A DNA stretch of 64,000 nt. Source: Undibacterium sp. 5I1. GTDB taxonomy: Bacteria; Pseudomonadota; Gammaproteobacteria; Burkholderiales; Burkholderiaceae_D. Below are positions 1-64,000 of the stretch, in pieces (position 1 is the stretch's first letter; each line of letters starts with the position of its first letter). The stretch is taken from the NCBI RefSeq assembly GCF_034314085.1, contig NZ_JAVIWI010000001.1, forward strand, positions 3,968,001 through 4,032,000, given 5' to 3'. A program made the translations under genes and the position numbers. The notes beneath the pieces are model-generated. The model had not been told where the DNA came from and did no database searches. It saw nothing but the letters and a program-made list of their open reading frames with translations.

Positions 1-224
1 CTTTTTGCATACCAAACTGCACTGACAACACACAAATATTGGTTACATTATTTTTAAATATGGTGTGATTTTTGGGTGAATATTTACTGAAATTTATTTA
101 ATAATTAGAGCTACTGATTTGAATTGCCAATCGGGGTATGGATAGATGAAAGCATGCCTTGTTCAATGCTTCGTTCATTCAACCCTTATCAAGCTCAATA
201 TCTATTCAACGAGGTTCATACTTT

Positions 225-896
225 ATGAATTTTTTTCGTACAAATTTACGCCAATCATGGCAGCAGTGTTTGTTCTGCGCATTGACGCTTTCCGCTACCT
301 TTCATGCTGAAGCGGATGAGGTCGGCCAAATCACCAGCAACGGACAACGCCTTACCCAATTTTTAGATCAAACACGGGTTGAGGAGTTGTGGCCAGCGGG
401 TGTCCATGTCGCATGGGAGACAGGAGTACCAAACGGAAAACCGGCTAAAGGTGAAGGCAAGCATACTCACTGCAGTGCTTTTGTCGCTGCCATCGCCAAG
501 CGATTAGGCATTTACATCTTACGACCACCCGATCACAGTGCCCAGCTGTTAGCCAATGCCCAGTACGATTGGCTTCTGATGCGAGGTGCACCAAAGGGAT
601 GGGAAGAACGACTGAGCGCTAAGCAGGCGCAGCAAGCAGCCAACAGTGGCGTGCTGGTCGTTGCCGTCTACCGCAGTCACCACGACGATAAGCCAGGACA
701 TATTGCGATCGTACGACCGGATTTAAAATCCGGGCGTGCGCTTGACTTGGAGGGACCACAAATCACTCAAGCTGGAGCGGTTAATTACCTGAGTGCCACG
801 CTAGCCCAAGGATTTGCATCGCAACCCTTGGCCTGGAAGAAAAAAGAAGTCCGTTATTTTTTGCACGATATTGAGTGGGAAAACGTCCATGAATGA
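225..896 (+). CDS. exported NlpC/P60- or CHAP-like protein of unknown role
   Basis: Predicted secreted protein of about 223 residues. I start it at the ATG at 225, which has a GAGG ribosome-binding site ten bases upstream; an in-frame ATG at 159 would put a non-signal extension ahead of a clear signal peptide. The signal peptide probably ends after Ala-Glu-Ala near residue 30. A Cys in the context HCSAFVA and a later His in the context GHIAIVRP resemble the Cys/His pair of NlpC/P60 or CHAP cysteine peptidases and amidases. This suggests a periplasmic peptidoglycan or amide hydrolase, but that is inference from two motifs. It is transcribed alone, convergent with the protease gene downstream. 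Confidence 0.6.
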   Translation: MNFFRTNLRQSWQQCLFCALTLSATFHAEADEVGQITSNGQRLTQFLDQTRVEELWPAGVHVAWETGVPNGKPAKGEGKHTHCSAFVAAIAKRLGIYILRPPDHSAQLLANAQYDWLLMRGAPKGWEERLSAKQAQQAANSGVLVVAVYRSHHDDKPGHIAIVRPDLKSGRALDLEGPQITQAGAVNYLSATLAQGFASQPLAWKKKEVRYFLHDIEWENVHE

Positions 897-1185
897 CAAG
901 CTCAATAAATCTTACCCCGCACGAAAAACTTGTAATTGACTACATAAACAACCAGATTGCGATATTCCGGTTATCGCCAACTTCACCATACAAATTCGTA
1001 GACTCAAATTGAGTATCCGATAGCGCTTTCATTTTTCTCTAGTGATCTTTTATGCAATAGCCTTAATAACCCTCAAATCCGCGTAGGCTCCAGACTACTA
1101 TTTCCTTAGATTGCTGTTATGCGTTGAGGGTATAAAAAATCGCAGACCTTCCTCGTGCGACTAATGATCAATAGCCCTATTTTTC

Positions 1186-1271
1186 TTATACTCTCCATTT
1201 AAGTAGGAAAAATGCCTCTGATGTCTAATAATTATATGGGGAGATTAAATATACTAATTAGGAGTATATTT
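1186..1271. repeat. 86-bp palindromic repeat, copy 1
   Basis: Degenerate copy of the dispersed family described in the findings. The left end reads TTATACTCTCC and the right end GGAGTATATTTA, with the internal AAAAATGCC block in forward orientation. The GGACAA core is altered. It lies between convergent genes. The rest of the 897-1367 gap shows no gene. Confidence 0.7.
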
Positions 1272-1293
1272 ATTTATCTTGCTTTGAGGTGAT

Positions 1294-1317
1294 AAAAAGG
1301 CCGCACAATATGCGGCC
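1294..1317 (-). terminator. intrinsic terminator of the gpmA-envC-protease operon
   Basis: On the minus strand a perfect 7-bp stem GGCCGCA/TGCGGCC with a 5-base loop is followed by TTTTT, 50 bases past the protease stop codon. Confidence 0.8.
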
Positions 1318-1367
1318 TGGTCAGATTAGATCGTGGCATGCAGGACACGACCGTGATCATTGTCGCT

Positions 1368-2831
1368 TTATTTTTTCTTTGACTCCGCTTTAGATTCAGA
1401 TTTAGATTCTTCTTTGCTATCTTCTCCGGCATCTTTTGGATCAACTTTGGTGACTTTGACTGGCAAGCCCTTTAGGTGATTTAAGGCTTGGGCCAATTGG
1501 AAGTCATCTTTGCTGCCGTATTCCAGTGGTTTGCTTTTCTTGGCGAGAGCGATCAGGCGCTGCTCTTCTTCCACCTCATCAACCTTGGATTTATTGGCTT
1601 GCTCAGCTTCTTTGTCGTTATTTAAGTGCTTGTCTAAATCTACTTCGCGTGTGCGCAGGCTGTTGAAGCCGTCGCCTTCTGCGGTTTCTTCCACTGCCAG
1701 ATCAGGGGTGATACCTTTAGCCTGAATCGAGCGACCGTTCGGTGTGTAGTAGCGTGCGGTGGTCAGTTTGACGGCCGTATCGGCAGAGATCTGGCGTATG
1801 GTTTGTACCGATCCCTTGCCAAAACTTTGAGTCCCCAGAATGGTGGCGCGTTTGTAATCTTGTAAAGCACCTGCCACGATTTCGGACGCGGAGGCTGAGC
1901 CAGTATTAATCAGCACGACCATCGGTACGTTCTTAATCGCTTCTGGCAATTTGCTGAGCGGATCGCCGATGGCGCGGGTAGCGTAGTTTTCACGCTTAGC
2001 AGTGTAGCTGGCTTTGGAGTCGGCTAACTGGCCATTGGTCGTAACGACGACGGCATCTTTTGGCAAAAACGCGGCTGAGACACCAATCGCACCAGGCAGT
2101 ACGCCGCCCGGATCATTGCGTAAATCGAGCACCAGACCTTTGAGATTAGGATCTTGCGTGTACAAAGCCTGAATTTTTTTGGCCATGTCTTCAACCGTCG
2201 GCTCCTGGAACTGGGCTATACGCAACCAGGCGTATCCGGGCTCTACCATCTTTGCTTTAACGCTTTGCTGTTTGATCAGCTCACGTGTGATGGTGACGAC
2301 GATAGGCTTATCCTCGTTTTTGCGCGCCAGCGTCAGCGTGATTTTGCTATTTGGTTCGCCACGCATTTTTTTGACGGCTTCATCCAGACTCAGACCTTTG
2401 ATCGGTATCGAGTCCAGACGCGTGATCAGATCGCCCGGTTTGATACCGGCGCGATAAGCGGGCGAATCTTCAATCGGAGAAATGATTTTGACGTAACCAT
2501 CTTCCATCCCGACTTCAATGCCCAGACCGACAAATTTGCCTTGCGTACCTTCACGTAATTCTTTGTAGGCTTTTTTATCCAGATAAGCTGAATGCGGATC
2601 GAGTGAAGCGACCATGCCAGAGATGGCTTCGGTCAATAGTTTGCTGTCTTCTACGGGCTCGACGTAGTCGGTCTTGATCATGCCGAAAACGTCAGCCAGT
2701 TGCCGTAGTTCTTCGACGGGCAAAGGTGAACCGGTATTTTTTTGTGCCAAAGCAGAAAACTGGATCGTCGCGGCAACGCCAGCGATAACGCCAAAACTGA
2801 TTAAGCTAAAACTTTTTATTTTGCTACCCAT
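1368..2831 (-). CDS. ctpA: S41 family C-terminal processing peptidase
   Basis: Periplasmic serine protease of the CtpA/Prc type, which in this family cleaves C-terminal tails of envelope proteins and cell-wall enzymes. An N-terminal hydrophobic signal or anchor is followed by a PDZ domain (about residues 95-175, containing GLGIEV and the substrate-loop region) and the S41 catalytic core. The Ser in the GSASASE motif (near 315-320) and the Lys in FGKGSV (near 340) form the Ser/Lys dyad. The C-terminus is Lys/Glu/Ser-rich and low complexity. An in-frame GTG at 2843 precedes the chosen ATG by four codons, so the exact start is uncertain. It is the last gene of the gpmA-envC operon, starting 3-15 bases after the envC stop. 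Coupling to EnvC suggests a cell-wall hydrolysis role. Confidence 0.93.
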   Translation of the reverse strand: MGSKIKSFSLISFGVIAGVAATIQFSALAQKNTGSPLPVEELRQLADVFGMIKTDYVEPVEDSKLLTEAISGMVASLDPHSAYLDKKAYKELREGTQGKFVGLGIEVGMEDGYVKIISPIEDSPAYRAGIKPGDLITRLDSIPIKGLSLDEAVKKMRGEPNSKITLTLARKNEDKPIVVTITRELIKQQSVKAKMVEPGYAWLRIAQFQEPTVEDMAKKIQALYTQDPNLKGLVLDLRNDPGGVLPGAIGVSAAFLPKDAVVVTTNGQLADSKASYTAKRENYATRAIGDPLSKLPEAIKNVPMVVLINTGSASASEIVAGALQDYKRATILGTQSFGKGSVQTIRQISADTAVKLTTARYYTPNGRSIQAKGITPDLAVEETAEGDGFNSLRTREVDLDKHLNNDKEAEQANKSKVDEVEEEQRLIALAKKSKPLEYGSKDDFQLAQALNHLKGLPVKVTKVDPKDAGEDSKEESKSESKAESKKK

Positions 2832-2846
2832 TTCAATATCCACATC

Positions 2847-4280
2847 TCATCTGATTGTTGCCCACGTCAATGGGTCGAATACGCGCCCTTGATACCTTAG
2901 CTCAAAGTATAAACCTGATTCTTCATTGCCGCCGCTATTACCCGCGCTGGCGATGACGTCGCCGGTTTTTACGATGTCGCCCACATGTTTTAAGACTGCT
3001 TGATTGTTGCTATATAAACTCAGATATTCGTTACCATGATCGACAATCACCATATTCCCAAAGCCGCGTAGCCAATCGGCAAACACTACTCGGCCAGCCG
3101 CAATCGCTTTGATTTCTGCGCCTTCTGCGGTCTTGATAAAAATACCTTTCCAGCTAGGACCATCCCCGCGTTTGCTACCAAACTTGGCGATTAATTCCCC
3201 TTTTACTGGCAATCGTAGTTGTCCTTTTAACTTGCTAAAATTGCCGTCAAAACTGGTCGCTATTGGTGTTTGCTCATTTTTTTCGATCACTTTACTCGGA
3301 GGTTCGTCATCGTCGATCGCATCAGGATTGGTCGGCTTACCGGATTTTTTATTTTTCAGTGCTTTTTCTTGAGCGAGTTTTTCCAGGCGCTGTTTTTCTT
3401 TTTGTTTTGCTAATTGTGCTGCGCGTTCTTGTTCTGCTTTGATTTGTTCCGCAATCAATTTATTTAATTGTGTGACCAGATTGCCGAGGCGTTGCTCATC
3501 TTTTTGCAGATTGTCGGCCTCTTTCTTTTGCGCGTGTAGTTTGTCGGCCAATTGCGCTAACAAGGTGCTACGTTTTTTCTTCTCGCCCTCTAAGGCTTTT
3601 TTATGCGTGATTTCTTCTTGCGCGATTTCGTCCAGATCGTCTTTAGCGTCTTGCTCTTCTTTGGCATTTTTTTGTACTGCGGCCAGGCTGGTGCGCAAGC
3701 CCTCTATCATTTTGGCCTGGGTTTGCGAGACATAACCCATGTATTGCAAATCACGATTGATACGGTTGGGATTGTCGCCCGATAGTAGTAGCTTGATGCG
3801 GTCGCTGTCGCCACGCATATATTGATGACGCAAAAAATCCGAGAGCTGCTTTTTTTGCTGCTCGACCTTGGCGCTGAGTCTGCTCTGTTCGGCTAATAAT
3901 TGTTGCAGGCGGGTCTGGGTCTCGTTTTGCTCAGTTTGCAAATCGCGCAAAGAACGATTGGCTTCAGAAATGGCTTGCTCAGAATCAGCCAGTGCATCGC
4001 TAGCTTTGTCTTTGGCAGACTCCGTTTTATTAATATCTTTTTTGAGTGCTTGCAGCTTTTGCTGTAACTCAGTGCGCTGCGCTTCGACTTGATTTTTTTG
4101 TGTCGTGCGGGCATGACTAGCTGCTTGAGCGGGCTTACTTAGTCCGCAGAATAAACTGAACAAACTACCAAGCATCAGCAGGCACAAGCCCAGCGGCACC
4201 CGTGAAGAGTACGCTGGCCTGGTGCCTGTGTTTACTTTGTCTGCTTTGGTGTTGGTGTGCGTCACTGCGTTCAGCATCAA
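2847..4280 (-). CDS. envC: EnvC-like murein hydrolase activator
   Basis: Periplasmic division factor of 477 residues. A signal peptide or anchor (about 28-53) leads into a long coiled coil (roughly 60-300), a low-complexity linker and a C-terminal LytM/M23 domain (about 355-475). The metal-binding residues of active M23 peptidases are missing: the expected YAHL motif reads YSNN, the HLHFE motif reads LYFEL, and the first His site reads SWKGI. Degenerate LytM domains of this kind activate N-acetylmuramyl-L-alanine amidases rather than cut peptidoglycan, as in E. coli EnvC. That role is established for the family and inferred here. It lies between gpmA and the S41 peptidase in one operon. Confidence 0.92.
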   Translation of the reverse strand: MMLNAVTHTNTKADKVNTGTRPAYSSRVPLGLCLLMLGSLFSLFCGLSKPAQAASHARTTQKNQVEAQRTELQQKLQALKKDINKTESAKDKASDALADSEQAISEANRSLRDLQTEQNETQTRLQQLLAEQSRLSAKVEQQKKQLSDFLRHQYMRGDSDRIKLLLSGDNPNRINRDLQYMGYVSQTQAKMIEGLRTSLAAVQKNAKEEQDAKDDLDEIAQEEITHKKALEGEKKKRSTLLAQLADKLHAQKKEADNLQKDEQRLGNLVTQLNKLIAEQIKAEQERAAQLAKQKEKQRLEKLAQEKALKNKKSGKPTNPDAIDDDEPPSKVIEKNEQTPIATSFDGNFSKLKGQLRLPVKGELIAKFGSKRGDGPSWKGIFIKTAEGAEIKAIAAGRVVFADWLRGFGNMVIVDHGNEYLSLYSNNQAVLKHVGDIVKTGDVIASAGNSGGNEESGLYFELRYQGRVFDPLTWATIR

Positions 4281-4295
4281 GGTCTTATCATGGTC

Positions 4296-5042
4296 TTACT
4301 TCGATTTCCCTTGGCTGGCAACTGCTTGCAATGCAGCTTCAATCGCGGATTGATCGCCCAGATAGTAATGCTTGATCGGTTTTAAGTCGGCATCCAACTC
4401 ATACACCAGCGGTTGCCCGTTAGGTATATTTAAGCTGACGATATCTGCATCGCTGATGCCATCTAACATTTTGATCAAGGCGCGCAAACTATTGCCATGG
4501 GCACTGATGATGATACGTTTGCCGGCACGGATGGCGGGTGCAATTGTGTCGTCCCATGCAGGCATTACGCGATCTACCGTGTCTTTTAAACATTCAGTCA
4601 GCGGGATTTGTGAGCGTGTTAAACCAGCATAGCGAGGATCGTTGAACGACGTGCGGGGGTCATTTTCTGGCAAAGGATTGGGCGGTGTATCGTAGCTACG
4701 ACGCCATACCAATACTTGTTCATCGCCATACTGGGCGGCTGTTTCTGCTTTATTTAAACCTTGCAAAGCACCGTAATGGCGTTCATTCAAACGCCAGTCG
4801 TGTACCACGGGCAACCACATCAGATCCATTTCATCCAGCGTACCCCACAGTGTGCGGATAGCGCGTTTAAGGACGGAGGTGTAAGCCACATCAAACATAA
4901 AACCGGCTTCTTTTAATACTTTGCCTGCCTGGCGCGCTTCTGCTACGCCTTTTTCAGTCAGATCAACGTCGGTCCAGCCAGTAAAACGATTATCAAGATT
5001 CCAGGTGGATTCGCCGTGGCGCATCAAAACGATTTTGTACAT
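4296..5042 (-). CDS. gpmA: 2,3-bisphosphoglycerate-dependent phosphoglycerate mutase
   Basis: Glycolytic and gluconeogenic enzyme interconverting 3- and 2-phosphoglycerate. The protein has about 248 residues, normal for dPGM. The phosphohistidine motif RHGES is at residues 8-12 (His9) and the second catalytic His lies in SAHGNS. The reading frame extends 26 codons further upstream to 5120, but that extension runs into a repeat element, and the family N-terminus [11 protein letters not shown] begins at 5042. The genes downstream are envC and the S41 protease, a linkage I recognise from betaproteobacteria. Confidence 0.96.
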
Positions 5043-5079
5043 GGTGTAATGAAGTGTGATTAAAAAGAAGTTTGGAGTT

Positions 5080-5194
5080 AAGGACTTACGCAAAACCGCC
5101 CCGACTGCGTTGTAGCTCACTTTCGAACAAAGTAAGGTACTAAAGTACTGTCTTCGTCGCTACGCCTTGCCGGGACAATTTTCCGTAAGTCCTT
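5080..5194. repeat. 115-bp element with 16-bp terminal inverted repeats
   Basis: Left end AAGGACTTACGCAAAA and right end TTTTCCGTAAGTCCTT are inverted copies with one mismatch. There is no coding capacity inside, so it is MITE-like. The same terminal motif (ACTTACGCAAAAA) recurs at 15992, 17319 and 25748. It sits directly upstream of gpmA and may carry or displace its promoter. Confidence 0.7.
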
Positions 5195-5272
5195 CAATGC
5201 AAAACAGGAGAGCAGCAACTACAACAGCATCTATTTTATAATGGGCGCGTTCTTTAAAACCATTTATAACAG

Positions 5273-5393
5273 GGAACTTCTAAAAACCCTTTAATCGAGA
5301 TGCAGCGCTAGGCGCAAAACGTGGCAATACGTCGGTATTGCGAGGCTTTGCAACGACGCGATGCGCTCGAGTATGGGGTTTTTAGAAGTTTCC
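5273..5393. repeat. 121-bp element with inverted ends GGAACTTCTAAAAACCC
   Basis: The left end at 5273-5289 matches the inverted right end at 5376-5393 apart from one inserted T. The interior is GC-richer (for example the TCGAGATGCAGCGC region) and non-coding. It is a second, unrelated MITE-like hairpin element next to the one at 5080. It ends 35 bases before the rhodanese gene. Confidence 0.65.
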
Positions 5394-5427
5394 AACGATC
5401 TATAACCATATTACCCATTGGAATACT

Positions 5428-5829
5428 GTGAAATTCTTAATTGAAAACATCTGGATGATTGCCGTCGCCCTTATTTCTGGCGGTGCTTTGTTGTTCCCTG
5501 TACTGCAACGTCGTGGCGCCAAGCTAACGCAATTGCAGGCAACGCAAGTCATGAACCAGGGTAAAACTGTCGTGTTAGATGTACGTGACGCAGAAGAATT
5601 TGCTGCCGGTCATTTGCCAAACGCCAAAAATATTCCTCTAAGCGATTTGTCTAGCCGCGTAAAAGAACTAGAAAAATCAAAAAACAGTACCATCATTACT
5701 GTATGCGAGCGCGGTGTGCGGTCTGCATCAGCGGTTGGCGTACTGAAAAAGGCTGGATTTGAGCAAGTGTTTAGCCTTGAAGGTGGCGTTTCTGCTTGGA
5801 AAACCCAAGGATTGCCAACAGTGAAGTAA
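5428..5829 (+). CDS. membrane-anchored rhodanese-like protein
   Basis: Single rhodanese domain (about residues 33-130) behind one N-terminal transmembrane helix (about 5-25). The active-site Cys93 lies in the loop CERGVR, so sulfurtransferase chemistry is possible, though the substrate is unknown. Translation begins at GTG; no in-frame ATG gives the conserved N-terminus. It belongs to the conserved run rhodanese-grxC-secB-gpsA. The domain probably faces the cytoplasm or membrane surface, but topology cannot be decided from sequence alone. Confidence 0.88.
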   Translation: MKFLIENIWMIAVALISGGALLFPVLQRRGAKLTQLQATQVMNQGKTVVLDVRDAEEFAAGHLPNAKNIPLSDLSSRVKELEKSKNSTIITVCERGVRSASAVGVLKKAGFEQVFSLEGGVSAWKTQGLPTVK

Positions 5830-5914
5830 TTGCCGGATGATAAGTAAGTCAGTTCGGTGAATAATTGAATAAATCATTAAAATACGTAGATATTTAAGTT
5901 AGCAGGAGAAAATC

Positions 5915-6178
5915 ATGACAGCGCATGTCGTAATGTATAGCACCGCAGTTTGCCCATATTGCACGATGGCAGAGCGCCTGCTGAAGTCAAAAGGTGTGGA
6001 CGAGATTGAGAAAATCCGTGTCGATCTGGACCCGGTTGTGCGCGAAAACATGATGCAAAAGACCGGCCGCCGGACAGTACCGCAGATTTACATCGGCGAA
6101 ACGCATGTCGGCGGTTTCGACGATTTGTCGGCGCTGGATCGTACTGGCAAGCTGGAAGCTTTATTAAATCCCGCTTGA
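5915..6178 (+). CDS. grxC: glutaredoxin 3
   Basis: Small cytoplasmic thiol-disulfide oxidoreductase of 87 residues. The dithiol active site CPYC is at residues 13-16, followed by TVPQIYIG with the cis-Pro and the GGFDDL glutathione-binding loop. It uses glutathione to reduce protein disulfides and ribonucleotide reductase. A ribosome-binding site (GCAGGAG) precedes the ATG by six bases. It sits between the rhodanese and secB genes, the usual order in this group. Confidence 0.96.
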   Translation: MTAHVVMYSTAVCPYCTMAERLLKSKGVDEIEKIRVDLDPVVRENMMQKTGRRTVPQIYIGETHVGGFDDLSALDRTGKLEALLNPA

Positions 6179-6300
6179 TCAGGCGATGAATCGGCTTTGA
6201 TCTGACTGCGGTTTTGCTCAATCAGAGCTGTTTTGCTGGCGTGTAACACAGTGCTTTCCTTGCCAGAGCCTTAATAAAATGTCATCGCATTGACAAATCA

Positions 6301-6338
6301 ATCAGCAAAAATCACTTAAATAGCAGATTTTTGCTGAT
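6301..6338. terminator. hairpin between grxC and secB
   Basis: A 13-bp perfect stem ATCAGCAAAAATC/GATTTTTGCTGAT with a 12-base loop is followed by TTTGCATTT. It could end grxC transcripts or be an RNA fold ahead of secB. The stem is AT-rich, so terminator strength is uncertain. The rest of the 6179-6485 gap is non-coding. Confidence 0.45.
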
Positions 6339-6360
6339 TTTGCATTTCACTTGGTAGAAT
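6331..6360 (+). promoter_or_regulatory. possible sigma-70 promoter for secB
   Basis: TTGCTG at 6331 and TAGAAT at 6355, spaced 18 bases, resemble -35 and -10 boxes about 125 bases before secB. This is a weak match, listed as a candidate only. Confidence 0.3.
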
Positions 6361-6485
6361 AACGCGCCGCGATCTTGAAATGGCTTAAATCAGCTTTATC
6401 TACAGCTAGATCTATAGCTCTACCTACAGCCATCTCGCTGTTCATTAATTGTTATTAATCTTTTAGAATTTTTAGAAAGTCTCAC

Positions 6486-6977
6486 ATGTCTGACGAAAAT
6501 CTGCAGCCCGTATTTCAAATTCAACGCGTTTATCTGAAAGATTTGTCGCTTGAACAGCCAAACTCCCCAGCTATTTTTCTGGAACAAGAAGCACCAACGA
6601 TCGAAGTCGCTCTGGATGTCAGCGCAGCGCCATTAGCCGACGGTATCGTTGAGTCCATCGTGACTGTAACAGTGACTGCTAAGGTCAATGATAAAGTTGC
6701 TTTCCTGGTTGAAGGCAAGCAAGCAGGTATTTTTGAAGCACGCAATATTCCTGCAGATCAGTTAGATCCACTGCTGGGTATTGGTTGCCCAAATATTATC
6801 TATCCTTACCTGCGCGCCAATATTGCTGATGTGATTTCCCGTGCGGGTTTCCCACCAGTACATTTGTCTGAAATCAATTTTGAAGCTTTCTACCAACAGC
6901 GTTTGCAAAATATCGCTGAACAGCAAGCTAAATTGCAAGCTGAAGGCGGCGAACAAACGCCCGCAACGACACACTAA
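6486..6977 (+). CDS. secB: protein-export chaperone SecB
   Basis: Cytosolic homotetrameric chaperone that keeps precursor proteins unfolded and hands them to SecA. The length (163 residues) and the pattern [14 protein letters not shown], then [19 protein letters not shown] and [13 protein letters not shown], are typical of the family. Its neighbours grxC upstream and gpsA downstream match the classical proteobacterial order, here with an extra SH3-domain gene inserted before gpsA. The ATG at 6486 gives the standard N-terminus; no strong Shine-Dalgarno is visible. Confidence 0.97.
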
Positions 6978-7085
6978 TTGCGTGTGATCGAGTATTAGCC
7001 CGGTGAGCTGGTTAATGACTAAATTAGCTTAGTTAATTGACTTAGCTAATTGACTTAGCTGATCGGGTTTAAAGTGGAAATTACT

Positions 7086-7532
7086 ATGCGTCGTTCTCTG
7101 ATTTTATCTGTACTGTTAGGTATCGCTTCTTGGTCTGGCATCGCCCAGGCCTTAGAGTTTAGAGCTATCGGTGCGTCCCCCGTGATTTTGTATGATGCGC
7201 CATCGACCAAGGGCGGCAAGGTGTATGTTGCGCCGCGCGGCATGCCAGTGGAAGTGATTTTGACTTATGGCACCTGGAGCAAAGTACGCGACATGGGTGG
7301 CGATTTAAGCTGGGTAGAATCAAAAGAATTGGTCGCGCGTCGCAATGTCGTTGTACGTGTCGCCAATGTCAAAGCCCACTCGGCTGCGGATGAAGCCTCG
7401 CCTATGGTGTTTAGCGCAGACAAAAATGTGTTGCTGGAAATGGCCGAGCCGGTGTCATCAGGATGGGTCAAAGTAAAGCACCGCGATGGACAGATTGGCT
7501 ATGTCAAAGTGTCTGAAGTCTGGGGCGTGTAG
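7086..7532 (+). CDS. exported SH3-domain protein
   Basis: Predicted periplasmic protein of about 148 residues. A signal peptide ends near AQALEF, then come two bacterial SH3-like repeats, one around YDAPSTKGGKVYVAPRGMPV with GTWSKVRDMGG, the second around VLLEMAEPVSSGWVKV with GQIGYVKVSEVWGV. Such domains bind peptidoglycan or scaffold proteins; the function here is unknown. An in-frame GTG at 7074 adds four codons; I prefer the ATG at 7086. A strong hairpin terminator follows at once. The gene lies between secB and gpsA, a placement seen in related bacteria. Confidence 0.85.
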   Translation: MRRSLILSVLLGIASWSGIAQALEFRAIGASPVILYDAPSTKGGKVYVAPRGMPVEVILTYGTWSKVRDMGGDLSWVESKELVARRNVVVRVANVKAHSAADEASPMVFSADKNVLLEMAEPVSSGWVKVKHRDGQIGYVKVSEVWGV

Positions 7533-7550
7533 CAGGCTGCAAGGCGATCG

Positions 7551-7578
7551 AAAAAAGGACAGCATGCTGTCCTTTTTT
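7551..7578 (+). terminator. intrinsic terminator after the SH3-domain gene
   Basis: Perfect 28-base palindrome with GGACAGCA/TGCTGTCC stem flanked by six A and six T, so it could work in both directions. A repeat-family copy begins at its last T. Confidence 0.85.
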
Positions 7579-7664
7579 ATATACTCCCCTCATTTATAAG
7601 AAAATATGCCCTATTGTCCAGTGAATATTTGGACGGTTAATAAATACTGTATGGGGTATATATC
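7578..7664. repeat. 86-bp palindromic repeat, copy 2
   Basis: Forward copy. The left end TATATACTCCCC abuts the terminator U-tract, the core has ATTGTCCA and TTGGAC, and the right end is GGGGTATATAT. It lies between the SH3 gene and gpsA. Confidence 0.85.
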
Positions 7665-7703
7665 CAATCTTTATCTGTATTTTCACAACGAGGTCAGGCA
7701 ATC

Positions 7704-8702
7704 ATGAACATAAGCGTACTTGGCGCTGGTGCCTGGGGCAGTGCATTAGCGATTTCTCTTGCCACTAAAAATCAGGTGTTGCTTTGGGGACGCAAGCCCG
7801 AGCTGATGCAGCAAATGCAGACTCAGCGCGAAAACCAGACCTATCTTGCGGGCTGTCCTTTCCCTCCAGATTTACAAGCCACAGCCGATTTTGAGCAGGC
7901 TATGGCGCATGCAAGTTCGGCAGACGGCTTGTTGATCATTGCCACCTCAGTATCTGGCTTACGGCCTTTATTGCAGCAATGTCTGCCATTTCAGCCGAAG
8001 CATGTGGTCTGGTTGTGCAAAGGCTTTGAAGAGGGCACGCAACTGTTACCGCATCAAGTGGTGCGTCAGGTTTTAGGCGGTGCGGTGCAGGCGGGCGCTT
8101 TATCTGGTCCCTCATTCGCGCAAGAGGTTGCTAAGGGTTTGCCGTGTGCACTGACCATCGCTTCTACCTCAGCAGAGCTTTGCCAAAAAGTCGTCAGTGC
8201 GGTGCATGGGAATGCGATTCGGGTGTACTCCAGCGATGACGTGGTCGGTGTAGAAGTCGGTGGTGCAGTGAAAAATATTCTGGCCATCGCGACTGGCATT
8301 GCTGATGGTTTGGGTTTGGGTTTAAACGCCCGCGCAGCCTTGATGACACGCGGCCTGGCAGAAATCAGCCGCCTCAGCGCCGCTCTAGGCGGACGCGCGG
8401 AGACTCTGATGGGTTTGACCGGCGTAGGGGATTTGATTTTGACATGTACCGGAGATTTGTCACGCAACCGCAAAGTCGGTCTGGCGTTGGCGCAGGGTAA
8501 ATCCTTGTCGTTGATCGTACAAGAATTAGGACATGTTGCCGAGGGCGTGCGTTGCGCGCAGGCAGTCAAAACTTTAGCCGCCAGTTTGCAGGTGGAGATG
8601 CCAATTACCGATGCCGTCGCTGGCGTGTTGTTTGATCAAATTTCTGCGCAGCAGATGATTGCCCGTTTATTGGCGCGTGATGCTAAGCAGGAAGTGCTCT
8701 AA
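7704..8702 (+). CDS. gpsA: NAD(P)-dependent glycerol-3-phosphate dehydrogenase
   Basis: Makes sn-glycerol 3-phosphate from dihydroxyacetone phosphate for phospholipid synthesis. The N-terminal Rossmann motif GAGAWGSALA (residues 7-16), the GLCKG-like region WLCKGFE, the SGPSFAQEVAKGLP segment and the catalytic Lys in GGAVKNILAIATGIADG are all present. Its length of 332 residues is normal. A GAGG ribosome-binding site lies at 7690, ten bases before the ATG. A palindromic repeat separates it from the SH3 gene, so it may have its own promoter. Confidence 0.97.
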   Translation: MNISVLGAGAWGSALAISLATKNQVLLWGRKPELMQQMQTQRENQTYLAGCPFPPDLQATADFEQAMAHASSADGLLIIATSVSGLRPLLQQCLPFQPKHVVWLCKGFEEGTQLLPHQVVRQVLGGAVQAGALSGPSFAQEVAKGLPCALTIASTSAELCQKVVSAVHGNAIRVYSSDDVVGVEVGGAVKNILAIATGIADGLGLGLNARAALMTRGLAEISRLSAALGGRAETLMGLTGVGDLILTCTGDLSRNRKVGLALAQGKSLSLIVQELGHVAEGVRCAQAVKTLAASLQVEMPITDAVAGVLFDQISAQQMIARLLARDAKQEVL

Positions 8703-8733
8703 CTTTATCAATGTTTGACGAAGATATCGAGGA

Positions 8734-8955
8734 CTATGGTTGTGTGTAAGTGCGGCGCAACTTGGGATGATGTAGCACGCGGTTGATCACGGAATCCAGC
8801 ACGAGCTGGCTACGCAACAACTCCCGGGTTTTTTGTATGCCTAATGTCGGTAAATACAGTATCCCGAGATCGACCATAAACCGGGTACGAATGTCTTTTC
8901 TGCGCAAAGATAATTTGCGATGATAAAGTTGTTTGCGGCGTCTGCTTCCTGGCAT
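8734..8955 (-). CDS. small basic protein of unknown function
   Basis: Seventy-three residues, very rich in Arg and Lys at the N-terminus (GSRRRKQ, LSLRRKDIRTR), with no recognised domain. An AAGG sequence stands about six bases before the ATG. Nothing overlaps it on the plus strand, since gpsA ends at 8702. It lies downstream of another small gene in the same direction. Its status as a gene rests on context and composition only; conservation in related genomes would decide it. Confidence 0.45.
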   Translation of the reverse strand: MPGSRRRKQLYHRKLSLRRKDIRTRFMVDLGILYLPTLGIQKTRELLRSQLVLDSVINRVLHHPKLRRTYTQP

Positions 8956-9006
8956 ACATATACCTTAGTCTTAAGACATTGCCTGACATTACATGACGCA
9001 TCAATC

Positions 9007-9201
9007 TTAATCTTGTTCGCCTTCTATGGGCAGCTTTTTTGCTAAACGGTTTTGTTCTTGTCGTAGCGCCGACGCAGATTTTTGGTGGCTACCTGCTGCG
9101 CGCTGTTTTGCTGCAACGGCAACTGGATTGCGTGGTTTGGTTTGCGCAGGGTCAAGTCGAAAGGTCAGCTTTTGGCGCGTGCCTGTCGTTTTATTTGCCA
9201 T
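9007..9201 (-). CDS. small conserved basic protein of unknown function
   Basis: Sixty-four residues beginning MANKTTGTRQKL. The ATG at 9201 has a good AAAGGAG ribosome-binding site five bases upstream; an overlapping GTG three bases earlier is less likely. The central segment (KPRNPVAVAAKQRAAGSH) resembles short Burkholderiales hypothetical proteins I recall having an RNPVAVAA-type core. It is soluble and highly basic, with no catalytic motif. It could bind nucleic acid, but that is a guess from charge. It lies downstream of hslU in the same direction. Confidence 0.65.
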   Translation of the reverse strand: MANKTTGTRQKLTFRLDPAQTKPRNPVAVAAKQRAAGSHQKSASALRQEQNRLAKKLPIEGEQD

Positions 9202-9397
9202 CACTACTCCTTTCTCTTTTTAACTATTGTTTTGAAGTTAAGTTAATCGCTTGCAGTAACAAAGAGTATTAAGATTTATTACCGCAAGCCTCAAGCCAGG
9301 CTAAATTTGTATTTGATGCGTATCAATAGCTATCAATTCAACGCACAGTAGACATTAAGTCGACACTAAGTCGACGTCAAATCGGCATCAAATTAAA

Positions 9398-10780
9398 TCA
9401 CAAAACATAGCGTGATAAATCCTCATCTACCGACAATGCCTGCAGTCGCTGCTCTACGTAAGCGGCATCGATCACAATGGTTGTGCCACTATTTTGATGT
9501 GCATCGAAAGAGATTTCTTCCAGCAGTTTTTCCATCACCGTATAAAGACGTCGGGCGCCGATATTTTCTGTGGTCTCATTGACTGCGTAAGCGATGCCCG
9601 CCAGTCTTTGCACGCCCTCATCAGTAAAGTCTATCGTCACACCTTCTGTCGCCAGCAAAGCTTTGTATTGATGCGTTAAACAGGCGTCGGTACTGGTTAA
9701 GATGCGCTCAAAATCGGCAATCGACAAAGATTCTAATTCAACCCGGATCGGAAAACGTCCTTGCAGTTCAGGTATCAAATCAGATGGCTTCGCCAGATGG
9801 AAAGCGCCCGAGGCGATAAATAAAATATGATCCGTTTTGATCATGCCGTATTTGGTGTTGACCGTAGTGCCTTCGACCAGAGGCAATAAATCACGTTGCA
9901 CACCGGCACGCGATACCTCGGCGCCACCAGACTCAGAACGTGATGCGATCTTATCGATCTCATCTAAAAATACGATGCCGTTTTGTTCGACATTGTGTAT
10001 TGCCTGCTGTTTCAGCTCGTCTTCATTGACCAGCTTGCCGGCTTCTTCTTCGATTAAAATTTTCAGAGCATCTTTAATCTTAAGCTTACGAGATTTTTTG
10101 CGTCCGCTACCAATGCCGGAGAACATGGATTTGATCTGCTCAGTCATTTCTTCCATGCCGGGTGGTGCCATGATCTCCATGGTGGGCGCGGTCTCGGTTA
10201 CTTCGATATCGATTTCTTTGTCGTCTAAAGTGCCTTCACGCAGACGCTTGCGAAAAATTTGTCGCGTATTGTTATCCGCAGTTTTGCTAGCCTCTTTTTC
10301 TGCATTGTCTGCTGACACCGCAGTAGTTTCAGACACCTCTTTATTGGGACTAAAACCAAAATCACGGGCTGGTGGTAGCAGAATATCCAAGATACGATCT
10401 TCCGCCGCATCTTCAGCACGGGCTCGTACTTTACGAGTTGCTGCTTCGCGGGTTTGTTTGATACCGATATCCACCAAGTCGCGGATAATCGTATCTACGT
10501 CGCGGCCAACATAACCGACTTCGGTAAATTTAGTAGCTTCGATTTTGATAAAAGGCGCATCAGCCAATTTTGCCAGACGACGTGCAATCTCGGTTTTACC
10601 CACACCAGTCGGTCCTATCATCAGAATATTTTTAGGCGTGATTTCATGCCGTAATGGTTCCGGGACTTGCTGTCTGCGCCAGCGGTTACGTAACGCAATG
10701 GCGACGGCACGTTTGGCGCGGGCTTGGCCAACGACATGTTTATCGAGTTCAGAAACGATTTCTTGCGGGGTCATATTCAT
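9398..10780 (-). CDS. hslU: ATP-dependent protease ATPase subunit HslU
   Basis: AAA+ unfoldase that feeds substrates into the HslV peptidase. The Walker A motif GPTGVGKT is near residues 56-63, Walker B is LDEIDKIA, the variable I-domain spans roughly 110-240, and the C-terminal sensor region contains [20 protein letters not shown]. The C-terminus ending DLSRYVL is the HslV-docking tail. I begin at the ATG encoding MNMTPQEIV; the frame extends four codons further to a TTG. It starts 13 bases after the hslV stop and is co-transcribed with it. Confidence 0.97.
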
Positions 10781-10793
10781 GGTGCGATCCAAA

Positions 10794-11330
10794 TCAGTCG
10801 AGAGTTTCTATCGTGTGGGACAAATTGGTATAAATGCATAATTCGCCAGCGATCGTCAGTGATTTTTTCACGATCTCGATAGGGGATAAATCGGTATTTT
10901 CTTGCAAAGCTTTGGCGGCTGACTGGGCAAATGTGCCGCCAGAACCAATCGCGCCGATGCCGTCCGTCGGTTCCAGCACATCGCCATTGCCGGTGATGAC
11001 GAGCGTAGTCTCTTTGTCAGCGACCAATAGCATCGCTTCCAGCCGGCGCAGCATGCGGTCGGTGCGCCAGTCTTTGGCAAGTTCGACCGAGGCACGCATC
11101 AGGTGGCCTTGGTGTTTTTCTAACTTGGCCTCAAACCGTTCAATCAGCGTAAACGCATCCGCAGTACCGCCTGCAAAACCGGCTAATACTTTGTTGTGAT
11201 ACAGCTTGCGCACTTTACGGGCAGTACCCTTCATGATGATATTGCCGAGTGTGACTTGGCCGTCGCCACCGAGTGCGACTAGATTGCCGCGTCGTACCGA
11301 CAAGATGGTGGTGCCGTGAAATTGTTCCAT
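10794..11330 (-). CDS. hslV: ATP-dependent protease peptidase subunit HslV
   Basis: Proteasome-like threonine peptidase of 178 residues. The N-terminus MEQFHG is followed by TTILSVRR, and family knowledge says the propeptide is removed to expose the catalytic Thr at [10 protein letters not shown] and the GAIGSGG region near residue 130 are typical. The frame runs 12 codons upstream, but the ATG at 11330 gives the conserved start. It is first in the hslVU operon and has a heat-shock-type promoter about 125-150 bases upstream. Confidence 0.97.
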
Positions 11331-11452
11331 GTGATCCTCGAATAATGATGTGCGGATAGCGATCATCCATTGGCGAGCTCGCCAAACTTGATACGCTTAA
11401 GCTAATAATGGCGTGCTGATTGTTTTAGACCGCTTTCGATCGCGTTGGATAG

Positions 11453-11480
11453 AAATGGGGCTAGGTCTTCAAATTACAAG
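11453..11480 (-). promoter_or_regulatory. sigma-32 (RpoH) type promoter for hslVU
   Basis: On the minus strand CTTGTAA, a 13-base spacer and CCCCATTT match the heat-shock consensus CTTGAAA-N11-16-CCCCATNT with one mismatch in the -35 box. The predicted 5' leader is about 115 bases. Heat-shock control of hslVU is established in E. coli. Confidence 0.65.
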
Positions 11481-11536
11481 ATAGCGCAGAAAGCAGAGGT
11501 GGCTTGCAACTTTGACGTGTGCTAATAGCTTATTAA

Positions 11537-12943
11537 TTAATGCTTGCGAGGGAAGATGGTAGCAACGCTTTTCAAACCCATAGCATTAAACAAGGCCATG
11601 ACTAAGTAGTTAACTTCCACGAATTGAATGTGATTATCTCTGACACCCGCGATGGGCACCAGACCATTAAGTAATTGTGCAGAGGCACCAAATTCGACCC
11701 GCTCCAGACGTGAGCAGTCCAGTATTATTTGGTTATATAGCTTCGAGTGTTCAGTAATTTGGGCAATCAGGATATCGGTTTTACCTTCTATGACAGCGGG
11801 CATCATAAACCGATGGGCTGATTCTGTTTCTAGCTGAACTTCAGGGAATGAGGTAGTGACTTTATTCTTAGGTGCTTCAAAAGAAGGGGGCGATACCTCA
11901 AAGGTAATACAGTAATCCATACTGACTTCTTCAAACGCTTTTTCAAAGTGCAGCAATTGCAGAATCTCAAGCAACAGCAACCATGGCGCTTCGGTTTCAT
12001 CACGTCTGCCAACTTGTAGTATCGCGCGGATGTTATCGGCTAGATCTTGTGCCGCAACTAACATCAAGTCATGTTTAGTTTTTTTCAGGTTTCTGAGCGC
12101 ACGCAATAACAAGCCACAGCCAACAGCATCGACACTTTTTACTCTTGTGAAATCGAGTTTCAGGCTTTGACTTTGCGTGCTTGCTTGTTGCAGGCGCTCA
12201 AGCAATTTGATAATGCTGCCATCTAATTGCGCAGGGAAAGAGATGTTTGCTGTTACCTGATTGAGATCGTCCTCGTCAGAGGTATCTGACTGATAACGTG
12301 AGTCATGCCAAATGGGCGGCGACATCTCGTACTTGCTGGCGTACTCCAAAGACAGGCGATCAAATTGCACTTGGTTATTTGAAATTTCGTACAAGTCAAA
12401 CAGCATATACCAACCAATTTGTTCCGCTTGCCCAAGATTCCTGTTATGAATTGCGGCCTGCAACATTTGTTCTGCAACTTCTTTTTGACCGCTGGCAAAT
12501 AAAATTGCTGCTTCTTCTAGCAAGGGAACCGATTCTGTTTCCGCCAGATCTGCCGTCATCAAGTCGGTATGCTGTTCTAATAAATAATCGGTCGTTGGCA
12601 TTGCCAGGGGCAGCGTACTTTGGAAATCAGTTACCTGTTCAGTTGCTCGGGAAGATTTATTTGTGGCGTTGGCTTTTGCATCAGGCACTGTTTTATTCGG
12701 CGCCACACTTTTGGATTTGACCATATCGCGTGACATTTCAAATTCTATGGCGTCAATTTTACGTGCGGTAGCGCGTGCTACATGACGCTGAGCCATGATG
12801 GAATTAGAGGGCGTCTCATCACCGGACGTTGCCAGAATATCAGTATTGCCACTTTTAGAACGTGTTTTTTTGGCAGAAGTTTTCAGCGCGGAGTCTTTCT
12901 CCTGCTGACCATTCTTTTTGCCGAAAAGTGAAAAAATCCCCAC
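11537..12943 (-). CDS. STAS-domain protein with duplicated C-terminal domains
   Basis: Cytoplasmic protein of 468 residues. The first 130 are polar, Lys/Ser/Thr-rich and probably disordered. A helical, possibly TPR-like segment (about 145-205) follows. Then come two STAS-like domains: one around SLKLDFTRVKSVDAVGCG (about 245-330) and one around QIILDCSRLERVEFGASAQ (about 385-465). Each keeps the beta strand and Ser/Asp loop shape of anti-sigma-antagonist folds, but no kinase partner is nearby. Translation starts at GTG with AGGA just upstream. It lies upstream of hslVU in the same direction; a separate promoter separates them. The role is unknown. Confidence 0.75.
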   Translation of the reverse strand: MGIFSLFGKKNGQQEKDSALKTSAKKTRSKSGNTDILATSGDETPSNSIMAQRHVARATARKIDAIEFEMSRDMVKSKSVAPNKTVPDAKANATNKSSRATEQVTDFQSTLPLAMPTTDYLLEQHTDLMTADLAETESVPLLEEAAILFASGQKEVAEQMLQAAIHNRNLGQAEQIGWYMLFDLYEISNNQVQFDRLSLEYASKYEMSPPIWHDSRYQSDTSDEDDLNQVTANISFPAQLDGSIIKLLERLQQASTQSQSLKLDFTRVKSVDAVGCGLLLRALRNLKKTKHDLMLVAAQDLADNIRAILQVGRRDETEAPWLLLLEILQLLHFEKAFEEVSMDYCITFEVSPPSFEAPKNKVTTSFPEVQLETESAHRFMMPAVIEGKTDILIAQITEHSKLYNQIILDCSRLERVEFGASAQLLNGLVPIAGVRDNHIQFVEVNYLVMALFNAMGLKSVATIFPRKH

Positions 12944-13515
12944 GTTATTCCTGAATATAAAAAGACAATACGTATCTTTTATTTTGATTAAAAATTAATC
13001 TTGGTTCGCGCTCAGTGTCATTCACAAACAAGCAATTTTCCGAAGCTAAAGTATAGTCTGAAACATGTAACTAGGGTTAGTCACTTATGCTGTTTACACA
13101 GGCCTGAACGTAAATTTCGGTGTATGAATTGTAACGAACTTGACTTAATCGATGATTAATTCGCTTCACTTTAACCGAGCATAATTGATTTACAGAAAAA
13201 GTAGCTCTTATCAAATTTTTTCGGAATTACCCTAATGGTGTTCACTGGTAAGAAACGTTTGCTGTTTTTATAACAAAAGTACGTTTTCTTTCATGTCTGT
13301 AGCAAATCTATTACGCGATTAAATTGCGGTTGCGGTGTTTTCTGCAATTTCATTTATTCTTGAGGGCGTGAAAAACTCCAAGGCAATTCTCTTAAGTGCA
13401 GCGTGTCATTGATTGTGGTAAAAAACCTACAACTTTACTGACTGATTGGTATCTTTGGTCAGACAGACGGATTTGCAAGCGTAAAACTCACCGGGTTAGT
13501 GAATAAATTTTACGC

Positions 13516-13550
13516 AAAAAAAAGCGCGCAAGGTTTAGTTGCACGCTTCT
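13516..13550 (-). terminator. intrinsic terminator of dksA
   Basis: On the minus strand the stem AAGCGTGCAA/TTGCGCGCTT has one mismatch and is followed by eight T. It lies 20 bases past the dksA stop. The remainder of the 12944-13570 gap shows no gene or repeat that I can recognise. Confidence 0.75.
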
Positions 13551-13570
13551 TTATAAAGTTTGGCTATGGC

Positions 13571-14026
13571 TTAATCGCCGTACAGCTTTTGTTTCATTTC
13601 ACGTCGTTGCTGCGCTTCTAACGACAATGTTGCCGTTGGACGTGCCAGCAGGCGTGGTACGCCAATCGCTTCGCCAGTTTCTTCGCACCATCCGTATTCG
13701 CCTTCATCAATACTGGCGATAGACTGCTGTACTTTTTTCAGCAGTTTGCGTTCACGGTCGCGGGTGCGTAGTTCCAGGGCATGTTCTTCTTCGATCGTGG
13801 CGCGATCTGCCGGATCAGGTACCAACACAGTTTCACGCAGGTGCTCTGTGGTTTCGTCGGCGTTTTTAAGCAAATCCTTTTCTAGCTGTTGCAAACGGGC
13901 TTTGAAAAAAGCCAGTTGTGCAGCGTTCATATAGTCTTTCTCGCCCATCTTGAGAAGTTCTTCCTCAGTGAGCAGAGCTGCTGGTGCGCTGACTGTAACA
14001 GTCGATTTAGGTGATTTAGTTGCCAC
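13571..14026 (-). CDS. dksA: DksA/TraR family RNA polymerase-binding regulator
   Basis: Binds the RNA polymerase secondary channel and works with ppGpp in stringent control. The 151-residue protein has the coiled-coil region (about 40-110, including the tip sequence DPADRATIEEE with its two acidic residues) and the C-terminal globular segment with GEAIGVPRLLARPTATLSLEAQ. Only one Cys remains of the usual four-Cys zinc finger (WCEETG; the second pair reads SLEA), so it should be zinc-independent. This is a known variant type. Translation starts at GTG. A dedicated terminator follows. Confidence 0.93.
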   Translation of the reverse strand: MATKSPKSTVTVSAPAALLTEEELLKMGEKDYMNAAQLAFFKARLQQLEKDLLKNADETTEHLRETVLVPDPADRATIEEEHALELRTRDRERKLLKKVQQSIASIDEGEYGWCEETGEAIGVPRLLARPTATLSLEAQQRREMKQKLYGD

Positions 14027-14194
14027 TTCGCTTACTTTCGATACGACGGGTTAATACATAAGAAATAGCACAATATTGCATTCAGGCCGCTATTATCCTC
14101 CCCTTACTGGCAAAGTAAATGACATCCGTATGAAGTCTGTCGTTGCTTTGCTTGGGCGCTTCAATTAGTTCGCCCCATTCAGTAACCCGCTAGT

Positions 14195-15253
14195 TTATAC
14201 CAAACATAGTCTTAAACCATCAATAAATACGTCTTTGGGCAGATTTTTGCCAATAAACACCATCTTACTCTCACGCAACTCATCATCGCCCCACTTAGCG
14301 CCGACATCTGTGCCCATAATTTGATGCACACCTTGGAAAATCACCTTGCGGTCTGCACCATCCATTAACAACACGCCTTTGTAGCGCAACATGCGTGGTC
14401 CGAAGACTTGTACCAGCCCGCCCAAAAACTCGTCGAGTTTGCCGGTGTTAAACGGACGATCACTTTTAAACATGAAGGCGGCGATGTCGTCCGAGTGGCG
14501 CGCATGATGGTGGTTGTGTTCGTTGTGATGATTGTGCTGATGATCTGCATGATCATGCCCGCAATGCTCGTCGTGTACGTGCTCTTCTTCTTGTTCTGCC
14601 TGTAAAAAATCTGGATCAAGTTCTAGTTTGGCATTCAGGTTAAAGCCTTTTAAATCCAGCACCTTGCTGATTGCCACCTGGCCAAAGTCGGCAGTGCTGA
14701 TGGTCGCGCGCGGATTCATACGCACCAGGCGCTGACGTAGCTCACTAACTTGTTCAGCATCGACCAGATCGGTTTTAGACAGGATAATTTTGTCGGCAAA
14801 ACCGACTTGCCGTTGCGCTTCTTCATGCTCATTTAATTGTTGCATGGCGTGACGTGCATCCACCATGGTGACCACGGCATCCAGCATGTAGTAGCTGCCG
14901 ACTTCTTCATCGACAAAAAAAGTTTGCGCTACCGGACCGGGATTTGCCAGACCGGTAGTTTCGATAATCAAACGATCGAAATTGAGCTTGCCTTCGTTCT
15001 TTTGCTGGATCAGATTACTTAGTGCGACGATCAGATCGCCACGCACGGTGCAACAGATGCAGCCGTTGTTCATCTCGATAATTTGCTCATTGCTGTTATG
15101 GACGAGGATTTCATTGTCAATGTTTTCCTGACCGAATTCATTTTCGATGACGGCAATTTTATGGCCGTGATTCTCTTGCAGAATACGATTCAGCAGCGTG
15201 GTTTTCCCTGAACCTAAAAAGCCGGTCAGGATAGTCGTCGGGATTAAAGCCAT
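14195..15253 (-). CDS. CobW/COG0523 family GTPase, likely zinc metallochaperone
   Basis: G3E-type GTPase of about 352 residues. The Walker A motif GSGKTT is at residues 14-19, the CxCC metal motif GCICCTV is near 63, and the SKTDLVD guanine-specificity motif is clear. An extremely His-rich loop (about residues 220-255) could hold zinc or other transition metals. The C-terminal CobW domain follows. The chosen ATG has AAGGAC eight bases upstream; the frame extends 16 codons into the preceding gene. It starts 23 bases after the Fur-family gene, which supports a zinc-homeostasis role similar to ZigA. Confidence 0.88.
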   Translation of the reverse strand: MALIPTTILTGFLGSGKTTLLNRILQENHGHKIAVIENEFGQENIDNEILVHNSNEQIIEMNNGCICCTVRGDLIVALSNLIQQKNEGKLNFDRLIIETTGLANPGPVAQTFFVDEEVGSYYMLDAVVTMVDARHAMQQLNEHEEAQRQVGFADKIILSKTDLVDAEQVSELRQRLVRMNPRATISTADFGQVAISKVLDLKGFNLNAKLELDPDFLQAEQEEEHVHDEHCGHDHADHQHNHHNEHNHHHARHSDDIAAFMFKSDRPFNTGKLDEFLGGLVQVFGPRMLRYKGVLLMDGADRKVIFQGVHQIMGTDVGAKWGDDELRESKMVFIGKNLPKDVFIDGLRLCLV

Positions 15254-15276
15254 ATCAATCAAGTCCTTAGTCAATT

Positions 15277-15810
15277 TTATGTCGCGCAGTCTGCGCACCA
15301 ACCTTTGATGGTCAGTTCTATATCGTGATTTTGAAAACCTTTACCCAGCGTCGCTTGCAGGGTCACTTGCAATTGGTCTTGCAGTGAGGGATGGTGATGT
15401 GCCTGATTGGTGCAATGCTGTTCTTCATCCAGGCAAAACACTTTGGCACAGCGAGTGCATTTGAAATGACCATGCTGATGTTGAATGCCGCTGGCAACCA
15501 TGTGCGGCTGATGATCGCTCCCCGTGTTGTAGCGAAATATTCTGTCGTCACCGGCAATTTTATGCGCCAGACCGGCATCAGTCAGGCAATCCAAAGCGCG
15601 GTATAGCGTAACTCTGTCCATGTCGGGCAAGGCATCTTGCGCCTCTTGATGCGATAGCGCACGTCTGGTGTCTAGCAATACTGTCAATACACTCAGGCGC
15701 GCATCCGTCACGCGGATGGCGGCTTGGCGCAACATCGTTTCGGCCAGCGCACGACCTTGATCCGGTGGCATGCTGGCAGAAATTGGCTGGCTAGATGATG
15801 TGGATTTCAT
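15277..15810 (-). CDS. zur: Fur family regulator, probably Zur
   Basis: Metal-dependent repressor of 177 residues. The N-terminal winged helix (about 20-95, with the DNA-recognition segment DRVTLYRALDCL) is followed by a metal/dimerisation domain containing HGHFKCTRCAKVFCLDEE and a second CxxC at the end (WCADC), which form a structural zinc site. Assignment to Zur rather than Fur rests on its operon with a CobW-type GTPase bearing a His-rich loop; this is inference. No clear operator was found upstream. Its 5' side carries two repeat elements beyond 15990. Confidence 0.8.
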   Translation of the reverse strand: MKSTSSSQPISASMPPDQGRALAETMLRQAAIRVTDARLSVLTVLLDTRRALSHQEAQDALPDMDRVTLYRALDCLTDAGLAHKIAGDDRIFRYNTGSDHQPHMVASGIQHQHGHFKCTRCAKVFCLDEEQHCTNQAHHHPSLQDQLQVTLQATLGKGFQNHDIELTIKGWCADCAT

Positions 15811-15991
15811 GGGCGGACTGATTGTGAAATGAGTGAGCTGAGTGTGCGGGTCAAATCTCGATTGAAATAGATGTCAGAAACGCGATGCCAGATTATGCCT
15901 GAAAATGCAATTCAGTTGCAAATATGGAGATGTAAAGCTGGATGAAATTTTGGTTTTGCTAAGTGGAGTAGTCGCTATCTAATTACATTAC

Positions 15992-16203
15992 AGCTTACGC
16001 AAAAACTAAAACCTCTCACCACAGAGGCACAGAGACACAAAGACACAGAGGAATAACAAAGAAAGAGAAAGGCAGGTTTTCGTTGTGCTCCTGATTTTCT
16101 CGGTGTCTCTGCGCCACTGTGGTGAGGGGTCTTGATGTTTATATCCAGCCATCTGGTCCTATGTGAACGGCCACAAGTTGCTTTTCGTTTTTTTGCGTAA
16201 GCT
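15992..16203. repeat. 212-bp inverted-end repeat, copy A (3' of xerC)
   Basis: The ends AGCTTACGCAAAAAC and GTTTTTTTGCGTAAGCT are inverted. Inside is a second inverted pair built on ACCTCTCACCACAGAGGCA and its partner at 16108-16131. It has no coding capacity. The other copy, at 17319, is in opposite orientation. Confidence 0.8.
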
Positions 16204-16216
16204 TTATGGATAATAA

Positions 16217-16302
16217 AATATACTCCTATTCAGTATATTTTATTGTCCATATATTCCTTGGTCTTCAAGGGCTATTTATAAAAAATGATGGGGAGTATAT
16301 TA
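16217..16302. repeat. 86-bp palindromic repeat, copy 3
   Basis: Reverse-orientation copy: AATATACTCC at the left, ATTGTCCATAT in the core, and GGGGAGTATATT at the right. It lies 57 bases beyond the xerC stop. Confidence 0.9.
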
Positions 16303-16358
16303 ATTTAATGAATGGCAAGCTAGTCAGCGAGGGCTAAATAATAACGGCTAAATGCCGC

Positions 16359-17285
16359 TTATTTTTTTGCCCGCGGATGTGCCTGATCATAAACTTTTGC
16401 CAGATGCTGGAAATCCAGCGAGGTGTAAATCTGAGTGGCGGCGATGGAACTATGGCCCAACATTTCTTGCACGGCTCGCAGGTCGCCGGAGGATTGCAGC
16501 ACATGCGAGGCGAAAGAATGGCGCATGACGTGCGGGCTGACATCGGCTGGAATGCCCAAGGATTGTGCATGGGCTTTAATGCGTAATTGCACCAGCCGCA
16601 CAGAAATCCGGCTACCGCGCTCGCTTAAAAATAGCGGATGCGGATCGGCTTTCAGCAGGGTAGGACGAATTGCCAGCCAGGTTTTGATTGCCTCCAGCGC
16701 CGGGCGACCGACTGGCACTATTCTTTGTTTATTGCCTTTACCGGTGACATGGACTTCTGCCTGCTGCATGTCTACCCAGCCTTGTGAGCTATGTTCTTTT
16801 TGATGAGATTGCAGAGCGTCTAGCGCCACCAGTTCTGACACCCTCAATCCACTGGAATAGAGTAATTCAAACATGGCACGGTTAGCCGCTTGCGTCGCCG
16901 TATCTGAGCGATGTTGCGATACCAGACGCACCGCATCATCGGTACCCAAGGCTTTTGGTAAGGATTTACTTTTTTTCGGTGGTTTGATGCCATCCACCGG
17001 ATTGGCAATCATCGTAGTTTGCTCTGCCAGCCAGCGATAAAAGCCGCGCCAGCAAGACAGTTTGCGCGCAATCGAACGTGGATTTAAATCTTGCGCATGC
17101 AGTTGCGATGTAAAGCGCCGGATTTGATGATGCGATATGTCAGTCAAATCACTCTCACCGGCAAACTTGAGCAACTCGGCTAAATCTAGCCGGTAACTTT
17201 CCACCGAATGAGATGACAACTGCCGCTGCGACCGCAACATCTCCAGATAGTCTGTAATGCGGTTTTGTTGCGCTTCAGTGGACAT
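16359..17285 (-). CDS. xerC: tyrosine recombinase XerC
   Basis: Site-specific recombinase that, with XerD, resolves chromosome dimers at dif. The N-terminal SAM-like domain (1-90) and the catalytic domain hold the expected residues: Arg in SSGLRVSEL, the HxxR motif HVMRHSFASH, the late His in LGHSSIA, and the nucleophile Tyr in TQIYTSLD. Its 308 residues are normal. The order dapF-DUF484-xerC is conserved in proteobacteria, but here inverted repeat copies sit on both sides of xerC. No attachment site was identified, so it is housekeeping rather than a phage integrase. Confidence 0.95.
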   Translation of the reverse strand: MSTEAQQNRITDYLEMLRSQRQLSSHSVESYRLDLAELLKFAGESDLTDISHHQIRRFTSQLHAQDLNPRSIARKLSCWRGFYRWLAEQTTMIANPVDGIKPPKKSKSLPKALGTDDAVRLVSQHRSDTATQAANRAMFELLYSSGLRVSELVALDALQSHQKEHSSQGWVDMQQAEVHVTGKGNKQRIVPVGRPALEAIKTWLAIRPTLLKADPHPLFLSERGSRISVRLVQLRIKAHAQSLGIPADVSPHVMRHSFASHVLQSSGDLRAVQEMLGHSSIAATQIYTSLDFQHLAKVYDQAHPRAKK

Positions 17286-17318
17286 GATGTTGCATTCTTA
17301 GTGAGCAGTTTTAAGATT

Positions 17319-17534
17319 AGGACTTACGCAAAAACGGATAGTTTTTTGTGGATATGCACATGTCACCAGAAAGCTAGGGATAAGACGTCAAGACCTCTCA
17401 ACACAGAGGCACAGAGAAAGAGTAAATACCGAGAAAATCACGACAACAGCGAAAACCTGCCTTTCTCTTGCTTTGTTGTTCCTCTGTATCTCTGCGCCTC
17501 TGTGGTCAGGGGTTTTGGTTTTTTCGTCAGTCCT
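17319..17534. repeat. 216-bp inverted-end repeat, copy B (5' of xerC)
   Basis: Opposite-orientation relative of copy A. The ends AGGACTTACGCAAAAAC and GTTTTTTCGTCAGTCCT enclose AGACCTCTCAACACAGAGG and its inverted partner at 17485-17513. Reverse-complementing its left 95 bases aligns along the right part of copy A. It splits DUF484 from xerC. Confidence 0.8.
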
Positions 17535-17541
17535 AAACTAA

Positions 17542-18207
17542 TTAATCAATCAGACAGCTCAGTGCAGCGCTGCTGGTATCGGCAATTTTGACTAAAAAAT
17601 CGGTCGCCATTTCTTTGGTAAAACGAGCTGGGTCGGGAGAGCCAAGTACCAGCAAGCCAAAGGTATTCGGTGATCCGGCTCCTAGCGAAATCCGTAAAGG
17701 CAGCATCGCGACGGATGCAATTTTCTCATCTGTTTCTATCCAGGTTGATGCTTCAAAATCCAAATTTTTTCCGCAGAAAGGTGTGCTCAAGCCTTTTGAA
17801 AATAATTGAGCATCCTCACTGACCTCTTTGGCAAACCAAGTATGCGAAAAGTCTTCAGCGACTTGCCATAAGCGCAGCGTTGCGTAGGGCAAAGAGAAAA
17901 TATCTTGCAAGCCTTGTGTCAGCACATACGGGAGTTCGACGTCGTTACGCGCCAATAGTAAAGAGCGCGTCCATGTCTGAAACTTGGACGTGATCGCATC
18001 GTTTTCTTGAGCGATGCGCATTAACTCTGCCATGCGCAATTCAAGCACTTTATATTTTTCACGCACGACTTCCATTTGCCGCTCTTGCAGCGAGATGGTG
18101 CGCCCGAGTACCGGGCTGGTCAGTTTAACGCTGGACAGAAGCTCGGCATGCTCTTCAAAAAAGTGCGGATGGCTGATGAGGTAGGTGGCAATGTCGGTGG
18201 AGTTCAT
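17542..18207 (-). CDS. DUF484 family protein
   Basis: GAF-like protein of 221 residues found between dapF and xerC across proteobacteria. The N-terminus (TDIATYLISHPHFFEEH) and the basic coiled coil with SLQERQMEVVREKYKVLE are diagnostic; the GAF-like domain runs from about 75 to the end. No catalytic residues are recognised. The biochemical role is unknown, and the conserved linkage to chromosome-dimer resolution is only suggestive. It is preceded by dapF with 167 bases between them. Confidence 0.9.
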   Translation of the reverse strand: MNSTDIATYLISHPHFFEEHAELLSSVKLTSPVLGRTISLQERQMEVVREKYKVLELRMAELMRIAQENDAITSKFQTWTRSLLLARNDVELPYVLTQGLQDIFSLPYATLRLWQVAEDFSHTWFAKEVSEDAQLFSKGLSTPFCGKNLDFEASTWIETDEKIASVAMLPLRISLGAGSPNTFGLLVLGSPDPARFTKEMATDFLVKIADTSSAALSCLID

Positions 18208-18374
18208 GCTTAAAACTTTATAAATGTTCGGTAGCGAATTTGCATAATTTTATGCAAAAAATGATGCAAAGATGACTGCAGGGTTTTGGTGGTACTGACT
18301 GCCGCAACTACATTGGTAAATACGTTCGCAACTACATTGGCAACTACCTTACAACTCAATGCTATGTGCATGTC

Positions 18375-19226
18375 TTAAATATCAATTTCACCTTCGTACA
18401 CAGTGACTGCCGGACCGCTTAAAAATACTGGCTGGCCTTCACCTTGCCAGGCAATTGACAGCTCGCCGCCCTGCATACTGACACGGACAGGCGATGTCAG
18501 CAAACCACGGCGTATACCAGCGACTGCTGCCGCGCAGGCACCAGTGCCGCAGGCCAGAGTCTCGCCAGCGCCGCGCTCAAATACGCGCAGACGAATATGC
18601 TGGGCATCTAGCACTTGCATAAAACCAGCATTCACCCGTTTAGGGAAGCGCGGGTGATGCTCAATCACGGGGCCGTCAAGAGCGACCGCAGCGGTGCCAG
18701 TATCGTCCACCACTTGCACTGCATGCGGATTGCCCATAGAGACGACTGAGAACAGCGCTGCTTTGCCATTGATCAATAAAGGCCAGAGTGAGTCGTGTCC
18801 TTGGGGTATCGCGTTCAGTCCGGCGGCATCAAATGGTACGGCAACTGTATCAAGTATCGGTGCGCCCATGTTGACGGTAATACGACCGTCAGCCTCTAAG
18901 CGCGGCTCAATAATGCCCGACATGGTTTCTACTTTGATGGCAGAGTTAGAGGTCAGTTTTTTGTCGATCACAAAACGCACAAAAGCGCGTGAGCCATTGC
19001 CGCATTGCTCGACTTCGCCGCCATCAGCGTTATAAATACGGTAACGGAAATCAATCCCTGCGGTGTCAGAGCGTTCGACTACTAGGATTTGATCGGCACC
19101 AACACCAAAGCGGCGATCAGCCAGCAATTTCCACTGCGCTGGCGTAAAAGAAATAGCTTGATTGATGGCGTCAATCACAACAAAGTCGTTACCTGCGCCA
19201 TGCATTTTGGTGAATTTGAGTTTCAT
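18375..19226 (-). CDS. dapF: diaminopimelate epimerase
   Basis: Converts LL- to meso-diaminopimelate for lysine and peptidoglycan. It is a PLP-independent epimerase of 283 residues with the two catalytic Cys: Cys75 in [10 protein letters not shown] and the second near residue 225 in [11 protein letters not shown]. The N-terminal [11 protein letters not shown] is the family signature. It heads the dapF-DUF484-xerC run. Upstream, 19227-19661 carries a repeat copy and no recognisable gene. Confidence 0.97.
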
Positions 19227-19406
19227 CGTTTTATTATAACTTGCTTGATGTTGGTTCTAGCGCTGATGCAGGGATTTGCTGCTGCCACTTTAGCCGTGAC
19301 TCGCCCATCAACCGCAGTGCAAAGGGACAATTTCTGCGTCTGATATTGGTCTGTGTTGGTCTGATATTGGGCTTAAATATTTGGCTGCAGTGATTAACAT
19401 GAATCA

Positions 19407-19490
19407 GCATACTCCATATTAGTATATATAGAGTGTCCATGAGTTAATTGGTCTTTATGCCATAAATAGAAAAAAATGAGGGGAGTATGT
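19407..19490. repeat. 86-bp palindromic repeat, copy 4
   Basis: Diverged reverse copy: CATACTCCA at the left, GTGTCCAT in the core, AAAAAATGAGGGGAGTATG at the right. It lies 3' of the chemoreceptor gene and upstream of dapF. Confidence 0.75.
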
Positions 19491-19661
19491 TGACTGGCGT
19501 AAATCTTTTATAAATTGCCGATGGATATTCTTGATCAAGTTTCATAACATGGCAGCAACATTTTTAACGCTGATGCACGAGATTTTTCCCGGCATAAGTT
19601 AGCCAAATCAGTGATCGCTACTGATGCAGTCGCCAGCAATCTAAGGTAATTTCAGGCAATC

Positions 19662-21299
19662 TTAGACAATTTTATACACGCCGCAACCTAGTACGACATC
19701 TTTGGAAACCGGCACGATGTACGATGTTTTCGTATCCACATTCTTTGTATTCGGGTTCAAAATCGTGTAATCAACCCAGCCGCCGCTGCGCGGGATTGCG
19801 AAGGCGTCAGCAACTAATTTGCGACCATCCAATCCGGTGACTTGTAGCAGATTGACTTGTAATTTAGACGAATTCCCGGCAAAGGCTATGTATTGGCCGC
19901 TACGGTCAAAGGCAAATACGTACATGTCGCGGTCGGCAAATTGGTGATTTTTATCGGCGGTAATGAGCTGCAGCGCAGCCTTACCGCTGTTTTGGTAAAG
20001 CGCCACCGCCTTTTTAACCAAGGCATATGCTTCATCTGCCGTGCCTTGCCGCAGTTTGAATGAGGACACCGCTTTCGATAAGGCGGTAGCCCGATCTTCC
20101 AGATTGATGGACGCATTTTTGGCTTCTTCTGCCATCTGACCATTACTTTGGGTGATCTCATCCAGATGGCGTATCGCCTCTGAGATTTGTGCCAAGCCAT
20201 TGCTTTGTTCTTCTGAAGCGGTAGAAATGGAGTTGATATTGCCTGCCAGATTACGGATGCCATCCACAATATCGGCCAGCGTGGTGTTGACCTCGTTAAT
20301 CTGCGAGACACCGGTTTTAACCCGATTGACGGAATCATCAATCAGCAATTTGATCTCTTTGGCCGAGCCTGCACTGCGTTGCGCCAGATTGCGCACTTCG
20401 GCCGCGACTACCGCAAAGCCACGCCCTTGTTCGCCTGCGCGTGCCGCCTCAACCGCCGCGTTAAGAGCGAGAATATTGGTCTGGAAGGCGATGGTATCAA
20501 TCAGGCTGACGATTTCTTGCATCTTCAACGCACTGGTTTGGATGCCATTCATAGATTCGACCGCTGCGCTCATGGTGCTGCTACCCGATTCTGCAATCAG
20601 ACGGACATTGGCGGCAAGAGTATCCACCGATCTGGCGCTGGCGGCATTTTTTTGTACGGTTTCTGCCAGGTCTTCTACGCTGGCAGAGGTTTGTTCCAAG
20701 CTGGATGCCTGCTGCTCCGTGCGAGTGGATAAGTCGCTGATGCCAGTCGCCAGTTGATGACCCAGTTGGGACACCATGCTGGAATTGGTTCTTACATTAG
20801 CGACCAGTGCCGACAAGTTGTAATTCATCGTCTCTAAAGTTTGCCCCGTGGTGGCTAACTCATCTTTTCCAATGACGATCACTTGTGTCGTCAGATCGCC
20901 CGAGGCACCTGATTTGGCGGCGAGGGTGACGGCAGCTAATCCCTGCAAAAACGAATGATAAAAGCCATAAAACAAATACGCGACCAGTGACAACAGGATC
21001 AGCGCGATTACGGCAGCGGCGTTACGTTTAAAGCGCAAGTTCTCTGTGCGCTCAAGTATGTTGGTCGCTTTGTTCTGTTCGATCTGGCTGGTTTGAATAG
21101 CTCGTGAGGCGACTTGGCTATCTGCCACTACGCTTTGAAGTTCTTGCTGATAATTAGAAATGATATTGACGCTCAGAAGCAACATCGGCAATACAAATAT
21201 AGCTGCCATACACAATAATTTGGCGCGCAAACTGAACTTGCCCATGATCAGGCTAGACGGAGCCATAAAGCGACTGACAAGCTGTTGGAGAGTTGCCAT
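19662..21299 (-). CDS. methyl-accepting chemotaxis protein with C-terminal Cache-like domain
   Basis: Chemoreceptor of 545 residues. TM1 is at about 28-49 and TM2 at about 94-112, leaving a periplasmic loop of only some 45 residues. HAMP follows (about 113-165). The coiled-coil signalling domain has its hairpin tip at about 264-300 ([19 protein letters not shown]). After the signalling domain, residues 420-545 look like a single-Cache (sCache/dCache-like) sensor with [25 protein letters not shown] and KTSYIVPV. By topology that domain should be cytoplasmic. AGAGGA precedes the ATG. No other chemotaxis genes are nearby. Confidence 0.88.
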
Positions 21300-21573
21300 G
21301 CTGTCCTCTTTAAAAGGTTGTAGTGTGAGCTAATTCGTTTCAATGATTTTCTTGCGGTCAATCCAGTTCAAAATCATTGTCGCAGATTTTTAAGCTGATT
21401 TAATCGATTCCCGTATCCGTATTGAATTTTGTGGGACGGTAGTAGCAAAGCTGCGTGCTAGTTTTAAAGCGACTTTATCAAGCGCGACCTCATCGGTACG
21501 CCGGGGCGCGGCTTAGCGGGATTTCGTTTTGGTTTAATTTTGGTTTAATTTTGGTTTGGTTGAGATGACATAC

Positions 21574-21622
21574 AAAAACCAGTACACTTCCTTCATCTGT
21601 CAGTCATACTGTACTGGTCTTT
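21574..21622. other. intergenic hairpin in the MCP-iorAB gap
   Basis: Inverted arms AAAAACCAGTAC and GTACTGGTCTTTTT separated by 25 bases, possibly a terminator or small RNA end. Just before it, TTTTGGTTTAA is repeated about three times (21524-21560). No gene is seen in 21300-21874. Confidence 0.4.
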
Positions 21623-21874
21623 TTGTGCTGTACTGTCCATTGAGACGGGCAGTACACCATGTTAGTGTGCGAGGCATCGTAATCCATCCTTAGATCAAAC
21701 GAGATCAAACGAGTTAAAACGATCACTGCGAACTAGCACTGCGTTGTATGAGTGTGTGCTGTTCCTGTATTTTGGTTTAAAGGTGGGATAAAAAGTATAT
21801 GATTCACTCACAAGGTGATTCTTTCGATTCGATTTAAGGCGATACCCTCGCCTGGTGAAAAGCACGGAGACCCC

Positions 21875-24800
21875 ATGAACGCACCCATCAAGTCACAGAC
21901 GTTGATCGACAATGACATCACGCTGGACGACAAATTTACCCTAGAGCGCGGCCGCGCTTTTATGACTGGCACGCAAGCGCTCATCCGCTTGATGATGCTG
22001 CAACGTCAGGCCGATGAAAAAGCCGGACTTAACACCGCTGGCTACATCACAGGCTATCGCGGCTCACCGCTAGGCAACGTCGATCTGACTGCCGCCAAAG
22101 CTAAAAAACATTTAGAAAAAGCGCATGTCAAATTTCATCCTGGCGTGAATGAAGATTTAGCCGCAACCTCGGTCTGGGGTACGCAGCAAGTCAATTTATT
22201 CCCAGGCGCTAAATATGATGGCGTATTTGCGATGTGGTACGGCAAAGGTCCAGGCGTCGATCGTTGTGGCGACGTGTTTAAACATGCGAATCTGGCAGGC
22301 ACGTCCAAACATGGTGGTGTACTGGTCATCGCGGGTGATGATCATGCCGCGAAGTCTTCTACCGCTGCGCATCAGTCCGAACATATTTTAAAAGCCTGCG
22401 GTATTCCGGTGCTGTACCCGTCCTCGGTACAAGAGTATTTAGATTACGGCTTGCATGGTATTGCGCTGTCTCGTTACACAGGTTTGTGGGTATCGATGAA
22501 ATGTGTGACCGAAGTGGTCGAATCCGGCGCTTCCGTCGATATCGATCCTGATCGCATCAAGCCGATTATCCCTAGCGATTTCCAGATGCCGGCCGATGGC
22601 ATCAGCATCCGTACTCCCGATCCAGTATTAGCGCAAGAAACGCGCATGATCAACTATAAATGGTACGGCGCCTTAGCCTATGCGCGTGCCAATAAACTCA
22701 ATCAAATTATCTGGGATAGTCCACGTGCCAAGGTCGGGATTATCACCGCCGGTAAGTCTTATTTAGATACACGTCAGGCATTGGCCGATCTGGGGATTGA
22801 TGAGCAGGCTGCTGCCGACATCGGTATTCGTTTATACAAAATCGGTATGACTTGGCCGCTGGAATCCCAGGGTGTGCGTGAGTTTGCGACAGGTCTGGAT
22901 GAGATTCTGGTCGTGGAAGAGAAGCGTCAGATTCTGGAATACGCGATCAAAGAAGAGCTCTACAACTGGCAAGATGATGTCCGTCCGCGCGTCGTCGGTA
23001 AGTTCGACGACACCGGCGAATGGAGTGATCTGGATCACGCCGGTCATGGTGATTGGTTGCTGCCAGCGACCTACGAATTAAGCCCGGCACAAATCGCCCG
23101 TGCAATTGCATCGCGTATTACTAAATACTTCTCTGGCCATCCGGTAGAACAACGTGTGAAAGAGCGTGTAGCGTATCTGGAAGCCAAAGAAGCAGCTTTA
23201 AATATCGCTGCCAAGCCCGATCCTAACAAAGATCGTGTGCCGCATTTTTGCTCAGGTTGTCCGCACAATACCTCGACCAAACTGCCTGAAGGCAGCCGTG
23301 CATTAGCTGGTATCGGTTGCCATTACATGGTGACCTGGATGAACCGCGAATCCACCGTCTTCAGCCATATGGGTGGCGAGGGTGTGACTTGGGTTGGGCA
23401 ATCACCATTCACAACTGAGAAGCATGTGTTTAGCAATCTGGGTGACGGTACGTATTTCCACTCCGGTCTGCTGGCGATCCGTGCTGCGGTAGCCGGTAAG
23501 GTCAATATTACCTACAAAATTTTGTTCAATGACGCGGTTGCCATGACCGGTGGTCAGGAGTTTGACGGCCCGCTCGATCCTGGCATGATTTCACGCCAGA
23601 TCGCCGCTGAAGGTGTCACCCCGATTATCGTTGTGACCGATGAACCGGAAAAATATCCAGCCGATTACAACTGGGCGCCCGGCGTCACTGTGCGTCATCG
23701 TAGCGAACTGGATGCCGTCCAGCGCGAACTGCGCGAAGTCATTGGTACTTCCGCCATGATTTATGATCAAACCTGCGCCTCAGAAAAACGTCGCCGCCGG
23801 AAAAAATTTGATAAAGATGGCAAACCTGGCTTCCCTGATCCAGCCAAACGTGCTGTGATCAATGAGGCTGTCTGCGAAGGTTGCGGCGATTGCTCCGTGC
23901 AGTCCAACTGCCTTTCTGTCGAGCCATTAGAGACCGAATTTGGTCGTAAGCGTCAGATCAATCAGTCCTCCTGCAACAAAGATTTTTCTTGTGTGAATGG
24001 TTTCTGCCCAAGTTTTGTCACGGTCGAAGGCGGCAAGCTGAAAAAGCCTGCCAAAGCCAAAGTAGAGCAGGGCACGGCGCTGGATGTGGCAAGCTTACCT
24101 GATCCAGTTTTACCTGCCACTACCGAGCCACTGAATGTCTTGGTGACTGGTATCGGCGGCACCGGCGTGATTACCATCGGTCAGGTCATGGCGATGGCCG
24201 CGCATCTGGAAGGTAAAGCTTGCTCGGTATTGGATATTACTGGCCTGGCACAAAAAGGCGGCGCGGTGATGTCGCATGTGCGCTTGGCAGACAATGCCGA
24301 CGATCTGCATTCCACTCGCGTCGGTACAGGTATGGCTGACGTCGTCATTGGTTGCGATGAAATCGTGACGGCGAGTCGCGATGCACTGTCACGCATGGGC
24401 GAGGGCCGTACCCGTGCCGTGGTCAATTCTTCCGTATCGCCGACATCGACCTTTATCAAAAATCCAGACTGGCAATTTCCAGTGGAAGCCGCCGAGGCGG
24501 AAATTGGCAAAGCCTGTGGCAGCGACCGTGTAGACATGATCGATGCGTCCCACATCGCAACCACGCTGATGGGCGATAACATCGCCTCCAATATGTTTAT
24601 GCTCGGCTATGCCTGGCAAAAAGGCTGGGTACCTTTGACCCAAGCCGCGCTGATGCGTGCGTTGGAATTGAATGCAGTGGCAATCGACTTCAACAAACAA
24701 GCTTTTAACTGGGGTCGCGTCGCGGCACATGATCTGGCGGCGGTCAAAAAACTGGTCACGCCAGCGCAAGTGATTGAGCTGAAACGTGCACCAACTTTAG

Positions 24801-25450
24801 ATGACACCATCAGCAAACGTATTACGTTCCTCACGGAGTATCAAGACGCTGCCTATGCTTTGCAGTACAGCGAATTTGTGAACAAAGTCAAAGCTGCCGA
24901 AACTAGCATCGCTGATGGCAAGCCATTACGTCTGACGGAAGCGGTCGCTAAATATCTGTTCAAACTGATGGCATACAAAGATGAATACGAAGTCGCCCGT
25001 CTGTACACCAATGGCAAATTCCAGCAAAAAATCGCCGGCATGTTTGAGGGCGACTACAAAATCAACTTCCATTTAGCGCCACCCTTGCTAGCTAAAAAAG
25101 ATGACAAAGGTCATTTGATCAAGCAGCAGTTTGGCCCGTGGATGATGAAAGGTTTTGGCATCTTGGCCAAGCTCAAATCCCTGCGCGGCGGCGCGTTTGA
25201 TATATTCGGCTACACCGCAGAACGCAAGATGGAACGCGCTCTGCCAGTCGAGTACAAAGCCACAGTCAGCAAATTATTAGGGCAATTGACCAAGGATAAT
25301 TTGCCGAAAGCAGTAGCGATTGCCAGCATCCCAGAAGATATCCGCGGTTATGGTCACGTCAAAGAACGTCATTTTGAAGCGGCAAAAGCCAAAGAAGCAA
25401 GCTTGATCGCCGAGTTTTCTACCCCAAGTCAGGCACAAAAGGCGGCTTGA
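21875..25450 (+). CDS. indolepyruvate ferredoxin oxidoreductase, fused alpha-beta-gamma form
   Basis: Oxidises aryl-pyruvates from aromatic amino acid breakdown to aryl-acetyl-CoA using TPP and ferredoxin. This 1191-residue protein has an N-terminal pyrimidine-binding part (ITGYRGSPLGNVDLT), a TPP-binding part containing HFCSGCPHNTS and GGEGVTW, a Cys-rich iron-sulfur region (CEGCGDCSVQSNCLSVEP), a gamma-type domain starting near VLVTGIGGTGVITIG, and a long C-terminal domain. The ATG at 21875 has GGAG seven bases upstream; the frame runs 20 codons further without support. It stands alone and is followed by a terminator. Confidence 0.92.
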   Translation: MNAPIKSQTLIDNDITLDDKFTLERGRAFMTGTQALIRLMMLQRQADEKAGLNTAGYITGYRGSPLGNVDLTAAKAKKHLEKAHVKFHPGVNEDLAATSVWGTQQVNLFPGAKYDGVFAMWYGKGPGVDRCGDVFKHANLAGTSKHGGVLVIAGDDHAAKSSTAAHQSEHILKACGIPVLYPSSVQEYLDYGLHGIALSRYTGLWVSMKCVTEVVESGASVDIDPDRIKPIIPSDFQMPADGISIRTPDPVLAQETRMINYKWYGALAYARANKLNQIIWDSPRAKVGIITAGKSYLDTRQALADLGIDEQAAADIGIRLYKIGMTWPLESQGVREFATGLDEILVVEEKRQILEYAIKEELYNWQDDVRPRVVGKFDDTGEWSDLDHAGHGDWLLPATYELSPAQIARAIASRITKYFSGHPVEQRVKERVAYLEAKEAALNIAAKPDPNKDRVPHFCSGCPHNTSTKLPEGSRALAGIGCHYMVTWMNRESTVFSHMGGEGVTWVGQSPFTTEKHVFSNLGDGTYFHSGLLAIRAAVAGKVNITYKILFNDAVAMTGGQEFDGPLDPGMISRQIAAEGVTPIIVVTDEPEKYPADYNWAPGVTVRHRSELDAVQRELREVIGTSAMIYDQTCASEKRRRRKKFDKDGKPGFPDPAKRAVINEAVCEGCGDCSVQSNCLSVEPLETEFGRKRQINQSSCNKDFSCVNGFCPSFVTVEGGKLKKPAKAKVEQGTALDVASLPDPVLPATTEPLNVLVTGIGGTGVITIGQVMAMAAHLEGKACSVLDITGLAQKGGAVMSHVRLADNADDLHSTRVGTGMADVVIGCDEIVTASRDALSRMGEGRTRAVVNSSVSPTSTFIKNPDWQFPVEAAEAEIGKACGSDRVDMIDASHIATTLMGDNIASNMFMLGYAWQKGWVPLTQAALMRALELNAVAIDFNKQAFNWGRVAAHDLAAVKKLVTPAQVIELKRAPTLDDTISKRITFLTEYQDAAYALQYSEFVNKVKAAETSIADGKPLRLTEAVAKYLFKLMAYKDEYEVARLYTNGKFQQKIAGMFEGDYKINFHLAPPLLAKKDDKGHLIKQQFGPWMMKGFGILAKLKSLRGGAFDIFGYTAERKMERALPVEYKATVSKLLGQLTKDNLPKAVAIASIPEDIRGYGHVKERHFEAAKAKEASLIAEFSTPSQAQKAA

Positions 25451-25480
25451 TGCTGTAGAGGATAGGTTAGGGTAATATCA

Positions 25481-25510
25481 AAAATGACCGGTCTGACCGG
25501 TCATTTTTTT
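25481..25510 (+). terminator. intrinsic terminator after indolepyruvate oxidoreductase
   Basis: AATGACCGG and CCGGTCATT form a strong stem, followed by TTTTTTT, 30 bases after the stop codon. Confidence 0.85.
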
Positions 25511-25542
25511 GTCACTACAATGCCCGTGGTAATCGTAATTTC

Positions 25543-25628
25543 AATATACTCCCAATTATTTTTATAAAAAACATCTAATTGTCCAAATATTATAAGGGCA
25601 TATAAAATATACATTTGGGGAGTATATA
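25543..25628. repeat. 86-bp palindromic repeat, copy 5
   Basis: Forward copy: AATATACTCCC at the left, TTTTTATAAAAAACAT in the arm, ATTGTCCA in the core, TAAAATATACAT, then GGGGAGTATAT at the right. It lies just past the terminator of the oxidoreductase. Confidence 0.9.
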
Positions 25629-25747
25629 CTGAAGTATTTGTTAATAAGTTGTGAGTCATGCATGCGCAGTGTCGGTATAAATTGATAGACTTATGATTAA
25701 GCTTGCTAAGGTAGATGCGGTAGATGGGGTAGTCCAAGCCTAATAGG

Positions 25748-25764
25748 GCTTACGCAAAAAAGTC
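25748..25764. repeat. solo ACTTACGCAAAAA-type end
   Basis: GCTTACGCAAAAAAGTC matches the terminal motif of the elements at 5080, 15992 and 17319, and abuts the 3' end of the antitoxin/toxin relic. A possible degenerate partner (TAAGTAAGTCGTAG) lies at 25972. Confidence 0.4.
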
Positions 25765-25966
25765 TTACCCCAGTCTAACAGCAGGATGTACATCTAAGCT
25801 TTTAGCGCATTTCACAAACGCTTTATCAAAAGTTTTAAATCCTGTCGCCGTCGCGCTGATCACAAACTCGGTACCCCGGCGGCAGATGGAGATCGTCCCG
25901 TATCGCTTTAGGAATAATGATTTGCCCTTTGCTAGGTAGTTTGACGGTATCCAGATCTGCCTTCAT
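25765..25966 (-). pseudogene. VapB/VapC toxin-antitoxin relic (fused and frameshifted)
   Basis: Reading from the ATG at 25966 gives MKADLDTVKLPSKGQIIIP and then KAIRDDLHLPPG, an AbrB/VapB-type antitoxin N-terminus. At a run of four G the frame changes. Removing one G restores TEFVIS and leads straight into TGFKTFDKAFVKCAKSL and PAVRLG before a TAA. That second part resembles the C-terminal end of a VapC PIN-domain toxin (TFD..F...A..L). I read this as an internal deletion joining antitoxin start to toxin end, followed by a one-base insertion. As it stands, only a 43-residue product could be made. It is not functional as a pair. Confidence 0.65.
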
Positions 25967-26085
25967 CTTTTAAGTAAGTCGTAGAACCTTACCGGATGCT
26001 ATCGCTAGCAACAAGCCTCAGTCATCCCATCGTCACAATCTACTGTCAGACTTGTTGCATCGCAATAAGATATGGTTACTCATTA

Positions 26086-27207
26086 ATGATTTCTTTCACC
26101 AAGTCTGTACTGGCTGCTATTTTTCTTTCCCTCACTTTTTTTAGTTCCGTTTTTGCTGTGGATAATGCGATTATCGTTGGGCAGGTGATTGACCTGTCTG
26201 GCCCCAATGGCAGTATCGGGCGTGATTATGTGGCAGGTATTACGACTTACTTTGATAGCCTGAATGTTGCTGGTGGTCTCAATGGACGCCGGATTAAATA
26301 TCTGGTGCGTGATGATCAGGGCGATGCTGCTGCTTCTGCAAAAGCAGTTACTGAGCTGATCGGTAAAGATAAAGTAGATTATTTGTTAGGTGGAATTGGT
26401 CTGTCGGTTACCAATGCAGTCGTTGCTTCTCCGGCGTTTAAACAAAGTGCACTGACGCTATTTGCGCCTTTGGTTAGCTCTGTTAAAGACTACAATTCCC
26501 GCGTCGTCTTCTGGCGCCCTAGTCCAGAACAAGAGATGCAATATATCTTTTCTTATTTTGATAAATTAGGCATCAAAAGCGTTGGGATTGCGTATCAGGA
26601 GTCGGAGCTCAATCAGGAAATGTACCAATACGTAGTGGCCGAAGTCGGTAAGCGCAAAATGATCTTAAGCGGCGTCGCACGTATCTCTAATTCACCCGTA
26701 GAAAACGAAAAAGAAGCAACCGCGCTGGCCGCTAAAAATCCAGGCATCGTGATCGTTGTGTCGGACACTGTTGGGACAGGCTTGTTTTTAAAACAGTTCC
26801 GTAAGCGCGCGGATAAAACATTTGTCGCAGGAATGTCCCTAATTAATTTAGAAACCTTGGCTGAAGTAGCAGGGCGTGGTGCCTTGGAGTGGACAGTATT
26901 TTCGCAAGTCGTTCCCAATCCTCTGGGCAAAAAGACTATCGTCCAGATTGACCATAGTGCGATGATGAAAAAGTTCCGGGATGAGGATTTGTCTTCGTTG
27001 ACGCTAGAGGGATTTATCGTCGCTAAGACTCTGGCAAAAGCAATTGCTATGTCTAAATCCGGTCGCGATGGTTTGCAGCTGTTAGCGGCGCAAAAACATA
27101 CGCTCGATCTGGGTGGCATCAGCGTTACGCCGGACGACCCTAGTCGTCATATGTCTGGCTATGTAGATATCGCCTTGTTCCGCAAAGGTGGCGGTTTGTT
27201 ATTTTGA
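26086..27207 (+). CDS. periplasmic solute-binding protein, Leu/Ile/Val-binding (PBP1) type
   Basis: Exported receptor of about 373 residues. The signal peptide ends at VFA before VDNAIIVG, and the mature start (QVIDLSGPNGSIGRDYVAGI) is typical of branched-chain amino acid or amide ABC receptors. The two Rossmann-like lobes follow, with GGIGLSVTNAVV and GVARISNS. I start at the ATG at 26086 because the upstream extension is not signal-like; no strong ribosome-binding site is visible. No permease or ATPase gene is adjacent, so its partner or a signalling role is unknown. A paralogous type is found at 50804. Confidence 0.82.
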   Translation: MISFTKSVLAAIFLSLTFFSSVFAVDNAIIVGQVIDLSGPNGSIGRDYVAGITTYFDSLNVAGGLNGRRIKYLVRDDQGDAAASAKAVTELIGKDKVDYLLGGIGLSVTNAVVASPAFKQSALTLFAPLVSSVKDYNSRVVFWRPSPEQEMQYIFSYFDKLGIKSVGIAYQESELNQEMYQYVVAEVGKRKMILSGVARISNSPVENEKEATALAAKNPGIVIVVSDTVGTGLFLKQFRKRADKTFVAGMSLINLETLAEVAGRGALEWTVFSQVVPNPLGKKTIVQIDHSAMMKKFRDEDLSSLTLEGFIVAKTLAKAIAMSKSGRDGLQLLAAQKHTLDLGGISVTPDDPSRHMSGYVDIALFRKGGGLLF

Positions 27208-27320
27208 GCAGCGCATAGCATCGGCATTTCTGCAAAATGATCTCGGTTTAATGACAAATCTGGTTTTAAGTCAGACCATGCAAATGCATCAGGATTTTTC
27301 ATCACTATTACTAAAAAATT

Positions 27321-27415
27321 GAGTCATCACCCCAGTAACCATGCCAAGGCAGGGATCTGGTGACTGCAAAGTCGCATACCACTGGATTCCAGCCTTCGCT
27401 GGAATGACGACTGTT
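27321..27415. repeat. short dispersed hairpin repeat with ATTCCAGC-CTTC-GCTGGAAT
   Basis: The segment GGATTCCAGCCTTCGCTGGA at 27384-27403 folds into a tight hairpin and continues into ATGACGA, a form seen widely between genes in proteobacteria. TCATCACCCCAGTAACC before it may be the other end. The remainder of the 27208-27693 gap is empty. A related CCGGAATGACG piece is at 33680. Confidence 0.5.
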
Positions 27416-27693
27416 CCGGTACTTCTGCTTCGTTTTATCTCATTCTCCTCCCGCATCATCAGCGCAGGATTCAAGCTTTCTTGCCATTTTCCAACTGGGC
27501 TGCAATTGGATTTACAATGCTCCCCAGCCAGTTTTGTTCCACATCATCAATGTGATCAATTCTCTATTTGATAAAACACGTTCAACACAATATTTTTTGC
27601 TGCATTGGCAATTAAAAAGAGTGAGCGATTAATGACTAAGCATGCCACGAGTCTGCTTAGCTACAATAAACATACACCCGATAGGAGACCACC

Positions 27694-29205
27694 TTGTCAA
27701 CACAAAAACAAAAATCAGCTGCCATTCCAGAGGGCGCAGGCGCATTGTTTTTTATTCAAATATTCGCGACCTTGGGTTTTGCCGTTTTGTATTCAACGCT
27801 CGTGTTATATGCAACTAAAAAATTGAATTTCAGCGTGAAAGAGGCCACCGCGATTATGGGTGTATTTGGTGCTTTTAATTACGGCTTACATTTATTTGGT
27901 GGTTATCTGGGTGGCCGCTTTATCAGCAATCGCAACTTGTTTGTCGGCGGTATGCTCTTGCAGGTCATCGGTTGCGGTTTGATTTCTGGCGGCACAGTGC
28001 AGCAACTGTACTGGGGTTTAGCTTTCTTCCTGACCGGCAGTGGCTTAAACGTCACTTGTTTAAATCTGATGCTCACACAACGATTTAAGCCAGAAGACGA
28101 CCGCCGCGAAAGCGCGTTCCTCTGGAATTACGCCGGGATGAATTTGGGTTTTACTATCGGCTTTGCAGCGGCAGGTGCTTATCAATTACAACAGGATTAC
28201 GCCAGTTTGTTTATCTTCGCCACCATTGGTAACTTTATGGCGATCGTGCTTGCTGCATTTAACTGGAAGAAGCTATCGGACTTGAATACGCCTCTGCTAC
28301 AAGCAGGACCGAATGAATTTAAATTGCGTTTATCCGTTGGTTTACTGGTCTTATTTGGACTGGTGCCACTGATTTATTTTATGTTGCATCATGCTGAGGT
28401 CAGTGGCTATGTCGTATTGGCAATTAGTGCCGTGATTGCCCTGGTTTTAATTTGCCTCACTATGATTCACAAAGACCCTAGAGAGCGCAGAAATATGTGC
28501 GCGTATTTAATCCTCGCTGTAGGCTCTTTAGTCTTTTGGACTTTGTATCAAATGGCTCCGACGGGTTTGCAATTGTTTGCGGATAATAATGTGGATCGCA
28601 TGGTCTGGGGCTTTGAAGTCGCGCCACAGTGGATACAAAATATCAATAGTTTTACCATCATGGTTGGCGGACCTCTGATGGCAATGCTGTTTAGTTCTTT
28701 GCGTAAAAAGGGTTGGAATATCGACATTCCTAGGCAGTTTGCCGCCGCCTTAGTATTGATCGGATTAGGATTTTTAGTTCTGCCCGTAGGCATCACATTG
28801 GCAGCTGCCAATGGCCTTGTCGCCTTCAAATGGATATTCATCAGTTATCTGCTGCAAAGCGCCGGCGAATTGCTGATTTCACCGATTGGTTATGCCATGA
28901 TCGGTCGTCTGGCACCAACGCAATATCAAGGTGTAATGATGGGTACCTGGATGCTGGTCACTGGCACTGCATCCATTTTCTCCAGTTATTTCTCTGGACT
29001 GATCCCCGAAGCGGCAAGCGGCATGGCAGCCTCCACCAATCCAACCTACTACCAAATTTTTTCCAATCTAGGTTGGGGCGCGGTTGGGGTCGGTGTCGTG
29101 CTGGTTCTGCTGATACCGGTATTACGTAAATTGATTACCAACGGCGCGGAGAAGATCGATGTGGCGATGCCTACAGTCGTACCAAGCGAAGCACCCATTA
29201 TTTAA
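27694..29205 (+). CDS. peptide MFS transporter, POT/PTR2 family
   Basis: Inner-membrane carrier of 503 residues with 12 or more predicted helices. GAFNYGLHLFGGYLGGRFIS and the long helical layout match proton-coupled di/tripeptide permeases. The TM1 ExxER proton-coupling motif of canonical members is not present: the equivalent segment reads FATLGFAVLY. This may be a separate subfamily with a different substrate or coupling. Translation starts at TTG, with AGGAG six bases before it; there is no nearby in-frame ATG. It is followed by DUF423 with its own spacing of 55 bases. Confidence 0.85.
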   Translation: MSTQKQKSAAIPEGAGALFFIQIFATLGFAVLYSTLVLYATKKLNFSVKEATAIMGVFGAFNYGLHLFGGYLGGRFISNRNLFVGGMLLQVIGCGLISGGTVQQLYWGLAFFLTGSGLNVTCLNLMLTQRFKPEDDRRESAFLWNYAGMNLGFTIGFAAAGAYQLQQDYASLFIFATIGNFMAIVLAAFNWKKLSDLNTPLLQAGPNEFKLRLSVGLLVLFGLVPLIYFMLHHAEVSGYVVLAISAVIALVLICLTMIHKDPRERRNMCAYLILAVGSLVFWTLYQMAPTGLQLFADNNVDRMVWGFEVAPQWIQNINSFTIMVGGPLMAMLFSSLRKKGWNIDIPRQFAAALVLIGLGFLVLPVGITLAAANGLVAFKWIFISYLLQSAGELLISPIGYAMIGRLAPTQYQGVMMGTWMLVTGTASIFSSYFSGLIPEAASGMAASTNPTYYQIFSNLGWGAVGVGVVLVLLIPVLRKLITNGAEKIDVAMPTVVPSEAPII

Positions 29206-29260
29206 AATGAACAACTAGATTCGCTTATTGTTGTAGTCAACACATCGCAGAGAGTAAGGT

Positions 29261-29644
29261 ATGACATCACGCCGTCTCATCATGATCGCCGCCATCAATA
29301 TGTTCATCGCCGTCGCCGCGGGCGCATTTGGTGCGCATGGATTAAAGGCGATACTCAGCGCAGAGATGCTAGCAGTCTGGCAAACCGCAGCGACTTACCA
29401 GACTAGCCATGCACTTGGCTTGTTTGGTATCGCTTTGCTGATGCCGCGTTTGCATTCCATCTGGCTAGCGCGTTCTGCCACTGCGATGCTGATCGGGATT
29501 GTGGTTTTTAGCGGTAGTTTGTATTTGCTGGCAGTCAGTGGAACACGCTGGTTAGGTGCGATCACGCCATTTGGCGGACTGGCATTTTTACTCGCCTGGG
29601 CAATGCTCGCATGGGCGGCGTATCGCGATACCAAATCAGTTTGA
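29261..29644 (+). CDS. DUF423 family membrane protein
   Basis: Small integral membrane protein of 127 residues with four predicted helices. The N-terminal GAFGAHGLK and the YQTSHALGLFGIALL segment are hallmarks of DUF423 (YgdD-like). The function is unknown in the family. It is close to the small lipoprotein gene that starts 23 bases later, so the two are probably co-transcribed. AGAGAGTAAGG is the ribosome-binding region. Confidence 0.9.
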   Translation: MTSRRLIMIAAINMFIAVAAGAFGAHGLKAILSAEMLAVWQTAATYQTSHALGLFGIALLMPRLHSIWLARSATAMLIGIVVFSGSLYLLAVSGTRWLGAITPFGGLAFLLAWAMLAWAAYRDTKSV

Positions 29645-29667
29645 TTACAGATAAAAGGAAACACATC

Positions 29668-29886
29668 ATGCGCGCCATCATCGTTTTATCAGTACTCACT
29701 TTGCTCAGTGCATGTGGCAAAAAACCAGAGCCAGCGATCTCCTCAGAGCCGCCACTATTCAAAATCGCCGAGCCACAGCGCGAGCAATTACAAAAGGCTA
29801 AAGAGGTAGAGCAGACGCTACAAAAAGCAGCCGATGCACAACGTCAGGTGATTGATGGCGTGAGCGCTAGTCAGCTTGAGAAGTGA
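29668..29886 (+). CDS. small lipoprotein
   Basis: Seventy-two residues. A short signal peptide ends in the lipobox LLSAC, so Cys17 should be acylated. The mature part is charged and helical (REQLQKAKEVEQTLQKAADAQRQ). It resembles the entericidin/LppA-like tiny lipoproteins only in general form; no function is assigned. AAAAGGA lies ten bases before the ATG. It is downstream of DUF423. Confidence 0.75.
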   Translation: MRAIIVLSVLTLLSACGKKPEPAISSEPPLFKIAEPQREQLQKAKEVEQTLQKAADAQRQVIDGVSASQLEK

Positions 29887-29929
29887 TTCTGCTAAATGCT
29901 TAGAATCACTTAAAAAGTGTACGAATGTA

Positions 29930-29957
29930 GGTACGATTGGCGCAGCGTAATCGTACC
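29930..29957. repeat. REP-like palindrome TACGATT-GGCGCAGCG-AATCGTA, copy 1
   Basis: GGTACGATT and AATCGTACC pair across GGCGCAGCGT. Related sequences lie at 30483-30505 and 31010-31035, around two unknown genes. Confidence 0.7.
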
Positions 29958-30113
29958 GATTGATTTTGTTTGATAGCGTGCGTTAGTTAGTAACGATAGG
30001 TTTGTGAGTAATTGAGCAGCGATTGTTTGTTGGCTAAATTGTGATTATGTGAAACGCTGACATGGGAAAATTTATGCGATGTCAATCGAGCTTGGGCAGG
30101 TTTGAACATTCAA

Positions 30114-30470
30114 TTAATCATCAACAAAGCCGTCAGAAATAATGTTGCTATCTAAGATGCGTTTCAGATATTCATAAGTATCGGCGCAAATTTCAATTTT
30201 TTGACGATGACGACTACCTTCCGAACAAATAAATATAGTACAAATCTGTTTCGTGCCATTACTTGTCAGCGAATTTAAAAAAACTATATGTATTTTGTTA
30301 GATCCAAATGGCCGAGCGGCTAACCCTTTTGCAAATTCTTGAGCTTCATTAGATTTCAAGCATACCAAGTGGATTTTTGGTTTTTGATTTGGAAAAAATG
30401 ATGATTCAATTGATATAGTTGTAGTGTCGGTTGACAAGTTTAGAATACGAATTAGATTTTTAGTGCCCAT
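30114..30470 (-). CDS. unknown protein
   Basis: AT-rich gene encoding about 118 residues, with no recognised domain; predicted soluble. The longer frame to a TTG at 30509 overlaps both a palindromic repeat piece and the end of the next gene, so I prefer the ATG at 30470 (MGTKNLIRILN). No clear Shine-Dalgarno. Ile/Ser/Lys-rich composition differs from neighbouring core genes. It is probably an accessory pair with the membrane protein upstream. Confidence 0.55.
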   Translation of the reverse strand: MGTKNLIRILNLSTDTTTISIESSFFPNQKPKIHLVCLKSNEAQEFAKGLAARPFGSNKIHIVFLNSLTSNGTKQICTIFICSEGSRHRQKIEICADTYEYLKRILDSNIISDGFVDD

Positions 30471-30480
30471 GATATTTAGT

Positions 30481-30505
30481 GTGAATGTAGATACGATTAG
30501 TTCGC
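30481..30505. repeat. REP-like palindrome fragment, copy 2
   Basis: GTGAATGTAGATACGATTAG matches the flank and left half of copy 1 (CGAATGTAGGTACGATTGG). It lies at the boundary between the two unknown genes and overlaps the last residues of the membrane protein gene. Confidence 0.5.
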
Positions 30506-30946
30506 CCAAATAAACCGAACAATAGCCATCGACAGCGCAAAACAGACCCCATACGAAAAGCTGTTGAGTTGAATAAGTTCTTGATTATGACTCCGACGCC
30601 AGTTGCCAATCAAGGACATCAAAATTCCTGACGCGATTGGGGTAAGTATAAGATTGACGATACGAAGCCAGTGCTCAGAAATGAAAAGTGTAGGCAAAAA
30701 CCACAAGCTTATTACTCCTGCGACAGCACCTAAAATTAAATAGATGATGGTAGTAAGCAGAGGGCGTATTGGCTGAAATCGAGGAAAAGTTTTTTTGATG
30801 CTATGGCCAATCAGTTCAAAGATCAATTCACCAATCGCCTGAAGTATTAGTTCTCCGAAAAATTGAATCATCCATATGGAGATTTGAACGATGATCTCTG
30901 TTATTAATTCCATGAGTGGGCTGATGAGGAGAACTAAGAGAAGCAA
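30497..30946 (-). CDS. unknown membrane protein
   Basis: 149 residues with an N-terminal amphipathic/hydrophobic stretch (about 1-50, Ile/Leu/Glu pattern) and three later predicted helices (about 65-85, 95-115 and 130-147). No family recognised. AT-rich composition and bracketing by palindromes suggest acquired DNA. The stop codon sits inside a repeat fragment, so its C-terminus may have been changed by repeat insertion. Confidence 0.6.
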   Translation of the reverse strand: MLLLVLLISPLMELITEIIVQISIWMIQFFGELILQAIGELIFELIGHSIKKTFPRFQPIRPLLTTIIYLILGAVAGVISLWFLPTLFISEHWLRIVNLILTPIASGILMSLIGNWRRSHNQELIQLNSFSYGVCFALSMAIVRFIWAN

Positions 30947-31009
30947 ATCGTACTATTTCATGTTGTTTAACTCTAGCATTATTTGGTAAGACTAAGGCTA
31001 TTAACACTT

Positions 31010-31035
31010 CTACGATTACGCTCCGCTAATCGTCT
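31010..31035. repeat. REP-like palindrome, copy 3
   Basis: TACGATTACGCTCCGCTAATCGT is an inverted-orientation relative of copy 1. It lies between the unknown membrane protein and the kinase-UspA gene. Confidence 0.65.
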
Positions 31036-31063
31036 ACGCGACCGACGCCATCAATCAGCTGCA

Positions 31064-32623
31064 CTACTTCTCATTCACCTTCACCACAGTCACCGTGCAA
31101 TGCGATTCGGCGACTACTTGTGTGGATACGCTGCCCAGATAGCGTTTGATGGCGGAACTTCCTCTTGATCCTATGATGATGTGGTCGACGTCGTTGTTGT
31201 TGGCGTAGTCGAGGATGGCAGTTGCGGGATCGTGCGCTTCTAGTACGTGGAAAGTGATTTTGTCTGGGGTGATGTTGAGTGGTCTTGCCCAGTGTTTTAG
31301 GTCGACTAATTGTTTGACGTGGATATTTTGGCCTTGCTGGATCAGGCTGTCGTCCATGCCGATGCGGTTGACTTTGCGCACGGTGACGCAGGCGAGTCGT
31401 GCGCCTTGTTTGGTTTGCAGTGTGCGTTCGGTGATGTTGCGCAGGCTGTCGGCTAATTGTGTTGAGGCGTTGGTGGGATTACTCAAGTCCAGTGCGACCA
31501 TGATGATAGGTGCTTGCGATAATTGCTCGGTGACGCTGTGCGGTAATGCAGGCTCTGAGCCTGCGGCCTGGAAGCGTCGTTTGAGTACCGATAAATAGCC
31601 GTCTTGCCCGGTTTTTGCTGCTCTGTCTGTGAGTGTTAATTGGTCTGGATATTGCAGTGACAAAGCGAGCTGGGCGGCGGTGTCAAACCGGGCTGCGGGA
31701 TTGACTTCCAGGCAGCGCAAAATAATTTCTTGTAGCCAGTCGGGGATGTTGGGATTGTGGCTGCGTGGTGGAATCGGGTCGCGGTATAAACGTTTTTTCA
31801 AACCATTGACGGTGGTCGGATATCCATACGGACGTTGACCAGTCGCCAGGTGATACAGCAAAACACCTAAGGCGAATAAATCGCTGCGGGGTTCGTTACG
31901 CACACCGAGCACTTGCTCTGGCGAGATGTAGGGACCGGTGCCGAGTGGCAGTCGAAATTCTTCATCCAGCAAGTCGGGCAGTTTGTCATGTCGCGATAAA
32001 CCAAAATCAATCAGCACGGCGGAACCATCTGCGCGGAACATAATATTGCTGGGTTTGATATCGAGATGGATCACGCCCTGACGATGTAAATCTTGCAGCG
32101 CATGCGCGATCTTGATGCCGATATCGACCACCTCGGCCACGGGCGGCGGGGCCTGATCAAAGCGGCTGCGCAGTGATTCGCCAGCGATGTGTTCCATGAC
32201 GATATACGGTTGCGCATCAAAATCACCGGAGCCGAAATATCGCGGTACATGCTTGCCCTTGAGTTTGGGCATGATCATTTGTTCGACCTCAAACGCGACG
32301 ATGGCAGTGGGGTCTTCGCTGGAAAAAAGCAGCGGTACTTTCATGATCAGTGCAGGCTGGGTTGTATCTTGCTCGTCAATATCGCCCGGTCCGCTTAGTT
32401 CCGGCGGGTGGCGTTGTTGCAGATCGCTGATACGCCATAAGGCTGCCATGCCGCCAGTGTGTAATTTTTCTTCCAGAAGGTAGCCATTGACTTGCATGCC
32501 CGTGTGCAGAACGCGGTGATGTAAGGGCGAACTTGAAGCCAGCTTGGCGTGTTCAACTGGACCGTTGTCGCTCTTCGGTGGTGACGGTGCTGAAGGTGCT
32601 GGCGGTGCTGGCGGAGCTGGCAA
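31064..32623 (-). CDS. Ser/Thr protein kinase fused to a UspA-like domain
   Basis: Eukaryotic-type kinase domain (about residues 48-330) with the glycine-rich loop EEKLHTGGMAAL, the Lys in ALIMKVP, the catalytic loop HLDIKPSN, the DFGLS Mg site and GTGPYISPEQ in the activation segment. From about 374 to the end is a universal stress protein domain with the ATP-binding pattern GSRGSSAIKRYLGS (G-2x-G-9x-GS). No transmembrane segment, so it is cytoplasmic. The start is uncertain: I use a TTG at 32623 before a Pro/Ala-rich tail, but an ATG at residue 43 (MQVNGYLLEE) is possible. It follows a metallophosphoesterase gene closely and in the same direction. Confidence 0.85.
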   Translation of the reverse strand: MPAPPAPPAPSAPSPPKSDNGPVEHAKLASSSPLHHRVLHTGMQVNGYLLEEKLHTGGMAALWRISDLQQRHPPELSGPGDIDEQDTTQPALIMKVPLLFSSEDPTAIVAFEVEQMIMPKLKGKHVPRYFGSGDFDAQPYIVMEHIAGESLRSRFDQAPPPVAEVVDIGIKIAHALQDLHRQGVIHLDIKPSNIMFRADGSAVLIDFGLSRHDKLPDLLDEEFRLPLGTGPYISPEQVLGVRNEPRSDLFALGVLLYHLATGQRPYGYPTTVNGLKKRLYRDPIPPRSHNPNIPDWLQEIILRCLEVNPAARFDTAAQLALSLQYPDQLTLTDRAAKTGQDGYLSVLKRRFQAAGSEPALPHSVTEQLSQAPIIMVALDLSNPTNASTQLADSLRNITERTLQTKQGARLACVTVRKVNRIGMDDSLIQQGQNIHVKQLVDLKHWARPLNITPDKITFHVLEAHDPATAILDYANNNDVDHIIIGSRGSSAIKRYLGSVSTQVVAESHCTVTVVKVNEK

Positions 32624-32678
32624 TTTTTTACCCGTTTCTGTTTGGCTTGATTGGCTGGACTTGTGATCTTTGCTGAAT

Positions 32679-33422
32679 TTAGTTGCCGCTCACCAGGCGC
32701 TGTGCCAGAACTGCAGGCAAACCGGCGGCGATCACTTTGAGCGCAGTTGTTTCGTGATCGTACGGGATGCGGTAGTAGGTCAGCTCTAGTGTTTCTGTAT
32801 CAAAAGTGGCGTAACACGCAGCCGGATTGCCGTCTCGCGGTTGCCCGACTGCGCCGGGTATCACCAGCCAGCGGCGTTGTTTGTTGAGTGGAATACTGTG
32901 TTCTGGCGCAGGTAAAAATTCGCCGGTTTTGCCTGCCAGAGTCATGTGGTACAGCCGTGGTAAATGGACGTGGCCGCAAAACGTGATGTGCGCTTTGGTC
33001 GCGTACATGCTGCGCATGGCCTCCATCACACCATCGACATATTCCCAATGTTCGGGCGCCCAGGCGTTGGCATGGACCAGCAGAATGTCGGGCAGCTCTA
33101 TGCGGTAAGGTAAATCACGAATAAAGCCGATCTGCGCTTCGTTCAGTTGTGAGCGGGTCCACTCTACGACTTGTCGTGCGGTGGGGTTCATGCCTTGTCT
33201 GTCCTCTTGCAGCAGGCCTATGTCATGGTTGCCCATGAGTACATGCGCACCGCGCTGGGCATACTCCATTACCGTACTCATCACCCAAGCGGGATCAGCG
33301 CCATAGCCAATTAGATCGCCCAAAAATGCATATTGATCGACCTTTTGCTGCTGCGCATGAGCCAGGACAGCTTCCAGTGCTTCGCGATTGGCATGTACAT
33401 CGGTGAGAACGGCGAGCAGCAT
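32679..33422 (-). CDS. metallophosphoesterase (YfcE/MJ0936-like)
   Basis: Predicted phosphodiesterase or phosphatase of about 247 residues. The two-metal motifs are all present: DVHAN (residues 8-12), GDLIGYGADP, GNHD, a VHANAW His and GHVHLPR. The frame begins 25 codons upstream at 33497, but the motif spacing and hydrophobic start MLLAVLTDVHAN favour the ATG at 33422. It lies 55 bases before the kinase-UspA gene in the same direction. A kinase/phosphatase pairing is inference from position only; the substrate is unknown. Confidence 0.85.
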   Translation of the reverse strand: MLLAVLTDVHANREALEAVLAHAQQQKVDQYAFLGDLIGYGADPAWVMSTVMEYAQRGAHVLMGNHDIGLLQEDRQGMNPTARQVVEWTRSQLNEAQIGFIRDLPYRIELPDILLVHANAWAPEHWEYVDGVMEAMRSMYATKAHITFCGHVHLPRLYHMTLAGKTGEFLPAPEHSIPLNKQRRWLVIPGAVGQPRDGNPAACYATFDTETLELTYYRIPYDHETTALKVIAAGLPAVLAQRLVSGN

Positions 33423-33762
33423 GATAGGGATCTTGGTTTGGAGTAACGACTTTGGTGGATGATGAATTGTTCGTGAAGCTGCAAAGACAATCGACAATCA
33501 GTTTGCTTATTTTTTGAATGAGTAAGCAGGGCTGATTTTAGTTCATTATGCTAACGCTGGCCTTACATTCATCGGGGCACGCAAAAAACCAACAAAACAG
33601 TTTGTTGCCGAGACTAAGAGAACGCCAAGAGTTCTTTACTTCGCTTGCTTTTGGATGTCATCTCGGCCAACACCACGCCGGAATGACGTCCCGTATCTTT
33701 TGAGCATCATGTGATGAGCATCAATGAGATGAACATTAATATTCAATCTGAATATGGTCGCT

Positions 33763-33853
33763 AAATACTATTACTCATGGGTAGTATATTTAGTTGTCCA
33801 TATATTTACTGCCTTACAGGCCATTTTTATAAGAAATTATGGGGAGTATATTG
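33763..33853. repeat. 86-bp palindromic repeat, copy 6
   Basis: Reverse copy, starting AATACTATTACTCAT, core TTGTCCATAT, right end GGGGAGTATATT. It ends 12 bases before the queC stop, on its 3' side. Confidence 0.85.
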
Positions 33854-33865
33854 ATTTCCTTAGTT

Positions 33866-34576
33866 TTATGCCGTTGCCGCGGCATATTCTTGATAGCCGT
33901 TGGCGCGTAGTGCGCAGGCCGGGCAAGTGCCGCAGCCGTGACCCCATGCATGCAATTGTCCGCGCTCGCCGAGGTAGCAGGTGTGGGTGTCTGCGCGGAT
34001 CAGATTGACCAGATCTGTGCCGCCCAATTGTTCTGCTAATTGCCAGGTCTGGGCTTTGTTGATCCACATCAGCGGAGTTTCTAATTTGAGCCGGGTTGCC
34101 ATGCCGAGGTTGAGTGCGACTTGCAAGGCTTTCATACTGTCGTCGCGGCAATCAGGGTAGCCGGAGAAGTCAGTCTCGCACATCCCGCCGACCAGCACGT
34201 TGGCACCGCGCCGGTACGCCAGTGTTGCGGCGACCATCATAAACATCAGATTGCGGCCTGGGACAAAGGTGTTGGGCAGGCCGTTCTCTTGCATGACGAT
34301 TTCTATATCTTCCGTCATCGCGGTGTGGGATAGCTGCGAGATCAGCGACAGGTCGATCATATGATCTTCGCCCAGCTTGCTGTCCCAGTCGGCCGACAAG
34401 CCGCGCATCTTTTCTAGCAAAATCGGGCGTTGCCCCAACTCGATCGCGTGGCGCTGGCCGTAATCAAAGCCGATGGTTTCTACTCGCTGATAGCGTGACA
34501 AAGCCCATGCCAGGCAGGTGGTGGAATCTTGGCCGCCGCTGAACAGAACCAGTGCGCTATCGTTTAAAGAGTTCAT
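33866..34576 (-). CDS. queC: 7-cyano-7-deazaguanine synthase
   Basis: Converts 7-carboxy-7-deazaguanine to preQ0 in queuosine synthesis. The PP-loop motif FSGGQDSTT is at residues 13-20, and the C-terminal zinc-binding Cys cluster [16 protein letters not shown] is intact. Its 236 residues are normal. No queE or queD is present, so the pathway is scattered. Copies of the palindromic repeat lie at both ends of the gene (copy 6 on the 3' side, copy 7 on the 5' side). No preQ1 riboswitch is visible upstream. Confidence 0.95.
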
Positions 34577-34592
34577 ATAGATTTATTGTGTT

Positions 34593-34680
34593 TATATACT
34601 AGATGGGAGTAGGCTTTTTTGGTACTTAATTGTCCAGATAATATATGGACAATCCAGTGATCAGGCTAGATACTCCCCTT
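34593..34680. repeat. 86-bp palindromic repeat, copy 7 (rearranged)
   Basis: The core ATTGTCCA and TGGACAAT is perfect (34628-34654). The left end reads TATATACTAGATGGGAGTAG and the right end CTAGATACTCCCC, which then continues as TTATTTTTAAAA, as if part of a second forward copy. It sits between divergent queC and flippase genes. Confidence 0.7.
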
Positions 34681-34857
34681 ATTTTTAAAATCAACGGAGT
34701 TGCGGCGCAACGCCTGCAAACGCCCGCACAGCATTTTATCAAGATCAGGTGAGATTGCTGGCAGTCAATGAAATATTGTAAGAGAATGGGATACTTTTGA
34801 TCAAAATAGCTGTCTATTTACATCAACACCTACCCTGATTTTTTCTAAAAAGACTGC

Positions 34858-36198
34858 ATGAGCTTCACCAAAAAATTTCTCTCTTCTTCTATCTTGTCCG
34901 TGATTGATCAGGGCATGCTCAGTGCGCTGAATTTTGCGATTGGCATGCTATTGATACGTCTGGCGACCAAAGAGGATTACGGTTTATACGGCCAATTGTA
35001 CGCTGGTGGTTTGCTGGCCGGCCTGGTAGTGGATTCCTGGATTGCCGGTCCTTTGACGACGGTTGCCAGTGCAGTGCAAGAGAGCACCAGAAAAGCCTTG
35101 TTACGTCACTACTGGATACGCCAGATCTGGAGCACGCTGTTGATGGGAGGACTGGCATTTGTGATTGTCGCCTTTATCCCCGCAGCGACGCACAACAGTC
35201 AGCCTGGCTATTTACTGGCGATTGCTTTTGCGGCGTATGTGATTGGTAATGGCGTGCGTGAATACGGTCGTACTGTTGGTTTTATTCAATCGGACATTTT
35301 TGCCGTACTGCGTCAGGATATTGTTTATGTGACTTTGGTCGCACTGAGTTTGCTAGCGCTGTATTTGACAGATCATCTTGGTCTGGAATGGATTTTTACT
35401 TGTCTGGCGAGCTCCTCAATCATCTGTTCATTACTCGGCATCGGACGTTTAAAAGCCAATACTAGTGACCACAGCGACCATCAAAATCAGACCTTAAGTG
35501 ATACCGCAAATGAGACACTGAGTGGCGCAAAAATTTCCCAAGTCCAGGAAGATTTGCAGCAAGTAATTGTCGATCATCAGGACACCATTAGCGGGCATGG
35601 CCGCTGGGCGATTTTAGGTGTGCTGGTCGGCTGGCTATCTAACTACAGCTATGTATATTTGTCCGGCGCGTGGTTAGGCGTGGCGGCGATTGCGGATCTA
35701 AATGCCTCACGTACTTTATTAATGCCCATACCGCTGGCAGTGGCAGCATGGTCGCGGATCGCGCGGCCAGAAGCTAGCCGCCTGATGGCGGAGCAAAACT
35801 GGACTGGTCTGCGCAAGCTAACCTTGTTTTCCATCGCCGGGATTGAGCTGGTGGTACTGGCATACGTTGGCGTAATGCTGCTGATGTTGCCCTGGCTAGA
35901 GGCGCATGTGATCGGTTCCAAATACAGCGGGCTTGATCCCCTGGTGATGCTGTGGGGCGCCTACTTTGCGATCAACGCCGCACGTTGGGTCGGTACCTCT
36001 TGGCTAAGCAGCGGCGGCGCTTTTCGTTCCCTGTTTTATCTGGGGAGCGTGACTTTGGTACTGGTATTGGGCATCACCTCATGGACCATACCGCACCTCG
36101 GCACGTCGGGCGCGATTACCGCGTTGATCGCGGTAGAAGTGTTTGAACTCTTCGTAGTGTGGAAATATATTCTGCCGGGTTTGCAGAAGAACGCGTGA
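34858..36198 (+). CDS. polysaccharide flippase / Wzx-like membrane protein
   Basis: Integral membrane protein of 446 residues with about 12-14 helices and the MATE/MOP-type N-terminus (ATKEDYGLYGQLYAGGLLAG). It should move an undecaprenyl-linked glycan or related lipid-linked unit across the inner membrane. A hydrophilic loop (about residues 195-240, Asp/His/Gln-rich) interrupts the helices. It is transcribed towards the convergent hydrolase gene, not as part of that operon, but lies next to it, which suggests involvement in the same surface-glycan pathway. This is inference. Confidence 0.78.
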   Translation: MSFTKKFLSSSILSVIDQGMLSALNFAIGMLLIRLATKEDYGLYGQLYAGGLLAGLVVDSWIAGPLTTVASAVQESTRKALLRHYWIRQIWSTLLMGGLAFVIVAFIPAATHNSQPGYLLAIAFAAYVIGNGVREYGRTVGFIQSDIFAVLRQDIVYVTLVALSLLALYLTDHLGLEWIFTCLASSSIICSLLGIGRLKANTSDHSDHQNQTLSDTANETLSGAKISQVQEDLQQVIVDHQDTISGHGRWAILGVLVGWLSNYSYVYLSGAWLGVAAIADLNASRTLLMPIPLAVAAWSRIARPEASRLMAEQNWTGLRKLTLFSIAGIELVVLAYVGVMLLMLPWLEAHVIGSKYSGLDPLVMLWGAYFAINAARWVGTSWLSSGGAFRSLFYLGSVTLVLVLGITSWTIPHLGTSGAITALIAVEVFELFVVWKYILPGLQKNA

Positions 36199-36221
36199 TC
36201 GTGGTTTGACCAATAGTTTTC

Positions 36222-38210
36222 TTATGGGAAGCGCTTAGCCAGATGCTGCGCCAGCATGGTCGCTAGGTAAGTTTGCGACCACATTGGTGTGAAGGTATGG
36301 TCAACACCCTTGATCACTTCAATTTTAAGACTGTCTCTGTGCTGCAAAAGATGGGCATTGCTGCCCAGATGTTTGGTCATCAGATCGATGCTGCTGTCGT
36401 TGGCATCAAACACAAATACTAATTCCACTCCACGCGCCTGCATGGCCTTAAAGTTTCTGGCGACAGGTCCTAGCAGGTGATGAGTTTTCATAAAATGCGC
36501 TAAACGATGTCGTATATGATCGAGCAGTTTTTGTATCAATTTTTTAGCAAGATTTCTAAAAATCTTACGAGAGGCAATTTTGTCTCTGAGCATGCGACGC
36601 CAGGTATTGCCATGCGTCGCCGCTTTAAAATAAAACTGGGTTGATTTAAAGGTCGCTGCTTTTTTCGTCTGTATTACGTTACCGGCACGCCAGTGAAACG
36701 TTAGCTGATTCATCAATATCAGACCGGTCACACGCGGGTCGTGTACCGCTGCCAGATACGACAGATACGCGCCAGAACATAAGCCCGCCAGCACAAAGCT
36801 GGGTTGTCCGTAAGCTTGCTGCATAAACTGCATGGCAGAGCCGATATCCTCCACGCCTTGCAATCCGTGTACATCATTTTCCTGCTCATCTGGTGTTGGT
36901 TGACTATAGCCAATGCCTCGCTTGTCATAACGCAAAACAGTAAAGCCTTGCGCAGCCAGTGTGCGCGCCATCGTCACATATAAGCGATGATTGCCGACGC
37001 GATGATTGGCACCGACATTGGTGAGGATAATGGCTGGTCGCGCAGTGTCGTTTTTGTCTTTGTCTTTGTCTTTGTTGATTCCGATATCGGTGCTGGTGGC
37101 GGTCGGGCTAGGCTGGGTAACGATGCCAACCATGCCATCAAACTGCACGATTTCTTCCTGCAATACTTGTTCGCCATGCCGGATACGACAGCGCTTGGTC
37201 AGCATGTTTGCTGAGGTAGATGTTGTATCGTTCTGCTGATCTTGTAATGAGCCTTGCTGCAACGGGATTTGCTGTATCAACCATTGGCACATTTCTGCCC
37301 AGATCGCATGCGGTACACTGGACTCATGCGCATCTTCGGTCATCATTGCGGCATAACCTGGCGTGGTAATCAGATGCATCTGATATTCATCACGCCGCCA
37401 GGTCGTCGCCAGTTTGGCCTCTTGACCAGAGATATCATCACGCGCGGCGATCATAACGGCAGCCGGTGGCGATGCCAGATTGAGGATGTTTAATTCGCTT
37501 AAAGCTGCACGCGTGCTGGCGCAAAATGTATAGCCCGTCAGCTCATCATCACTGACGCTATGTTCAGATGGTTTTGCTTCATTACTTTTATGCGCGGCGC
37601 CAACGCCACTCATGCCGCGCAAGACCATCAGTTCACGCACATAGGCTCGACCAGATATTACCGGTGCCAGCATTAGCAGCGCAGGTGAGGCTAACTCAGT
37701 TGCCAGGCCTGCTGCGAGTAAAGCGCCCATGCGCATACCAAACAAACTGATCTGCTCCACACCGGACAAGCGGCGTAGTTGTTCTGCCGCCTGACGTATA
37801 TTGTGCTGCCAGGCAGCCACCCGCGCCGTATCACTCTGGGCAGAGTCACCGCAGCCATCATAATCAAAAAAACAAACCGGAAAGCCAGCCTCTGCCAATT
37901 GCATCGCCAAGTGCTTATACGAAAGATACGAGACCATATACTCATGCCCAAAGGGCGGGCAAAGTACCACGCCAGAATTGCGCATCGCTGTTTTAGGCGG
38001 GTGATACCACGCTAACAAAGGCGTATCTGCATCGCCAAACCAGAATGCCTTTGCGGCATGCTGCTCTGTATTCATTGGCGATGTTGTCGGGATGTCTGCC
38101 GCCGTAAATGCGGGTCTAAATACCGACGTATGGATTGATGTGAGCGTCGATGCGTGTGTCGATTCTGACGACGGCGCATCGGCTAGTAACTGCTTGTCTG
38201 ATGTCGTCAT
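36222..38210 (-). CDS. double alpha/beta-hydrolase protein, exosortase-associated-hydrolase-like
   Basis: 662 residues with two tandem alpha/beta-hydrolase domains (about 50-315 and 340-660). Domain 1 has PPFGHEYM and the nucleophile-elbow position GMRMG at 158-162, with Arg160 where Ser is expected. Domain 2 has RYDKRGIGYS and GLCSG at 476-480, with Cys478 as the elbow residue, plus a late HTF His. Both resemble hydrolases 2 and 1 of exosortase-A systems, so this may be a fusion of the two. Between the domains is a (KD)n run encoded by TTTGTC repeats at about 37050-37075. The ATG overlaps the GH2 stop by four bases. It is last in the carrier-protein operon. Confidence 0.75.
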   Translation of the reverse strand: MTTSDKQLLADAPSSESTHASTLTSIHTSVFRPAFTAADIPTTSPMNTEQHAAKAFWFGDADTPLLAWYHPPKTAMRNSGVVLCPPFGHEYMVSYLSYKHLAMQLAEAGFPVCFFDYDGCGDSAQSDTARVAAWQHNIRQAAEQLRRLSGVEQISLFGMRMGALLAAGLATELASPALLMLAPVISGRAYVRELMVLRGMSGVGAAHKSNEAKPSEHSVSDDELTGYTFCASTRAALSELNILNLASPPAAVMIAARDDISGQEAKLATTWRRDEYQMHLITTPGYAAMMTEDAHESSVPHAIWAEMCQWLIQQIPLQQGSLQDQQNDTTSTSANMLTKRCRIRHGEQVLQEEIVQFDGMVGIVTQPSPTATSTDIGINKDKDKDKNDTARPAIILTNVGANHRVGNHRLYVTMARTLAAQGFTVLRYDKRGIGYSQPTPDEQENDVHGLQGVEDIGSAMQFMQQAYGQPSFVLAGLCSGAYLSYLAAVHDPRVTGLILMNQLTFHWRAGNVIQTKKAATFKSTQFYFKAATHGNTWRRMLRDKIASRKIFRNLAKKLIQKLLDHIRHRLAHFMKTHHLLGPVARNFKAMQARGVELVFVFDANDSSIDLMTKHLGSNAHLLQHRDSLKIEVIKGVDHTFTPMWSQTYLATMLAQHLAKRFP

Positions 38211-40846
38211 GTGATGCTGCTTTCCAGATGGTTTCCAGCATCACGGTCGTTGGTGTTCGCAATCGAAATCGAAATCTTGCACGGACTGATGGCATTGAGC
38301 GCTGTAACTGTCCCTTGGATCTTGTCGGCACTTGCCAGATTTTTCTGGGTAATATCATTTTTGCTGAGGTGCGTCAGACGTGTCAGACGAATATGACGCT
38401 CTGTACCAGGTGCAAGGTGGAAGAAATTATCCTCTGGCTGATATCCAGTGACCTCAATTGCCAGCGACAGCGTAAGTTTTCGGGTTGAGATATGTAGCAT
38501 CACATGGTCATCATCCGTCTGCACAAAATGCGCTTGTAAGCCTAGATCGCGCTCGACCGGATTACTTAACTGACCGATGCCCAATGGGAAATAGAAGGCC
38601 TCGCAATGCGCTGACGACGGTGCAGTTTGAAACCGCGCTACCGCCACATTATGTCCGGGCGGTCCAAAGCGATAGGCATAGGTGGTATCAAAAAAATGTT
38701 CCAGCATACTATCCGCACGTACCTGCATCACGCTATGTGGTGCCAGATCAATCTGGAGTTGTCCTTGCGCGATACGAGTCTCGCCATGCCGGTATAAATC
38801 GAGTGATAGTGTGCCTTGGTAAGCGACCGCGCTATCATTCACGAGATGCAGCGCAAGGCCGTTTAAACCCTCATCCGTCATTAATAGGCTTAACGGTACC
38901 ATCGCTCTTTTTGCGTAGTAATAAGCGGCTTTGGGTTTGCCGCTGGCATCAATCAACCCCCAGCCGGCACCTAGCCAAAGATCACGCAAAAACCAGATCA
39001 AAGCACCGTGGCAACTTGATCCTGCACGCCGCCATTCAGCCAGAGTTTGTGCCATCACTTCGCCAGTTGTCACACGTGCCAGCGCCAGATAACGCGTCGG
39101 GTCGGCATAGCGTAAGCGCGCCGGATCGAGCTGAAATAATTGCGCCATATAGTGATCGCGCACATCCTCAAAATCCCAGCCTGTACCACTATCACGCGGT
39201 ACCCGTTGCTTCCAGACTGGATGTGTACCGGGTGCTTCGCCATTTTTTAACAGTGCCTCTATCGTGCTGTCATCTGGCATATTTGAGAAGCCCAGACACT
39301 CAGAGGTAAAGCGCAGACCAGCGCGACGCGCATCCTCCAGTGGCCGTAAATAAGCACCAACGCCAAAATAATGCGCAACTCCCGCATCCAGCTGGAATGG
39401 CATGACGCCGCCGCTAGGGCTGGAGGCAATATAGGTGGCATCTGGCCGCATGGCATTACACAACTGCGGCAAACTCTCTGCAAAAAAATGATTGCGCCAT
39501 AGATTTGGCGCTACACCAAGCATTGCTGCCTGTTGCTCTATCTCTGAACTGCCGCATAACACCGCGATGCACGGGGAGAGTTGTGTGCGGTCTAAAAATT
39601 GTGTCGCTTCTTGGCGGATGTTGTCAGAAAAAGCAGGATCATCCACCGGGTAATCCATATTGGCGAACATAAAATCCTGCCACACCAATAGTCCAAGTTC
39701 ATCACATAGCCGGTAAAAGTCATCGCTCTCATACAACATCGTGCCGCCGACCCGCAGCATATTCATACCAGCATCGCGGGCTAATGTCAGCGTTGGTAAT
39801 AGATCAGATGCATCGCCAGCGAGTGAGATCAGATCCACCGGTGTCCAGCAGGCACCGCGACAAAATACCGAGACGCCATTCACATACAGATGGAAGTCGC
39901 CATCATTTTGCCGCACCTCTATCGTCCTGAAGCCGAGCTTGCCTAAGTCAAACAGGTATTGTTGTGTCCCAATAGTGACTTCAATATGTGCCCGGTATAA
40001 CGCAGGAGTGCAGGCCGGATTGCCGTGCGTATGTGGCCACCAAAGCTGCGCTTGTGCAATCTGCATCTCTCCTTGCGCCAGTAGCTGATGCATTTCATTT
40101 TCTTTTTTTGCCAGTGTGAGCGCAAGACGTTGATCGCCTAAGCATAAACTAATGGCTAAAGTAGCGCTATCAACCGACACGGACGTATTAATTTCGATTG
40201 TTGCATTGACGATACCGTCGCCATCTCGCACGCTGCTTCGGATATCGGCATGGATGATCTTGACTACGCTCGCAGCTTCGATAACCAAAGGCCGATATGG
40301 TCCGACTGGCGCAACCGGCGGCGACCATCCGGGAATACGACCAAGCAAGCTGGTGCGCAACCAGCGTAATTGCTGTTGTTCTACTAGCTTAGTGCGCCAG
40401 CGTGCGCGTGGACGCCGGATTTTTAAAGTTGCATTGACTGATTTAAAACGCAGACTGATTACGCCGTTTGTGCCGCCGCTCTGGTGTGCCTGCATGTCTA
40501 CACGATATTGCCTGAACATATTGTCCGCGCTGAAGAGCAGTGCATCATTCCAGTACACATCGACCAAACTTGCCAGCCCATCAAACCGTAAACTGGCAGC
40601 TTGCGACAAACTGCATTCACAACGGAACCAGTAATCGTAATCATCATAATTGGTTGCACCGTAGGCAAATTCTTTTGCCTCACGTTGTGCCGATGCCACC
40701 GTGCCCGGTACTTGGGCGGCTTTCCAGATCAGCGCATTTAACTCAGACGGTAATACAGACGCATCTGCAAACTGGCCTGTCTCGACCTCGGCATATTGCC
40801 ACTCAGCGTCCAGGATGGTTTGACCGGGATGAGTGATTTTGGCCAT
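38207..40846 (-). CDS. glycoside hydrolase family 2 protein, beta-mannosidase-like
   Basis: 879-residue cytoplasmic enzyme with an N-terminal jelly-roll sugar-binding domain (to about 190; YDYWFRCECSLS), an immunoglobulin-like domain (about 195-310) and a TIM barrel (from about 325; ACWTPVDL, LRVGGTMLYESDDFY). The acid/base site reads LCGSSEIEQ, keeping Glu but with Ser where clan GH-A normally has Asn before it. The nucleophile region is FTSECLGF. Together with the absent signal peptide, this makes the true substrate unclear. It overlaps the DUF1839 and hydrolase genes, so it is translationally coupled. Confidence 0.8.
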   Translation of the reverse strand: MAKITHPGQTILDAEWQYAEVETGQFADASVLPSELNALIWKAAQVPGTVASAQREAKEFAYGATNYDDYDYWFRCECSLSQAASLRFDGLASLVDVYWNDALLFSADNMFRQYRVDMQAHQSGGTNGVISLRFKSVNATLKIRRPRARWRTKLVEQQQLRWLRTSLLGRIPGWSPPVAPVGPYRPLVIEAASVVKIIHADIRSSVRDGDGIVNATIEINTSVSVDSATLAISLCLGDQRLALTLAKKENEMHQLLAQGEMQIAQAQLWWPHTHGNPACTPALYRAHIEVTIGTQQYLFDLGKLGFRTIEVRQNDGDFHLYVNGVSVFCRGACWTPVDLISLAGDASDLLPTLTLARDAGMNMLRVGGTMLYESDDFYRLCDELGLLVWQDFMFANMDYPVDDPAFSDNIRQEATQFLDRTQLSPCIAVLCGSSEIEQQAAMLGVAPNLWRNHFFAESLPQLCNAMRPDATYIASSPSGGVMPFQLDAGVAHYFGVGAYLRPLEDARRAGLRFTSECLGFSNMPDDSTIEALLKNGEAPGTHPVWKQRVPRDSGTGWDFEDVRDHYMAQLFQLDPARLRYADPTRYLALARVTTGEVMAQTLAEWRRAGSSCHGALIWFLRDLWLGAGWGLIDASGKPKAAYYYAKRAMVPLSLLMTDEGLNGLALHLVNDSAVAYQGTLSLDLYRHGETRIAQGQLQIDLAPHSVMQVRADSMLEHFFDTTYAYRFGPPGHNVAVARFQTAPSSAHCEAFYFPLGIGQLSNPVERDLGLQAHFVQTDDDHVMLHISTRKLTLSLAIEVTGYQPEDNFFHLAPGTERHIRLTRLTHLSKNDITQKNLASADKIQGTVTALNAISPCKISISIANTNDRDAGNHLESSIT

Positions 40847-41907
40847 CAGCCGTCCACCTTACCGTTCGCCCTGGATTGCTCGCCCACAAATATCGTCAGT
40901 TGATCTATCCCGGATTGCCAGTGCTGCGCCATTTCTATCAAGCCAGGCGTCAGATCAACTGGCTTTTTACCCATGACGGCGCGGGCGGTTTTTAGCAGCA
41001 AAGTTTTAGTTGCATTTGAGATGGCTTCAAAATGCGCTGCCGCAGTGTTTAATTGTTCTGCCGCATCATCAGCCATGACTAAAGACTGCTGCAACCAGCG
41101 CAAATAACTGGCGCCGATGCTAAACCCCGCACCCAATTGCCGCAGAGTGGCAAAGGCATAGGCATGATATGCCGCCAGACCCTCGGTTTTTAAACGCTCT
41201 ACATCAGCGATAAACACAGGCATAAACAGGCTGATGGGATTATGTTTTGGGCGGCGCGCCAGATGCTTTGCCAGCAAAGAGATAGAAATTATTGCCAGCG
41301 CCTGATCGTCAGCGTAGTGCAGGTGATCGAGTCGTACAAACTCGGCAAACAGTGGCATAAACGTCGCATCATGCGGTGCGCCAACCCGGAAGGTTTTAAC
41401 AAAATCCTCACCGCTCAACTGGTGATAACTGCTGTTATGAAAATAGCCTAAACGTTGCTGTTCTAAATCAATTTCTTGAATCGCAATCGTGGTCTTAACG
41501 TGATTACTACGGTAATCGGTACCCGAGGTATCGGGCAAATAAAAAGAATCGGCTTCTGTCAGTACCAGACGACCGCGTTGTAATTGTGTACAGGCGTTTT
41601 CTAACAAAGAGCGCCAGACATTCAGCTCTTGTACATCAATGCCATACAGCGCAAATAAATCTTCGTGCGGCGGTTTGTAGAAGGTCCATTGGTCGCCATC
41701 AAAATCCAGCGCAAATACCATGGACATACAGGCAACGGGATTCAGTTTTAAGCTATGTAAAACCTCGATCCATACATCGATATAGCAATTGGTTTCTACC
41801 CAGGCGCGGTCAGATCCATGCAAGCTATGCTGCTGATAAGTTTGATGATCCATATCGCCAAGCGCTTGAAAACACGTGACGGATGAAGGATGTAGAGGTG
41901 GCTTCAT
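40846..41907 (-). CDS. DUF1839 family protein
   Basis: 353 residues. The segment WVETNCYIDVWIEVLHSLKL followed by DFDGDQWTFYKPP and LYGIDVQELNVWRSL matches DUF1839 as I remember it, a family without a known activity. The Cys in NCYIDVWIEVL could be catalytic, since the family is sometimes grouped with papain-like folds, but this is speculative. It overlaps the aminoacyl ligase by four bases (ATGA) and the GH2 gene by one. Its location fixes it in the aminoacyl-carrier-protein pathway. Confidence 0.85.
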   Translation of the reverse strand: MKPPLHPSSVTCFQALGDMDHQTYQQHSLHGSDRAWVETNCYIDVWIEVLHSLKLNPVACMSMVFALDFDGDQWTFYKPPHEDLFALYGIDVQELNVWRSLLENACTQLQRGRLVLTEADSFYLPDTSGTDYRSNHVKTTIAIQEIDLEQQRLGYFHNSSYHQLSGEDFVKTFRVGAPHDATFMPLFAEFVRLDHLHYADDQALAIISISLLAKHLARRPKHNPISLFMPVFIADVERLKTEGLAAYHAYAFATLRQLGAGFSIGASYLRWLQQSLVMADDAAEQLNTAAAHFEAISNATKTLLLKTARAVMGKKPVDLTPGLIEMAQHWQSGIDQLTIFVGEQSRANGKVDG

Positions 41908-42815
41908 GGCCAGAGTATGTCGCGCACAGTTTGTGGCCAGTGTGCGGTATCCATGCCGTGAGTTTTAAACAAGGCCATGACAATCCGTTCCAGACCAAAA
42001 CCAAGGCAGGCGGTATGTGCAGTAGTGCCATCGGCTGTTTGGATATGAAATAATTTTCCGAAATGATCTTGATGGTAATTGAAGGAGCAAACCGCGGTAG
42101 GCTTCTCTTGCGAGATCACCGGTATCACGACTTCAAACTTCAATTGTTGTTCCCGCTGATTGGCTGCCAGCATGCGACCACCGCGCCCGAAGAAAGGATC
42201 GGAGGCGACTTCAGAGCGCGCAGGTAAACCGAGCGACAGTAAAATATCAATGCCGCGTTGCAGCCATATATTACGCCAGGCGATGACCATATCGGGGCTA
42301 CCTGCACGGACAAATTCCCGCACGCGGAAGGATTGCATACGGGTTGGTTCTGGCGATGGCTCGTTACGAAATACCCAATTTTGCATGTCAACTAAGCGAC
42401 CATTCTCAGGCAGCGTACCGCTAAAGCTGGGGTAAACCGGATAACAGGCGGCAGGGGTCAAACACACCGCCGTCATGGTTTGTAGATGCGTCCACGGGCG
42501 ACCTTCATGCACACATTCGCTGAGTTCTTTATGCTGGGCTTCGTTGCCGGTAAAACTAAAAATAGTGCCAGCCAGTTGCGGGAAAGAATCCAGAAATTCG
42601 CTTTGTTCCAATACCTTGCGATCAAGGCAAGGAGGGAAGGACATTTTAGTTGCACCATCAGGCATCGCCAGGCGGCTTACTAAGTCATCAAATTGGCGCA
42701 ATACATCTTCAAACATCGGGCCACGGCCAAAAATACCTTGTACACCGACAGGAATAATATGACCTGCAGCGACCAGATCATCGGTCAATAACTCGGGAGA
42801 AAAATCAATTGACAT
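41904..42815 (-). CDS. amino acid:[carrier protein] ligase (seryl-tRNA-synthetase-like)
   Basis: 303-residue class II aminoacyl-tRNA-synthetase core without a tRNA-binding arm. Motif 2 is VFRNEPSPEPTRMQSFRVREF and motif 3 is GFGLERIVMALF. Three residues, Cys124, Glu167 and Cys270, fit the Cys-Glu-Cys zinc set of atypical seryl-tRNA-synthetase homologues characterised in Bradyrhizobium, which adenylate Gly or Ala and load it onto the phosphopantetheine of a carrier protein. The Glu-to-Cys spacing of 103 agrees with that set. A carrier protein gene lies two genes upstream, so I infer the same reaction here. The amino acid cannot be predicted safely. Confidence 0.88.
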   Translation of the reverse strand: MSIDFSPELLTDDLVAAGHIIPVGVQGIFGRGPMFEDVLRQFDDLVSRLAMPDGATKMSFPPCLDRKVLEQSEFLDSFPQLAGTIFSFTGNEAQHKELSECVHEGRPWTHLQTMTAVCLTPAACYPVYPSFSGTLPENGRLVDMQNWVFRNEPSPEPTRMQSFRVREFVRAGSPDMVIAWRNIWLQRGIDILLSLGLPARSEVASDPFFGRGGRMLAANQREQQLKFEVVIPVISQEKPTAVCSFNYHQDHFGKLFHIQTADGTTAHTACLGFGLERIVMALFKTHGMDTAHWPQTVRDILWP

Positions 42816-42869
42816 CGTTTGTCCTTTTAGTTTTTTTTAGAGATTGTTAATTTTTCTTTTGGCCGAATT

Positions 42870-44063
42870 TTAGTCATCTTTTAATATCAGCAATAAATTA
42901 GCATTGGTCGCTAAGATGCGATCATTGCCAACCATTAATGCGGCTGAATGAGCATCACGCAGATGACGACTCATACTGAATTTACTATCGTTTTTGTAGC
43001 CTAAAATTCCGCAGATTAATAAAGCTTTCCCCACAATCTGTGGCAGGATTTGCGATGTCTCTACTTTGAGATTATTGATTTTTAGCGCATACGGCATGGA
43101 GGATAAAATCCCTTGCGCTGCATCGGGTGCGGCAGCGAGTTGTTCGTATTCAATCAGGCAGGCTTGCACGGAAGTGCGCATCGTTTGCAAGGTGCAGACT
43201 AACTCGGCAAGACGCAATGCAGTTGGTGGCGTAGTACCTGGATTAGCTCTTGCCTGAGCTCTCACAAACGCCCGTGCTTTATTGACTGCCGCTGCTGCAA
43301 TACCTTGCCAGATGCCACTCCATAATAAGTGCGATACCGGTACTACCGTTACGCTAGACATGTCCGCAAACGGTGTCGCTATAATTTGCTCTGCAACACC
43401 ACTCGCGCTGAGCAAAAATGGTGGGCTGCAAGTGCCGCGCATACCCATGGTGTCCCACTCGCCTTTTTGTTCTAAGCTGTAGTCGGCTTTGCGGACCAAA
43501 ATTAAGGACTGATCATTATTCGCGGCGTCTTCTGAGCGTCTTGCTGTCACCAATAAGTCATCTGCCTGAGCGCCGTAAGAAATCGTAGTCGCATTTTTAA
43601 CTAACTTAAATTGCGTACTATTTTGTTTGTCATCTTGTTGGACGTGACAGCTACTGCGTCGCATTTCTCCACCAACGCCAACCTCAGATGTGACTGAGGC
43701 AATCAGATATTGGTGGGTCACCAGGTCGCGTAAATACTGCTGATACCAAGGATGATCAGATGCATGCCGGACCAGAGTAATCACCTGTATCTGGTGCATC
43801 GCAAATACCATCGCGGTAGCAGAGCAATGCTGGCCTAACGCTTCACAAATCTCCACCAGAGTACTTAGGCTAGCGCCCGCACCACCCAGAGAGGCAGGAA
43901 TATAAGCGCTTAATAATTGCGCGTCTTTTAGCGCAGTAATTGCCTCTTGCGGGAAACGACTATCCTTATCAACCGCATCTGCATGAGTGGCTGCAATTTC
44001 TTTAGCGATGGACTTAGCTTGTGCAATCAGTGTGGATGCGGATGCAGAGGTGGATGCAGGCAT
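42870..44063 (-). CDS. acyl-CoA dehydrogenase family protein
   Basis: FAD-dependent desaturase fold of 397 residues. The N-terminal helical domain (to about 115), middle beta domain with LIASVTSEVGVGGEMRRSS and C-terminal helical domain with LLICGILGYKND are recognisable. In carrier-protein pathways, such enzymes oxidise carrier-bound aminoacyl or acyl groups. Here it follows the carrier gene by 116 bases and precedes the aminoacyl ligase by 54. The substrate is inferred as an aminoacyl thioester; the catalytic base cannot be identified by eye. Confidence 0.85.
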   Translation of the reverse strand: MPASTSASASTLIAQAKSIAKEIAATHADAVDKDSRFPQEAITALKDAQLLSAYIPASLGGAGASLSTLVEICEALGQHCSATAMVFAMHQIQVITLVRHASDHPWYQQYLRDLVTHQYLIASVTSEVGVGGEMRRSSCHVQQDDKQNSTQFKLVKNATTISYGAQADDLLVTARRSEDAANNDQSLILVRKADYSLEQKGEWDTMGMRGTCSPPFLLSASGVAEQIIATPFADMSSVTVVPVSHLLWSGIWQGIAAAAVNKARAFVRAQARANPGTTPPTALRLAELVCTLQTMRTSVQACLIEYEQLAAAPDAAQGILSSMPYALKINNLKVETSQILPQIVGKALLICGILGYKNDSKFSMSRHLRDAHSAALMVGNDRILATNANLLLILKDD

Positions 44064-44179
44064 AAGTGAGTAGTGGACTAAAAGTATTACGTGAAATAAG
44101 TGAGTAAATAAGTGAGTAAATAAGAGGGTGGAGTTTCTAAAAAAATTCCTACATCTTATCTACTTCAATACTAAAACCT

Positions 44180-44419
44180 TCAGGCAGTCAGTTCCTGTAT
44201 GGCAGCGTCCATTGCGGCCATACTTTCAAACACGCTACGCTTAAGCATGCGGTCAGGGAACTCCAGATCAAATGCATCTTCCAGTGCCAGCATGACATTG
44301 ACACTGGCATGTGATGTCATGCCCGCTTCATACAAATCTGCATCATCTGCCAGCGTGGCGATATCAACAGCCAGCCGCGCATGGTCTTTTAAAACTTGAC
44401 GAATTTTTTCTATGCTCAT
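44180..44419 (-). CDS. carrier protein of the aminoacyl ligase system
   Basis: 79-residue acyl/aminoacyl-carrier-like protein. The phosphopantetheine Ser is probably Ser36 in EAGMTSHASVNVMLALE, which has the GMTS shape of aminoacyl carrier proteins rather than the GxDSL of fatty-acid ACP. Acidic, with helix 2 following (ALEDAFDLEFPD). It is the first gene of the operon and faces the ABC transporter genes divergently. No strong Shine-Dalgarno is visible before the ATG. The 44420-44846 gap is non-coding and should contain promoters for both directions. Confidence 0.85.
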   Translation of the reverse strand: MSIEKIRQVLKDHARLAVDIATLADDADLYEAGMTSHASVNVMLALEDAFDLEFPDRMLKRSVFESMAAMDAAIQELTA

Positions 44420-44846
44420 GATTTTTTTTGAAAATTAAAATGCTGGATGCGTCTTTGATTGTAGCTGGAGTCAGGGTCGCATCAAGAAGCGCCCCAGAAT
44501 TAATTTCTGCATGGAAATTAATTCTATTAAAAATCGCTTGATGACGTAGTGACTCAAAATTACTCACAAATCATAACGGTAAATTTATCGCTAACTTGAT
44601 GAAGAGCATATCAGATTGCTATGTTCTCCATAGTTAAACATCGTCAATTGCAAGCGCTTGTCACTTGCGTACAACGATATAGAAAATCGCTGTCCAACTC
44701 TTCTGACCATCATCGACCAAACTGCTGATGCCCTGAATTTATCGTTTTGTTCCCCGATCTTTGCACTTTGTCTTGTAGCGCTGGAGCATTTGGTGCATCC
44801 CATTTATTCTGATTTCCATCCTAAATTGAAAAGACGAGTAAACGCC

Positions 44847-45722
44847 ATGCTAGAACTCCACAATGTCGTAAAAACCTATAACAAGACTGTGACGGCGGTT
44901 GATGATGTTTCTATGCAGTTGAGCAGCGGCGTGCTGGGACTGATCGGTCATAACGGTGCTGGCAAGACGTCGCTGATGCAGATGATAGCGACATTGACCA
45001 AGCCGACTAGTGGTCAAATTTTATTTGACGGGATTGATATTGCCAAAAAGCCGAATGCGATACGCCAGCGCTTAGGCTTTTTGCCGCAAGACTTTGGCGT
45101 CTACCCCAACCTGAGCGCGCTAGAATTTTTGCAGTATTTTGCAGCCTTAAAGGGTGTCCGCGATCCGTCTGGTAGCAGGATCAGACAATTGCTGGAGATG
45201 GTCAATTTGCATGAGCATGCGCATCGCTATGCCTCGACGTTTTCAGGTGGTATGCGCCGTCGCCTCGGGATTGCACAAGCTTTGCTGAATGATCCTGATA
45301 TCTTGATTGTCGATGAGCCGACAGCAGGTCTGGACCCGGAAGAGCGATTACGGTTTCGCCAGCTATTGTCAGAAATCGGCTTTAAAAAATTAGTGATTTT
45401 ATCGACCCATATTGTCTCCGACATTGAGAACATGGCAAGCCATCTGGCGATCATGCGCAAGGGTAAATTGATCGCTTACGATACCCCGGATAGTTTTGTA
45501 AAACATGGGCGCGGCCACATCTGGTCAGCCACAGTAAACACTCAGGAATATGAGTTGCTGAGCAAGCGTGTTCAGGTACTTCAGGTACAAAGACATGAAT
45601 CCCAGATCCACTTGCGGATTGCGCATCCGCATTCACCTTGTAATGGCGCACTGGTTGCGGAGCCTAGTCTGGAAGAAGCCTTGATGGCACAGCAGTATGC
45701 GATTCAGGAGCTGGCAGCATGA
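44847..45722 (+). CDS. ABC transporter ATP-binding protein
   Basis: 291-residue ABC ATPase. Walker A GHNGAGKTS (about 34-42), the Q-loop LGFLPQDFG, the signature SGGMRRRLGIAQALL, Walker B ILIVDEPTAGLDPEER and the switch His in LSTHIVSD are complete. The frame extends 63 codons upstream without family similarity, so I start at the ATG at 44847. The C-terminus after about 215 is a short regulatory tail. It overlaps the permease gene by four bases (ATGA). It belongs to the export-type ABC-2 class by similarity, and it starts divergently from the carrier protein operon. Confidence 0.92.
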   Translation: MLELHNVVKTYNKTVTAVDDVSMQLSSGVLGLIGHNGAGKTSLMQMIATLTKPTSGQILFDGIDIAKKPNAIRQRLGFLPQDFGVYPNLSALEFLQYFAALKGVRDPSGSRIRQLLEMVNLHEHAHRYASTFSGGMRRRLGIAQALLNDPDILIVDEPTAGLDPEERLRFRQLLSEIGFKKLVILSTHIVSDIENMASHLAIMRKGKLIAYDTPDSFVKHGRGHIWSATVNTQEYELLSKRVQVLQVQRHESQIHLRIAHPHSPCNGALVAEPSLEEALMAQQYAIQELAA

Positions 45723-47287
45723 CCGCCTATGTTTTGTGGACGATGATACAAAGTGAAGTGCGCTTGCGTACCCGCCGCATCAGTAGCATCGTCGCGATCT
45801 TGGCGGTGGTCGCGATTACCTGGATGATGATTGCAGATCCGATTAGCGGTTCGGTATTGATATCCGTAGGCGATGCGAGGGTGGTTTACAACAGTTTATG
45901 CCTGGCGCTGGGTAGCTCTTTACTGGCGAATTTATTTTTTGGTCTGGGTGGTTTTTACCTGGTACGTGGTCGTATGAACGACGATTTTCGTAGCGGCTGC
46001 GGCAGTGTGCTGGCGACGATGCCCATCAGTAACAGCGTATTTTTAATAGGGCGCTGGCTGGGTGCAGTCGCTTATTTGTGTGTGCTGATATTGGCATTGC
46101 TGGCCACTATTCTGGTCTTGCATTTGTTGCGTGGCGAAGGGCCGATACAGTTGCTGGTGTATCTGAAAACCTATGTAATCGTATTTTTCCCTTCCGTCAT
46201 ATTCGCCTGCAGCATGGCTTTATTTTGCGAAGCGTTTGCCCCTTTATCTGGCAAGGCCGGTGACGTCGCGTATTTTTTTGTGTGGATGCTGCAAAGCACA
46301 GTACCGATTGTAATTGCTGATCATGGCTCCGTCACATCATGGACGCCGGCAATGATATTTGATTTTTCTGGAGTGGCGACATCCAATCTAGGGTTTCTGG
46401 CGATGTTTCATACCTCGCATTTTTCTATTGGTATTTCTGATTTTGATAAGACCTTGCCTCCTGTGGTGTTAGAGGGCGAGTTCTGGTCAACAACGGTAGT
46501 GCTGACGCGCATTGCTGGTGGAGTGATCGCGGCATTGCCTGTGCTGCTGGCGATCGCCTTGTTCCATCGGTTTTCTCCGGACAAAATCAAGCTTTCTGTC
46601 CGCCGCCAGTCTTGGTCTTTGATTGGGTTTGCCAACCGCTTGTTGCGTCCACTGACCAAACTCACACGACCGCTATTTGCTTTGGCTGCCAGCCTACCTG
46701 GCTTTGCCGGTCAGGTCGTAGCGGAGCTGGCTTTGAGCCTGGCGTCGAGTCCCATCATGAGCGCTGGACTTATATTCGCAATATTGGCGGGTTGCACCGT
46801 GGGCAGCGCACTGCTAGGTGGCTTTGTCCTGATTGTGGTGGCATTTTGGGGCGTACAAATCAGTGACCTGAGTGTGCGTGATTACCAGTCGGATACTGAG
46901 AGCATGACAGCCGCAGTCATGGGTGGTGCGTCGATGCGCTACTGGCGGCAAATTGTTGCCAGCTGCTTACTCGGCTTGCTATTAACTGCTCCGGTAATTG
47001 TGCGTTGGGCTGGCCACGATATGTTGCGCGCGGTCAGCTTGGTCAGTGGAATTGTTGCGATTGCTGCCATTGCCAATTTGTTGGGACGGATAACCAGAAC
47101 TTCCAGAACTTTTATTGCTCTATTTCTATTTGGCTTATACCTTGCCACGCAGATTAAAGATGTCCCGTTTCTGGACGTAGTTGGTGCTAATGGGGTCGCA
47201 ACGATGTCATCGGTTGTGATGCAATCTCTGTTTGGTTTGATTATGTGTGTATTTGCTAAGGGCTACAATCGTTGGCGAGTAGCATGA
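45719..47287 (+). CDS. ABC transporter permease
   Basis: 522-residue integral membrane protein with about 12 predicted helices. It begins with a cytoplasmic basic loop (LRTRRISS) and a first helix (VAILAVVAITWMMIADP), resembling ABC-2-type permeases fused as two half-units. No substrate clue in the sequence. It is translationally coupled to the ATPase. With no solute-binding protein in the same operon (one begins 282 bases later, separated by a repeat), export is more likely than import. Possible cargo is the product of the neighbouring carrier operon, which is inference. Confidence 0.82.
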   Translation: MTAYVLWTMIQSEVRLRTRRISSIVAILAVVAITWMMIADPISGSVLISVGDARVVYNSLCLALGSSLLANLFFGLGGFYLVRGRMNDDFRSGCGSVLATMPISNSVFLIGRWLGAVAYLCVLILALLATILVLHLLRGEGPIQLLVYLKTYVIVFFPSVIFACSMALFCEAFAPLSGKAGDVAYFFVWMLQSTVPIVIADHGSVTSWTPAMIFDFSGVATSNLGFLAMFHTSHFSIGISDFDKTLPPVVLEGEFWSTTVVLTRIAGGVIAALPVLLAIALFHRFSPDKIKLSVRRQSWSLIGFANRLLRPLTKLTRPLFALAASLPGFAGQVVAELALSLASSPIMSAGLIFAILAGCTVGSALLGGFVLIVVAFWGVQISDLSVRDYQSDTESMTAAVMGGASMRYWRQIVASCLLGLLLTAPVIVRWAGHDMLRAVSLVSGIVAIAAIANLLGRITRTSRTFIALFLFGLYLATQIKDVPFLDVVGANGVATMSSVVMQSLFGLIMCVFAKGYNRWRVA

Positions 47288-47317
47288 CCTGCGTTCAAGC
47301 ATTTTTAGGGCAAATTT

Positions 47318-47404
47318 AATATACTCCCCCTATATTTTATAAAATAAGGCCGATTGTCCAATAGAATTATGGGCAATAAAAATATACATAGGGGGAGTAA
47401 TATT
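47318..47404. repeat. 86-bp palindromic repeat, copy 8
   Basis: Forward copy with a nearly perfect 16-base terminal inverted repeat: AATATACTCCCCCTAT at the left and ATAGGGGGAGTAATATT at the right. Core ATTGTCCA with ATGGGCAAT. It lies 3' of the ABC permease. Confidence 0.9.
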
Positions 47405-47569
47405 TAAGTGCGATCCGACATTCTGACCAACATGCGAGTAATCATCCAAATATAAAGGCGTCAGTGTAGTTGCAGTTACTCGAACGGTGTCCTATGATGG
47501 TATAAACATTACAACAAAGCCATGATAAAAATCATGAGACATCTGTCCCAGGGATAGGATTAAGTTTAC

Positions 47570-48415
47570 ATGCAGACAGAACCAGAGAGACAACGTCGTA
47601 TGACTTGCCAACACTTGCGTCATGGCTTCTCGCATTGGATGGCTGTAGCTTTTGTGATCGCTTTTGGTATAGCCGCCAGCACGGAATGCATGGCGCTTGG
47701 GGTCTGCGAGAAGATCATTATCTCTGCAGATCCTGCCTACCCCCCCTTGCATTGGTATGACGGCAGCACAATGCGTGGTGCTAGTATTGCCGTTGCCAAA
47801 CGGATTTTCACTGATCTTGGTGTGCCTTACGAGATTCGTTATCTTGGACCGTTTAACCGGGTCTTGGCCGCGGCGCAAAGTGGCGCGATTGATCTGGTTG
47901 TGACCTTAAAAGACAATCCAGAGCGCCGTGCTTATCTTAGCTTTAGTAATACGGTCATGCTGAATCCGGTAGCTGCTTTTGTCCGTGCAGACAAACGTAT
48001 TAATGTGACTAAATGGGCTGATTTGGCGGGATTTCGCGGCGGCGTTGCCAGAGGTAACCGCTTTGGCGAGCCGTTTGATAGCTTCCTCAAAAACAATCTA
48101 AAAATCCAGGAAGCGAATGATCTTGAAACCAGTTTTAAAATGCTGGCAGCGGATCGATTTGATTATGTCGTAACCGGTTTTTATCCCGGCAGAGCGCTAC
48201 TCATCTCTGCTGCGACGGATCAAAAAATTATTGCCTTATATCCGTACTTGAGCGATGTTCCCAATATGGCGGGATTTGTTACTCAAAGTCCTTGTACTAG
48301 CTATTTAAGCGCCTTTAACAAAGAATTAGACAAATTGATTAAAGAGAAATTTGTCGAGCAGGCGATAGAACAAGCGAACACTGAATGGCGCGCTCATCCT
48401 GTCTTGATTAAGTGA
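47570..48415 (+). CDS. extracellular solute-binding protein, family 3 type
   Basis: 281 residues with a signal peptide (hydrophobic WMAVAFVIAFGIAA, cleavage before about MALGV). The mature part is a type 2 periplasmic-binding fold as in amino-acid receptors: IIISADPAYPPLHWYDGSTMRG, VAKRIFTDLGVPYE and the DLVVTLKDNPERRAYL segment. No permease partner is adjacent. An early Met (position 11) is an alternative start. It may be a polar amino acid receptor or an unassigned sensor. Confidence 0.82.
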   Translation: MQTEPERQRRMTCQHLRHGFSHWMAVAFVIAFGIAASTECMALGVCEKIIISADPAYPPLHWYDGSTMRGASIAVAKRIFTDLGVPYEIRYLGPFNRVLAAAQSGAIDLVVTLKDNPERRAYLSFSNTVMLNPVAAFVRADKRINVTKWADLAGFRGGVARGNRFGEPFDSFLKNNLKIQEANDLETSFKMLAADRFDYVVTGFYPGRALLISAATDQKIIALYPYLSDVPNMAGFVTQSPCTSYLSAFNKELDKLIKEKFVEQAIEQANTEWRAHPVLIK

Positions 48416-48463
48416 GTGATACTGCGAACAAGCAAATAAATACGCAAGTAAATAAGATAGGTT

Positions 48464-49273
48464 TTATTTTTTTATTTGTCCGATGAGTTGTTCAATATAA
48501 TCCCCGTCAACATCGCTAAACAGGACACGTACGGGATACCATTCCAAAGCTGGTGCCAACCACAAATCTATATGCTGGCTTTTAGAATTCGGTGGTGGCA
48601 ATTTAACGACGTGAACGGTCATTAGATTGCCCATCCCTGTAGCTAGAGTTTCGCGTTGCATGACTTTGAAGGACCAGGTTTCTGCGTCGCGTCTGCCTGC
48701 AACAAACATTTTCCATTCACTGCCGGGCTTAAATTTGTCACCGGCAGCGCGTGCTAGTCCTACTAGTTGCCAGGTCGCACTGCTACGATCTTGTTCTCCA
48801 CCTTTGATCGGATAGCGTTCTGCTGACTCACTAAAAGTGATACTTTTTTTATCGCCTTTGCGGTTGAAGTTAGTAATAGTTTCTGGTTTTCCTAGGCGTT
48901 TTTCATTAAATTTTTCTGGTGCTAAACCATAGCTATCGACGCCGCCCACGCTACTAACATCCAGAATTTTTCCGATTAACATGGCACGAGTTTCCGTGAT
49001 GATGCTATATCTTTGATTGCCTGTTTTCCACATCACACTCGCGTCACCGCTGAGTGTGATACCACTTTGCTTCGCTTTGATGGTGTATTCCAAGGTCGCA
49101 GAAGGAGGCAAATTAATACTAGACTTAGCCGGTGTATCAGCCAAGCTTGCTGTGCTGAATATTCCGCTAACCATACCGCAACACAGACTTGCAAATACGA
49201 GCAAGCGACGAGATTTTGGAACTGCCGGAATAGATATTGTTGAGGCAAATAAGTTGATACGTTTCAGGTACAT
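48464..49273 (-). CDS. exported DUF3108 protein (paralogue 2)
   Basis: 269 residues. A signal peptide ends near ASLADTPAK, then a DUF3108 beta-rich domain with YTIKAKQSGITLSGDASV and WLAPALEWYPVRVLFSD. Function unknown in the family, which is common in betaproteobacteria. It starts 11 bases after the stop codon of its larger paralogue, so the pair forms an operon. The two proteins match in the order of key features (SEAN/ETRA..., WYPV), indicating an old tandem duplication. Confidence 0.85.
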   Translation of the reverse strand: MYLKRINLFASTISIPAVPKSRRLLVFASLCCGMVSGIFSTASLADTPAKSSINLPPSATLEYTIKAKQSGITLSGDASVMWKTGNQRYSIITETRAMLIGKILDVSSVGGVDSYGLAPEKFNEKRLGKPETITNFNRKGDKKSITFSESAERYPIKGGEQDRSSATWQLVGLARAAGDKFKPGSEWKMFVAGRRDAETWSFKVMQRETLATGMGNLMTVHVVKLPPPNSKSQHIDLWLAPALEWYPVRVLFSDVDGDYIEQLIGQIKK

Positions 49274-49284
49274 ATTTATCTTTC

Positions 49285-50541
49285 TTAATTTAATTGAGGC
49301 GTAATTTTGGTCACAATCTGTGTAGTGATTGCACCGTTGCTTTCTGTGTTGCGCACTTGTACCGGATACCAGTTTTTATCTGGTGCAAACCAAATATCAA
49401 GCTGAGAATTGTAGGCACCCGCTCGTGGTGGACGCACTACGTGCCAAGTATTCAATGTACCAAGTTTGTTTTTTAACTCTTCTTGCCCAACGATGACGAA
49501 TTGGAAGTTAGTCGCGTCGCGTTCTTCAGCTACTTGGATGACGATTTCTCGCCCGACACGAAACTGTGTCGGATCGGCATAACCTATGCCTGCCAGTTGC
49601 ATCAATACCGAGGCTTTATCTTGCGAGCCATCAACCAACGGTATTGATTTATTTGAAGATGAAAAACTGACTAACTTAGTCTCATAATTAAAGTGGATCG
49701 CTGTTTCTGAGCGATTGCGTCTGGATTCGCTGCTAGTGACAGGCGCAATCCCAGCGTCGGTGATCTTGCCGTCGCTATTGATTTTCAGCAAATTTAGGGT
49801 GGTTACCAATAAATTTAAGCCCGCGCTTACTGACATGCTGTAGGCGTTATTGCTGACATGCCAGTTGATTTCGCCAACACCATAAAAGGGGCTGCCGTTC
49901 GCCTCTGATCTGACCAATTGTAATTCTAGTACTGCTGATGGAGGTGGGGTTACTTTAAATTGTGCTGATGGAAGGTTGTCTGTACCAGTATTTTTAGTTG
50001 CACTGGCTACTTGCTCTAAAGAGGGGATCGCAGGCGGCGGAGTAGCGCTTGTAATTGTGCCGGTAGGTGAACCTGTAGTTGAATTTACAGCCCCAAAAGT
50101 TGATGTAGATGCTGCCAGATTTGGCGCAGGATTTTTTATCGGAGTCACTGCCAGATAGCCTCCCGTGGCTTCGTAAATAGCAGTTTCTTGACTACCATCG
50201 GCAATTTGTCCTGGCAGTGGTGGCGTTGCTGCAGGCTGTTGCGCTTGCGAGGGCAAGGGGTCTGGTTGTGGATCTGGAGGCGGTATTGCTTGCTTTTTTT
50301 CAAGCTTAATCACTTTTTCTGGCTTAGCCTCAACTTTGGTGGCAACTTCAGTTTTTGCCTGAATTTGATTGACGTATAACAAGCTCGGTTTTATCTCAGA
50401 ATTTTTGATATCCACACCTGGTATCTGATCCGGAAGCGAATTAATCCAATGCAATGCCATGACATGCAGCAAGATTGCGGCAAGCACAAAAGCAAAAATT
50501 TTACGGTCGGGGCGTAGTCGTGTCAGCAGATTGGACGTCAT
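49285..50541 (-). CDS. DUF3108 protein with TonB-like N-terminus (paralogue 1)
   Basis: 418 residues. An N-terminal transmembrane anchor (about 14-33, FAFVLAAILLHVMALHWI) precedes a long Pro/Lys/Ala linker (50-200) with KKQAIPPPDPQPDPLPSQ, similar in style to TonB. The C-terminal part (about 205-418) is a DUF3108 domain with WHVSNNAYSMSVSAGL and IWFAPDKNWYPVQV. Anchored in the inner membrane and extending into the periplasm by composition. It is upstream of the secreted paralogue in one operon. Role unknown. Confidence 0.82.
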   Translation of the reverse strand: MTSNLLTRLRPDRKIFAFVLAAILLHVMALHWINSLPDQIPGVDIKNSEIKPSLLYVNQIQAKTEVATKVEAKPEKVIKLEKKQAIPPPDPQPDPLPSQAQQPAATPPLPGQIADGSQETAIYEATGGYLAVTPIKNPAPNLAASTSTFGAVNSTTGSPTGTITSATPPPAIPSLEQVASATKNTGTDNLPSAQFKVTPPPSAVLELQLVRSEANGSPFYGVGEINWHVSNNAYSMSVSAGLNLLVTTLNLLKINSDGKITDAGIAPVTSSESRRNRSETAIHFNYETKLVSFSSSNKSIPLVDGSQDKASVLMQLAGIGYADPTQFRVGREIVIQVAEERDATNFQFVIVGQEELKNKLGTLNTWHVVRPPRAGAYNSQLDIWFAPDKNWYPVQVRNTESNGAITTQIVTKITPQLN

Positions 50542-50803
50542 GTTACGTTTAGCACTATTGCCTGTTGAATTTGATTGGACTGAATTTGCGAATTAACTCA
50601 ATAACTTATTAACTCAGGTACATACCTAAGATAGAGGTAGCAAAACGATCTTAGTTCATTTGCTCACATCAAGCTCTATGGTAAACGTTCTAGCGTCGAC
50701 TTACGATGACTGTCGCCGTGTAAAATGTAAGCAAAGCACTATTGCTGATAGCAATATGGGTAGCAGAAATGATTCTGAGTAAGTATCAAAAATGAGGTTG
50801 TTG

Positions 50804-52195
50804 ATGTTGTTTAGAACAAAAAAAGTTTCTCGCTGGATTGCATTATTGGTTGTTCTGTTGTCACCCTCCATCATAGCGCAACCCGCCTTGTCGGCTCCTG
50901 ACAGTGCTTTTAATGCAGCTTCTAGTCCACCTTCTAAATTATCCTCAGTGACGAAGGACAAAGTGCAGACCACGCCGATACGGATTGCCATGATAGACGG
51001 CTTGAGTGGTGCTTTCAGCAATGCAGGTGAGGCCGTCGTGCGTAACTTGCAATTAGCGATAGAGCAGGTGAATGCATATGGTGGCGTGCGTTTGCCGGAT
51101 GGCAGGCATCCATTGAGTTTATCTACCTTTGACAATAAGCAAGGTGTGGAAGATAGCCTGACCTTGCTAAAGCATGTTACCGATCAGGACATCCCGTTTA
51201 TCGTACAAGGTAATAGCTCGGCCGTGGCACTTGCTTTGGTGGATGCGATCAATAAGCATAACCAGCGTGTGCCGCAGCACCGGGTTTTGTTTTTGAATTA
51301 TTCCGCAGTAGAACCAAGTTTGACGAATGAGAAATGTAGTTTTTGGCATTTTCGTTTTGATGCCAATGCAGACATGCGGATGAACGTGCTGACCGACGTG
51401 ATCCGGGACGATGCGCATGCCAAAAAGGTGTATCTGGTGGGCCAGGATTATAGTTTCGGCAGGCAAGTAGCAAGCGCTGCGCGCAGCATGCTGGCGGCAA
51501 AACGTCCAGACATGGCAATAGTAGGAGAAGACTTGCATCCGATTGGTAAGATCAAAGATTTTGCACCTTACGCTGCCAAGATCAAAGCCAGTGGTGCCGA
51601 TACGGTGATCACTGGCAATTGGGGTAACGACCTGACTTTGTTAATCAAGGCGGTGAAAGAGGCGGGCATGGACATTAAGTTTTATACTTTTTACGCCAAT
51701 GCTTTAGGCGCACCAGCCGCGATTGCTGATGCCGGAGTTGGCCGGGTACGTGCGGTGGCAGAGTGGCATCCCAATGTGGGCGGTGCTGAGAGTGATGCGT
51801 TTTATCAAAGCTTCCGCCAGCGCTACCCCGATCCGCGGGATGATTATGTGCATTTGCGTATGCAGGTGATGATCAGGATGCTCGTCACCGCGATTGAAAA
51901 AGCCGGGAGTGTAGAAGCCGCTGCCGTCGCCAAAGCCTTGGAAGGTGCCAGCTTTAAAAACGGTTTTCATGATGCTAGCATGCGTGCCAGCGACCATCAA
52001 CTGATACAACCCCTGTATGTATCTGTGATGCAAAAACGTAGCGACTCTAGCCGCGGAACTTTAGATGTTGATGCAATGCGTGGTGCAGTGCGGTTTGATA
52101 ATGAAGGCAGTGGTTATGGCTTTAAAACTGAGCGCTATTTCCCATCACGATTGACGGCACTGCCGACCTCATGCAAGATGAGTCGGATCAACTGA
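50804..52195 (+). CDS. periplasmic solute-binding protein, branched-chain amino acid (PBP1) type
   Basis: About 463 residues with a signal peptide (VSRWIALLVVLLSPSIIA). The mature fold contains IRIAMIDGLSGAFSNAG, YGGVRLPDGRHPLSL, and VYLVGQDYSFGRQVA, typical of Leu/Ile/Val-binding or amide-binding receptors. The ATG at 50792 is in frame, but the ATG at 50804 has GAGG five bases upstream, so I chose it. No ABC permease or ATPase is next to it. It is an orphan like the one at 26086. Confidence 0.85.
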   Translation: MLFRTKKVSRWIALLVVLLSPSIIAQPALSAPDSAFNAASSPPSKLSSVTKDKVQTTPIRIAMIDGLSGAFSNAGEAVVRNLQLAIEQVNAYGGVRLPDGRHPLSLSTFDNKQGVEDSLTLLKHVTDQDIPFIVQGNSSAVALALVDAINKHNQRVPQHRVLFLNYSAVEPSLTNEKCSFWHFRFDANADMRMNVLTDVIRDDAHAKKVYLVGQDYSFGRQVASAARSMLAAKRPDMAIVGEDLHPIGKIKDFAPYAAKIKASGADTVITGNWGNDLTLLIKAVKEAGMDIKFYTFYANALGAPAAIADAGVGRVRAVAEWHPNVGGAESDAFYQSFRQRYPDPRDDYVHLRMQVMIRMLVTAIEKAGSVEAAAVAKALEGASFKNGFHDASMRASDHQLIQPLYVSVMQKRSDSSRGTLDVDAMRGAVRFDNEGSGYGFKTERYFPSRLTALPTSCKMSRIN

Positions 52196-52331
52196 ATTTG
52201 ATCTGCTGAATTTGACTCGGTAGATTTGACCCATTGGATGGATTCATATCCGCCGCATGTTCAAAAAACGATAGCACTACAGGTAGCAACACAGATAGCA
52301 CTACGGATAGCAACACCATCAGGAGACCACC

Positions 52332-53228
52332 ATGACTACCCCTTTTAATACCAGCGAGATTCCCGGTATGGCGTCGATGAATGACAGCTTGTCCTTCGTC
52401 AAAAATCTATGGGGCGGCATGCATATTCCGGGGATGGTCACGCCGACGGTATCCATTGACGACTTAGATAAAAAAATCAAAGATCTGAAAACCGTAGAAT
52501 CCTGGTTGACAGTCAATATGAACATGTTGCGCGGCACTATACAAGCACTAGAAGTACAGCGTGCAACGATTGCGGCACTCAATTCTTTAAGCGAGAGTTT
52601 CGCCAATACCATGAGCGCGGCAAGCGCGCCTTCAAGCTCACCCGAGGCAGCAAAGCCTACGCGTGACTACTGGCCTAATCCTCCCGCTGATTCTGGCAAT
52701 AACAAAGGTAGTTCTGAAGCCGCGCCCATATTTAAACCAACTCCGCCACCCGTTGTCAGCATGCCTTTGCCAGCAAGTGCGCCGCTTCCAGACCCGATAC
52801 CCAATACCCTGGCACAGCACGCCACAGCAGAAGATGCCTCAGGTACTGATAGTTCGACCCGGTTTAGCAACCCGGCAGCCTGGTGGAACCTGCTGCAAGA
52901 TCAATTTAAGCAAGCAGTCAGTAAAGCAATGGCAAGCGAATCGGAGGAGCCAACGCCTGAAAAAGCAGCAAAAAAAGCCACTTCAACGTCAAGCAAGAGC
53001 GCACCTAAAAACTCAGTAAAAAAAGCACCGGGGAAGGTAGTAGCTGCAGCAGCGGCAACAACACCCACAGCCGCAGCGAAGAAAATTAAAGTCGTTAAAA
53101 CCCCTGCCAAAACTATACCCGGCACAGCGACTAATGCCACTGTCGATAAATTAGCGAAGCAGTCGCCAGTCAAAGTCAATGCAGTAAAAAAGGCGACGGT
53201 AGCAGCAAAAAAACGCACTGCAACGTAA
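52332..53228 (+). CDS. phaM: polyhydroxyalkanoate granule regulator PhaM
   Basis: 298 residues. The N-terminus (about 10-100) contains FVKNLWGGMHIPGMVTPTV, IDDLDKKIKDLKTVESWL and NMLRGTIQALEVQR, the PhaM family pattern. In Ralstonia, PhaM activates PHB synthase, binds DNA and ties granules to the nucleoid. A Pro/Ala-rich linker leads to a Lys/Ala tail (KKAT, KKAPGK, VKTPAK, KKATVAAKK) like histone H1, consistent with DNA binding. AGGAGACC lies before the ATG. No phaC or phaP is in the window, so it stands away from the rest of the PHB genes. Confidence 0.9.
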   Translation: MTTPFNTSEIPGMASMNDSLSFVKNLWGGMHIPGMVTPTVSIDDLDKKIKDLKTVESWLTVNMNMLRGTIQALEVQRATIAALNSLSESFANTMSAASAPSSSPEAAKPTRDYWPNPPADSGNNKGSSEAAPIFKPTPPPVVSMPLPASAPLPDPIPNTLAQHATAEDASGTDSSTRFSNPAAWWNLLQDQFKQAVSKAMASESEEPTPEKAAKKATSTSSKSAPKNSVKKAPGKVVAAAAATTPTAAAKKIKVVKTPAKTIPGTATNATVDKLAKQSPVKVNAVKKATVAAKKRTAT

Positions 53229-53327
53229 GCTTGATAAAGCTTGATGGCTGCTTAGCCCATGCTGATATACATGCCATCAATTGCCAGACAAAGCCGCATA
53301 TGCGCCATAAATCATAGAAGAGTTTAA

Positions 53328-53412
53328 AATATACTGCCCCTATGTATATTTAATTGTCCATATAATCATTGGACAATAAGGCATATTTTATAACAATGAG
53401 GGGGAGTATATT
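53328..53412. repeat. 86-bp palindromic repeat, copy 9
   Basis: Reverse copy with AATATACTGCCCC at the left, ATTGTCCATATAATCATTGG in the core continuing to ACAAT, and GGGGGAGTATATT at the right. It lies between convergent phaM and the SnoaL-like gene. Confidence 0.92.
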
Positions 53413-53430
53413 GCTTTGGCGCTGTCCAGA

Positions 53431-53937
53431 TCAATTTCTGGCGGCGCGTTTTAATGCCCGCATCAGGCTTCCTAGTATCGGCAGCTTTTCATATAATTCT
53501 TCTGCTGCATCCCAGTAATCCCGGTGATAACTGACGCGACCATCTTCTAAAAAACGTAAATGCGTTGCACCTTTAATGCGCTGTAATTCGCTGGAAAACC
53601 GTTTCATCGTGAACAGAAAATCCCAACTGATAAATGCCTCGTTGCCTTGCAAAATATGGGTGTGGACTTTAAACCGCGGCTGGTTCACTTGCGAGAACAT
53701 GTGAGAAAAAATTTTGATAATAGCGGCCACATCTTGTACTTCATTAAATGGATCTTTGAAGTAAGCTTTTTCAGCATAAATCGCGCTGATTTGCTGGCTG
53801 CTATCGGGTGTGAGCGTCTCAAAAAAAACGATGAGTTTTTTCAACGCCTCTTCGTAGGTGACTACCTTATTCGCTAACTTATCCGCTACCTTAGTCGCGG
53901 TAAGAGTGTCAACGTCAGAAAAAGAGTTCTCGTTCAT
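53431..53937 (-). CDS. nuclear transport factor 2 / SnoaL-like protein
   Basis: 168-residue alpha+beta barrel protein of the NTF2-like class. Recognisable core: YAEKAYFKDPFNEVQDVAAI, HTHILQGNEAFISWDFLFT and GATHLRFLEDGRVSYHRDYWDAAEELYEK. A hydrolase or binding role is possible, and no substrate is known. It is the last gene of the lipid-modification operon, sharing a four-base overlap with the SDR gene. A SnoaL-like gene in this place is a familiar partner of DUF1365/cyclopropane synthase clusters. Confidence 0.82.
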   Translation of the reverse strand: MNENSFSDVDTLTATKVADKLANKVVTYEEALKKLIVFFETLTPDSSQQISAIYAEKAYFKDPFNEVQDVAAIIKIFSHMFSQVNQPRFKVHTHILQGNEAFISWDFLFTMKRFSSELQRIKGATHLRFLEDGRVSYHRDYWDAAEELYEKLPILGSLMRALKRAARN

Positions 53938-54701
53938 AGTCCGGTCGTTTTATGGATCAACGCAAAATACCAGCGATAAGGCAGCAAACGCGCAAACCTG
54001 AGCCAGTTCGTAAAGCGTTTTGGAAAATGGATATGAAACTGCCCTAATTCTATGCCAGCCACCAGCTCTTGCGCGGCAACTTCTGCCGTGATTAATGAAG
54101 GCATTTCAAAATCATTATCCGCAGTCAGCGGGGTTTTGACAAAGCCGGGGCTGATCAGGTACACCGCAATATTTTTAGGATGTAGATCAAAATACAGCGA
54201 TTCACATAAATTGATAATCGCTGCTTTGGTCGGTCCATAGATCAGTGCTTTGGGCAGACCCGATAAACCCGCCACCGAGCCGACGATACCAATCCCGCCT
54301 TGCCCTTGTCGTAGCAAGGTCGGCAAGACGACATCCAGACAATTTAAGACTCCGCGCAGATTAAGATCGATCAGCTTATTCGCTGCAAGCAAATCAAATT
54401 CATCAGCCCGCATAGCGTTGTAACCGCCTGCTACTACCAGGACTAAATCTATCTTGCCCCATGTTTGTATTAAGTTGGCGTGTGCCTCAACCAAGGTCGC
54501 ATGGTCGGTGATATCGACAGGCAAAATCATCGCCGCGCTATGACCTGCGGCTACTTGTTCCAATGTAGTTTTTTGCCGCGCCGACAGCGCCACATTGGCG
54601 CCTTTTTGCAGTAATAACTTGGCGGTCTCCGCGCCGATGCCAGTGGAAGCACCGATGACCCAGACGTGTTTTCCGCGCCAGTCGCTTATGCGTGGATTCA
54701 T
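53934..54701 (-). CDS. short-chain dehydrogenase/reductase
   Basis: 255 residues. The N-terminal cofactor motif GASTGIGAETAK (about residues 17-28), the NNAG-like segment reading VVAGGYNAM, and the catalytic pattern Ser...YGPTK (YxxxK) with SVAGLSGLPKALI are present. It probably uses NADPH by the ARQ residues after the second strand. The substrate is unknown; in this cluster it may reduce a lipid intermediate. It overlaps its neighbours by four bases on both sides. Confidence 0.88.
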   Translation of the reverse strand: MNPRISDWRGKHVWVIGASTGIGAETAKLLLQKGANVALSARQKTTLEQVAAGHSAAMILPVDITDHATLVEAHANLIQTWGKIDLVLVVAGGYNAMRADEFDLLAANKLIDLNLRGVLNCLDVVLPTLLRQGQGGIGIVGSVAGLSGLPKALIYGPTKAAIINLCESLYFDLHPKNIAVYLISPGFVKTPLTADNDFEMPSLITAEVAAQELVAGIELGQFHIHFPKRFTNWLRFARLLPYRWYFALIHKTTGL

Positions 54702-55276
54702 TTGCTCTCACGTTTAGTAAAGGACAGAGTGACGCTACCTAGCGCGATGCCATACTTGCTCATCAGGGCACGGTTCAGCATGATTTTGTCGTCCATTAAT
54801 ACCATCAGATCATCAAAATCAACATTGATAATTTTCCCGTCTACGGGCAAGGCGAGCACATAATTCCAATGCAAAGTATTACCCGAAATGACGCCTTTGG
54901 CTTCACCCACGACATCGGCTGCGGTGCCGACAAAAGTTGTTTCAGAGGTTTTTTTCAAAGTCCAGACGCGCTTTTGCTTGGTACCGTCTGAGTAAGTAAA
55001 ATCTTCATCCAGTGTGCCGGTATCGCCATTCCAGTTGCAATGCATGACGACGGTAAAACGTTTCACGATTTTGCCAGAGCGATCTTGGAACATACCCCAG
55101 GCATCAACCACACCGTTGAAGTAACGGGTCAATTCTAATGTTGGCTTTTCTGTTGCGTACATGGAGGGTTCAAAACTGCTGGCGCAAGAGCTCAGCAACA
55201 AGGCGACGGAGACACCCATGGCTAGCCGGCTGAATTTACTGAGTCCTTGCATAAGGGAACGGGAAAATAGGTTCAT
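54698..55276 (-). CDS. DUF3833 family lipoprotein
   Basis: 192 residues. A signal sequence ends in the lipobox LLSSC (Cys near residue 31), so it is probably a lipoprotein. The mature part has LELTRYFNGVVDAWGMFQDRSGK, HCNWNGDTGTLDEDFTYSDG and HWNYVLALPVDGK, which match DUF3833. Family members are linked to this same cluster and may handle modified lipids; no activity is proven. It overlaps the SDR start (ATGA). Confidence 0.86.
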   Translation of the reverse strand: MNLFSRSLMQGLSKFSRLAMGVSVALLLSSCASSFEPSMYATEKPTLELTRYFNGVVDAWGMFQDRSGKIVKRFTVVMHCNWNGDTGTLDEDFTYSDGTKQKRVWTLKKTSETTFVGTAADVVGEAKGVISGNTLHWNYVLALPVDGKIINVDFDDLMVLMDDKIMLNRALMSKYGIALGSVTLSFTKRESK

Positions 55277-55352
55277 CAGAATATCCTCGATAAATTAAAA
55301 ATAGACCAAGCTTAGTGAGGCGATTTTGTTGCTTTGGGAGATGCCTTGGTTA

Positions 55353-55380
55353 CTGCATTAGCTGCATTAGCTGCATCAGC
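55353..55380. repeat. 9-bp tandem repeat (TGCATTAGC)
   Basis: Three copies of a 9-base unit, the last with one change, just 3' of the chalcone-isomerase-like stop. Intergenic; a slippage-prone tract. Confidence 0.6.
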
Positions 55381-55384
55381 TATG

Positions 55385-55978
55385 TTAGCCGTTACTGCCA
55401 GCCAGCAATTTTTGGCGCAAATCCGGAGCAGTTGTTTTTTTGTCTAACCAGATGGAAAAAAAAGCATTCGCAAAATCAGCGTCTTTAATTTCACCCAATA
55501 ACTTTCCATCTAAGTAAAACCGGGCTGCTTCGGCAGGTATAAAAATGCCGGTAATGTGATTACCTTCTTTTACATCAGGAAACAGTTTTCGCATTTGCTC
55601 CAGCCAGATTTTGCGCTGATCTGCCGTGCCTAATTTTAGCTTCTGAATCTCTTCAATACTCGCTTCGGCAATTTTGCTGCCCACCAGTGAGCGTGCATAT
55701 GTCAAATCCAGGGCTAGCGGTTGCTGGCCTAATTTACCGCTGGCCTCGGGTGTATAGCCATCTTTGCCAACCCACAACTGAGCATCATAAACCGCAATTC
55801 CGAACCAGCGAAATGTGCCACTACCCAAAGCATGTGCTTGCGGGATTTCTTTTTTGATGTGCTCTGAGTCCGCCGCCATTGCTGCCATTGCTGTCATGGT
55901 CACCGAGCTAGCGAGTAGCAGTGGGCATAGCAACAAAAATAAAGCACGCAGTAAGCGTGATGGATGCGTGCGACTCAT
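55385..55978 (-). CDS. chalcone isomerase-like exported protein
   Basis: 197 residues with a signal peptide (about 1-36). GSGTFRWFGIAVYDAQLWVG, LTYARSLVGSKIAEASIEEI and GIFIPAEAARFYLDGKLLGEI define the bacterial chalcone-isomerase-like (lipid-binding) family, related to fatty-acid-binding folds. Real chalcone isomerase chemistry is not expected. It overlaps the cyclopropane synthase gene by four bases and is probably periplasmic. The C-terminus FSIWLDKKT is normal. Confidence 0.88.
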   Translation of the reverse strand: MSRTHPSRLLRALFLLLCPLLLASSVTMTAMAAMAADSEHIKKEIPQAHALGSGTFRWFGIAVYDAQLWVGKDGYTPEASGKLGQQPLALDLTYARSLVGSKIAEASIEEIQKLKLGTADQRKIWLEQMRKLFPDVKEGNHITGIFIPAEAARFYLDGKLLGEIKDADFANAFFSIWLDKKTTAPDLRQKLLAGSNG

Positions 55979-57213
55979 TTTTTCACCAAAGTGAACTGTG
56001 CAACATCAATACTATGAGCGCGGAAGCCTGCTTCGCAATAGGCCAGATAAAATTCCCATGTACGGAAAAATTCGTCGTCAAAACCTTGCGCCCTGATTTC
56101 TGTTAACTTGGCCATAAAGGCACTACGCCATTCTTGCAAAGTTCTGGCGTAGTCAAGACCAAAGGTAAAAGTATCAACGACTTCCAGACCATGTTCCTGC
56201 GCGTATTGTTTAAAGATTTGTATCGAAGGCAGCATGCCGCCGGGGAAAATGTATTGCTGAATAAAGTCTGTCCCTTTGCGATAACGGTCAAACAAGTCAT
56301 CGGCAATCACGATACTTTGCACGCAGGCACGACCACCTTTTTTTAGATTGCGGCTGATGCATTCAAAATAGCTTGGCCAGTAAGATTCACCGACGGCTTC
56401 AAACATTTCAATCGAGGCGATTGCGTCATAATTACCATGAGCATCGCGATAGTCCTGGATGTGCAATTTACTTTTTTCATGCAAGCCTGCTTTTTTCAAA
56501 CGCTCTTGCGCAAAATGGAGTTGTTCTGTCGATAGCGTCAGTCCGGTGACATGCGCAAATGCCTCGGTTGCGGCAACCTCCGCAAAACCGCCCCAGCCGC
56601 AGCCAATTTCCAGAATATTATCTTGTGGATGGACTTCTAATTGTTGCAAGATGCGGCGGTATTTTGCCAGTTGCGCATCATGCAAAGTTTCCACTTTATC
56701 GCCGGAGAATAAGGCGCTGGAATACGTCATAGAAGGGTCAAGCCACAGGCGATAAAAATCATTGCCGATGTCGTAGTGCGCATGAATATTTTTTTTGCTA
56801 CCAGAGCGTGAGTTACGGTTTAAAAAATGCTTCACCCGATACAGCAAGTTACCCCACCATGTGCCATAAATCACGGACTCTAACTGCTGACGATTGCGTG
56901 AAATCATTTCTATCAAAGCAGGTAGTTGTGGCGTACTCCAATTACCCGCAATGTAGCTTTCTGCAAAACCGATATCGCCAGATTTTAAGACCGAGCGGCA
57001 GAGCTGCCAATCTTTCATATGTAATTGAATTTTTGGATGATTGCCATCGCCAAAAGTCGCTACTTGCTGATCAGGAAATTGGATAGTCAGGCTACCGTGT
57101 TGCAGCTTATTGAGCAGACTAAGGACAAATTTTGCCTCTGCTGGAAACTCTGCTGTATTGATCGCTGCAGTTTGATCTTGGTCTGGGTTTAATGTTGGAT
57201 GCAGGCTGCTCAT
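55975..57213 (-). CDS. cyclopropane-fatty-acyl-phospholipid synthase family methyltransferase
   Basis: 412-residue SAM-dependent methyltransferase acting on unsaturated acyl chains of phospholipids. The SAM site is ILEIGCGWGGFAEVAA, with HYDIGNDFYRLWLDPSMTYS and QYIFPGGMLPS, both family hallmarks. The product may be a cyclopropane or methylated fatty acid. In Rhodobacter, a related enzyme in a cluster with FAD-dependent oxidoreductase and DUF1365-type neighbours takes part in furan fatty acid synthesis; whether that applies here is not shown. Confidence 0.92.
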   Translation of the reverse strand: MSSLHPTLNPDQDQTAAINTAEFPAEAKFVLSLLNKLQHGSLTIQFPDQQVATFGDGNHPKIQLHMKDWQLCRSVLKSGDIGFAESYIAGNWSTPQLPALIEMISRNRQQLESVIYGTWWGNLLYRVKHFLNRNSRSGSKKNIHAHYDIGNDFYRLWLDPSMTYSSALFSGDKVETLHDAQLAKYRRILQQLEVHPQDNILEIGCGWGGFAEVAATEAFAHVTGLTLSTEQLHFAQERLKKAGLHEKSKLHIQDYRDAHGNYDAIASIEMFEAVGESYWPSYFECISRNLKKGGRACVQSIVIADDLFDRYRKGTDFIQQYIFPGGMLPSIQIFKQYAQEHGLEVVDTFTFGLDYARTLQEWRSAFMAKLTEIRAQGFDDEFFRTWEFYLAYCEAGFRAHSIDVAQFTLVKK

Positions 57214-58022
57214 CGGCTTACCTCTTTGGCAGGGGGAATAGGTTTAGAGAAAAATGGAACACGTTTTATCCAGAGATAAAGCGCTTGTAAATGGATGCGT
57301 GCGACGATACCGAAGGTAAGTAAGGGATAGCGCAGCAAAACCCACGCAACGAGTTGGTTGCTGAGAGAGTTTTCTCCACCGGCGATACTGGTCAATAACA
57401 AAGGTCCGGTGTCGTCGTCATAATCAATTCGTGCAACGTGCTGTAACCGAATTGCATCACCGATCTGGCGCGTCGCTTGCATAAAGCGAAAACGGTATTT
57501 GCCTTCTATCGCGCAAAAAGGGGAGACATGGAAGATTTTTTTTGCGCTTAATTCCTGGCCATATTTTTGTGCAGTACCAGTATCTAGCAAGTAAATATGT
57601 TTTTCGCCATAGGTATTGCGTACCTCACACACGATGGCACGCAATTCGCCATCTTCGCGATGGCAAAACCAGAATGAGACTGGGTTAAATACATAACCTA
57701 ATACTCTTGGAAAACTTTGTAGCCAGATTTCACCCCTTGCATCAGTGATGTTTTCTGAAGCGAGTAAGTGATCAATCCACGCCAACAAGGTTTGCTGCCC
57801 ATCGCCATGATCCTTATCGTAGAACGACATCAGATTAAAACGATTGCGTGAGAACAGGCGACATCCGTTTTGGCTGGCGCTGACACTTGCATTTTCCATA
57901 GAGCGCAAAGGCACACGGATAAAAAATACGCCATAGTTAAAACGATTCGCCGCCGGACGCAAACGGTGATGCCGTACCTCTCCTATACAGAGTTGGATGG
58001 TAGCGGGTAGCTTGGTGTCCAT
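57210..58022 (-). CDS. DUF1365 family protein
   Basis: 270 residues. GEVRHHRLRPAANRFNYGVF at the start, YVFNPVSFWFCH and FHVSPFCAIEGKYRF are the family signatures. No enzymatic activity known, but it always accompanies the FAD-dependent oxidoreductase and cyclopropane synthase. It is co-translated with both: three bases from the upstream stop and a four-base overlap downstream. Likely membrane-associated by a C-terminal hydrophobic stretch (about 228-250). Confidence 0.92.
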   Translation of the reverse strand: MDTKLPATIQLCIGEVRHHRLRPAANRFNYGVFFIRVPLRSMENASVSASQNGCRLFSRNRFNLMSFYDKDHGDGQQTLLAWIDHLLASENITDARGEIWLQSFPRVLGYVFNPVSFWFCHREDGELRAIVCEVRNTYGEKHIYLLDTGTAQKYGQELSAKKIFHVSPFCAIEGKYRFRFMQATRQIGDAIRLQHVARIDYDDDTGPLLLTSIAGGENSLSNQLVAWVLLRYPLLTFGIVARIHLQALYLWIKRVPFFSKPIPPAKEVSR

Positions 58023-58025
58023 GGT

Positions 58026-59345
58026 TCAGGCAGCCTTGCTAGTTTGTTGCTGATGCTGCGACAGCAATTGCTCTGCGACAGCTAAGCCTGATTTCAAGCC
58101 ATCTTCATGAAAGCCATATCCAGTCCAGGCACCGGCAAACCAGGTGTGTGCCTGACCTTGGATTTGGTGTAAGCGAGTTTGTGCTTGTATGGCCTTTTGA
58201 TCAAACACGGGATGCGCATAATCAAAGCTGGCCAAGACTTTTGCCGGATCAGGCTCGCTGATCGGATTTAAGGTCACGATCACTGGTGTACTGAATGGTA
58301 AAGGCTGCAATTGATTAATCAGATAATGTACGCAGACCTTGGGTTCGGCACCGCTCTCACTTTGGTAATTCCAGGCCGACCAGGCTTTTTTCTGCTCGGG
58401 TAAAAAGCGGGCGTCGGTATGCAATACCGCTCTGTTGGGCTCATAAGTGACTGCCGATAAAATGGCCCGCTCGTTGGTGGAGGCGTCTGCCAGCATGCGC
58501 AGGCTCTGGTCGCTATGAGTTGCTAAAACGACGTGATCAAATTCTTGCAAACCATCTTTGGTCTGGATCTGTACCGTCTTTTTGGGTGTGCGGTGGACCG
58601 CCAGAACAGGCGTGTTTAGATAACGATTTGGTAGCTCTTTGAGCATTTGATCGACATAGTGTTTAGCTCCGCCTTTGACGGTTTGCCAGCGCGGTCTGTC
58701 ATTGACTTGCAACAAGCCATGATTGTGGCAAAACTGTACAAACGACGACAAAGGAAAGGCCATCATCGCAGCGGTAGGGCAAGACCAGATGCAGGCCGCC
58801 ATCGGCAGTAAATACCAGGAACGGAATTCTGCGCTGTAGTGATGCTTATCTAAAAAAGCGCCGAGCGAAAGCTGAAAATCATTATTACTGTTAGCTGATG
58901 CTGTTGCCGCTTCTTTCGCCGCATTGGCCAGCGCCGTAGTTTGCTTGTTAAAACGTAAGATGTCTCTTAGCATGCGCAAAAAGCCGGGGCTTAACAAATT
59001 GCGACGTTGTGCGAAAACAGTATCAAGATTGGCGCCCGCCCATTCCATCATCCGCTTGCCGATGGGCATTTTTACCGAAAATGACATGTCGGTAGCGACG
59101 GTTTCTATCTGAAGTTCTTTAAATAGCTGGACTAGATTGGGATAGGTTTTGTGGTTAAACACTAAAAACCCTGTATCGACACCATAAGTGCAGCCGTCTA
59201 GGGTCACATCTACGGTGTGCGTGTGTCCACCAAAATAATCATTGGCTTCAAACAAGCTAACGTGATGTTGCGCCTGGGATAAGCGATAAGCGCAAGAGAG
59301 GCCGGAGATGCCGGAACCGATGACTGCAATTTTCATCATATTCAA
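58026..59345 (-). CDS. FAD-dependent oxidoreductase (amine oxidase/desaturase type)
   Basis: 439-residue flavoprotein. The N-terminal dinucleotide motif GSGISGLSCAYRLS (about residues 10-23) and GGHTHTV follow the pattern of amine oxidase and phytoene-desaturase families. The C-terminus has WFAGAWTGYGFHEDGLKSGL, an FAD-binding segment. It is first in a seven-gene operon with DUF1365 and cyclopropane synthase, so its substrate is probably an acyl chain in the membrane. The ATG at 59345 gives MNMMKIAV; a later Met (position 4) also fits. Confidence 0.9.
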   Translation of the reverse strand: MNMMKIAVIGSGISGLSCAYRLSQAQHHVSLFEANDYFGGHTHTVDVTLDGCTYGVDTGFLVFNHKTYPNLVQLFKELQIETVATDMSFSVKMPIGKRMMEWAGANLDTVFAQRRNLLSPGFLRMLRDILRFNKQTTALANAAKEAATASANSNNDFQLSLGAFLDKHHYSAEFRSWYLLPMAACIWSCPTAAMMAFPLSSFVQFCHNHGLLQVNDRPRWQTVKGGAKHYVDQMLKELPNRYLNTPVLAVHRTPKKTVQIQTKDGLQEFDHVVLATHSDQSLRMLADASTNERAILSAVTYEPNRAVLHTDARFLPEQKKAWSAWNYQSESGAEPKVCVHYLINQLQPLPFSTPVIVTLNPISEPDPAKVLASFDYAHPVFDQKAIQAQTRLHQIQGQAHTWFAGAWTGYGFHEDGLKSGLAVAEQLLSQHQQQTSKAA

Positions 59346-59511
59346 ACAAGGAAGGTAGTAGTCTATTAATATAATTGCAAAGTTACTTTGCTTCTACTGT
59401 CTTTTACGCATGACTTGAGTAAACGGATTCAATTCCAATGATTTACCTACACAAAGACAATCTTTGATTCGCTGATCGGATTGCTGAATCTTTATGTTTA
59501 ATTTCCACGTA

Positions 59512-59540
59512 TAAAAATGGGCACGCTCTAGCGCACCCAT
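59512..59540 (-). terminator. intrinsic terminator of the glutathione peroxidase gene
   Basis: On the minus strand ATGGGTGCGCT pairs with AGCGTGCCCAT (two G-T wobbles), followed by TTTTT. It lies about 97 bases after the stop codon and before the lipid operon. Confidence 0.75.
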
Positions 59541-59636
59541 ATTTACAACGATACATTAATTACTGACCGATCTTTGCTATGACCCGTTCTTTATAGTTTT
59601 GCCCCTGATTATTTACTTTGCGACCCGCAATTAAGC

Positions 59637-60221
59637 TTATTGCGCCAACGCTTTTTCGATATCTGCGACCAATTTTTTATCGTCTGGCGTAGTCACGCTG
59701 GAGTAAGCCGCTACGACATTGCCTTTGCGATCGATCAGATATTTATAAAAATTCCATTTTGGTGTGGTGCCGGTTGCCTTGATTAATTCTGCATGCAAGG
59801 GATTGACGTCTTTTCCTTTGACCGATGATTTAGAGAACATCGGGAATTTCACGCCGTAGGTATTAAAGCAAAAATCGGCGATTTCCTTGCTGTTACCTGG
59901 TTCTTGCTGACCAAAATCATTGGATGGAAAGCCGAGCACAACCAAGCCTTTAGGATTATATTTGGCGTGTAACGCTTCCAAGCCTTGATATTGGCTGGTA
60001 AAGCCGCAGTAGCTGGCAGTATTCACAACCAGAGTCACTTTGCCGGCGTACTGACAAAGATCTTGTGGCGCATCGTCTTGTAAGCGGTTAAACGTATGGT
60101 GTAACACGGCAGGGCAACTTGCGGTAGTGTCTGCCAGTGCAGTATCCGGGATTGCAACGCTAGAAATGCCAGCAACCAAGCTGAATAATAATGCGCCGCT
60201 GATTTTGTGAGAATAAGACAT
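59637..60221 (-). CDS. exported glutathione peroxidase
   Basis: 194 residues. A signal peptide (about 1-30) sends it to the periplasm. The peroxidatic Cys72 is in NTASYCGFT; GFPSNDFGQQEPG carries the Gln and KWNFYKYL the Trp of the tetrad. A Cys rather than selenocysteine form, probably thioredoxin-dependent, though glutathione cannot be excluded. It reduces peroxides, perhaps lipid hydroperoxides, which would fit its neighbour, the fatty-acid operon. AGGAG lies upstream of the ATG. Confidence 0.92.
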   Translation of the reverse strand: MSYSHKISGALLFSLVAGISSVAIPDTALADTTASCPAVLHHTFNRLQDDAPQDLCQYAGKVTLVVNTASYCGFTSQYQGLEALHAKYNPKGLVVLGFPSNDFGQQEPGNSKEIADFCFNTYGVKFPMFSKSSVKGKDVNPLHAELIKATGTTPKWNFYKYLIDRKGNVVAAYSSVTTPDDKKLVADIEKALAQ

Positions 60222-60485
60222 ACATGCTCCTTGATTACGATGACATCCAATTTGACTTGGTTTGCGTATCTTATATTAAGTTGAAAAATTCTGTCATACC
60301 CCAACATGAACAGAAAGTAGACCCAGAATTTGCACCATCTCAGAGTATGTTTTTGTGGATAAATCCTGATTTGCTCATCTGAGGAATGTCCCGCTTTCGA
60401 TTTTTATTTGTCGTGAAGCAGTCATATCTGTCTGGTAAAATCGAGTAAATATTTTTATTTTTGCTGTAACTTTGTAAGGGTCATT

Positions 60486-61367
60486 ATGCTTTACCCAGAA
60501 CTGTTTAAATCCTTAGAGCAAGTCCGCTGGAACATGGATACCGACATCAAGTGGGATCAGTACGATGCTTCTAAGTTGACGTTGGAACAGGCGCAAACCA
60601 TCAAAATGAACGCGATTACCGAATGGTCTGCATTGCCTGCCACAGAAATGTTTTTGCGTGATAACCGGGGCGACAGCGATTTTTGCGCTTTTATGTCCAT
60701 CTGGTTTTTTGAAGAGCAAAAGCATTCTTTGGTCCTGATGGAGTATCTGCGTCGCTTCCACCCGGAATTGGTACCAACCGAGGAAGAGCTGGATAAAGTT
60801 CGCTTTGAATTTGATCCTGCCCCACCGCTAGAAACCCTGATGCTGCATTTTTGCGGCGAGATTCGCTTAAACCATTGGTATCGTTGTGCCTCCGACTGGC
60901 ACACCGAACCCGTCATTAAACAAATTTATAAAATCATTAGCCAGGATGAAGCACGGCATGGCGGCGCCTATTTGCGCTATATGAAAAAAGCCTTGGGCGA
61001 AGCAGGCGATACTGCGCGTGCAGCTTTCGCCAAGATCGGCGTCTTGATGGCATCAGCCCGCCGCACGGAAAAGCCTTTGCATCCGACCAATTTGCATGTC
61101 AATCAATCGCTGTTTCCTAATGACACCATACAAAGCCGCTTGCCAGATCCTGATTGGCTGGAGCGTTGGTTAGACGGGCAAATTAATTTTGATATCGTGT
61201 GGGAAAAGAAAGTCATAGAACGTATTTTGCATAATATGTCGCTACTGTTTGAGCGTACTTTTGAGTCGGTACAAGATTTGAATCGCTATCGTAAGGAAGT
61301 GTCACAAAGGTTGGCTGCGAGTGACAATGCGGTGCTGGCGGCTGGCGTGGTGCCAGGCGCTGTTTAA
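60486..61367 (+). CDS. ferritin-like diiron protein, acyl-ACP desaturase-like
   Basis: 293 residues, all-helical. Iron ligand candidates are Glu46, the EEQKH motif (Glu77, His80), Glu125 in CGEIRLNH and the DEARH motif (Glu155, His158), a diiron-carboxylate set. The length and pattern resemble stearoyl-ACP desaturase relatives and other ferritin-like oxidases. The substrate is unknown. It is transcribed alone, divergently from the peroxidase, with TAAGGG ahead of the ATG and a terminator after it. Confidence 0.85.
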   Translation: MLYPELFKSLEQVRWNMDTDIKWDQYDASKLTLEQAQTIKMNAITEWSALPATEMFLRDNRGDSDFCAFMSIWFFEEQKHSLVLMEYLRRFHPELVPTEEELDKVRFEFDPAPPLETLMLHFCGEIRLNHWYRCASDWHTEPVIKQIYKIISQDEARHGGAYLRYMKKALGEAGDTARAAFAKIGVLMASARRTEKPLHPTNLHVNQSLFPNDTIQSRLPDPDWLERWLDGQINFDIVWEKKVIERILHNMSLLFERTFESVQDLNRYRKEVSQRLAASDNAVLAAGVVPGAV

Positions 61368-61414
61368 GATTGATGGCTAGCCTCGGCTGGTCGTGAATCT
61401 GATTTGGTTTTACT

Positions 61415-61447
61415 AAAAATAGCTGCATTTTTTTGCGGCTATTTTTT
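61415..61447 (+). terminator. intrinsic terminator after the ferritin-like gene
   Basis: AAAATAGCTGC and GCGGCTATTTT form a stem with one G-T pair, then TTTT. It is 48 bases after the stop codon. Confidence 0.75.
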
Positions 61448-61457
61448 ATAAATATTT

Positions 61458-61543
61458 AATATACTCCCCATTATTTTTATAAAAAATGCCTTATTGTCCA
61501 GTTTTTATATGGACGATTAAAATATACATACTGGGAGTATATT
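61458..61543. repeat. 86-bp palindromic repeat, copy 10 (best consensus)
   Basis: Forward copy with AATATACTCCCC at the left, TTTTTATAAAAAATGCC in the arm, ATTGTCCA in the core, ATGGAC, TTAAAATATACAT and GGGAGTATATT at the right. It follows directly on a terminator, as copies 2 and 5 do. Confidence 0.92.
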
Positions 61544-61662
61544 GACAGTTGTTTGCAGGAATCGTGAAAATTATCTGGCACCAGGAGTCTTATCCGGTAT
61601 CCGTTTTTATCAGCATTCTGCCTACTGACATTGGCCGATGGATTGAATCGATAGCAAAATAA

Positions 61663-62142
61663 ATGGACTATTTCGAGAACAAAATCACCAGCTTCGCTGA
61701 TCTGCAACAACGCGTCGCCGCCTTGCCAAAACCGGTCGTAATGACCAACGGTGTATTTGATATTTTGCATCGTGGTCACGTCACTTATCTGGCGCAAGCA
61801 CGCATGTTAGGTGGTTCTTTGGTGGTGGCGGTCAACACAGATGCATCGGTCAGACGCTTAGGCAAGGGCGATGACAGGCCGGTCAATCAATCTCAGGACA
61901 GAATGGCGGTATTAGCCGCGTTGGAAGCGGTCAGCCTGGTCGTGGATTTTGATGACGACACTGCCTTGCAGGCGGTGCAACTGGCGCACCCGGACATCTA
62001 CGTTAAAGGCGGCGATTACGATATGAGTGCCATCCCCGAAGGCCAGGCAGTATTAGCCTATGGTGGTCAGGTTGCTGCCATTGAATTTGAACATGATCGT
62101 TCTACCAGCCAATTATTAGCGCGAGTGCGCTCACAAAAATAA
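61663..62142 (+). CDS. rfaE2: D-glycero-beta-D-manno-heptose 1-phosphate adenylyltransferase
   Basis: 159-residue nucleotidyltransferase making ADP-heptose for LPS core. The HxGH motif in NGVFDILHRGH (about residues 28-38), DRMAVLAALE and VKGGDYDMS are diagnostic. It is the C-terminal half of E. coli HldE as a stand-alone protein, so the kinase half (RfaE1) is elsewhere. No strong ribosome-binding site is visible before the ATG. Confidence 0.95.
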   Translation: MDYFENKITSFADLQQRVAALPKPVVMTNGVFDILHRGHVTYLAQARMLGGSLVVAVNTDASVRRLGKGDDRPVNQSQDRMAVLAALEAVSLVVDFDDDTALQAVQLAHPDIYVKGGDYDMSAIPEGQAVLAYGGQVAAIEFEHDRSTSQLLARVRSQK

Positions 62143-62281
62143 ATAGAACCTGCGCAAGACGATTCAAGTTGTGTTGCAGCGCTCGCACTTAAATCGCGGT
62201 GGCGTTATTGCTCTGCGCGGCACATGCCATTTGCGTTGCTGCGAAGTGGTAGCGGTCTAATGGACAATCTGGGTTTAAACT

Positions 62282-64000
62282 TCAACCCGCCAGTAGCCGC
62301 TCAAAATCCTCCGGCGGTATCGGTCTGGAAAACAAATAGCCTTGCGCAAAATCACATCCGGCTTGCTTTAATAAGTCACGCTGCTCTTCGGTTTCTACAC
62401 CTTCTGCAATCACTTTTAATCCTAGCTTGTGTGCCATGACAATAATAGCTTCTGCCAAGGCGCTATCGCTTGATCCTGGTGTCATGTTACGGACAAAGGA
62501 TTGATCAATTTTGAGGTAATCGATGTCGAATTTTTTTAGATACGATAGCGAAGAATAACCAGTTCCAAAATCATCCAACGCAACTTGCATCCCTGCATCG
62601 CGGAACTGTAATAACTTATCGCTGACGAGGGTGCTGGCGTCCAATAGCAAGCCTTCAGTAATTTCGATAGTAATTGCCTGGCCGGGCAACTCTGCTTCAT
62701 GCAAATGATTAATCCAGTTCGCATAACGAGAACCGTCGCGTTGGAATTCTACCGGTGATTGATTAATGCTGATTTGAAAATTCTTCTGCGCCGGATATAG
62801 GTTTCTCCAGCGTTGCAGCCAACGTACTGAGGCTTTAAAAACAGTCTCGCCAATATCAAAAATCAAGTCACTGGTCTCAGCAATGGCGATGAATTCCAGC
62901 GGGCTGATAAAGCCTCGTTGTGGGTGCTGCCAGCGTATTAAGGCTTCCGCTTTTTGGATGATCCCAGTGTTTAAGTCAATAATTGGTTGGAAATACACGG
63001 AGAGTTGCTGCTCTGCGATGGCGATGCGTAAATCGCTACCCAACCGCAGTCGCGCCAATGCTGCAACTTGCAGACTGGGTGTAAAGTAATTAAAACGATT
63101 GCGACCGGCATTCTTTGCTGCATACATTGCCTGATCGGCGTTCTTCAATAAGTCGTCTAGGCTGACGGCATCATCTGGATACAAGGTAATGCCAATACTG
63201 GCCGATAAAAACACTTCTTCGTTCGCCAGTTGAAAAGAGCTAGACATTTTTTTGATAATGCTTTGTGCGATCTGCTCTACGTCTTCCGGGTTATGTTGAT
63301 CTGGAAGCGAAACAGTAAATTCATCGCCTCCTAATCGGGCGACTGTGTCGGATTCTCTGACGCAAGTGAGCAGCCGTTTGGCAGCTTCTACCAGCAGGAT
63401 ATCGCCGACAGAATGGCCTAGCGTATCGTTCACTTCTTTGAAGTGATCCAGATCAATAAATAGTACGGCTAGTGAGCGGCCATTACGCTTACTTTTCTTG
63501 ATATCTTGCTCAAGCCGGTCATAAAACATGCGGCGGTTTGGCAACCCGGTCAGCGTATCGATATTGGCTTGCTGCCAGATCATGGCCTCGGCATTTTTAC
63601 GCTCGGTAATGTCTAGGTGCGTACCTACCATGCGCAGTGGCTTTCCGTCATGATCACGCTCTACGATGGTACCGATGGATTGCAGCCAGCGCCATTCACC
63701 AGTGCGAGTTTTTTGACGAATTTCAACGCGATATTCGGGGATTTTTCCGGCTAGATAATCCTGGTAAATAGTACTTGCTTTATCTACGTCATCGGGATGC
63801 AGACGAGCGAACCAGGCGTTGCTGGTTTCATTCATTTCTGCAACGGTATAGCCAAGCATATTGGCATATTCTTCGTTGACGATGGTGACACCGGTTTGCA
63901 CATTCAGATCGTACAAACCTTGATGATTTGCCAGCAGCGCCATGCGCAGACGTTCGGCACTTTCCTGCAAGGCGGTTTCTGCATTTTTACGTTCTGAGAT
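62282..64000 (-). CDS. PAS-GGDEF-EAL protein (5' end outside the window)
   Basis: Cyclic-di-GMP enzyme truncated by the window edge. The frame is open through base 64000, reading ISERKNAETALQESAERL before the first internal Met at 63970, so an upstream PAS or sensor region is missing. A PAS/PAC domain (PAS about residues 1-110 of the visible part), the GGDEF domain with LGGDEFTV and the EAL domain with EALIRWQHP and DDFGTGYSSL all look active. It could both make and break c-di-GMP; the EAL half probably dominates. It is the only c-di-GMP gene here. Confidence 0.92.
   Translation of the reverse strand: MSERKNAETALQESAERLRMALLANHQGLYDLNVQTGVTIVNEEYANMLGYTVAEMNETSNAWFARLHPDDVDKASTIYQDYLAGKIPEYRVEIRQKTRTGEWRWLQSIGTIVERDHDGKPLRMVGTHLDITERKNAEAMIWQQANIDTLTGLPNRRMFYDRLEQDIKKSKRNGRSLAVLFIDLDHFKEVNDTLGHSVGDILLVEAAKRLLTCVRESDTVARLGGDEFTVSLPDQHNPEDVEQIAQSIIKKMSSSFQLANEEVFLSASIGITLYPDDAVSLDDLLKNADQAMYAAKNAGRNRFNYFTPSLQVAALARLRLGSDLRIAIAEQQLSVYFQPIIDLNTGIIQKAEALIRWQHPQRGFISPLEFIAIAETSDLIFDIGETVFKASVRWLQRWRNLYPAQKNFQISINQSPVEFQRDGSRYANWINHLHEAELPGQAITIEITEGLLLDASTLVSDKLLQFRDAGMQVALDDFGTGYSSLSYLKKFDIDYLKIDQSFVRNMTPGSSDSALAEAIIVMAHKLGLKVIAEGVETEEQRDLLKQAGCDFAQGYLFSRPIPPEDFERLLAG

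Follow-up and report, generated by a model that had tools for sequence, protein, structure and literature searches.

A gene neighbourhood built around a paralogue of class-II SerRS was described in 2010 by Iyer et al., in a note added in proofs (PMC2922099), with the prediction that an amino acid is ligated to a cell-surface sugar at an amino group, with monooxygenation. It shares with the locus analyzed here an ACP, a redox enzyme, the ligase, a highly conserved uncharacterized protein (Atu2574) and a glycosidase. The note added in proofs names no double hydrolase, phosphopantetheinyl transferase or flavin reductase, and no fold for the uncharacterized protein.

Carrier-bound acyl groups are passed to amines by cysteine enzymes in other systems. 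In the lincosamide pathways, the catalytic cysteine of CcbD/LmbD (9dks) joins a carrier-bound amino acid, proline in the case of CcbD, to an amino sugar by means of a Cys-His-Glu triad (PMC12945683); these pathways use an adenylation domain, whereas our operon encodes a tRNA-synthetase-like ligase. Butirosin BtrI/BtrJ/BtrH follow the same logic, a papain-like enzyme moving the acyl group from an ACP to the aminoglycoside (PMC10318531). Exosortase A polysaccharide loci, in turn, carry an ACP, hydr2, hydr1, ligase_PEP_1 and dCO2ase_PEP1. PMC4351081, PMC6772006, PMC9437257 and PMC10888616 provided further background. In the literature searched, from which most subscription papers were absent, no experimentally tested function of the gene set was reported, and no product.

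The six-gene operon and its conservation

The window, a 64,000-nucleotide stretch of the Undibacterium sp. 5I1 genome, contains six minus-strand genes between positions 36222 and 44419 (Table 1). As claimed in a preliminary description of this DNA, they are packed with overlaps of one or four bases after the first two: counted from the carrier gene, spacers of 116 and 54 bp are followed by overlaps of 4, 1 and 4 bases. Its family calls were also borne out, the ligase, the carrier and the DUF1839 protein each scoring above the cut-off of the respective model. Taking DUF1839 as the uncharacterized ORF, the whole gene set of Iyer et al. is present in the window, and we infer that Atu2574 is itself DUF1839. 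The statement that the set had no published role does not hold, since Iyer et al. had described the neighbourhood and predicted its chemistry (PMC2922099), and a later paper proposes glycan processing for DUF1839 (PMC10318531). A promoter scan gave results close to chance (13 found, 11.8 expected), a terminator scan was modestly above it (15 found, 9.9 expected) and a scan of viral contigs returned no match.

Table 1. Features of the operon and of the genes flanking it, in window coordinates. Scores are in bits, with model cut-offs where given.
Feature	Position	Strand	Size and family matches
Carrier protein (ACP)	44180-44419	-	79 aa, phosphopantetheine Ser36; NF005480 (109.5, cut-off 72), PF00550 (30.4)
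ACAD-like flavin enzyme	42870-44063	-	397 aa; PF02771 (50.3), PF00441 (26.7)
Amino acid:[carrier protein] ligase, tRNA-synthetase-like	41904-42815	-	303 aa; NF005479 (413.8, cut-off 357)
DUF1839, papain-like	40846-41907	-	353 aa; PF08893 (358.1, cut-off 22.5)
GH2 beta-mannosidase-like glycosidase	38207-40846	-	879 aa; PF22666 (53)
Fused double alpha/beta hydrolase	36222-38210	-	662 aa; relative of TIGR03101 (118.5, below cut-off 202.75) and TIGR03100 (145.6, below cut-off 168.45)
Membrane protein (earlier "flippase"), outside core	34858-36198	+	adjoins hydrolase end of operon
ABC ATPase/permease pair	44658-47287		divergent start from carrier gene

Related loci were collected as the best 80 of 584 picked by the ligase, a set biased to the window's relatives. 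Among 54 well-flanked loci chosen by the ligase, 46 carry all six genes and 50 carry the first five. In a second sample of 18 loci, selected by DUF1839 so that the presence there of DUF1839 and ligase is given, carrier, flavin enzyme, ligase and GH2 occur in 18/18 and the hydrolase in 12/18; this sample combines 15 genomes of a draw on the phylum with three of a draw on the order, and may share species with the 80. A DUF1839 copy lies beside the ligase in all seven DUF1839 genomes from the draw of 300 Burkholderiales genomes and in all 16 from the draw of 398 genomes of the phylum, the two draws having four genomes in common. The six genes do occur together in other genomes. The set recurs in many genera, its order either kept or rearranged, and where the order differs between lineages the genes are still clustered; the module lies in unrelated contexts, for example after nif genes on a plasmid of Rhizobium gallicum. 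Taken together, these data support the view that the carrier, the ligase, the flavin enzyme, DUF1839 and GH2 form a single module.

Properties of the encoded proteins

The structural model of DUF1839 (pLDDT 94.0, pTM 0.91) gave 12 PDB matches in Foldseek at E<=1e-3, exclusively to AziU3/U2 (three), CtaG (eight) and CcbD (one), with E-values from 3.3e-7 (CtaG) to 3.5e-4 (CcbD) and TM-scores of only 0.47-0.57. No peptidase was among these matches; a C70 protease appeared lower, at E 0.6. Sequence homology to CcbD/LmbD or CtaG was not detectable, a profile of 13 sequences returning no match in the PDB at E<=1, and we therefore do not place DUF1839 as a CcbD/CtaG-type member. Pfam searches on 46 DUF1839 members found no repeated family except DUF1839, and no BtrH_N match. 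The other butirosin enzymes also differ from those of the module. Cys41 is conserved in 82/83 DUF1839 sequences, His136 in 82/83 and His157 in 83/83 (here and below, residue counts cover unique sequences with a length of 80% or more, or of any length for the ACP, and include the window). In three genomes the operon copy of DUF1839 has lost Cys41, and a second copy retains the cysteine. A published model proposes a C(T/S)H triad for DUF1839, with Thr/Ser in the usual place of His (PMC10318531, JBC 2023). We predict that DUF1839 is a cysteine-dependent carrier:amine amide synthase employing Cys41, His136 and His157.

Ser36 of the carrier is kept in 76/76 aligned sequences. An AcpS-type (phosphopantetheinyl transferase) gene was found in 31/80 loci (best 80 of 584), in 30 of which it abuts the carrier ORF in the same orientation, compared with 1/18 loci of the DUF1839-chosen sample and 0/40 control windows. 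Four genomes supplied the controls, selected as 40 stretches at roughly even intervals.

The ligase matches structures 4h2w and 3mey with 253.8 and 246.5 bits, and Cys124, Glu152, Glu167 and Cys270 are present in 88/88 sequences; Cys124, Glu167 and Cys270 are presumably its metal ligands. The second structure is that of Bll0957 (amino acid:[carrier protein] ligase 1), a member of the same family whose neighbour, bll0958, is reported to encode a flavin enzyme, as in the module. The preliminary statement that the family loads Gly or Ala derives from work on such relatives, and the solved Bll0957 sits in a different layout: its near-identical counterpart at locus L107 (714 bits) lies with a divergent ACP gene and a flavin enzyme, and DUF1839, GH2 and hydrolase are absent. 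In the ligase tree this short, DUF1839-less layout forms a clade (10/10, support 1.0), and the module ligases are unsupported as one (0.145). With the counterpart of Bll0957 in a separate clade and layout, we rejected carrying its specificity over to the ligase of the window.

The flavin enzyme has the ACAD fold; the preliminary description called it an acyl-CoA dehydrogenase and noted that such enzymes can oxidize carrier-bound aminoacyl groups. At positions 378 and 244, which we take to correspond to the canonical catalytic Glu of acyl-CoA dehydrogenases, it has Val and Ser (V/I and S/A/T, each in 80/80 sequences), and because the canonical Glu is missing, ordinary dehydrogenation is doubtful. 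His90, His245, Trp248, Trp252 and Asn380 are present in 80/80. The best Foldseek matches of its model (pLDDT 94.6) were mixed, comprising TdsC/DszC monooxygenases, acyl-CoA dehydrogenases and KijD3/DnmZ. The enzyme probably acts on the carrier-bound aminoacyl group as a monooxygenase or non-canonical oxidase. A PF01613-type flavin reductase gene occurs in 7/80 loci (best 80 of 584), 0/18 of the second sample and 0/40 controls, and no match to it was found within the window.

The GH2 protein matches a beta-mannosidase structure (2.7e-49). The profile alignment with 2vjx places Glu435 at CGNNE and Glu516 in the SE nucleophile region; with Glu435 in 72/75 sequences (Asp in the other three) and Glu516 in 75/75, the predicted acid/base and nucleophile pair is kept. 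No signal peptide was seen by eye.

Since the hydrolase misses both curated cut-offs, we regard it as a relative, not a member, of exosortase A hydrolases 1 and 2. All 35 aligned members, that of the window included, match both TIGR03101 and TIGR03100 at E<=0.001. The N-terminal half is hydr2-like and lacks a nucleophile, the corresponding position being Arg in 48 sequences, Gly in 11 and Asp in one; the C-terminal half is hydr1-like, with Cys478 and Asp637-His638 in 60/60. Exosortase loci have the same hydr2-hydr1 order, fused in 2/14, and a carrier-like ORF accompanies the hydrolase relatives in 14/14 examined, at a lax threshold (E<=1e-2, with controls at 1e-6). One exosortase locus that was scanned has an AMP-forming ligase beside the hydrolase relatives. 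The exosortase set comprises an AMP-binding ligase and a PLP decarboxylase, whereas the module has a SerRS-like ligase and a flavin enzyme; profiles for the module ligase, flavin enzyme, DUF1839 and GH2 gave no match in the 14 exosortase loci. In the host genome no match to TIGR03100, TIGR03101 or TIGR03099, the three exosortase A models searched, was above cut-off.

A predicted route to an aminoacylated sugar

We propose that the operon makes an aminoacylated sugar by carrier loading, oxidation and transfer through Cys41, a reading to which we give slightly better than an even chance. In this scheme a phosphopantetheinyl transferase encoded elsewhere in the genome would arm the 79-aa carrier, and the ligase, by the chemistry of its relatives, is predicted to adenylate a small amino acid and load it as a thioester. 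The ACAD-like enzyme would then oxidize the carrier-bound aminoacyl group, N- or alpha-oxygenation or imine formation being likelier than alpha,beta-dehydrogenation. DUF1839 would take the acyl group onto Cys41 and pass it to an amine, most likely a sugar amino group, as CcbD does in celesticetin biosynthesis; its fold, the conserved Cys and His and the gene linkage point to this transfer. The GH2 enzyme, probably cytosolic, may trim the sugar or rearrange it, and the hydr2-hydr1 protein, of the Cys type, may edit carrier-bound acyl groups or move them. The product may, in many hosts, decorate or accompany an exported polysaccharide. Several results speak against this scheme: DUF1839 has no detected sequence homology to CcbD or CtaG and its TM-scores are low, the published model has Thr/Ser where His would be expected, AcpS-type and flavin reductase genes are rare or absent in the second sample, half of that sample lacks the polysaccharide genes searched for and 3/10 short-layout loci have them, Bll0957 is from the layout that lacks DUF1839 and GH2, and the hydrolase scores below the cut-offs of its nearest families. 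Nor does any amino-sugar synthesis gene recur widely among the neighbour families.

Outlines of the gene set, with a predicted function, have been on record since 2010. Our analysis adds the fold match of DUF1839, the conservation of Cys41, the absence of the catalytic Glu from the flavin enzyme, the kinship of the hydrolase to exosortase proteins and the AcpS linkage. The fold match, the loss and replacement of the cysteine and the exosortase link turn a loose prediction into a stepwise scheme with named residues. If correct, it would give a function to PF08893 and hint at one for the hydrolases associated with exosortase, and it would bring to light an aminoacyl modification of sugars across a wide range of bacteria. 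A broader and rather unlikely idea is that Gram-negative bacteria follow a general, so far unrecognized principle by which amino acids are loaded onto dedicated carriers, rebuilt there and passed on to the sugars of glycans destined for export. It would exist in two or more independently assembled versions, among them the module, with its SerRS-like ligase, flavin enzyme and CcbD-like Cys amide synthase, and the exosortase A set, with its AMP ligase and PLP decarboxylase; the hydr2-hydr1 pair of Cys hydrolases would be common to both. In the module the aminoacyl group would be N- or alpha-oxygenated, which would amount to an unusual surface chemistry.

Neighbouring genes and alternative readings

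Genes around the module were picked with a codon model, which recovered 445/472 module genes; in GC-rich DNA, shadow ORFs overwhelm plain clustering. The neighbour-gene models were trained on the first 86 loci, so that counts in those loci are partly circular. In Pfam searches on one representative per neighbour family, the Wzc-like family passes only PF13614 and the O-antigen-ligase-like family matches nothing. Polysaccharide-type genes are present in 9/18 DUF1839-chosen loci compared with 4/40 control windows (p=0.0016). When the O-antigen-ligase-like family and the Undibacterium membrane protein are left out, the counts are 29/80 (best 80 of 584) and 8/18, again versus 4/40 (p=0.002 and 0.005, respectively). 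By this enrichment the module is not set apart from the short-layout (class 2) loci, because these also have Wzc-like matches (3/10, p=0.43 versus the module). The preliminary proposal that an amino acid is built on a carrier and then placed on a sugar agrees with the integrity of the module, the fold of DUF1839 and the greater frequency of polysaccharide genes nearby; as a proposal it is not new (PMC2922099).

Within the window, Pfam searches of 20 ORFs outside the operon (of 54 with at least 150 aa) found none above cut-off for a glycan-synthesis family. Profiles of neighbour genes, among them Wzc-like, GT4 and OafA-like ones, picked up nothing else. Liposaccharide genes near the operon amount at most to the adjoining membrane protein. 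For that protein neither Pfam nor NCBIfam gave a match, even at E<=1, so that the name flippase rests on its appearance; the position reported earlier was correct. It adjoins the hydrolase in seven loci with Undibacterium titles and in one more locus of that genus, L136, and is conserved in this genus only. In the seven titled loci synteny is just as good for QueC and a phosphatase gene, and we rejected the membrane protein as a core part, keeping it as a possible partner. Seven other loci, titled Bosea, Kaistia and Pannonibacter, which we take to be alphaproteobacterial, have a PF01943 flippase close to the hydrolase. The ABC pair does start divergently, as noted before, but it is not a conserved partner: the permease had no tblastn match at E<=1e-3 in 192 loci, with at least 3.5 kb available on that side in 80 of the 89 module loci that have a carrier gene. 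We rejected the pair as exporter of the product.

The product might instead be a small diffusible molecule, such as an aminoacyl-aminoglycoside or -glycoside of the lincosamide or butirosin kind, with the polysaccharide genes merely sharing a genomic neighbourhood. The unrelated contexts of the module would suit such a product, as would the nine of 18 DUF1839-chosen loci in which every polysaccharide gene searched for is absent. AMP-binding proteins of one cluster, including a confirmed NRPS-like member, occur in 8/86 loci, and two of the closest fold matches, CcbD and CtaG, belong to antibiotic pathways. We consider a small molecule possible but on balance doubtful, as no exporter family recurs widely among the neighbour families, polysaccharide-type genes occur more often than in control windows and the relatives of the hydrolase belong to exosortase loci.

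A different reading makes DUF1839 a hydrolase (thioesterase, peptidase or amidase), the operon then producing a free modified amino acid or recycling aminoacyl groups from glycans. Many papain-like enzymes are hydrolytic (PMC10318531), the C70 protease does appear down the Foldseek list, and the GH2 glycosidase and double hydrolase would fit degradation. However, an ATP-spending ligase and a carrier are odd in an operon for breakdown, peptidases are lacking among the significant Foldseek matches and no DUF1839 genome without the ligase turned up in the two draws, which makes hydrolysis improbable compared with the transfer that we favour. That the locus is an ordinary metabolic operon or a chance cluster, a fatty-acid-type ACP and an acyl-CoA dehydrogenase beside unrelated sugar hydrolases, appears highly improbable. 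Each gene has common relatives, and many acyl-CoA dehydrogenase models match the flavin protein, every score of the window's member falling far short of the cut-off; yet such an origin is contradicted by the co-occurrence counts and by co-conservation with shuffled order, and the curated matches of ligase and ACP and a flavin enzyme devoid of the catalytic Glu also argue against it.

A six-gene module around the ligase

The preliminary description had reported six minus-strand open reading frames (ORFs) in the window, and these were found as claimed (table), separated from carrier to hydrolase by 116 bp and 54 bp and then overlapping by four, one and four bases. The genome that holds them is 4.88 Mb in size and has Undibacterium as its closest named relatives. 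Two adjacent DUF3108 genes lie outside the module, at 48464-50541 on the minus strand.

Features of the operon in the window, and DUF1839 copies of a Cupriavidus metallidurans locus
Feature	Sequence	Position	Strand	Remarks
Carrier protein	window	44180-44419	minus	ORF; passes curated family cut-off
Acyl-CoA-dehydrogenase-like flavin enzyme	window	42870-44063	minus	ORF
Amino acid:[carrier protein] ligase	window	41904-42815	minus	ORF; passes curated family cut-off
DUF1839	window	40846-41907	minus	ORF; passes curated family cut-off
GH2	window	38207-40846	minus	ORF
Double alpha/beta hydrolase	window	36222-38210	minus	N half resembles exosortase hydrolase 2, C half hydrolase 1; both below cut-offs
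DUF1839, two copies	L017	12904-13884 and 17665-18912		

Bacterial and archaeal genomes were scanned with a 13-ligase alignment, the best 80 of at least 584 relatives were kept as loci (first sample), and module genes were scored with profiles for the six proteins. In the 54 loci with at least 6.5 kb on each side of the ligase, we found the carrier 54 times, DUF1839 53, the flavin enzyme 52, GH2 51 and the hydrolase 47 times; the first five genes were together in 50 and the complete set in 46, so that the neighbourhood does recur in other genomes, a point that the preliminary description had left to be checked. The window's gene order is the commonest (22/54); in alternative orders the hydrolase is inverted or displaced, or hydrolase-GH2-carrier stand divergently from flavin enzyme-ligase-DUF1839. 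Titles among these best 80 of at least 584 name Burkholderiales, Azospirillum, Bosea, Nevskiaceae, Myxococcales, Gemmatimonas and an actinomycete bin; ligase identity to the window's is 99% in one locus (L022) and 85-89% in eight others (L023-L030), seven of them titled Undibacterium. The same first five genes, between differing flanks, occur on annotated plasmids from Azospirillum, Mycetohabitans, Shinella and two Rhizobium species, and three of these five plasmids also have an annotated alpha/beta hydrolase beside the set. In L015, a plasmid of Rhizobium gallicum, the module stands between nif genes and an ACC deaminase gene, and panD lies some 5 kb beyond.

A second sample comprised 15 genomes found by DUF1839 in an even phylum draw and three from an order draw, with 14-20 kb fetched per locus. 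Beyond DUF1839 and the ligase, whose presence was given by selection, the carrier, flavin enzyme and GH2 were each present in 18/18 loci and the hydrolase, within the fetched stretch, in 12; one further genome (G119) has a hydrolase-like ORF just beyond it. We conclude that the six genes behave as one module.

DUF1839 and the flavin enzyme

A published survey has already assigned DUF1839 to the papain-like proteins, giving it a C(T/S)H triad, and guessed at a role in glycan processing (PMC10318531). Our AlphaFold2 model (46 sequences; mean pLDDT 94.0, pTM 0.91), compared with 350,542 PDB chains, gave 12 matches at E<=1e-3: three AziU3/U2, eight CtaG and one CcbD, the last in complex with a carrier domain. 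The next were a P210 CD lyase (0.034) and, weakly, a C70 protease (0.6). Since TM-scores to the AziU3/CtaG/CcbD-type matches were 0.47-0.57, and neither a profile search against the PDB nor a Pfam scan detected sequence similarity to CcbD/CtaG-type proteins, we read the matches of the predicted model as a common fold that serves as a working model, and do not assign DUF1839 to that family. CcbD moves carrier-bound proline first to a Cys and from there to a thiooctose's amino group (PMC12945683), and CtaG is a proposed peptidyl transferase between carriers (PMC6772006).

Cys41 and His136 are each conserved in 82/83 DUF1839 sequences and His157 in 83/83. The exceptions are informative: the operon copy has Arg at the Cys41 position in Cupriavidus metallidurans (L017) and in genome G158 (L003/L122 and L018), and Gln in genome G604 (L124), and a further DUF1839 with the Cys intact is present in each of the three genomes. 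The fold match and this loss and replacement of the Cys are possibly new.

The neighbourhood itself is not. Around this ligase, Iyer et al. (2010) had described an ACP, a redox enzyme, a glycosidase and a conserved uncharacterised protein, and they predicted that an amide would be formed with the amino group of a sugar (PMC2922099). We therefore file the window's operon under that set, whose function was predicted there; the remark in the preliminary description that no published role was known for the whole set is not supported. Its mechanism, a carrier-bound amino acid passed to a sugar or glycan, is plausible and is strengthened by the module and the DUF1839 fold.

The flavin enzyme model (pLDDT 94.6) gave as best Foldseek matches the TdsC/DszC monooxygenases, acyl-CoA dehydrogenases and the nitrososynthases KijD3 and DnmZ. 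At the two positions that we take to carry the catalytic Glu in acyl-CoA dehydrogenases, read off alignments, all 80 sequences have V/I and S/A/T, a loss of the dehydrogenase bases that may be new; His90, His245, Trp248, Trp252 and Asn380 are invariant (80/80). A flavin reductase gene (PF01613, from one representative scanned) lies near the module in 7/80 first-sample loci, compared to 0/40 control windows about evenly spaced in four genomes; profile searches found it in 0/18 second-sample loci and not in the window. Collectively, these data speak weakly for oxygenation or imine formation rather than normal dehydrogenation. Monooxygenation was also guessed in the 2010 paper (PMC2922099).

Carrier, GH2 and hydrolase

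Ser36 of the carrier is present in 76/76 sequences. An AcpS-type phosphopantetheinyl transferase gene (PF01648, from one representative scanned) was found in 31/80 first-sample loci and 0/40 control windows, in 30 of the 31 on the carrier's strand and within 70 bp of its ORF or overlapping it; the other, L051, has no carrier match. In the second sample it occurs once (L136, of the window's genus). The profile search found none in the window; elsewhere in the genome there are two PF01648 matches, one over cut-off.

The GH2 protein is nearest to beta-mannosidases. Glu435 aligns with the acid/base (72/75, three Asp) and Glu516 with the nucleophile (75/75), so an active retaining enzyme is expected, either a glycosidase or a transglycosidase; no signal peptide was seen by eye at its N-terminus.

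Both exosortase hydrolase models match (E<=0.001) all 35 hydrolases scanned, including the window's. The C half has Cys at the nucleophile position (60/60) together with Asp-His; in the N half that position is Arg, Gly or Asp. Hydrolase 1 proper is over cut-off in 21/150 Burkholderiales genomes, 14 of them with an over-cut-off exosortase decarboxylase (TIGR03099) within about 12 kb. In these 14 loci, the only exosortase loci fetched, hydrolase 2-like, hydrolase 1-like and carrier-like ORFs were always present, the carrier matches being weak (13.8-30.4 bits); in 13 loci the carrier-like ORF immediately precedes hydrolase 2 in the same orientation, in one it lies on the opposite strand, and in two loci the hydrolases are fused, as in the module. 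A detailed scan of a single locus, L179, found an AMP ligase, the decarboxylase and both hydrolases over cut-offs, and a carrier ORF matching acyl carrier protein models below cut-offs. The hydrolase 2-hydrolase 1 pair is shared by exosortase loci and the module; no paper linking the two was found in a literature of limited coverage, and this pair and the transferase beside the carrier may both be new observations.

Two ligase layouts and flanking genes

As the preliminary description had suggested checking, DUF1839 and the ligase co-occur: in 300 Burkholderiales genomes the ligase was over cut-off in eight and DUF1839 was present in seven, all within the eight, and in 398 phylum genomes the counts were 28 and 16, all 16 within the 28 (four genomes are common to both draws). 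One DUF1839 copy adjoins the ligase in each of the 16; G158 and G604 have an additional copy elsewhere. The converse does not hold, since 12 ligase genomes lack DUF1839. Ten such loci (L107-L116) have a flavin enzyme-ligase layout, with a divergent carrier gene in eight, and module profiles matched no DUF1839, GH2 or hydrolase in them. The ligase family splits into two layouts, a division that may be new. One short-layout ligase is nearly identical (714 bits) to Bll0957, for which structures have been solved, so the amino acid preference of Bll0957 should not be carried over to the long layout without a test. In Bradyrhizobium diazoefficiens, bll0957 and bll0958 are both reported with a 3.0-fold change when phaR is mutated (PMC10888616), which may hint at how the short layout is expressed. 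Four of the ten loci share a homologous gene 2-5 kb downstream, that of L115 being an AMP-binding enzyme.

Three loci with distant ligase homologues (L117-L119; 131-171 bits) matched no other module gene except, weakly, the carrier in L119, and may be a further subfamily. In a plasmid collection, 22 Streptomyces records have a ligase relative; since the organisms counted for DUF1839 there do not include Streptomyces, these ligases sit in another context.

Genes of polysaccharide type (Wzc-like, GT4, flippase, O-antigen-ligase-like, OafA-like) neighbour the module in 9/18 second-sample and 36/80 first-sample loci, against 4/40 control windows (Fisher p=0.0016 and p=0.00008); without two Pfam-less families the counts are 8/18 (p=0.005) and 29/80 (p=0.002). 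Short-layout loci have such genes too (3/10), so the module does not differ significantly from them in this respect (p=0.43). The sole candidate in the window is the gene called a flippase in the preliminary description. It does adjoin the operon end, and adjoins the hydrolase in seven Undibacterium-titled loci and in L136, but neither it nor three relatives had a meaningful Pfam match to bear out that identity; two unrelated genes beyond it show equal synteny in the seven loci. Near the module in L051, an NRPS-like protein (3510-7937, plus strand) has formyltransferase, adenylation, luciferase-like monooxygenase and carrier domains; its homology cluster, of which only this member was domain-scanned, touches 8/86 loci.
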